Of a stretch of DNA of 24,910 nt, positions 1 through 24,910 are shown piece by piece. Source of the stretch: a virus; the IMG/VR virus record IMGVR_UViG_3300034104_003092, positions 1 through 24,910 of that record; one strand, 5' to 3'. The position numbers were made by a program, and so were the translations under genes. Positions within the stretch are counted from its first letter, which is position 1, and each line of letters begins with the position of its first letter. The notes below the pieces were generated by a model, which saw nothing but the letters and a program-made list of their open reading frames with translations, made no database searches and was not told where the DNA came from.

Positions 1-1085
1 ATGGACCGTATCGTACGAAAGACGATGACAAAGATCAATATGGCAACAAGATCAAACGTGCTGCTCGACATGCTGCACGTCAAGGTCTTGCAGACATGAC
101 CACAGCAGAACTCAAAGCTGAACTCAAACGTAGAAGTCAAGTGGAAGAAGAGTCTACCGATACCCGAGACCAACATGCAGAAAAAGCTGGTAAAAAAGTT
201 ACCAAAGATCTTGAGTACGACATGAAGCACAAAGGTCGAGACGATGCCAAGGCCGAAAAGGCTGGCAAGAAGGTTACCAAAGACATTGAGTACGATGACA
301 AGAAAGACAAGAAAAAAGAAGTAGAAGAAACCACTGTGTCAGGTTCGGTTGCACCTGCTGCAGGCGGTGCTGCTCCTAAGTCAAAGAACGGCATGCAGTT
401 TGGTAAAGGCGTATACGAAGGACAATTGGACGAATTAGACAAATCTACATTGGGCTCATATGTCAAGAAATCTAAAGTCGATATGGTTAAAGGTGCGCTT
501 GCGGGTGCAAGCGGTGCGGCAGCCGGTGATAGTGGCGAAACAGACAAAGCTCAAAAGCAAGTTTTAAAGCGTAATTCTGGTATCAACAAAGCAATTGATC
601 GCCTGACAAAAGAAGGTGTCTACGAAGGACAAGTTGCTGAAAGCTTTGAAAAGAAGTTGGGTTCAATCTTAAACGAAGGCATGAGTGTCAACGTCAGTAC
701 AGACGACACAGGTAAAAAGAGCATCAGCGTTAATGCCACAGATTCTGACGCAGACGCACTGGGCGATATGTTGAAGATGGCCGGCTTGTTCTCCAGCGAA
801 GGCTACAGTAGAACATGCGAAAGTTGCCACGGCATCCACGAAGCTGGTGCTTGCGGTGCAGAGCAAGTGGAAGAAGAATTAGCCAACAGTCCAGACGAAG
901 TCTACACAGATGCTGATTACATGACACAGACACTGTCAGGTGGATTGAACGGTCCTAAAACAACTGGTCAAACAACTGGTGCAGTTGTGAACCGTCAAGA
1001 CAGCCGCCAAGGTGTAATGGCCGAAGCTGAACGAGTCAAAGAACAAGCAGAGTCACGCTTGTGGAACTTGTACAAGAAGATCTAA
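1..1085 (+). CDS. Lysine-rich repeat protein with Cys/His cluster, 5' end cut by window edge
   Basis: The frame is open to the left edge (31 codons precede the methionine at 96), so the true start lies outside the window and at least 360 residues are present. Numbering from the Met at 96, residues 28-80 are highly charged and hold two copies of a 15-residue repeat (AEKAGKKVTKD-L/I-EYD). GVYEGQ occurs twice (about 105 and 174). A Gly/Ala-rich patch lies near 135-147. A cluster C241-x2-C244-H245-x2-H248-x4-C253 could bind zinc. The C-terminus (about 260-329) is acidic then Gln/Glu-rich. There is no signal peptide or membrane segment in the visible part. Its stop is one base before the next start, so the two are probably co-transcribed. 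I do not recognise a characterised family. Position upstream of probable head genes suggests a head, scaffold or internal protein, but that is inference. Confidence 0.8.
   Translation, partial: GPYRTKDDDKDQYGNKIKRAARHAARQGLADMTTAELKAELKRRSQVEEESTDTRDQHAEKAGKKVTKDLEYDMKHKGRDDAKAEKAGKKVTKDIEYDDKKDKKKEVEETTVSGSVAPAAGGAAPKSKNGMQFGKGVYEGQLDELDKSTLGSYVKKSKVDMVKGALAGASGAAAGDSGETDKAQKQVLKRNSGINKAIDRLTKEGVYEGQVAESFEKKLGSILNEGMSVNVSTDDTGKKSISVNATDSDADALGDMLKMAGLFSSEGYSRTCESCHGIHEAGACGAEQVEEELANSPDEVYTDADYMTQTLSGGLNGPKTTGQTTGAVVNRQDSRQGVMAEAERVKEQAESRLWNLYKKI
177..296 (+). repeat. Direct repeat of a 15-codon unit within the first gene
   Basis: Two copies (177-221 and 252-296) encode AEKAGKKVTKD-L/I-EYD, 75 bases apart start to start. 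The DNA copies differ mainly at third codon positions, so the duplication is old and kept at protein level. Confidence 0.85.
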
Positions 1086-1086
1086 T

Positions 1087-1953
1087 ATGAAAAAGCTCAC
1101 AGACTACATCGCTGAATCTGTGTCTCCAGTTGTTGGGGACACATTTGCCATCAACATTCGCGAAGAATGCCTGATTGAATCGCACGTGGTTGATGTGGTC
1201 GAAGATGGCATTGTGATCGAAGGTGACGAACGACTGCTGGCTTTGTTGGAAGAATACGGCTTTCAGTTGGAAACTATTCGTCGCTATGGTGCTGTAGGTT
1301 CCAGTCCAGGCATGGGTTATACCATGGGCGAGGCTTTTGAAATTGATCGTGAAGAACTTAAACCAGCACACGATAAGGGTTATGGTGATGCAGCAAGAGG
1401 CATTACAAAGAGTCCTTATAATCCGGGAAGCCCTGCAGACAAGGCATATCATCAAGGTCAAGCAGCCCACAAGCGACACTTTAGCGAAAGCCAAGAGTTG
1501 AATCTTATTCGCAGCCGTGCTGGTTTAACAGAAACTGCTCCTTACCAACCTGAAACAGATGCAGATCACAACGACCCACTAGCAGCCAAAGCAGCGGATG
1601 ATGCTGCTGTTGGTCCCATGGAAGAAGATGGTGTTGATCCTGTAAATGCACAAGGTCAAGATGCCGAAGACCTGCAGGGTCAAGCTACCAGCAGTGTTGC
1701 TGGTGCAGTTGACGAAGCAGAATATCAAGGTCGTGAAGTCAAACTGGGCAAGCCCATGTCGGGCGATGTAAAAAAATCCAAAGTGTATGTGCGTGGTCCC
1801 AAGGGCAATGTGGTCAAAGTGAACTTTGGCGACCCCAACATGCGTATTAAAAAATCAAATCCTGCACGTAGGAAAAGTTTTAGAGCTAGACACAACTGCG
1901 ACAATCCCGGCCCCAGATGGAAGGCCCGTTATTGGTCATGTCGGGCGTGGTAA
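1087..1953 (+). CDS. Probable head-associated protein with T4-like targeting N-terminus and conserved basic C-terminal motif
   Basis: 288 residues. The N-terminus MKKLTDYIAES resembles the T4 internal-protein capsid-targeting peptide (MKTYQEFIAE) and contains I-A-E, which fits the T4 gp21 prohead protease consensus (Leu/Ile-x-Glu). Residues about 20-70 look like a small beta-rich domain. Residues about 95-225 are low-complexity and acidic. The last 55 residues (about 233-288) form a compact basic block with landmarks NFGDPNM, RKSFRARHNCDNPG and KARYWSC; this tail recurs in marine phage proteins that I know only as uncharacterised. ATG follows the previous stop by one base, with AAGAAG upstream as a weak ribosome site. 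The gene may belong to the prohead core or internal proteins; that role is inference, and no enzyme motif is seen. Confidence 0.85.
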   Translation: MKKLTDYIAESVSPVVGDTFAINIREECLIESHVVDVVEDGIVIEGDERLLALLEEYGFQLETIRRYGAVGSSPGMGYTMGEAFEIDREELKPAHDKGYGDAARGITKSPYNPGSPADKAYHQGQAAHKRHFSESQELNLIRSRAGLTETAPYQPETDADHNDPLAAKAADDAAVGPMEEDGVDPVNAQGQDAEDLQGQATSSVAGAVDEAEYQGREVKLGKPMSGDVKKSKVYVRGPKGNVVKVNFGDPNMRIKKSNPARRKSFRARHNCDNPGPRWKARYWSCRAW

Positions 1954-1968
1954 TTTAAAGGAACAAAA

Positions 1969-2268
1969 ATGGCAAGTCAAGCAAACGTCTACCAAGGAGC
2001 AATCTCCAACGTACAAATGTACACTGACAAGGTGTCTATTGTAACTGGCAGCAACGTAGTAACCTACAATGTAAATGTGGCCAACCTGACCACAGGCGCC
2101 ATCACTTCTGACACAATCTACAGCAACGCTGTAAATGTCGGTTCTGGAATGGTTGTGGAAACCTATGTAGGAGTAGGCAACTTTTTGACCATTGTGGGCG
2201 GTAATGCCACTGTTCAGGAATTGGGCACAGCATCTTCGGCCAGAGCCGGAGTCAACGGCGTCAGCTAA
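1969..2268 (+). CDS. Small Val/Thr/Gly-rich protein, possibly structural
   Basis: 99 residues, rich in Val, Thr, Asn, Gly and Ala with few charges, giving an alternating pattern typical of beta-structure in virion proteins. There are no cysteines, signal peptide or membrane helix. The start is well supported: AAAGGA lies seven bases before the ATG. The stop overlaps the next start (TAATG), implying translational coupling. I do not recognise a family. A minor capsid, decoration or neck role would fit the neighbourhood but is a guess. Confidence 0.75.
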   Translation: MASQANVYQGAISNVQMYTDKVSIVTGSNVVTYNVNVANLTTGAITSDTIYSNAVNVGSGMVVETYVGVGNFLTIVGGNATVQELGTASSARAGVNGVS

Positions 2269-2651
2269 TGCGAGCCAGAGAATTTGTTTCTGCTAAGATA
2301 ACTGAAACAGCAGATGCTAAAATTTCCCGCAGGCTGCAGTCAGCCACTCGCGGTCTAAATATCTACAGTGATTCTGAACGCTGGAATGCTGATTATGTAT
2401 TAAATCGCCTGGGTCAAGCAGTGGCGTCTACAGATGGTACGTTTGTACCTGAAATCGACGCCAAGTCGTGGATAGGCAAAAACAAAAGCACTCATCCATA
2501 TACCCCAGAAGAACAGGCCATGTTGAAAATGGCGTACCGGGCCATTGGTGCTGATTATACAGATCTCAACGGTGGTGACATGAACAGCGAAGAAATGTCA
2601 GAAGTCAACCGGGTCAGTCCGGTTAAAGCATTCCGAGGTTATCCCAGATGA
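2268..2651 (+). CDS. MRAREF...GYPR family small protein, copy 1
   Basis: 127 residues. It shares its first six residues (MRAREF) and last eleven (SPVKAF-R/K-GYPR) with the next gene, while the middles have diverged. The N-terminus continues to A-K-I-T-E at residues 9-13, a possible Leu/Ile-x-Glu prohead protease site. The middle (about 20-110) is hydrophilic and apparently soluble. It starts inside the TAATG junction with the upstream gene and ends in an ATGA overlap with its paralog, so the three are translated together. No function is recognised. Packaging into the prohead as an internal protein is an inference from the N-terminal pattern and the neighbours. Confidence 0.8.
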   Translation: MRAREFVSAKITETADAKISRRLQSATRGLNIYSDSERWNADYVLNRLGQAVASTDGTFVPEIDAKSWIGKNKSTHPYTPEEQAMLKMAYRAIGADYTDLNGGDMNSEEMSEVNRVSPVKAFRGYPR

Positions 2652-3052
2652 GAGCCAGAGAATTCATTCGCGAACAACGAGAGTTACCTGACGAAAGCAA
2701 AGGACCCATGCGTTACACTTACGTGATCCCGGGTTTGAGTGCTGCTGACCCTTACGGAAACTATCGTATGGGCGTGGCAATGGCACGTGCCAGAAGCGAC
2801 TATGCCAGCGAACTCAGCAGCGAAAACGACGGTATTGATCCTTACAAACCTGAATGGTCTGCTGAAACTGCTTTTGGCGAACATGCTGTTGTTGTAGGGA
2901 GTAGTCCGCACATTGCACAATTGATTGATCGTGCTTTGGAAATGACTGGGACACCAGGCGGCAAACGATTAGTATCTACTGCAGACAGCAACGAACCTGC
3001 ATTTGTAGATACAAAAAGTCCTGTTAAGGCATTCAAAGGTTATCCCAGATAA
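2648..3052 (+). CDS. MRAREF...GYPR family small protein, copy 2
   Basis: 134 residues, paralog of the preceding gene by its identical MRAREF start and near-identical C-terminal SPVKAFKGYPR. The N-terminus MRAREFIREQ contains I-R-E at residues 7-9, again a fit to the T4-type prohead protease consensus. Residues about 20-90 include a YRMGVAMARARSDY stretch that is probably helical, followed by a small hydrophobic segment. ATGA overlap with copy 1. Downstream (3053-3122) is a 70-base gap with no hairpin that I can see, leading into a late-type promoter element. Function unknown. Confidence 0.8.
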   Translation: MRAREFIREQRELPDESKGPMRYTYVIPGLSAADPYGNYRMGVAMARARSDYASELSSENDGIDPYKPEWSAETAFGEHAVVVGSSPHIAQLIDRALEMTGTPGGKRLVSTADSNEPAFVDTKSPVKAFKGYPR

Positions 3053-3109
3053 TGGCCATACCGGATCCATCGCAGGTATCATTCTAATTTAACAGTTCCA
3101 CTAATACCA

Positions 3110-3117
3110 GTTAAATA
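3110..3117 (+). promoter_or_regulatory. Late-type promoter element GTTAAATA, 5 nt before ATG
   Basis: GTTAAATA matches the T4 late consensus TATAAATA at six of eight positions and ends five bases before the ATG at 3123. An alternative reading is a sigma70-type promoter, since TTAACA (3089-3094) lies 17 bases before TAAATA. The first reading is favoured because the same element and spacing recur before four other genes here. Confidence 0.5.
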
Positions 3118-3122
3118 GAGCT

Positions 3123-3767
3123 ATGAACAATAATCTCAAGCTCAAATTTTATTACGATCATGTGCTGTCCCAAATCTACAGCGAAGGACACAGCCCGTTC
3201 CACAAGACCATTACAGCTGACGTTGTTGAACGTTTTATTGATCCCTTAAACTTGCCCAAAACAGCCCGCATTATCGACCTGGGCTGTGGTGCTGGTTATT
3301 TCTTGGACGAAATGAAAACCCGCGAATATACCAATACCACAGGTATTACACTAAATCGCGAAGACGCTGATCTAGCACGACAAAACGGACACACAGTAGT
3401 ACAAGGTGACATGAACTTTTTGGCCGACCGTGACGAATCAGTGGATTTGCTGTTCTCGCGTCACAGCTTGGAACATTCGCCATTCCCTTACATAACCTTG
3501 CTGGAATACAACCGTGCGTTGAAAAACAACGGGCACTTGTACCTAGAAGTTCCTGCACCTAACTGCCAAATCAAACACGAAGAAAATCGCAACCACTACA
3601 GCATACTGGACCGCACCATGTGGTTGCAGTTACTACAGCGCACTGGATTTGATATACAATGGTTTGACTACACATTCCCACTTGATTACACCGATGAGCG
3701 TGGACGAGTACAAGAACACTACTACATTTTTGTATGCCGCCGCCGTCGCAGTGTCGATGTTAAATAA
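3123..3767 (+). CDS. Class I SAM-dependent methyltransferase
   Basis: 214 residues, the usual length for a single-domain Rossmann methyltransferase. Motif I (SAM binding) is IIDLGCGAGYF at residues 50-60. The acidic strand after the next beta-strand is not obvious, but GDMNFL (about 96-101) marks the adenine-binding region, and LLFSRHSLEHSPFPY with GHLYLEVPAP is the typical motif IV/post-IV pattern of the UbiE/Methyltransf_11 group. The substrate cannot be read. There is no DNA methylase catalytic motif (no DPPY-type or PC motif), so small molecules, glycans or proteins are likelier. It has no clear ribosome site. Its stop codon lies inside the promoter-like element of the terminase gene. Confidence 0.88.
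   Translation: MNNNLKLKFYYDHVLSQIYSEGHSPFHKTITADVVERFIDPLNLPKTARIIDLGCGAGYFLDEMKTREYTNTTGITLNREDADLARQNGHTVVQGDMNFLADRDESVDLLFSRHSLEHSPFPYITLLEYNRALKNNGHLYLEVPAPNCQIKHEENRNHYSILDRTMWLQLLQRTGFDIQWFDYTFPLDYTDERGRVQEHYYIFVCRRRRSVDVK
3759..3766 (+). promoter_or_regulatory. Late-type promoter element GTTAAATA, 4 nt before terminase ATG
   Basis: GTTAAATA, identical to the element at 3110-3117, overlaps the stop codon of the methyltransferase gene and ends four bases before the terminase ATG. There is no ribosome site between element and start. Confidence 0.5.
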
Positions 3768-3770
3768 CAT

Positions 3771-5318
3771 ATGGCCAACACAGAACCGGCACTAGTCAAG
3801 ACTCCTTACTCAAAAGTCAATTACACACAGCAACAGATTGATGAATTTGTTGCGTGTGCTGATCCTGTGACGGGACCGCAATATTTCTTAGACAACTTCT
3901 TTTACATACAGCACCCTACTCGAGGACGCATGCTGTATCATCCGTACGAGTACCAGAAACGCCTGATTGATGTTTACCACAACTACCGTTACAGCATCTC
4001 CATGATGCCGAGACAGACTGGTAAGTCAACATCAGCAGCTGGTTATCTGTTATGGTATGCTATGTTTGTGCCAGATTCTACTATCCTTGTTGCTGCCCAC
4101 AAGTATACCGGCTCGCAAGAAATTATGCAGCGTATTCGATATGCTTATGAAAGTGTGCCAGATCATATTCGTGCCGGTGCCACAAACTACAACAAGGGCA
4201 GCATAGAGTTTGATAACGGCAGTCGTATAGTTTCAGCTACCACAACTGAAAACACCGGCCGAGGTATGAGTATCTCGCTCTTGTATGCTGACGAATTTGC
4301 ATTTGTGCGTCCCACTATTGCCACTGAGTTCTGGACTTCAATCTCACCTACCTTGGCAACTGGTGGTAAGGCCATCATTACATCAACCCCAAACTCAGAC
4401 GAAGACCAGTTTGCGTTGTTGTGGAAAGGCGCCAACAAGTGCGAAGATGAATACGGCAACCCTACCTTGGTAGGACAAAACGGATTCAAAGCTTATCGTA
4501 GTTTTTGGAACGAACATCCCGATCGCGATGAATCTTGGGCACAGCAACAACGTGCCGCCCTGGGTGTAGATCGTTTCCGCAGAGAAATGGACTGCGAGTT
4601 CTTGATTGCAGATGAAACGCTTATTGCTCCGGCCAAACTGATCGACTTACAGGGCCGTGATCCCTTGTACAAAACTGGTGAAGTACGCTGGTACAAACGG
4701 CCACAACCCGACCGTATATACGTTGTAGGACTAGATCCCAGTTTAGGCACTGGCGGCGATCCAGCTGCCATACAGGTGTTTGAAGCCAACACTACTGAAC
4801 AGGTAGCAGAATGGCGTCACAACCGCACAGACATACCCACACAGATCCGTATCCTGGCTGACATTATTAGACACGTAAACGATGCAGTCCGTGATCCCAA
4901 AAGCATTTACTATTCAGTAGAAAACAATTCAATCGGCGAAGCTGCCCTAATCAGCATCAATGAATACGGCGAAGAAAACATACAAGGTTATTTCCTCAGC
5001 GAAAGCGGAAAAAACCGCAAGGGATTTAACACATCAAACAAGCCCAAATTAGCAGCCTGTGCCAAGCTAAAGCACCTGATCGAAAGCAACAGAATGACCA
5101 TTTCCAGTCCTAGTCTTGTAACCGAACTCAAAAGCTTTGTGGCACACGGAGTCGGATATGCTGCCAAACCCGGCGAAACTGACGACTTAATCATGGCCAC
5201 TATCCTAGTGACTCGTATGCTACAAGTATTACAAAGCTATCACAGCGATCTTGACACACAAATGCGCGATCACCAAGACAACATTATAGAACCATTGCCG
5301 TTTGTTATGACTATGTAA
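3771..5318 (+). CDS. Terminase large subunit (T4 gp17-type DNA packaging motor)
   Basis: 515 residues, shorter than T4 gp17 (610). It is the ATP-driven motor and nuclease that loads DNA through the portal into proheads. The N-terminal ATPase has an adenine-binding YEYQKRLID region (59-67), Walker A PRQTGKST (80-87), Walker B LLYADE (170-175) and coupling motif TSTPN (204-208). The C-terminal RNase H-like nuclease shows D322 in VVGLDPSLGTGGD, E384 in YSVENNSIGEA and the D471/D472 pair in GETDDLIMA, so the acidic catalytic set is intact. No small terminase gene lies beside it in this window. No ribosome site is visible before ATG; the start fits the promoter spacing seen elsewhere in the window. 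It is followed by a perfect late octamer for the next gene. Confidence 0.96.
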   Translation: MANTEPALVKTPYSKVNYTQQQIDEFVACADPVTGPQYFLDNFFYIQHPTRGRMLYHPYEYQKRLIDVYHNYRYSISMMPRQTGKSTSAAGYLLWYAMFVPDSTILVAAHKYTGSQEIMQRIRYAYESVPDHIRAGATNYNKGSIEFDNGSRIVSATTTENTGRGMSISLLYADEFAFVRPTIATEFWTSISPTLATGGKAIITSTPNSDEDQFALLWKGANKCEDEYGNPTLVGQNGFKAYRSFWNEHPDRDESWAQQQRAALGVDRFRREMDCEFLIADETLIAPAKLIDLQGRDPLYKTGEVRWYKRPQPDRIYVVGLDPSLGTGGDPAAIQVFEANTTEQVAEWRHNRTDIPTQIRILADIIRHVNDAVRDPKSIYYSVENNSIGEAALISINEYGEENIQGYFLSESGKNRKGFNTSNKPKLAACAKLKHLIESNRMTISSPSLVTELKSFVAHGVGYAAKPGETDDLIMATILVTRMLQVLQSYHSDLDTQMRDHQDNIIEPLPFVMTM

Positions 5319-5326
5319 TATAAATA
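5319..5326 (+). promoter_or_regulatory. Perfect T4 late promoter octamer TATAAATA, 4 nt before ATG
   Basis: TATAAATA follows the terminase stop and ends four bases before the ATG at 5331 (intervening CAAG). T4 late transcripts begin roughly six bases after the octamer, which would place the 5' end at or beside the start codon. Confidence 0.75.
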
Positions 5327-5330
5327 CAAG

Positions 5331-6722
5331 ATGGAAAACTCAGCACAAAACCAATTATACGACCTACTAGTGACCAGGGACCTTGACCCTGAGTTAAAAG
5401 ATGCCTTAGGCAAGGATGTAACAGATCCTGCAGAAGCCGACATGTTTACGTTTGACTGGAAAACACCAAACAAAAACTACGGCACAGTGGTAATCTTAAT
5501 AGGACAAGATAGAAATCTCAAGATATTCTTTGGTGACAATCTTGGTCGTACCATGGAAAGCGATGACAAAAGTGACTGGTATGAATTCCTAAATCAAATC
5601 AAGCAGTTTAGTGTGCGCAACAACCTAATGAATTTTGAGATTGAAAACCTTAATCGGTTAAAGTATACCATGCAAGGTATGGCTGCCATCAAGGAAGGCC
5701 TGTTTGAAGGCTATTACGGTAACCGAAAAGTCAGCTACAGCGATCAACCCAAGCAGACACGCTTGGTAATCAAACACAATCGCACCTTGGGCGAAGATGA
5801 TGCTCGTTTCCGTTATGTGGAAAGCCTGTTTGTAGAAACTGGTGACGATCAACGATTCAAGCTGCCATTTACCAACTTAATTGGTGGACGTGCCATGGCA
5901 CGACACATTGCCGAAGGCGGCACACCGTATGATGCTTTTGGTCAGCACATCTGCGAAATCGTCAAAGAAATGAACATCTTGAATAAGTTTGTTCGGGCTT
6001 CGCGCAACAAACAGTTTGATGGCGAAGCTGCTGACCTAGCAGAATCTGCTGTGCGTCACTATCAAGATCTCAAAGCCAAAGCCAAACGCATAATCAGCCA
6101 ACGTGGATATCTTCAAGAATTACAAATATTTGACCCAGCCGAAATCACCAATGCTGAATCGGTAGCAGAAGACATCAGAAACATGTTTATTGAACAAAGT
6201 TTGGATGCTAGAATCGAAGAAGCCATTCCGGTTTTAGCTCGACTATCAGCACGTAAGGACAACAGCATGAAAGAAATTGCCGAATTTGAATCTTGGGCCA
6301 AGACTGTGGCAGAAGGTACTTGGTCAACGCCTGACACACCCGAAGCTGAAAAACAGCTCAAACAACTACTAGCACAAGAGTTGCCGGTGGGACCAGATGC
6401 AACCAATGCCACAGAGCAACTGTATAGTGTGTTTGGCGATGACGAGCTGTTTGATCAGCTGGCCGAGTTGGCTGCCCAAGATGCCAACGCCGATGCTAGA
6501 CCCCTGATACAAGCACGCCTGGCCGAACTGGGCATCAACATCGAAGTCCCAGCCAACGAAGTGCCCGCACCTGCTGATCCTGCTGCTGCGGCAACACCAC
6601 CTGCGGAAGAACCAATGCAAGCTGAAGATATAGACACAGATGGATTCATGATGTCCAAGCGCAGCAACATGAGCAGCGAAAGCGTTGAGCGCATTTTGCG
6701 ATTGGCACAACTGCTCAAATAA
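5331..6722 (+). CDS. Conserved phage protein of unknown function, 463 residues
   Basis: 463 residues. N-terminal part (about 40-110) is beta-rich, with GTVVILIGQDRNLKIFFGDNLG. The middle (about 150-330) is charged and mostly helical, with segments such as VRHYQDLKAKAKRIISQRG. Residues about 400-430 form a Pro/Ala-rich linker before a short C-terminal helix ending LRLAQLLK. No catalytic motif, signal peptide or membrane segment is seen. I associate proteins of this type with aquatic T4-like phages, but not with a known role. It lies directly behind the terminase with its own perfect late promoter and no ribosome site, so late expression is expected and a structural or morphogenetic role is possible. 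Confidence 0.85.
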   Translation: MENSAQNQLYDLLVTRDLDPELKDALGKDVTDPAEADMFTFDWKTPNKNYGTVVILIGQDRNLKIFFGDNLGRTMESDDKSDWYEFLNQIKQFSVRNNLMNFEIENLNRLKYTMQGMAAIKEGLFEGYYGNRKVSYSDQPKQTRLVIKHNRTLGEDDARFRYVESLFVETGDDQRFKLPFTNLIGGRAMARHIAEGGTPYDAFGQHICEIVKEMNILNKFVRASRNKQFDGEAADLAESAVRHYQDLKAKAKRIISQRGYLQELQIFDPAEITNAESVAEDIRNMFIEQSLDARIEEAIPVLARLSARKDNSMKEIAEFESWAKTVAEGTWSTPDTPEAEKQLKQLLAQELPVGPDATNATEQLYSVFGDDELFDQLAELAAQDANADARPLIQARLAELGINIEVPANEVPAPADPAAAATPPAEEPMQAEDIDTDGFMMSKRSNMSSESVERILRLAQLLK

Positions 6723-6737
6723 AATTGCCTTTTAGTG

Positions 6738-6766
6738 TTGCGTTGATAAATACTTTCACGTATAAT
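6738..6766 (+). promoter_or_regulatory. Sigma70-type promoter upstream of the gp32 gene
   Basis: TTGCGT (6738-6743), a 17-base spacer and a consensus TATAAT (6761-6766). Transcription would start near 6773, giving a leader of about 50 bases. In T4, gene 32 is likewise transcribed from more than one promoter class. Confidence 0.6.
6745..6752 (+). promoter_or_regulatory. Possible late promoter element GATAAATA before the gp32 gene
   Basis: GATAAATA differs at one position from the T4 late octamer and lies inside the spacer of the sigma70-type promoter. Two transcription modes for gp32 would be expected if both are used. Confidence 0.4.
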
Positions 6767-6782
6767 CAGTGTTGTTATACGT
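6758..6782 (+). promoter_or_regulatory. Inverted repeat over the gp32 promoter -10 and transcription start
   Basis: ACGTATAA (6758-6765) pairs perfectly with TTATACGT (6775-6782) across nine bases. It covers most of the -10 hexamer (TATAAT, 6761-6766) and the predicted transcription start, so it may be an operator. In RNA made from the upstream late element it could instead form a hairpin. Confidence 0.5.
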
Positions 6783-6823
6783 TTGTATATACATCTTAAA
6801 TCAACTTAAAAAGGCAACTTATC

Positions 6824-7816
6824 ATGGCATCATTAGCAGAAATCAGAGCAAGACTCCAGGCAGCAGAATCAAACAAAGGTGGTCAATCATCCGGTGGTGG
6901 CGATAACGCAATTTATCCGCACTGGAACATGGAAGAAGGTAGTTCCGCATTGTTGCGTTTCCTTCCAGACGCAAATACCAAAAACACATTTTTCTGGGTA
7001 GAACGAGCAATGATTCGTTTACCATTCAACGGAATCAAAGGTGAAATGGATACCAAACAAGTACAAGTACAAGTACCATGCGTGGAAATGTGGGGCGAGT
7101 CGTGCCCAATTCTTGCAGAAGTTCGTACCTGGTTCAAGGACAAGAGCCTTGAAGAAATGGGTCGTAAGTACTGGAAAAAGCGTTCATACGTGTTCCAAGG
7201 CTTTGTACGTGAAAACCCAATCTCCGAAGATAAGAATCCAGAAAACCCAATCCGTCGATTCATTATCGGCCCACAAATCTTTGCAACCATCAAGTCGGCC
7301 TTAATGGATCCTGAACTTGAGGAATTGCCAACAGACATGTTGCGTGGTTTGGACTTCCGTATTGCTAAAACCAGCAAGGGCGGATATGCCGACTACAACA
7401 CATCAAAGTGGTCACGCAAGGAATCAGCCTTAACTGAAGCTGAACAAGCAGCAGTTGAGCAGTATGGTTTGTTTGACTTGTCAAGCTTCTTGCCAAAGAA
7501 GCCAACAGATGTTGAGCTCCGGGTTATGAAGGAAATGTTTGAAGCGTCAGTGGATGGTCAACCTTACGACACAGAGCGTTGGGGTCAGTACTTCCGCCCA
7601 GCCGGGGTTCAGGCACCAGCAGGATCATCGACTGAATCCTCAGCATCGGCGGTTGCAGCAGTAGCTAAATCCGCTGCACCAGTTGACGACGATGTTCCAT
7701 TTGAGCCAGATGCTCCTGCAGTAGCAGCAGCATCAGCACCAGTTCAAGCTAAACCAGCCGGTGGACAAAATGCTCAAGACATCTTGGCTATGATTCGAGC
7801 AAGACAAGCACAGTAA
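6824..7816 (+). CDS. gp32: Single-stranded DNA-binding protein, gp32 type
   Basis: 330 residues (T4 gp32 has 301). It coats single-stranded DNA at replication and recombination forks and works with UvsX and UvsY encoded downstream. The OB-fold core is recognisable from NAIYPHWNMEEGSSALLRFL (about 28-47), the aromatic/basic FFWVERAMIRLPF and the MGRKYWKKRSYVFQGFV stretch. The C-terminus has an Ala/Pro-rich linker (about 265-320) with a short acidic patch DDDVPFEPD, the usual partner-binding tail, then a helix ending in RARQAQ. The complete T4 zinc ligand set (His and three Cys) is not present: only C86 and C94 occur in this region. AAGG lies about ten bases before the ATG. A strong terminator follows the gene. 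Confidence 0.93.
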   Translation: MASLAEIRARLQAAESNKGGQSSGGGDNAIYPHWNMEEGSSALLRFLPDANTKNTFFWVERAMIRLPFNGIKGEMDTKQVQVQVPCVEMWGESCPILAEVRTWFKDKSLEEMGRKYWKKRSYVFQGFVRENPISEDKNPENPIRRFIIGPQIFATIKSALMDPELEELPTDMLRGLDFRIAKTSKGGYADYNTSKWSRKESALTEAEQAAVEQYGLFDLSSFLPKKPTDVELRVMKEMFEASVDGQPYDTERWGQYFRPAGVQAPAGSSTESSASAVAAVAKSAAPVDDDVPFEPDAPAVAAASAPVQAKPAGGQNAQDILAMIRARQAQ

Positions 7817-7824
7817 CGACCAAG

Positions 7825-7856
7825 GAAAATTGGGCACTTAGTGCCCAATTTTATAC
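7825..7856 (+). terminator. Intrinsic terminator after gp32
   Basis: AAAATTGGGCAC (7825-7836) and its perfect complement GTGCCCAATTTT (7840-7851) are separated by TTA. The stem is 12 bp and ends in a T run. Its symmetry would allow termination on either strand. It explains why the following gene should start at 7862 and not at the ATG inside the hairpin. Confidence 0.88.
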
Positions 7857-7861
7857 TCTTT

Positions 7862-8761
7862 ATGAAATTTTCATTGGTATTTGATAGCAACGACTTTATC
7901 CCGTTTGAAGTTGTAGAAAACCACGAGTTGTTTGAGTTCTTTGTTGAAAAAGCCAACAAAGAAAATTGTAATAGTTTTTCAGACGACCAGTGCGTTTATC
8001 ACAATTGCGATCGATTGCTAAATGAAATAAACTGGTCGCTCGGAAAAACTAACGAAGTTTTATTTTTGCTTTACGGTAAAAATTTTCCTCAGTGCGACAA
8101 TGTTGTTGATTATTTCGATCAAAGGTTTTTAAACAAACAGCACGAGCAATGGGTATTTTCTCAGAAACATGTTGTTGATATTGATCAATTGAGATGGTCT
8201 GAAAATGTTGCCCAGTCTAAATTAGGTAATGTGTTACACGATGCTTATCCAGATCACATAAGAAAAATTAAATTAGCCGAAGCTATGATCAAGTTAGGTT
8301 ACATCTTTCCATACGAAGAAGTTAATCTAACAGTTCATCGACTTGAATCGTTTTTTAACAATAACATAGAATTTAAAGCAGACGAAAAATGGCAAGTGTT
8401 TAATAATCCATATGTGAACAATATGATTAGCGATAATCGTCGAGTAAATTTTAGTTTTGGGTACACTTACGTTGGACGACAATGCTATAACAAATGGCAA
8501 TATTTTGACAGCAATTTAGAGTGTGAAGATCATTATAATTACGAAACACTCGAATGGGCCTTTCAAGTCAGCCTTGGGAGACCAGAAACAATTGCTTATA
8601 GTCCAGAATTTTTGTCTTGGTGTCAAGACAGAAATATCAATCCGATCAGTACTCAAATACCGATAGCAAATGTCGTTGACTTAGAAAAAAATTTACAGCA
8701 TTATAGAACTGTGTTATATAAAAATTCTCGCAGCAATTGTCGAGCAAGAATATCATTTTAA
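7862..8761 (+). CDS. AT-rich protein of unknown function between gp32 and UvsX
   Basis: 299 residues from the first ATG after the terminator. An in-frame ATG at 7841 is rejected because it lies in the hairpin. The protein is rich in Asn, Phe, Tyr, Asp and Glu and has aromatic-rich segments such as NFSFGYTYVGRQCYNKWQYF (about 192-211) and several cysteines. There is no signal peptide, membrane span or catalytic motif that I recognise. Rows counted by eye are about one third GC, against about half in the terminase gene, suggesting a recent arrival. There is no ribosome site; TATACT at 7851-7856 could be a weak -10 for a leaderless message. A cargo gene inserted into the recombination block is the simplest reading. 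Confidence 0.75.
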   Translation: MKFSLVFDSNDFIPFEVVENHELFEFFVEKANKENCNSFSDDQCVYHNCDRLLNEINWSLGKTNEVLFLLYGKNFPQCDNVVDYFDQRFLNKQHEQWVFSQKHVVDIDQLRWSENVAQSKLGNVLHDAYPDHIRKIKLAEAMIKLGYIFPYEEVNLTVHRLESFFNNNIEFKADEKWQVFNNPYVNNMISDNRRVNFSFGYTYVGRQCYNKWQYFDSNLECEDHYNYETLEWAFQVSLGRPETIAYSPEFLSWCQDRNINPISTQIPIANVVDLEKNLQHYRTVLYKNSRSNCRARISF

Positions 8762-8772
8762 AAGGCATTATT

Positions 8773-9837
8773 ATGGCAAAACCATTTGACGTATCAAAGT
8801 TTCGAAAAGAAATTACAAAAAGCATTGACGGTCTCAGTATCGGGTTTAACGATCCAACAGATTGGATCTCAACTGGCAATTATGCCCTAAACTATCTCAT
8901 TTCGGGTGACTTTAACAAAGGTGTACCGCTGGGTAAAGTAACTGTGTTTGCCGGCGAGTCTGGCGCAGGTAAAAGTTATTTCTGCAGCGGTAACATTATT
9001 AAGAACGCACAAGAACAAGGTATCTTTGTTGTGTTAGTCGACAGCGAAAATGCTCTAGATGAATCGTGGATGAAGGCTTTGGGAGTAGATACCAGTCCAG
9101 AAAAACTTCTCAAGTTATCAATGTCCATGATTGACGACGTGGCCAAGACTATTGCCACATTTATGAGCGAATACAAGTCCTTGCCAGATGGAGAACGTCC
9201 CAAGGTCCTGTTTGTTATTGACTCGCTGGGTATGTTGTTGACTCCCACAGACGTTAACCAATTCGAAGCAGGCGAAATGAAAGGTGACTTGGGTCGCAAA
9301 CCCAAAGCACTCACAGCCCTGGTTCGCAACTGTGTCAACATGTTTGGTAATTACAACGTGGGCATGGTGTGTACTAATCATACATACGCTAGCCAAGACA
9401 TGTTTGACCCTGATGACAAAATCTCAGGTGGACAAGGCTTTATCTATGCGTCAAGTATTGTTATTGCCATGAAAAAGCTCAAGTTGAAAGAGGACGAGGA
9501 TGGTAACAAGATCTCTGATGTCATGGGTATTCGAGCCTCTTGCAAGGTTATGAAGACTCGCTATGCCAAACCTTTTGAAGGCGTCCAGGTCAAGATCCCG
9601 TACGAGACAGGCATGAATCCATATTCAGGTCTGGTTGATCTGGCCGAAAAACGTGGCTTACTAAAGAAAGACGGCAATAGATTGGCCTTTACCACAACTG
9701 ATGGCGAAGTTATCAAACAGTTTCGCAAGGCCTGGGAAAGCAACGAAGACGGTTGCCTGGACCGGGTCATGCAAGATTTTTCCAAGACACCGGCCGAGGT
9801 AAGTACACCTGACGTTGACGCAGAAGGAGATGTATAA
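8773..9837 (+). CDS. uvsX: UvsX recombinase (RecA/Rad51 family)
   Basis: 354 residues from MAKPFDV (T4 UvsX has 391). It forms presynaptic filaments on single-stranded DNA and drives strand invasion for recombination-dependent replication and repair. Walker A GESGAGKS is at 61-68, the catalytic-glutamate region VLVDSENALDE about 87-97, Walker B VLFVIDS at 145-151, and the DNA-binding loop region lies around NHTYASQDMFDPDDKISGGQ. The upstream in-frame ATG at 8737 is rejected because the family N-terminus begins at MAKPFD and AAAAGG sits before 8773. The acidic C-terminal tail is normal for the family. The stop is followed immediately by the next ATG (TAAATG). Confidence 0.95.
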   Translation: MAKPFDVSKFRKEITKSIDGLSIGFNDPTDWISTGNYALNYLISGDFNKGVPLGKVTVFAGESGAGKSYFCSGNIIKNAQEQGIFVVLVDSENALDESWMKALGVDTSPEKLLKLSMSMIDDVAKTIATFMSEYKSLPDGERPKVLFVIDSLGMLLTPTDVNQFEAGEMKGDLGRKPKALTALVRNCVNMFGNYNVGMVCTNHTYASQDMFDPDDKISGGQGFIYASSIVIAMKKLKLKEDEDGNKISDVMGIRASCKVMKTRYAKPFEGVQVKIPYETGMNPYSGLVDLAEKRGLLKKDGNRLAFTTTDGEVIKQFRKAWESNEDGCLDRVMQDFSKTPAEVSTPDVDAEGDV

Positions 9838-10101
9838 ATGTCAGTAGATTTAGCAGCAGCAGTATGGGAAGAACTCAAACGTTACATTGGTTCTATGGAT
9901 CGAGTTGAAGCTGCAGATGCATTAGTTAATCTGTTAGTAGATAGTAATTTTGACGCAGATGAGATTCGTGATTCCTTTAGGGGAGATCCTGAAGTAAAAA
10001 AAGCACTACAGGCTTACCTAGACGACCATGCTGATGATACAGAAGAAAATGAGGATGAGGACTACGATGATTATGACGATCCTGAGGATGAGGACTATTG
10101 A
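9838..10101 (+). CDS. Small acidic protein with Asp/Glu/Tyr-rich tail
   Basis: 87 residues. Residues 1-65 form a likely helical domain (AAAVWEELKRYIGSMDRVEAA onward, then DADEIRDSFRGDPEVKKALQAYL). Residues 66-87 are almost entirely Asp, Glu and Tyr. It has a good ribosome site (AAGGAG, about 9 bases before ATG). The start directly follows the uvsX stop and the end overlaps the TTG start of the radical SAM gene by three bases, so translation of the three is probably linked. I have seen similar small proteins in aquatic T4-like phages without a defined role. The acidic tail might mimic DNA or bind a basic partner; that is inference. Confidence 0.8.
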   Translation: MSVDLAAAVWEELKRYIGSMDRVEAADALVNLLVDSNFDADEIRDSFRGDPEVKKALQAYLDDHADDTEENEDEDYDDYDDPEDEDY

Positions 10102-11345
10102 CCTCGAAATATTTTCCTATTAACACACAAACTGCTTGTAGACTTAAATGGGCTTGGAGTTCGTTATATCTTAATACTGGCACTACTGGCAGTTGTCACA
10201 GGGCAAGCGTTTCAACATTAACGCTAGAGGATTTTGATAATTTTCATAATACTCCAGCCAAGTTAGAAGCTAGAAAACTCATGCTTGATGGGAAATGGCC
10301 TGGAAACGGTTGCGAATACTGCCAAGATATTGAATCAGCTGGTGGACAAAGCGATCGTCAATTTCAAAACAATATTCCCGACGTTTATCCCGATGTACTA
10401 GATCGAGATTCTACTGCAATAAATGTGCAGCCTAGTGTACTTGAAGTTTTCTTTTCAAATGTATGCAACTTTAAATGTGTTTATTGTAAATCCAGTTTGA
10501 GCTCTCAGATACAAGCTGAAGAACAAAAATTTGGATCTCCTATTATCAAAGTTGGACACAAACCACTAGACAATACATATAAAAATTATGCACCTGCTTT
10601 TTGGAAATGGTTCAGGCTGCACGGGCACGATCTCCAACGATTGAATATACTGGGTGGCGAACCTTTTATACAAAAAGATTTTTTTGAATTACTAAAATAC
10701 TACCAACAAAATCCAAATCCTTCGTTGGAATTCAATGTCGTAACAAATTTACATGTTACAGAAGAACGACTGAGAAATATTTGCGATTCGCTACAAAATT
10801 TGCACATCAACAGTCATGTTAAAAGAGTCGACATTTTGGTTAGTATTGACTCCTGGGGTCCTGGTCAAGAATATGTAAGGCACGGATTTAATAGAGAAAT
10901 CTTTGAAAGAAATCTTAAAATATTAACAGAATATAAAGTTTTCCGTATAGGATTGCTTTCGACTGTGTGTTCTCTTACAATCAATGAATTACCAGAACTG
11001 GCTGATAAATTTCAAGAATGGAATACCTGGCAAGAAATTTTCTGGTATATGCATTTGGTTTTGCCCAACAACGATAGTCCTTTTAGTCCTGCGCTATTTG
11101 ATTACGGAGTCTTCGAAGACGCAATCAATCGTACATTGACCTTGATGCCAACTAATACCTGGGACGAAAAACAAACAGTTGATACTTTTAAAGGTATAGT
11201 TAGTAAAATAAAAGAAAATTCGCAAGACAACACAGCACGACAAAAAGAGTTGATAGATATATTAAATAACATCGACTCCAGGCGCGGTTTAAACTGGCAA
11301 CAGTCGTTTCCTTGGCTTAATGAAAAGATGAAAAATGTGGTATAA
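10098..11345 (+). CDS. Radical SAM protein with N-terminal twitch-type cysteine region
   Basis: 415 residues. The radical SAM cluster motif is C123-x3-C127-x2-C130 (VCNFKCVYC), and LGGEPF (about 190-195) is the SAM-binding GGEP motif. Upstream lie C14, C33-H34 and C72-x2-C75 (GCEYC), the layout I associate with N-terminal-twitch radical SAM proteins, which may hold an auxiliary iron-sulfur cluster. Known relatives modify peptides or small molecules; the substrate here is unknown. TTG is taken as the start because the conserved segment KYFPINTQTAC begins at once and the next ATG would remove the cysteine region. The gene is AT-richer than uvsX and uvsY. TTGA overlaps the previous stop, and the 3' end overlaps uvsY by 11 bases. 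Confidence 0.88.
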   Translation: MTSKYFPINTQTACRLKWAWSSLYLNTGTTGSCHRASVSTLTLEDFDNFHNTPAKLEARKLMLDGKWPGNGCEYCQDIESAGGQSDRQFQNNIPDVYPDVLDRDSTAINVQPSVLEVFFSNVCNFKCVYCKSSLSSQIQAEEQKFGSPIIKVGHKPLDNTYKNYAPAFWKWFRLHGHDLQRLNILGGEPFIQKDFFELLKYYQQNPNPSLEFNVVTNLHVTEERLRNICDSLQNLHINSHVKRVDILVSIDSWGPGQEYVRHGFNREIFERNLKILTEYKVFRIGLLSTVCSLTINELPELADKFQEWNTWQEIFWYMHLVLPNNDSPFSPALFDYGVFEDAINRTLTLMPTNTWDEKQTVDTFKGIVSKIKENSQDNTARQKELIDILNNIDSRRGLNWQQSFPWLNEKMKNVV

Positions 11346-11787
11346 TCGTATAGTAGCTAACTTAGCAGAAATACCTGACTTCATTTCGTATTATGAAAAT
11401 GAGCTGGCAGATGCCAAACGAGATGTTCGTATTGGCGGATATGTTGAGTCCAACATCAAAGAGCTGCCGGGTGTTACTGAACATCGTTTTAATCAACTAC
11501 AGGAAATCGAAGCAGTACTTAATTTTTTACACATACAATTGCGTAAAATTCGTCGCAGACATTTTCAAAAATACCTAGAAGGGTATGCCCGTGCCTTGAC
11601 CAGTAGAGATGCTGAAAAATATGTGGATGGCGAAGATGAAGTCATTGACTTTGAAACCATCATTAACGAAGTAGCACTACTACGCAACAAGTGGCTGGGC
11701 ATCATGAAAGGCTTAGAAAGCAAGCAATGGATGTCAGGACACATTGTTAAATTAAGAACAGCAGGTATGGAAGACGTACAGGTATGA
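11335..11787 (+). CDS. uvsY: UvsY recombination mediator
   Basis: 150 residues (T4 UvsY has 137). UvsY loads UvsX onto gp32-coated single-stranded DNA. The protein is basic and helical, with the family-like central segment EHRFNQLQEIEAVLNFLHIQ followed by LRKIRRRHFQKYLEGYARAL, an SxDAEKYVDGE stretch and a C-terminal WLGIMKGLESKQW helix. It lies 1.5 kb behind uvsX and in the same operon, which supports the call. The start overlaps the radical SAM 3' end, with only GAAAAG as a weak ribosome site, and the stop overlaps the next gene as ATGA. Confidence 0.88.
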   Translation: MWYNRIVANLAEIPDFISYYENELADAKRDVRIGGYVESNIKELPGVTEHRFNQLQEIEAVLNFLHIQLRKIRRRHFQKYLEGYARALTSRDAEKYVDGEDEVIDFETIINEVALLRNKWLGIMKGLESKQWMSGHIVKLRTAGMEDVQV

Positions 11788-12542
11788 CACAATTTAGTAG
11801 TCCTGAACTCAGTCATCAACACAGCCTCGAAACTCTCAACTGCTTGTACGAGTACGATGACTTTATGCAAAGTATTACCACGGTCATTGACATGGGCTGC
11901 GGAGCTGGCCACGACCTAGAATGGTGGGCTACAAGAACCACTAGAGATGAGTCTGCTAGACCACTCAACATCAGATGTGTGGGTGTGGATCACGCTGAAG
12001 ATTTAGGCATGACTCGCAAGTACAAGAACATACGCTACATTTCTAAAGATTTTGAGCAGCCGTTTCCGCCGCAGAAGAAAAAGTATGATGTGGTGTGGTG
12101 CCACGATGCTTTTCAGTATGCAATCAATCCTGTGGCCACATTGTCAAACTGGTGGTCTGCTATGAGCGACGGTGGTATGCTGACTGTCATTGTACCGCAG
12201 TCTACCAATCTTGAATTCAACGTACAGGCCTACGATCAATACGACTACTGTTATTACAACTGGACCATGATCAGCCTAATACACTGTCTTGCTGTGGCAG
12301 GATTTGATTGCGGTAGTGGATTCTTTAAGAAAAAACCCACAGACGCTTGGCTACATGCTGTGGTATACAAAAGCGCACACAAACCAATGGATCCAAGATC
12401 CACCACATGGTATCGACTGAGCGAGCTGGATCTATTACCTGAGTCTGCTATGCGTTCTATTCAGCGTCACGGATATCCAAGACAAAGAGATTTGCTATTG
12501 CCTTGGCTTGATAAAAGTTTAATGTCAATGGCACAACACTAG
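11784..12542 (+). CDS. Class I SAM-dependent methyltransferase downstream of uvsY
   Basis: 252 residues. Motif I is VIDMGCGAG at 34-42; CVGVDHAED is the acidic-loop strand; YDVVWCHDAFQYAINP (motif IV) and a GGMLTVIVPQ strand follow. The region after the core (about 150-252) is rich in Tyr and Trp and probably forms a substrate cap. No DNA-methylase catalytic motif is seen. ATGA coupling to uvsY places it at the boundary between the recombination block and the sugar-enzyme island, so co-expression with either is possible. Substrate unknown. Confidence 0.87.
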   Translation: MTQFSSPELSHQHSLETLNCLYEYDDFMQSITTVIDMGCGAGHDLEWWATRTTRDESARPLNIRCVGVDHAEDLGMTRKYKNIRYISKDFEQPFPPQKKKYDVVWCHDAFQYAINPVATLSNWWSAMSDGGMLTVIVPQSTNLEFNVQAYDQYDYCYYNWTMISLIHCLAVAGFDCGSGFFKKKPTDAWLHAVVYKSAHKPMDPRSTTWYRLSELDLLPESAMRSIQRHGYPRQRDLLLPWLDKSLMSMAQH

Positions 12543-12551
12543 GAACAAGCA

Positions 12552-13199
12552 GTGTACGAACACTTGGGCTGGCACTTTCCTGATTTTGATCGACATTTTG
12601 CTCGTACTGTATCGCAATGGCCCGGCACTGACTATCAACAGGCCACTATTGATCAAGCTGTACAGCATGCAAAAGGATTTGGCTGTGCCGTTGATGTAGG
12701 TGGCAACATCGGCCTACACACAGTTAGATTTGCACAAAAATTTCAACAGGTGCATTCGTTTGAACCCACTGCCATCAACTTTGAATGTCTACAAAAGAAC
12801 ACTGAATCCCTTGCTAATGTCACACTGCATCGTTGCGGGCTAGGCAACGAAGAAACTGTGCTGTCGATCAAGTTACCGCGGGATTCCAACAACTGCGGTA
12901 ACTTTTCTCTAGTTGATTTTGATGTTGATGCTGACACAGTAGAAGAATCCATTTCCATAGTGACTTTAGATTCGTTAAATCTTGTCCCAGACTTGATCAA
13001 GATAGATGTACAGGGATTTGATTATAATGTGTTATTGGGAGCTGCTGACACTATTGCACAGCATCGACCAGTGATCATCATAGAGTCTGAAACTAAAAAA
13101 TCAAGAAACACCATTGGCGAATTCTTAACTGTGCGTGGCTATTCAGTGGCAGCTAAAATCCGCCATGATCAAATTTGGGTGTATTCTGAAACAATCTAG
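12552..13199 (+). CDS. FkbM-family methyltransferase
   Basis: 215 residues with GTG start, AGGA eight bases upstream. FkbM-type enzymes transfer methyl groups to oxygen atoms of sugars, lipids or polyketides. The fold is shown by VDVGGNIGLHT (48-57), HSFEPTAINFECLQKN (68-83), an LxRCGLGNE strand (about 92-100) and the family signature LIKIDVQGFDYNVLLGA (148-164) followed by RPVIIIES. Its 3' end overlaps the convergent minus-strand gene by 47 bases, the longest such overlap in the window. Its position among glycosyltransferase genes suggests O-methylation of a glycan. Confidence 0.92.
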   Translation: MYEHLGWHFPDFDRHFARTVSQWPGTDYQQATIDQAVQHAKGFGCAVDVGGNIGLHTVRFAQKFQQVHSFEPTAINFECLQKNTESLANVTLHRCGLGNEETVLSIKLPRDSNNCGNFSLVDFDVDADTVEESISIVTLDSLNLVPDLIKIDVQGFDYNVLLGAADTIAQHRPVIIIESETKKSRNTIGEFLTVRGYSVAAKIRHDQIWVYSETI

Positions 13200-14013
13200 T
13201 AATGGGTTGCCCTGTGGCTAATTCTGCACAGGTCCACTCTGTGTGAGACAAGTTAATCAGCCACTCGCTGCGATCCGGCCTTGCAGGCGATTCAATCTGG
13301 CTCCAATCTAAGTTGGCCACTGGTGCAGCCAAACTTGTAGGACCCACAAAAGCAGGAACTCCTGACACGACAGCCTGACTGCCGGGGCCACTGTTCCAAT
13401 TTACCACAGCCCAGGCATTATTAAGCACACGATCAAAATCAAAATCGTCGTAAGTGTTGGGCATGTGCAAGGGCTTGTCTATAATACAACCTGGTAATAC
13501 CACAACTTCCTGCCTGGGATGACTGCGTATCACTATGGGTCTTTGTGTGTGTTCACGAAGATGATCAACTGTTTGTTTTAACCAAGTGTCAACAGCAGGT
13601 TGCCCTGCCCATTGCTCACTGTCATGCCGCTGTAAGGCAATCACAATGTCCTCGCCAGACTCGCGCCACGGCTTCGACCCCAAGTTTAGTTTTTGTGGTC
13701 TTTGTAGATCTATGCCGTGTCCGTAAAAGGCCGCAGATCCTGTGCCGTTGATGCCCATCTTCCAGGTTTGCCCGCGTTGCAACATACCAACTTCCAGCAC
13801 AATCACTGGACGGCCACTACTGCGAAACGCAGACCATACAGCGTGATTCTGTTGCATACGACCAGACCATAGCACACTCCAGATAACAGCAACATCTGCA
13901 GACATGTCGTGACTGCTGTGAGATAACCCCAACTGATCAAGCCCTTGCTGAAATGCAGCAAACACTGGCTGACTGTTTAGGGCACCAAACTTATTAAATA
14001 GACCGAATCGCAT
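13153..14013 (-). CDS. GT-B/capsule-synthesis-like protein, paralog A
   Basis: 286 residues. It is one of five related proteins here. The C-terminal half shows RPIVIRSHPRQE (158-169), with the HP pair typical of KpsC/KpsS-like and other GT-B enzymes, then WNSGPGSQAVVSGVPAFVGP (206-225), a nucleotide-sugar-binding-like Gly/Ser loop. A tail motif shared with its paralogs follows (SQIESPARPDRSEWL, then TEWTCAELATG, about 238-268). The N-terminal half has WKMGINGTG and EDIVIALQR. Likely role: sugar transfer in polysaccharide or virion-glycan assembly (inference). It is separated from its four paralogs by three plus-strand genes and has its own late-type promoter. The 3' end is antisense to the FkbM gene for 47 bases. 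Confidence 0.82.
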   Translation of the reverse strand: MRFGLFNKFGALNSQPVFAAFQQGLDQLGLSHSSHDMSADVAVIWSVLWSGRMQQNHAVWSAFRSSGRPVIVLEVGMLQRGQTWKMGINGTGSAAFYGHGIDLQRPQKLNLGSKPWRESGEDIVIALQRHDSEQWAGQPAVDTWLKQTVDHLREHTQRPIVIRSHPRQEVVVLPGCIIDKPLHMPNTYDDFDFDRVLNNAWAVVNWNSGPGSQAVVSGVPAFVGPTSLAAPVANLDWSQIESPARPDRSEWLINLSHTEWTCAELATGQPITRLFQNTPKFDHGGF

Positions 14014-14017
14014 GAGA

Positions 14018-14025
14018 TTAAATAC
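14018..14025 (+). promoter_or_regulatory. Late-type promoter element for the 14050 gene (left arm of palindrome)
   Basis: TTAAATAC preceded by GA; the octamer ATTAAATA matches the late consensus at seven of eight positions (TATAAATA, second position T and first A differ depending on register). Transcription would begin near 14031 and yield a short leader carrying AAGGA (14040-14044), five bases before the ATG at 14050. It is the exact inverted copy of the minus-strand element at 14034-14041. Confidence 0.55.
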
Positions 14026-14033
14026 CTGAGACA

Positions 14034-14041
14034 GTATTTAA
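14034..14041 (-). promoter_or_regulatory. Late-type promoter element for the 13153-14013 gene (right arm of palindrome)
   Basis: On the minus strand this reads TTAAATAC, preceded by C (CTTAAATA). Transcription would start near 14028 and give a leader of about 15 bases before the ATG at 14013, with only a weak AGG. The two opposite promoters face across an eight-base centre, so their polymerase footprints must overlap. Confidence 0.55.
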
Positions 14042-14049
14042 GGACATTT

Positions 14050-14871
14050 ATGACACGCAAATTTTCTGTAGTAACAACATTTCATCAAGCCGGATACGAC
14101 AAGTATGGCAGCAGAATGATTGATACATTTTTGGCAAATTGGCCTCAAGAAGTACATCTGTATGTGTATGCAGAGGATTGCACTGTGACACAAACAGCAC
14201 CAAATCTCACAGTGTATGATTTCCACAGTCGTGTTCCGGCCCTAGTGGCATTTAAAGATCGCTACCGAGACGATCCACGTGCCAATGGCCGACTACCAAT
14301 GGGACCTGTTGATGCCAAGGGCAAGCAACGTGGTATTGGATTCAAATGGGACGCAGTTCGGTTTAGTCATAAAATTTATGCTGTATGTGATGCTGCTCGG
14401 ACCACAGTGGATACTGTGTTTTGGATGGATGCCGACATGGTATGCCACAGCCCCATTACACTGGCGACTTTAGATCGTCTGATGCCCCCGACTGCTGACA
14501 TTGCTTACCTGGGACGAAAAGGAAAATACACCGAGTGCGGCTTATGGGCTATCGACATGAGCAAAAGTTCTAACATGTTGTTTGTGTCGTGGATGCAAGA
14601 AGCTTATGACCAAGCTGAAACAGGCGTGTTTGCCATGAAAGAGTTTCACGATTGTTGGGTATTTGATCGCACAAGAGAACGATTACAGGCTCAAGTACCT
14701 GCGTGGCAACAACTGGATTGGTCTGCACATTTGGTCATGGGGGAAGGACATCCGTTGATCAATACCGAATGGGGTGCATACTTGGATCATCTCAAAGGTA
14801 ATCGCAAAGACTCAGGTCGTAGCAAAAGCAAGGATCTTGTAGTTAATCGCACAGAAGGATATTGGAAGTGA
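14050..14871 (+). CDS. Glycosyltransferase-like protein (GT-A fold)
   Basis: 273 residues. N-terminus KFSVVTTFHQAGYDKYGSRM (4-23) is the first Rossmann strand and loop; VFWMDADM (123-130) carries a D-x-D (D127, D129), the metal and sugar-nucleotide site of GT-A enzymes. A later stretch with WAIDMSKSSNM and FHDCWVFDRTRER resembles the acceptor-side part of GT8-like proteins. Proteins of this type are frequent in aquatic T4-like phages. The acceptor is unknown. A good ribosome site (AAGGA) and a late-type element precede it. The 3' end overlaps the next gene (GTGA). Confidence 0.85.
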   Translation: MTRKFSVVTTFHQAGYDKYGSRMIDTFLANWPQEVHLYVYAEDCTVTQTAPNLTVYDFHSRVPALVAFKDRYRDDPRANGRLPMGPVDAKGKQRGIGFKWDAVRFSHKIYAVCDAARTTVDTVFWMDADMVCHSPITLATLDRLMPPTADIAYLGRKGKYTECGLWAIDMSKSSNMLFVSWMQEAYDQAETGVFAMKEFHDCWVFDRTRERLQAQVPAWQQLDWSAHLVMGEGHPLINTEWGAYLDHLKGNRKDSGRSKSKDLVVNRTEGYWK

Positions 14872-15539
14872 AATCTTTTATTATCCACCTATCCAAAATT
14901 GCCAGCAGTTTAGAATCTGCTGTTAAAACGCAACAGGATCTTGCTGCCATTGGTATAACTGCAGACTTGTTCGAAGGCACTTACGGCAACGAAGCTGAGA
15001 AAATTTTTGCCGAAGAAGGCAGAACTGTACATCCTATTGATTTCAAAGGAAATGCCACTGATGAACGAGATGCCAACAAGGCTCGACGCCCTGGCGTAAT
15101 GGGTTGTTTTTACAGTCATTACAGATTATGGAAAAAATGTGCAGAGCTGGGAGAAACTATCTGTGTGTTCGAAGATGATGTAAAAGTACTTAGGCCATTG
15201 GTGCCAGTGGAGTTTGTAGATATTTTAGTGATTGCCATGGGCGCCAGGAAAAACGAAAAGTACCTACACTACATATACGATCCCGCAGGAGAATGTCATG
15301 CTGCTGAGTATATTCACAGATCAATGCCGGGTACTGTGGGTTATATGATCACGCCCGATGCGGCTAAAAAATTATTGAGTAACTACAAAAAAACTTTCTT
15401 ATCATCAGACAATGCCATTAATAAAGGAGTAGTCACGATACAAATACACAGCCATATTATGGGGGCTGCTAATCTTGACAAGCAAAGTCTTACTGCCAGC
15501 AAAAAGTTTTGGGAACGATATAGGAATAGGAACCAATGA
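14868..15539 (+). CDS. GT25-family glycosyltransferase, copy 1
   Basis: 223 residues using GTG at 14868. A TTG at 14862 is in frame, but the AGAAGGA site spaces better to GTG, and GTGA overlap is the local style. The family pattern is clear: N-terminal SFIIHLSKIASSLE, then RRPGVMGCFYSHYRLWKKC (73-91), then ICVFEDDVKVLRP (98-110) with the E102-D103-D104 acidic site. GT25 enzymes (LPS glycosyltransferase/Lex2B/procollagen-galactosyltransferase group) transfer galactose or glucose to LPS or protein. The C-terminal AGYMI-like segment is here VGYMITPDAAKKLL. It is ATGA-coupled to the next gene. The copy at 22286 has the same architecture. Confidence 0.9.
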   Translation: MKSFIIHLSKIASSLESAVKTQQDLAAIGITADLFEGTYGNEAEKIFAEEGRTVHPIDFKGNATDERDANKARRPGVMGCFYSHYRLWKKCAELGETICVFEDDVKVLRPLVPVEFVDILVIAMGARKNEKYLHYIYDPAGECHAAEYIHRSMPGTVGYMITPDAAKKLLSNYKKTFLSSDNAINKGVVTIQIHSHIMGAANLDKQSLTASKKFWERYRNRNQ

Positions 15540-16117
15540 AAACATATTTCATAAAAGAAGGCTATCAACACAGGCTGGACAACAAGTACTTCGACGACAC
15601 AGAGAACACTGACAAATGGCAACGGGAAGTTTATACTTTTGCTAGAGACACGGCTGTAAAAAACAACTTTACAAAAGTCATGGATATTGGCACAGGTTCA
15701 GCTTACAAGTTGTTAGACAATTTTCGAGACTTTGATACTGTCGGCATTGATGTGCCTAAAACAGTTGCTTGGCTGCGGGAAACATATCCTGACAGAAAGT
15801 GGATAGATCAATTTGATCCTGTGCTGGGTTACGATCTTGTTATAGCATCTGATGTAATCGAACACATTCCAGATCCTGACGAACTGTTGGATTTAATAGA
15901 ACAGTCTGCTCCTCGATTAATAGTGCTGAGCACACCTGATCGAGACCTGTTGGGCAGAACACCCGATGGACCTCCTAAGAATCGCGCACATGTGAGGGAA
16001 TGGACCCAGCCCGAGTTCCGCAACTACATAAGTTCTAGATTTGAAGTCATAGAACATTTTGTATCAAACCGAAAGCAGTCAACTCAAACCATGTTGGCTC
16101 GTTTAAAGTCTAAGTAA
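15536..16117 (+). CDS. Class I SAM-dependent methyltransferase
   Basis: 193 residues. Motif I is VMDIGTGSAYKLL (48-60), next strand TVGIDVPK, then DLVIASDVIEHIPDPDELL (motif IV) and APRLIVLSTPDRDLLG. This is the Methyltransf_23-like layout typical of sugar and small-molecule methyltransferases. HVREWTQPEF matches the usual substrate-cap region. ATGA overlap with the GT25 gene suggests a paired role in making a methylated sugar (inference). The 3' end overlaps the convergent minus operon by eight bases, and no terminator hairpin is apparent at the junction. Confidence 0.88.
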   Translation: MKTYFIKEGYQHRLDNKYFDDTENTDKWQREVYTFARDTAVKNNFTKVMDIGTGSAYKLLDNFRDFDTVGIDVPKTVAWLRETYPDRKWIDQFDPVLGYDLVIASDVIEHIPDPDELLDLIEQSAPRLIVLSTPDRDLLGRTPDGPPKNRAHVREWTQPEFRNYISSRFEVIEHFVSNRKQSTQTMLARLKSK

Positions 16118-16934
16118 AATGGTATTGAAATTCGGGGTCGTAAGATACCACAGGACCCAGGTACTGTTCTAATAGATCCAAGGCTGTGCCCGAATGCCAC
16201 TCGTCTCTGGTGTACTGGCACCACGCTATGTGCTCGTGCCACGCTGCTCGTAACGCAGGTTCTGTGGGGTCGGTCCAATCTTCTAATGTGTTACGGCCTG
16301 CTGCCCACGTGGGACAAGGTTCTGTGCTGATGACTTTTTTGCCGTACCAAAAAGCTTCGCAAGTGATGGCCGAACTTTGACTTACCACCAGATCTGCCCA
16401 GTCTAAATCTTCCCACAAGGTAGAATATCTGTTGTAAGCCCGACCAGGTTTTATTCGTATCTTGATACGAGCCCTAGGAAACCGAGCAGACATGTCATCA
16501 GCCCACTCGTCTGATGTCTGCTGACTCCACACTCTAGTGGTTATTTTGCTGGGTGCTATCAATACATTCTTGATTTTTTTTACCCGCCAGGCGTGCCGTG
16601 GCAGATTCATCTGTGGCCAACGAGAATACGGAACAGACTTTAATACAGTGTTGGCCCAACTGTTGACACTGGCACGATAAAACATTCTTTTCTTATACAA
16701 GTGATTGCCAAGATATCCTCGCCCAATATAAACAGCCGGCTGCTGATGGTTTAACCAAGCGGGCACATGTTCGCGTGTAAGATCGGCATAGCAAAACACA
16801 GGAATATCAGCAGCGGCCGTCTGCCAATCATTGCAGACAGTCATACCAGTTCTTGTTAACAGCCAATTATCAACCCATTCCTGTATGAATGCATCGTCTT
16901 GGTAATCAGAAGCCAATAGTTGCAACTGCTTCAT
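16110..16934 (-). CDS. GT-B-like protein, paralog E (HP motif lost)
   Basis: 274 residues from MKQLQLLASD. A longer in-frame start at 17024 is rejected because ATG at 16934 gives the ATGA overlap used throughout this operon. It shares with its paralogs the C-terminal layout: VVSQSSAITCEAFWYGKKVIS (183-203), then a Trp-rich tail with SGTALDLLEQYLG. In place of HP it has RIKIRIKPGRAYNR (156-169). YIGRGYLGN (69-77) matches the GYFGN of paralog D, so D and E form a sub-pair. It is the last gene of the six-gene minus operon. Probable sugar transferase or a non-catalytic partner; unproven. Confidence 0.78.
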   Translation of the reverse strand: MKQLQLLASDYQDDAFIQEWVDNWLLTRTGMTVCNDWQTAAADIPVFCYADLTREHVPAWLNHQQPAVYIGRGYLGNHLYKKRMFYRASVNSWANTVLKSVPYSRWPQMNLPRHAWRVKKIKNVLIAPSKITTRVWSQQTSDEWADDMSARFPRARIKIRIKPGRAYNRYSTLWEDLDWADLVVSQSSAITCEAFWYGKKVISTEPCPTWAAGRNTLEDWTDPTEPALRAAWHEHIAWCQYTRDEWHSGTALDLLEQYLGPVVSYDPEFQYHFT

Positions 16935-17878
16935 TTCTTTGCCCAGGCCCTCATGTGTGCCCAGCAACGGCCGGACGTTAAATCTGCGTGGCTCCAGTGA
17001 AACTGACTTATACGCTGTAGCCAAGCTGTGCGATCTGGCATGACAGGATTTTCTATCTGACTCAAATCTGTGCCGGCAATATCTCTACACTGGCTTCGTT
17101 CTGGATCTGTAACAAAAACAGGAATGCCTTCTATGGCAGCACCTACAGTTGGACTTGAGTTGTGTGCTACTGCTGCCCAGCAATGTTTTAGATTCCGTAC
17201 CAACGGATCAACTGAATTGCTAACAGTGACGTTTTTTAACTGATTATTTGCAGAAAACTGTTTCATATATTCCGCAGCACGTTTGTCACCCGGATGTGGC
17301 CGTATCACAATAGGACGATCAGTATGCTGTCGCAACTGTGCAATAGTGCTAGTGGCCCAGTCCACTACGCTAACATTGCCCATACTCCACCCACCATTTC
17401 TCTGAAGGCACACCAAAATGTGATTGCCAGTACCGCGCCAGGCCCTGACATGAATGCCCATTTCTTGCTGTATAGTTGTCCATCTTGTAGGATCTGGATT
17501 GTGGTCACAGTATTCTCCTGTATTGGGAAAAATGCCATCGTAGCTGTATCTTAGATAATGATGCGGATTCTTTGTGTCGTGATATAAAAATAGATTGCTA
17601 TCGGCAATCACAGTCCGACCGCCGTGTTGACGTTGTTGATCTATGATGTGCTGTCTAAACTTCAGATGCGGAGCCTTCTTGCCATTCTCGTGTACCCAGC
17701 CCAGCATAACAGCAACATCAGCAGGCTCGTATTGCAGGGCAGTGGATACATTTCCCACATCGCCTGCTGCTGACACACCATCAGCATAGTTTTGTAAAGT
17801 CAAAAACTTTTCACTTGTGTTGTGTTGACCTTGCAGCATTTTGGCAGGTAGTGTTGCTAGATAACTAACGACTTTCAT
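16931..17878 (-). CDS. GT-B/capsule-synthesis-like protein, paralog C
   Basis: 315 residues. The family features are complete: GNHILVCLQRNGGWSMGN (151-168), RPIVIRPHPGDKR with H195-P196, then HNSSPTVGAAIEGIPVFV and the tail TDLSQIENPVMPDRTAWL with HWSHADLTSG. The N-terminal half (about 54-125) has ADVAVMLGWV and a YSYDGIFPNTG segment. It is the closest in layout to paralog A (13153-14013). ATGA overlaps at both ends tie it into the minus operon. Related KpsC/KpsS-type enzymes add Kdo or other sugars to lipid or glycan acceptors; the sugar and acceptor here are unknown. Confidence 0.82.
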   Translation of the reverse strand: MKVVSYLATLPAKMLQGQHNTSEKFLTLQNYADGVSAAGDVGNVSTALQYEPADVAVMLGWVHENGKKAPHLKFRQHIIDQQRQHGGRTVIADSNLFLYHDTKNPHHYLRYSYDGIFPNTGEYCDHNPDPTRWTTIQQEMGIHVRAWRGTGNHILVCLQRNGGWSMGNVSVVDWATSTIAQLRQHTDRPIVIRPHPGDKRAAEYMKQFSANNQLKNVTVSNSVDPLVRNLKHCWAAVAHNSSPTVGAAIEGIPVFVTDPERSQCRDIAGTDLSQIENPVMPDRTAWLQRISQFHWSHADLTSGRCWAHMRAWAKK

Positions 17879-18876
17879 TTAATGCTTTCTATCACTGGTA
17901 ACAGATGCTGCCAAGCAGTACCATCACGCATTTCCGCCTGCGACCACTGGCAACCAGAGAGCTTTTTTAACCAGGCTGATACTTTGTCATCACTGACCAT
18001 TTTTACTGCATCTATTTCTCCCACACTGTGACTGCTGATGCTCCAAGCAAAGTTTCCAGGATCATAAGCAATAGTGGGAATTCCTGCTACGATACTGTCT
18101 ATGGCCAATCCACTGGTATAAGTCACAGTACAGTAGGCATTCCGTAAATCGTCTGACCAAGGAACTTCTGCCCCGTCACTGAATCTGATATTCTGTACAC
18201 CAGCCAACAACAATTTTCTTGCCAGCTCTTCATGGTCAGCAAATGCTCGTTGAGAACTCAGGGGATGGTTGCGTACCACAACAAAACGACCGGTATTTTG
18301 TCTTATGTCCAATATGGTACGCAGTGCCCAGTCGTTAATGTCAGCACCGCGTAAGCTGGCATCGCCTGGCAGCTGAAGTGCAACCAATATGTGTCCGTCG
18401 GGATTATTACGCCATCCTGCCCATTGTACATCTAACATTTCCAAGCGTTTTTTTGCGTCGTTGCTGTGTAATTCTGGCCAATGGGCATCCTGACTCAAAA
18501 ACCCGTTGACACCGACCCTCCAATAAGAATTTTCTCTGTTGGTCACCCGATTCAACAAAGGAGTTTCGATGCACACAAACCGGCGAGCATTCATTGCCAC
18601 ACTGGTTCTAGTTTGATGTGTGCCTTTTTCTCTGGGTTTCCAAGAACCAAAAAACACAGCAACGTCGCACTCTTTGTAAGATTCGGCATACTCGTAGGTA
18701 ATTTGATTACGATCAAAATTAAAATCGGCCCACCTTCCGATCCTAACAACTTGATCAAATTTTTCTTCATCGGTGGAATTTTCGCCAATCCAGGATTCTA
18801 TTCCCTTGGCAAAGTCTTTAAGTATTTCTCGTTCTTGCATGTTACCGGCCGATGCCATGAAAATCTTAATGTGCAT
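17875..18876 (-). CDS. GT-B/capsule-synthesis-like protein, paralog B
   Basis: 333 residues, the longest of the five. Landmarks: CDVAVFFGSWKPREKG (70-85), YWRVGVNGFLSQ (118-129), DGHILVALQLPGDASLRG (160-177), FVVVRNHPLSSQR with H204-P205, YTSGLAIDSIVAGIPTIAYDPG and the tail motif CQWSQAEMRDGTAWQHLL. Its start overlaps the end of paralog D by 11 bases, slightly more than the four-base overlaps elsewhere; a second Met at residue 7 is possible. Same inferred role in sugar transfer as its paralogs. Confidence 0.82.
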   Translation of the reverse strand: MHIKIFMASAGNMQEREILKDFAKGIESWIGENSTDEEKFDQVVRIGRWADFNFDRNQITYEYAESYKECDVAVFFGSWKPREKGTHQTRTSVAMNARRFVCIETPLLNRVTNRENSYWRVGVNGFLSQDAHWPELHSNDAKKRLEMLDVQWAGWRNNPDGHILVALQLPGDASLRGADINDWALRTILDIRQNTGRFVVVRNHPLSSQRAFADHEELARKLLLAGVQNIRFSDGAEVPWSDDLRNAYCTVTYTSGLAIDSIVAGIPTIAYDPGNFAWSISSHSVGEIDAVKMVSDDKVSAWLKKLSGCQWSQAEMRDGTAWQHLLPVIESIK

Positions 18877-19657
18877 TTAGTATCCTATAAGCTGTGCCAT
18901 CTCTGAGTTCTTTTACATGAAATTGCCCATAGGCCAAGTGGCAAGCCCATGCGTATAATTTATCTGTGTCTGCCCAGTAAGGAGATTCTATTTGGCTAAG
19001 ATCCTGGCTGGCTACTGGATTAGCAGCATTGGCAGGAGCAAGTGTAAAAACAGGTACTCCTAACATGACACTTTCTGTAGCAGCATTGGAGTTGAATGTT
19101 ACAAGAGCATGTACATCATCCACTAACACTCGAGTCAAGGGATCCGTAGCAATACGATCTATTCTATTGGCTGCTCGTTGCCGCACTACAACGGGACGAT
19201 CGGTGTGTTGTTTTATTGTGCTGACAGTTTCTTCAGTCCAGGCCTCAAGATCTATGCCGTAAAATTTACAAGGTTTTGTATCTGGTACAGCAACAACGAT
19301 TTTACGGCCATATCGTCGTGGCTGTAGTGTGATACCCATACGCTGCCATCTATCTCCAGGGCGATCGACAATCTCGCCGTGCTGCAAATTGTTCTTGACT
19401 ATGCGGTGCCATACCTTCCAACCTTGCGGATTTTGAGGATTGGGATTATTGCCAAAGTAACCTGAATCCATGTAATAGAAATCTCTACCGTCTGCCCAAC
19501 ATTGTTTCATTAACTTGTGCTTGAGTATACCTCGTATGACTATGGGATCGCGTGATGCTGCATAATCAAAATCAGCAACAGGGACACCGCCACTTCCTTT
19601 TGCAAACATGTTGACATACTCATCTTCGCCGTTTTTGCTGTAGTAGATCCAAGTCAT
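18866..19657 (-). CDS. GT-B-like protein, paralog D (HP motif lost)
   Basis: 263 residues. The C-terminal half aligns with the other paralogs: DRPVVVRQRAANRIDR (153-168), where the HP pair is replaced by Gln-Arg, then LVTFNSNAATESVMLGVPVF (185-204) and the tail DLSQIESPYWAD with LRDGTAYRIL. The N-terminal half carries YMDSGYFGNN (62-71) and RWQRMGITLQPRRYG (103-117), shared in outline with paralog E and not with A, B or C. It follows the TylF-like gene with ATGA overlap. Loss of HP could mean a different donor or loss of catalysis. Confidence 0.8.
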   Translation of the reverse strand: MTWIYYSKNGEDEYVNMFAKGSGGVPVADFDYAASRDPIVIRGILKHKLMKQCWADGRDFYYMDSGYFGNNPNPQNPQGWKVWHRIVKNNLQHGEIVDRPGDRWQRMGITLQPRRYGRKIVVAVPDTKPCKFYGIDLEAWTEETVSTIKQHTDRPVVVRQRAANRIDRIATDPLTRVLVDDVHALVTFNSNAATESVMLGVPVFTLAPANAANPVASQDLSQIESPYWADTDKLYAWACHLAYGQFHVKELRDGTAYRILNAH

Positions 19658-20313
19658 CGGGTTACTACAAGACTACACTGCTGATGACCGCTGCGTAGCA
19701 ATGGTCTAAATGCACGATTGTATTCAGCTAACCACTCGCCTAGAGCACGATACTCGCCATCGGCCCATAAGTCATATTCTGCTAACCCTGACCACGGATA
19801 CATTTCATCAAACACTATCACTGTGCCAGGTACAATTCGGTCGTTCAGCAAAGTTAGTACATCTCGTGTGCTGCTGTATAAGTCGCAGTCCACGTGCAAG
19901 AAACTGATGTTGCCAGGGTTGGCTGCTTTCCAAGGTGGAATACTATCTGAGAACCATCCTGGCACCAGCTTAACGTTGGCAGCAAATGTAGGTTGTACTG
20001 GTTCTAACCGCATGTCAAATTTGCCAGCAGGATGTGTTTTACCTTCGTCGCCGCTGCGTATGTACCAAGGCTCAGGCAAGCCTACAAAGCTGTCGAATCC
20101 CCATACAGTTTGGTTTTGAAAATGTTCAGCAATGTGTGCCATGGTCTTGCCACGATACACACCAAACTCCATCACAAGTCCTGTGAGTTCTGCTGCCGGT
20201 AAAGCCTGTAGCAAATGACGCTTGCGATCAATGCCTTTGCTTTTAAACACTCCTCCAACAAGGGGTGCTGAGTGAAAGCAATCTATACTATAGTTTGTTG
20301 CGTCAATCATCAT
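19654..20313 (-). CDS. TylF/MycF-like O-methyltransferase
   Basis: 219 residues. The family that includes the macrocin O-methyltransferase TylF methylates sugar hydroxyls. Visible landmarks: LVMEFGVYRGKTMAHIA (46-62, SAM site), VWGFDSFVGLPEPW (70-83, highly characteristic), FLHVDCDLYSST (138-149, metal-binding Asp residues), VIVFDEMYPWSG (165-176) and E-Y/A-ALGEW near 188. It is the second gene of the minus operon, ATGA-linked on both sides. Its chemistry fits methylation of a deoxysugar or glycan made by the surrounding transferases (inference). Confidence 0.9.
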   Translation of the reverse strand: MMIDATNYSIDCFHSAPLVGGVFKSKGIDRKRHLLQALPAAELTGLVMEFGVYRGKTMAHIAEHFQNQTVWGFDSFVGLPEPWYIRSGDEGKTHPAGKFDMRLEPVQPTFAANVKLVPGWFSDSIPPWKAANPGNISFLHVDCDLYSSTRDVLTLLNDRIVPGTVIVFDEMYPWSGLAEYDLWADGEYRALGEWLAEYNRAFRPLLRSGHQQCSLVVTR

Positions 20314-20996
20314 TGGTCAGCCCGTTGTAAGCAATAGTCAGTTAAGGCACGTTCACGATGCCATTCTTCGCCCTGCGGAGTATCGTGGAATTCTGTGAAG
20401 CAGGGTGTGCCTAAGGTATAGTGCAGGAGTTTGGCCTCGAGGTTAGCACCAAACTCATCAGGCAACCAATTCCATTCAATGGGCAATTCACCAATACGTT
20501 CGTCCTGAATCCAAGAGAATCTGTGTAATTCAGCACCTGTGGCTTTTTCAATAAACTTTGGCGTCAATCGTTTATTGGCAGGATTCTGGCAGTTCCACAA
20601 GATCACGCTGGACCAATTTTTACGAGGATAATCTTCGTTACGACTACCCAGGTACTTTTCTGTCATACGAGTTTTGTAATCGTGCTTGACTACTTGCACA
20701 TCAACATTGTACTGTCGCAGATTCCACAGTTCCGCAATGTCACCCCGCACAATCATGTCGCCATCGATAAAGATGGCGTGACCAGTGTAATTCATGAGAT
20801 GTGGCACTAGGAATCTACTGTAGATAAAGTGATTGCTGCCGTCAGTATGTGTTTCGGTGTAGTCAGCGAACAAGTTTAGAGCCAAGGGAATGATAGCAAC
20901 CGGTTGACTAGCTTGACGTATAATACTGTTAGCACAAGTATGGTAAGCAATGGCTTCTCTGGGATCGTAGCCAACAAATATTGGAATAGGTTTCAT
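20310..20996 (-). CDS. GT8-like glycosyltransferase, first gene of minus operon
   Basis: 228 residues. N-terminal PIFVGYDPREAIAYHTCANS (5-24) is the usual start of GT8-like phage and bacterial proteins. IFIDGDMIVRGDI (75-87) holds the D78-x-D80 metal and donor site, WSSVILWNC is the acceptor-loop strand, and LLHYTLGTPCF carries the C-terminal His-x-x-x-Gly metal-site region. The gene starts five bases after a perfect minus-strand TATAAATA with no ribosome site between, so a leaderless late mRNA is predicted. It leads a six-gene operon that runs to 16110. Confidence 0.9.
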   Translation of the reverse strand: MKPIPIFVGYDPREAIAYHTCANSIIRQASQPVAIIPLALNLFADYTETHTDGSNHFIYSRFLVPHLMNYTGHAIFIDGDMIVRGDIAELWNLRQYNVDVQVVKHDYKTRMTEKYLGSRNEDYPRKNWSSVILWNCQNPANKRLTPKFIEKATGAELHRFSWIQDERIGELPIEWNWLPDEFGANLEAKLLHYTLGTPCFTEFHDTPQGEEWHRERALTDYCLQRADQ

Positions 20997-21001
20997 ACAG
21001 G

Positions 21002-21009
21002 TATTTATA
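21002..21009 (-). promoter_or_regulatory. Perfect late promoter octamer for the minus operon
   Basis: TATTTATA on the plus strand reads TATAAATA on the minus strand. CCTGT (five bases) separates it from the ATG at 20996. It would drive all six minus-strand genes from 20996 to 16110. Confidence 0.75.
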
Positions 21010-21031
21010 TGTGTATATTAAGATTTGAGAG

Positions 21032-21037
21032 TAAATA
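21032..21037 (+). promoter_or_regulatory. TAAATA late-type element 4 nt before ATG
   Basis: AGTAAATA (21030-21037), then TGTG, then ATG at 21042. The first two bases differ from the consensus, but core and spacing copy those before four other genes. It is divergent from the octamer at 21002-21009, 22 bases away. Confidence 0.45.
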
Positions 21038-21041
21038 TGTG

Positions 21042-21758
21042 ATGAAAAAAGCAAAAAACTGTGCTTGTGTCATCCACGGCGATGCCTATGATTGGATATA
21101 TGTGGAACGACTACACAAAATGTTGCAAAACAACTCATCTCATCAGATACGTATGCATGTGTTTACCGAACCTGCTAGACCTGTGCCCGAGAATTATATA
21201 CGACATGACTTACAAGAATGGCCTGGCATTGCTGGTCCTAAGAAATCTTGGTGGTATAAAATGCAGATGTTCGATCCAGCACATGATATGGGCAGAGTTT
21301 TATATTTTGACTTGGATACTGTGATCACCAAGAATATTGATTGGATCTGGCAACTCAATGAACAGTATTTTTGGGCTATCAAAGATTTTAAATATCTTTG
21401 GCGCACATCTTGGAACGGAATAAATTCCAGCGTAATGATTTGGGACACTGAAAGATTTGCCTGGATATGGGACGACTTTGCCAGTAAACATATCAATGCT
21501 ACCGTCAAACTATTTCACGGCGACCAAGATTATCTCAACACAGTTCTGTCGGATCGAGATCGTAGATTTATTGATCCAGAAGTCATAAAAAGCTGGCGAT
21601 GGCAGTGCAAAGATGGCGGCATGGACATGCGTACACGACAGTATCGTAGCCCCAATGCTGGCACAGTAGTGGATCCCAAAACTGCTGTAATGATCTTTCA
21701 CGGTAAACCCAAACCGCACGAAGTAGCAGATCCTGTAATTACACAATATTGGAATTAA
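21042..21758 (+). CDS. GT-A-type glycosyltransferase-like protein
   Basis: 238 residues from MKKAKNCACVIHGDAYDW. Longer in-frame starts at 20904 and 21009 are rejected because they run into the divergent promoter or the opposite gene. RVLYFDLDTVITKN (85-98) contains the D-x-D (D90, D92); KSWWYKMQMFDP (68-79) is the typical preceding helix; NSSVMIWDTERFAWIWDDF and FHGDQDYLN match the acceptor part of GT8-like folds; a late FHGKPKPHE has the C-terminal His-Gly-Lys metal-site motif. No ribosome site. It heads the right-hand arm of the island, one base before the beta-rich protein gene. Confidence 0.87.
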   Translation: MKKAKNCACVIHGDAYDWIYVERLHKMLQNNSSHQIRMHVFTEPARPVPENYIRHDLQEWPGIAGPKKSWWYKMQMFDPAHDMGRVLYFDLDTVITKNIDWIWQLNEQYFWAIKDFKYLWRTSWNGINSSVMIWDTERFAWIWDDFASKHINATVKLFHGDQDYLNTVLSDRDRRFIDPEVIKSWRWQCKDGGMDMRTRQYRSPNAGTVVDPKTAVMIFHGKPKPHEVADPVITQYWN

Positions 21759-21759
21759 T

Positions 21760-22281
21760 ATGATTATACGAAAATTTAAACAAATGGGCGAATCCTACGG
21801 AACCCAACCTGTACTGGTGGTTGCCACGCTAGACGGTGTTGAAATGTGCAGACGCTATACAGATCCAGTGGCTGCAAATCTGCCAGTATTCCCTGACCAT
21901 CAGATACACGGTGTAGATCTGTTTGCATGGACAGATCCCAAAGAATGGGCAGGCACACATGTCATGACCATTACAGTCACTGGTGGATTATACTTGCTGA
22001 CAGATACCCTAGCCACTTACGGATTATATAGGGATTTAACTAGCCCCACTTATCCACCACCGCTATTGCCGGGAGGTCCAGACCGATTCTGTATGCCATT
22101 TACTACGGCGATTGACGGAGTTACATATAAAGATCCTTTAACTGATGTCACCATCAACGGCGTAACTCAAACAAGAGAACGCTCGTCAAACACCACCGGG
22201 CAATGGTATTGGGTTATTCCCGATGGAGCTACATTCAGCTGTACAATCAACGTTCAACCCGGTATTGATTTGCCCGAATGA
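21760..22281 (+). CDS. Beta-rich probable virion protein, copy 1
   Basis: 173 residues, paralog of 23010-23552. Shared landmarks are RxFKQxGxxYG at the N-terminus, TLDGVE (about 22-27), GPDxF, DPLxxVxIxGVxQT and GQWYWV near the C-terminus. It is rich in Thr, Val, Gly and Pro, with alternating hydrophobic residues. There is no signal peptide or catalytic motif. GGAATTAAT before ATG gives a weak ribosome site. I know such proteins only as uncharacterised proteins of aquatic phages; a virion surface role is inferred from composition and late promoters nearby. It could be an acceptor for the neighbouring glycosyltransferases, but nothing in the sequence proves it. Confidence 0.75.
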   Translation: MIIRKFKQMGESYGTQPVLVVATLDGVEMCRRYTDPVAANLPVFPDHQIHGVDLFAWTDPKEWAGTHVMTITVTGGLYLLTDTLATYGLYRDLTSPTYPPPLLPGGPDRFCMPFTTAIDGVTYKDPLTDVTINGVTQTRERSSNTTGQWYWVIPDGATFSCTINVQPGIDLPE

Positions 22282-22285
22282 TTTA

Positions 22286-22987
22286 ATGAAAGCTTATATA
22301 ATATACTTGCCCGAAATACCGCATAGTGTTGAAATTGCTAACGAAGCAGTTATAGCTGCTGGACAATTCGGAATTAATGCAGAATTATTTCCAGGGATCA
22401 ACGGATTGTATTGTAAAGATCTTTTTGAAATAATTGGTATTAAAAAACTACTATCTAAAAATATGAAAGTTCCGGGTGTGCAAGGTTGTTTTTTGAGTCA
22501 TTTCAAATTATGGCAGTATTGTGTAGAAATTCAAGAAACAATACTGATATTAGAACACGATGGAATATTATTGCGCGAAATTCCTCTAGATGTAGAAAAA
22601 CACTTTACAGAAATTTTAAATTTAGACCCTTGCGACCAGTTTTCAGACGAGTATAACGAAAACATATTACGAACCCAATTATACCCAATAGAATATAACA
22701 GTTTAATACATGTAAACAACAAACACCATCTTGCTGGTTACTATATCCCGGGTGCGTATGGGTATTTGATTAAACCCAAAGGGGCGCAAAAACTCATCGA
22801 TTGGGCATTGAAAAAAGGGGCACTGCCAACTGATAAACACATAGGTACAAATACTGTTGATATAAAAATAACGTCGGTTCCGGTAGTTAGATTACACAAA
22901 TTTTATAACTCAACTAACATTAAAAAATTCAGCGGAACAAAGCATTTAGAGAAATTTATGCCGAATAATTCCGCGGATTCTGTATAA
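22286..22987 (+). CDS. GT25-family glycosyltransferase, copy 2, AT-rich
   Basis: 233 residues from MKAYIIYLPE. An in-frame ATG at 22223 is rejected because it lies inside the upstream gene and the family begins with KAYIIYL. Family blocks are VPGVQGCFLSHFKLWQYC (62-79) and ILILEHDGILLREIP (86-100), where E90-H91-D92 replaces the usual Glu-Asp-Asp, so metal or donor binding may be altered. GAYGYLIKPKGAQKLIDWAL is the usual C-terminal block. The gene is about one third GC in the row I counted, AT-richer than the two paralogs on either side, so it looks inserted between them. There is no ribosome site. Its stop lies inside the late octamer of the next gene. Confidence 0.87.
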   Translation: MKAYIIYLPEIPHSVEIANEAVIAAGQFGINAELFPGINGLYCKDLFEIIGIKKLLSKNMKVPGVQGCFLSHFKLWQYCVEIQETILILEHDGILLREIPLDVEKHFTEILNLDPCDQFSDEYNENILRTQLYPIEYNSLIHVNNKHHLAGYYIPGAYGYLIKPKGAQKLIDWALKKGALPTDKHIGTNTVDIKITSVPVVRLHKFYNSTNIKKFSGTKHLEKFMPNNSADSV

Positions 22988-22990
22988 ATA
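22983..22990 (+). promoter_or_regulatory. Perfect late promoter octamer TATAAATA with normal leader
   Basis: TATAAATA overlaps the stop of the GT25 gene and lies 19 bases before the ATG at 23010. The leader carries GGAGAGAAG as a ribosome site. This is the ordinary leadered arrangement and contrasts with the short-spaced elements. Confidence 0.75.
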
Positions 22991-23009
22991 ACTGCAATCG
23001 GAGAGAAGT

Positions 23010-23552
23010 ATGACAACAAGAACTTTCAAACAATACGGACAAGGATACGGCGCTACTCCTGCTACTATCGCAGTTACCTTAGACGGCGTTGAGATTTTTA
23101 ATGGTGATATTGCCACTTTAAACCAGCCTGTTCCAGACATGCCTATTGTACCGGGTGAAAACCTTGGCGTAGAAATATACTCGTGGACCAAAGACCTGGC
23201 GTTTCAAGGTGCGGATACACTGCAAATCACAGTTGCAGATGGCACATTATTATTGGCAAAAAGCGTGGCCAACTATTTTAAGTACATTGATCCTGCTCTT
23301 CCTTCTGGTCCTTATGCCAGCTCCGGTCCTGATAATTTTGTATATTTTTATGACTTCACTGTAGATGGCGATGTCATATATGATCCCTTGAGCAATGTCA
23401 GTATCGACGGTGTTGCACAAACAGTGACCAGAGTAGAAGGCGAGTTTGGACAATGGTATTGGGTTTTAGGCCCAGGTCAGACAATGACAGCTACCTTAAA
23501 TGTGCTAGCCGGTTACGAATCCGACAACATATATCCCCCACCAGCTCCGTAA
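23010..23552 (+). CDS. Beta-rich probable virion protein, copy 2
   Basis: 180 residues, paralog of 21760-22281. N-terminus RTFKQYGQGYGATP and TLDGVEIFNGDI, then a Pro/Gly-containing strand-rich core, SGPDNF (about 108-113), YDPLSNVSIDGVAQT (about 129-143), GQWYWVLGPGQTM (about 149-161) and a Pro-rich end. The late octamer and strong ribosome site imply high late expression, as for structural proteins. A terminator follows at 23579. I do not recognise a characterised family; a virion or decoration protein is the best guess. Confidence 0.8.
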   Translation: MTTRTFKQYGQGYGATPATIAVTLDGVEIFNGDIATLNQPVPDMPIVPGENLGVEIYSWTKDLAFQGADTLQITVADGTLLLAKSVANYFKYIDPALPSGPYASSGPDNFVYFYDFTVDGDVIYDPLSNVSIDGVAQTVTRVEGEFGQWYWVLGPGQTMTATLNVLAGYESDNIYPPPAP

Positions 23553-23578
23553 TACTGTTGCCGAAATACAACAAAAAT

Positions 23579-23602
23579 AAGCTCCTTTTTAGGAGCTTTT
23601 TT
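23579..23602 (+). terminator. Intrinsic terminator after the second beta-rich gene
   Basis: AAGCTCCT (23579-23586), loop TTTT, AGGAGCTT (23591-23598), then more T residues. It closes the late transcription unit and isolates the downstream sigma70-type promoters. Confidence 0.9.
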
Positions 23603-23624
23603 GTGGCAAAAATGCTGATTTTGG

Positions 23625-23653
23625 TAGACCAGAAATGCAATATCGGTTATACT
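23625..23653 (+). promoter_or_regulatory. Sigma70-type promoter, copy 1 of a repeated module
   Basis: TAGACC (23625-23630), 17-base spacer, TATACT (23648-23653). The flanks TGGTAGACC, ATCGG and GTAACAAAAC also match the module at 23928-23956, as does the GGAG ribosome site before the start codon. Confidence 0.7.
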
Positions 23654-23682
23654 GTTTTTACAGTAACAAAACGGAGTAAAAA

Positions 23683-23907
23683 ATGCAATTAGCAATTGGC
23701 ACTAAAGTACGTTGGGAATCAGCAGCCGGCGTCAAGTTTGGCACTATTAAAAACATCGTTCTTAGCCCTGCTGCTAACGATAAGGTTACGCCCTGGATTG
23801 ATGTTGAATCCTTAGTACAGATTTCAGACATGTATCACCTCAGAAGTGTGCGTCTGTGTGCCAGTGACAGCAACCTCAAAATGATGCGTGTCGCACTTGT
23901 TGCGTAA
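23683..23907 (+). CDS. Small protein of unknown function, possibly SH3-like barrel
   Basis: 74 residues. The N-terminal half (AIGTKVRWESAAGVKFGTIKN, written as G5-K8-V9 onward) has the hydrophobic and glycine spacing of small SH3/KOW-like barrels, and the C-terminal half ends LKMMRVALVA. I have seen similar small proteins in aquatic phages without assigned function. It has its own promoter and a CGGAG ribosome site nine bases before the ATG, and is separated from the late genes by a terminator, so it is probably expressed early with the ATPase gene downstream. Confidence 0.72.
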   Translation: MQLAIGTKVRWESAAGVKFGTIKNIVLSPAANDKVTPWIDVESLVQISDMYHLRSVRLCASDSNLKMMRVALVA

Positions 23908-23927
23908 AAACAACGGTTAAAAAGTGG

Positions 23928-23956
23928 TAGACCGGTAATACACGATCGGCTATAAT
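23928..23956 (+). promoter_or_regulatory. Sigma70-type promoter, copy 2 of a repeated module
   Basis: TAGACC (23928-23933), 17-base spacer, consensus TATAAT (23951-23956). It is followed by CACTAACAAAAC and an AGGAG ribosome site, as in copy 1. It drives the AAA ATPase gene. Confidence 0.75.
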
Positions 23957-23986
23957 GTACTTACACTAACAAAACAGGAGCAGTAA

Positions 23987-24910
23987 ATGACCCAAGTTCT
24001 CATCCGCAACGGCGTTTATCGTAACAAACCCGTACACAACGAAGTTTTTGAATTGGTTAGAGACTTCACAGTTGGCGCAAAGGGCGGCTTTGTGACTGTT
24101 GACAGCAAGGGCTTCTTTGGCCCAGAATACGGCATTGCTCGTGTCACAGTAGACAGCATGGAAGAAATTGAAATCCAAGGTGCCACAGCCACCACCGAAT
24201 CTGCTGTAAAGGCAGCACCTGTTCCAGAAGCCACAGACGAAGAAGTCATGGCTCGTATCCGCGAGCGTTTTGAAATCCTAGATGAAATGACCAAGGCCGC
24301 TGTGGCCGGCGACGTCCGTGCCATGATTGTGTCGGGTCCTCCCGGTGTAGGCAAGAGCTACGGCGTTGAGAAGATTGTAGAAGCTGCTTGTTTGTTTGAC
24401 AAGATCTCCGGCAAGCGTCTCCGTGCAGAAGTTGTTAAAGGCAGTGCCACTGCACTAGGTCTGTACCAGACACTGTACAAATACAGCGACCGGAACTGTG
24501 TGCTAGTGTTTGATGACTGCGACAGCATCTTGTTGGATGATGTAGCACTCAACCTGCTAAAAGGTGCCTTAGATTCTGGCAAGAAGCGTAAGATTAGCTG
24601 GTTGAGTGACAGCTCGGTGTTGCGTCGTGAAGGTGTGCCAGACAGCTTCAACTTCAACGGCACTGTGATCTTTATCACTAACCTTAAGTTTGACAAGATG
24701 AAATCGCAAAAATTGCGTGACCACTTGGATGCGCTACAGTCACGCTGCCACTACTTGGACTTGACCTTGGACACCATGCGTGACAAGATCTTGCGTATCA
24801 AACAAATTGCCAACGACGGTCAGTTGTTTGAAGAATACGAGTTTGACACAGAAACGCAAGAAGAGATCATTGACTTTATGACGCACAATGCCACTCGCTT
24901 CCGTGAGATG
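23987..24910 (+). CDS. AAA-family ATPase, 3' end cut by window edge
   Basis: 308 codons are present with no stop before the right edge. Walker A SGPPGVGKS is at 116-124, Walker B VLVFDDCD at 172-179 (catalytic acids D176/D177), and a sensor-1-like GTVIFITNL strand lies near 225-233, followed by LDALQSRCHYLDL. The first 85 residues are a less conserved N-terminal domain with an alternating, beta-like GGFVTVDSKGFFGPEYG segment. No helicase or clamp-loader hallmark separates it from general AAA enzymes; related phage ATPases are of unknown role. AGGAG and a consensus promoter precede the ATG, and early expression is likely. Confidence 0.88.
   Translation, partial: MTQVLIRNGVYRNKPVHNEVFELVRDFTVGAKGGFVTVDSKGFFGPEYGIARVTVDSMEEIEIQGATATTESAVKAAPVPEATDEEVMARIRERFEILDEMTKAAVAGDVRAMIVSGPPGVGKSYGVEKIVEAACLFDKISGKRLRAEVVKGSATALGLYQTLYKYSDRNCVLVFDDCDSILLDDVALNLLKGALDSGKKRKISWLSDSSVLRREGVPDSFNFNGTVIFITNLKFDKMKSQKLRDHLDALQSRCHYLDLTLDTMRDKILRIKQIANDGQLFEEYEFDTETQEEIIDFMTHNATRFREM

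Follow-up and report, generated by a model that had tools for sequence, protein, structure and literature searches.

Introduction

Kdo is an acidic sugar that bacterial enzymes attach to capsules and lipopolysaccharide. In the synthesis of group 2 capsules the retaining beta-Kdo transferases are KpsC (CAZy GT107) and KpsS, both covered in Pfam by PF05159. KpsC, WbbB and KrkA act by double displacement through a covalent enzyme-sugar intermediate, a mechanism that has so far been called unique among glycosyltransferases (PMC12887879). In the published descriptions QxxxD is the nucleophile motif and (K/R)xHP the CMP motif (PMC12887879, PMC9587256, PMC10148158). As KrkA illustrates, fold and motifs can be common to such enzymes at almost no sequence similarity, and KpsS1 (CAZy GT118), a retaining pseudaminic acid transferase of the same superfamily, uses an alternative ulosonate donor (PMC12887879). 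Among viruses, work on pelagimyophages and cyanophages describes LPS/glycosyltransferase islands with many glycosyltransferase genes, which are believed to modify the surface of the host (PMC7029224), and that on the 'Moraphages' lists four core glycosyltransferase groups (PMC12619734). Two further studies report kdsA and kdsB among viral genes (PMC10653327, PMC5332604).

Results

The window studied here is the whole stretch of 24,910 nucleotides (positions 1 to 24,910 of IMG/VR record IMGVR_UViG_3300034104_003092), and its phage is T4-like and aquatic. Against phage records, Megablast found no match to the window. A sequence-only reading had singled out five minus-strand genes, all of which were confirmed as open reading frames. 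They are named here after their subfamilies: A (13153..14013, 286 aa), B (16110..16934, 274 aa), C (16931..17878, 315 aa), D (17875..18876, 333 aa) and E (18866..19657, 263 aa). The last four lie in tandem, as had been read, and overlap by 11 bp (E to D), 4 bp (D to C) and 4 bp (C to B). For B, an in-frame upstream TTG would lengthen the frame to 17024; the ATG at 16934 agrees with the 4-bp overlap. A, C, D and E are mutually homologous (BLASTP E 1e-11 to 1e-25, with similar values by phmmer). B is more divergent, with about 19% identity to the protein at 18866 and BLASTP E values of 1e-5 to 2e-3; an iterated profile, from which it was missing in round 0 and which it entered in round 1 at E 6.9e-46, joins it to the other four, and its predicted fold makes the same link. 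Against close relatives dN/dS was 0.06-0.13 for each of the five genes (0.12-0.13 for B). All five are genuine genes of shared ancestry, maintained by purifying selection. The C-terminal layout they had been said to share holds only in part. The R-x-HP strand is present in three (RSHP, RPHP, RNHP) and is replaced in 18866 (RQRA) and 16110 (RIKP), the loop ending in G-V/I-P is missing from 16110, which has GKK there, and the E-x-x-x-G tail reads D-x-x-x-G in 16931.

The proposal of a GT-B/capsule-synthesis-like family fared better. AF2 models of C (pLDDT 95.6) and B (pLDDT 90.0) both have a GT-B fold closest to KpsC, WbbB and KrkA, and neither modelled copy fell to another fold or to an unrelated family. 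In Foldseek searches of the PDB the best matches of the C model were KpsC, KrkA and WbbB (top E 5.2e-8), and the best 27 matches of the B model were all one of these three (top E 1.6e-5). The matches of both models mostly had a TM of about 0.5 and an rmsd of 7-9 Angstrom, and the match is therefore one to the superfamily and to no single enzyme. Profile-profile comparison, which had been suggested as a check, linked D to KpsC/KpsS-type proteins at 96.2% (E 2.6e-9, 228 columns), with QLPGD aligned on QTRDD and HP on HP. The corresponding values were 84% for C, 77% for E and 61% for A, against about 2% or less for unrelated neighbour families and 28% or less for GT4/2-epimerase profiles; B reached only 1.7% with KpsC and a higher 28% with GT4. 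When PDB sequences were searched, profile A3 found WbbB first (E 0.019), the pooled and B-centred profiles reached WbbB weakly, and profiles of single subfamilies gave no relevant match. Membership of the five genes in the GT-B/KpsC superfamily is almost certain.

Named families do not capture these proteins. None of the five matched PF05159 (Capsule_synth, curated cut-off 20 bits), and one of 139 family members did so at E 0.0086. For PF20471 (DUF6716 putative glycosyltransferase) 16 of the 139 had E <= 0.01, and P0005 (17.4 bits) and P0004 (11.3 bits) stayed below the cut-off of 27 bits. As a Kdo transferase, no tested member passed the cut-off of either Pfam or NCBIfam, and Pfam, PHROGs and NCBIfam held no named family for the proteins tested. 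With about 390 open reading frames across 106 DNA segments, this is a large family missing from Pfam and PHROGs.

Glycosylation of DNA by viral glycosyltransferases is well established, and the present enzymes could hypermodify phage DNA with sugars against restriction, as T4 does with its GT-B alpha- and beta-glucosyltransferases. The T4-like genome, the GT-B fold and the site beside UvsX and gp32-like genes would agree with such a role. It is nevertheless very unlikely. The nearest folds are those of Kdo transferases and not DNA glucosyltransferases, and T4 AGT and BGT were not among the 50 best fold matches listed for C or B. The cassette is also accompanied by sugar methyltransferases (TylF, FkbM) and KdsA/KdsB, a hydroxymethylcytosine synthase was not among the genes noted in the window, and relatives exist in SAR11 chromosomes.

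Motif states, counted over 293 unique family members, revealed that each subfamily has one fixed active-site signature. In D the Gln, the nucleophile Asp, the Arg and His and the acid are each present in 34/34 members (Q168LPGD172, R202xH204P205 and E104 in the window copy, with Q168 and D172 invariant), and the Pro of (K/R)xHP is absent in one of the 34. Subfamily A keeps Gln and RxHP in 63/63 members with Ser at the nucleophile position in all 63 (QxxxS, RSHP and acid E75 in the window). Likewise, C keeps Gln and RxHP in 78/78 with Gly at that position in every one (QxxxG, RPHP and D93). The QxxxD motif is missing from A, C, E (Pro, Ser or Ala) and B (mixed residues), and because of this none of the four was filed as a retaining Kdo transferase. 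The (K/R)xHP motif is found in A, C and D, and in B and E its His is changed to Arg or Lys. Subfamilies E, B and F have lost both Gln and HP; the window copy of E has Pro for Gln and RxR for HP and keeps acid D64. A candidate general base, Glu or Asp, occurs in every A, C, D, E and F member and is lost in B; in D it is E104, which a profile alignment places on the Glu of EEGYLRP. Judged by motifs, D is the only one of the five to retain the complete known catalytic set; the sequence-only reading had noticed neither this nor the Kdo-supply genes of relatives.

These states bear on two other explanations. Some copies, B above all, could lack catalytic activity and serve the others as partners or scaffolds, which we regard as possible and somewhat improbable. 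Gln, nucleophile, HP and acid are missing in all 19 unique B members (19/19), but a signature peculiar to B (SSAITCEAFWYGKKVIS) is strongly conserved and its dN/dS is low, both of which are compatible also with a new donor. Alternatively, the enzymes could be ordinary GT-B transferases that inherited Kdo-like motifs and yet take a donor other than Kdo, namely nucleotide diphosphate sugars or CDP-glycerol. The loss of Gln and HP from E, B and F fits this, as do UDP-GlcNAc 2-epimerases, which are among the fold matches of C. In 75/101 related loci the cassette is preceded by a nucleotidyltransferase with a fused phosphomannose-isomerase cupin, which points to another activated sugar. As an account of the family this is doubtful, since A, C and D show little or no variation in Gln and RxHP, KdsA/KdsB genes occur as neighbours, and epimerase and GT4 profiles score far below KpsC/KpsS-type profiles for these three subfamilies.

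The order E-(D/F)-C-(B)-A is conserved in many aquatic phage contigs, where the cassette lies between UvsX and other sugar genes. The sequence-only reading knew of no described phage system with five such copies, but three to six are usual in this phage group, so that five are not unique to this phage. Median identity is 16-27% between subfamilies vs 35-53% among orthologues across contigs. A phylogeny, proposed earlier as a means of timing the duplications, recovered the subfamily splits at UFBoot 97-100; in the same tree the deep branching order of subfamilies was not resolved. The copies are not recent and form deep, well-supported subfamilies. A recent tandem expansion was rejected on gene order, dN/dS, UFBoot and the identities between and within subfamilies. 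Of the two functions that had been offered, combinatorial or antigen-like decoration, in which interchangeable variant copies yield surface diversity, is extremely improbable. Phages do differ in copy number and at the D, F and B slots, but the orthologous subfamilies and their order are fixed, purifying selection is strong, and there is no pool of recent variable copies. Sequential addition of several sugars fits and is favoured.

The surroundings of the cassette are rich in sugar genes. Its operon begins with a GT8-type glycosyltransferase (20310..20996, minus; PF01501 E 4.9e-8), present in 90/101 related loci, followed by a TylF-type (sugar) O-methyltransferase (19654..20313, minus; PF05711 E 1.8e-19) that overlaps E by 4 bp. 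The remaining neighbours are on the plus strand. They include a second, divergently placed GT8-like protein (20904..21758; PF01501 E 0.0011, below cut-off), GT25-family glycosyltransferases at 14862..15539 (PF01755 E 4.6e-18) and 22223..22987 (PF01755 E 1.3e-14), an FkbM-type methyltransferase (12552..13199; PF05050 E 1.5e-14), class I methyltransferases at 15536..16117 (PF13489 E 3.8e-11) and 11784..12542 (PF13847 E 3e-10), and a radical SAM protein (10098..11345; PF04055 E 7.6e-7, PHROG 14086). A conserved protein at 14050..14871, with no Pfam match and found in 85/101 loci, is a probable GT-A glycosyltransferase by its DADM motif. The second GT25 gene is flanked by two paralogous proteins of unknown kind, at 21760 and 23010.

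This setting also bears on the acceptor. The same enzymes could decorate the particle itself, the glycan sitting on a capsid, tail or fibre protein. CcrColossus has two family members between tail and lysis genes, the GT25 gene at 22223 lies between the two paralogous proteins, and glycosylated virions are known in other phages, going by work cited in PMC12619734. A virion target nonetheless seems less probable than a cellular one. No structural gene consistently adjoins the cassette in the related loci, the constant neighbours being UvsX and other sugar genes, and in SAR11 cells the relatives lie among sugar-modifying genes in a variable part of the chromosome.

Some relatives carry genes for Kdo supply. 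Close to the cassette, L075, L083 and L109 have KdsA (TIGR01362, above cut-off) together with KdsB-like genes, and KdsA adjoins E-C-A also in L224, L225, L227 and L230. As a general companion of the cassette KdsA stood only in part. Among 18 KdsA-bearing viral loci the cassette was found in five and was missing within the DNA fetched from the other 13. Neither KdsA nor KdsB was found in 19 other large records searched, which included relatives of the window of 81-85 kb. Cyanophage S-SCSM2R has KdsA, yet gave no tblastn match to C or D. Supply of sialic or pseudaminic acid by NeuB was rejected, none of the 20 phage records searched having NeuB.

The family was initially taken to be confined to phages, because one bacterial scan had given no match. 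This idea was abandoned after chromosomal relatives turned up in a second scan and in a search of the SAR11 family. A relative is present in 60/110 SAR11-family genomes and, in the eight regions read, lies near purH among methyltransferase-, sulfotransferase- and 2OG-oxygenase-like genes. In other Pseudomonadota matches were found in 3/397 genomes, two of them strong, the reading frame of one strong match (L136) being not settled; the family is rare in Pseudomonadota beyond SAR11. Three of the four loci from the bacterial collection (L109, L112 and L110, the last with the same match) seem to be phage contigs that ended up in MAG bins.

Discussion

Taken as a whole, the explanation that follows is more probable than not. 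The five genes are best read as ancient paralogues in the superfamily to which KpsC, KpsS, WbbB and KrkA belong, that of the CMP-Kdo-dependent GT-B glycosyltransferases. Computation shows their homology, the predicted folds of B and C, the motif states, the gene order, purifying selection, the KdsA/KdsB genes of some relatives and the relatives in SAR11 chromosomes, whereas we infer activity, donor, the mechanism of each copy, the order of addition and the acceptor. Most copies are very probably active glycosyltransferases. D would most likely work like KpsC: Asp172 would attack CMP-Kdo and form a covalent bond with the sugar, which would then be displaced, with net retention, by an acceptor hydroxyl that the candidate base Glu104 activates. 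The donor of D is likely to be CMP-Kdo or a close ulosonate; the KdsA/KdsB neighbours in some relatives are circumstantial evidence for it. A and C would most likely bind a CMP-ulosonate, because Gln and RxHP are kept, and the chance that their donor is CMP-Kdo or a close ulosonate is about even. They would form no covalent intermediate, because Ser or Gly replaces Asp, and would therefore carry out another reaction, possibly a single-step inverting one. E and B, from which the CMP/ulosonate motifs are gone, probably use other donors, and B, having lost the acid as well, may be non-catalytic.

Since only D has the full catalytic set, the five resemble an assembly line, its different steps having been taken over by duplicated copies. 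Together with the GT8, GT25 and sugar-methyltransferase genes, the cassette would build an oligosaccharide containing Kdo or a similar ulosonic acid; that a single glycan is made stepwise is reasonably likely. The acceptor would most probably be a surface glycan of the infected cell, although the case for the host surface as target is circumstantial and evenly balanced. A bolder and rather unlikely possibility is that phages duplicated a retaining, double-displacement Kdo transferase and that copies turned into inverting or otherwise different CMP-Kdo transferases through fixed replacement of the catalytic Asp (Ser in A, Gly in C), each cassette making several Kdo linkages of an acidic glycan specified by the phage. 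If so, the mechanism of glycosyl transfer would have switched naturally inside one family, in which some cassettes bring their own KdsA/KdsB supply of Kdo. Sister subfamilies with different fixed residues at the nucleophile position are a natural experiment on the evolution of mechanism. Hundreds of unannotated aquatic phage genes and their SAR11 relatives thereby get a concrete, testable function in the assembly of a Kdo glycan, which bears on how phages could alter the surface of some of the ocean's most abundant cells.

The phage proteins share the GT-B fold with KpsC and KpsS, and D has QxxxD, R/KxHP and the acid at aligned positions. They differ from both in falling below the Pfam cut-off, in being single modules of 260-330 aa encoded by a multi-gene cassette, and in the missing nucleophile of four of the five copies. 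The N-terminal domain of WbbB (CAZy GT99) is the best PDB sequence-profile match and among the top fold matches, and has QxxxD and HP; however, the TM is about 0.45, the sequence E-value is marginal, and the phage proteins have no linked second transferase module. KrkA (CAZy GT140), the beta-Kdo transferase of the K13 capsule, is also a fold match, but it is a trimeric protein with two activities whereas the phage proteins are short. With the pelagimyophage and cyanophage islands, as presented in the accessible part of that literature, the likeness is that of T4-like aquatic phages rich in glycosyltransferase genes, and that part describes no KpsC-like family of several paralogues. The Moraphage groups may overlap with the KpsC-like family. 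In Tetraselmis virus 1, which differs in being a eukaryotic (algal) virus, at least four proteins called 'capsule polysaccharide biosynthesis protein' match the C model at a TM of 0.67-0.74, and the theca of its host genus holds Kdo-type 2-keto sugar acids (PMC10762512).

Results

The phage of the window is T4-like, with terminase, RecA/UvsX and gp32-like genes present, and the window covers an entire virus record of 24,910 bases. All five minus-strand open reading frames which the sequence-only reading had grouped were found where it placed them: A (13153-14013), B (16110-16934), C (16931-17878), D (17875-18876) and E (18866-19657). A, C, D and E are plainly homologous to one another (BLASTP E 1e-11 to 1e-25), and B is a divergent fifth member, joined by the iterated profile and by fold. 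The C-terminal layout proposed for all five held in part: R-x-HP is literal in three of the five, and the loop said to end in G-V/I-P ends in GKK in B. Six overlapping genes form one run from 20996 to 16110, in the order GT8, TylF methyltransferase, E, D, C and B, and A stands apart from it.

When viral contigs were scanned by pattern, the pooled profile yielded 437 relatives and the B pattern 24, and the iterated profile gathered 393 open reading frames in 106 DNA segments, some of them overlapping. In Pfam and PHROG searches no family covers these proteins. Few named phages carry relatives, namely Pelagibacter phage Mosig (two), Caulobacter giant phages and ct7QV12. The subfamilies, which include F from other phages, are ancient: their splits have UFBoot values of 97-100, in a tree that resolves these splits and not its deep branching; median identity is 35-53% inside subfamilies as compared to 16-27% across them. 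One arrangement, E-(D or F)-C-(B)-A, is seen repeatedly, as ECA in 24 segments, EDCBA in 10, DEDCA in 8 and EFCBA in 7, overlapping segments from one contig each being counted separately. Constant neighbours are the GT8 gene (90 of 101 segments) and a probable GT-A glycosyltransferase gene at 14050-14871 on the plus strand (85 of 101). All five genes are under constraint, with dN/dS of 0.06-0.13 against close relatives. That phages organise the family as an ordered multi-paralogue cassette is part of the most defensible claim.

Several other genes were observed around the cassette. A third constant neighbour, a sugar-nucleotidyltransferase/cupin gene encoding an RfaE/HldE-like nucleotidyltransferase fused to a phosphomannose-isomerase cupin (L109:8189-8986 and relatives), lies before the cassette in 75/101 segments and was not seen in the window. 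A 150-aa protein of no known family (11335-11787, plus strand) lies between UvsX and the sugar cassette in 93 of the 101 related segments. Two paralogous-looking small proteins of 173 and 180 aa (21760-22281 and 23010-23552, both plus strand) flank a GT25 gene and have no Pfam or PHROG match; they are possibly glycosylation targets or fibre parts, and 10 of the 101 related segments contain a relative of the second. Downstream of the cassette are two conserved unannotated genes of ~390-420 and 490 aa (L109:13110-15738; L108:1-2074; L112:10728-13456), the L109 copy of the shorter having no Pfam match. T4-like phage contigs have apparently been binned into bacterial or archaeal MAGs (L109; L110, Neomarinimicrobiota; L112, Euryarchaeota).

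Discussion

CMP-Kdo is commonly made by Gram-negative bacteria for lipopolysaccharide. Cassette contigs L075, L083 (357 kb) and L109 carry KdsA, called above cut-off by NCBIfam KDO8P_synth, together with a KdsB-like CMP-Kdo synthetase, at a distance of a few kilobases from the cassette; such phage genes were located at L075:15949-17362, L109:18012-19512 and L107:14799-16900, and an RpiB-type sugar-phosphate isomerase at L112:15365-15832. A reverse search from KdsA gave 18 viral loci, five of which have E-C-A within the DNA fetched, the L075 contig being included a second time. Such KdsA is rare among named phages (4 of 50,697 records). Both KdsA and KdsB were absent from 19 other large records searched, and thus most cassette phages would depend on the CMP-Kdo of the host. 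The best-supported prediction for the cassette is the stepwise building of a Kdo-containing glycan.

Relatives also exist outside these phages. Of 110 genomes from the family to which a SAR11 single cell belongs, 60 contain a relative, mostly one per genome. Its position in the eight regions read is close to purH, within a variable stretch of methyltransferase-, sulfotransferase- and 2OG-oxygenase-like genes, named mostly by sequence inspection. SAR11 hypervariable regions code for surface molecules, the purH-side locus not being identified in that report (PMC4053759). Two SAR11 forms exist, one of ~253 aa without Q/HP and the other of ~320 aa with QxxxD and RxHP. A C-subfamily gene (L111:10001-10909) adjoins a guaA-like gene on a contig resembling a SAR11 single-cell chromosome, possibly a phage-to-host transfer. 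The algal Tetraselmis virus 1 has at least four proteins with the same predicted fold, and Kdo-type sugar acids are present in the theca of its host genus (PMC10762512). Circumstantially and independently, such observations point to Kdo chemistry.

The AlphaFold models of C (pLDDT 95.6, pTM 0.92) and B (pLDDT 90.0, pTM 0.90) are two-domain alpha/beta proteins. The best PDB matches of C are the retaining beta-Kdo transferases KpsC, KrkA and WbbB, with UDP-GlcNAc 2-epimerases and other GT-B enzymes ranking after them, and each of the best 27 matches listed for B is KpsC, KrkA or WbbB. With TM ~0.5 and rmsd mostly 7-9 Angstrom, the likeness is at superfamily level. WbbB was also the top match of the pooled profile among PDB sequences (E 0.019). 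In profile-profile comparison with KpsC/KpsS-type proteins retrieved for this purpose, D scored 96.2% (E 2.6e-9) with motifs in register, C 84%, E 77%, A 61% and B 1.7%; GT4 and 2-epimerase control profiles reached at most 28%, and unrelated neighbour families ~2% or below. The predicted folds of B and C and these matches bear out the earlier structural guess of GT-B/capsule-synthesis-like proteins. It is most defensible to place the five genes in the KpsC/WbbB/KrkA superfamily, as a branch still unannotated.

QxxxD in the solved enzymes contains the Gln that binds the carboxylate and the Asp that acts as nucleophile, and CMP is bound by (K/R)xHP (PMC12887879, PMC9587256, PMC10148158). Among 293 unique family members the states at these positions are fixed by subfamily. 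A has Gln and RxHP with Ser at the nucleophile position (63/63 for each), and C has Gln and RxHP with Gly there (78/78 for each). In E, Gln is replaced by Pro and RxH by RxR or RxK, with the acid in 76/76; F, absent from the window, has Pro and RxK with the acid in 13/13, and B has Ser or Pro and RxK or RxR without the acid. D has Gln, Asp, Arg and His each in 34/34, Pro in 33/34 and the acid in 34/34. Since this complete set is common to D, the outgroup enzymes and ct7QV12, and the 320-aa SAR11 proteins share all of it but the exact acid, the simplest reading of the sequences is that it would be ancestral and A, C, E, F and B derived. It is also part of the most defensible claim that, among the five copies in the window, only D has the full signature of the retaining Kdo transferases.
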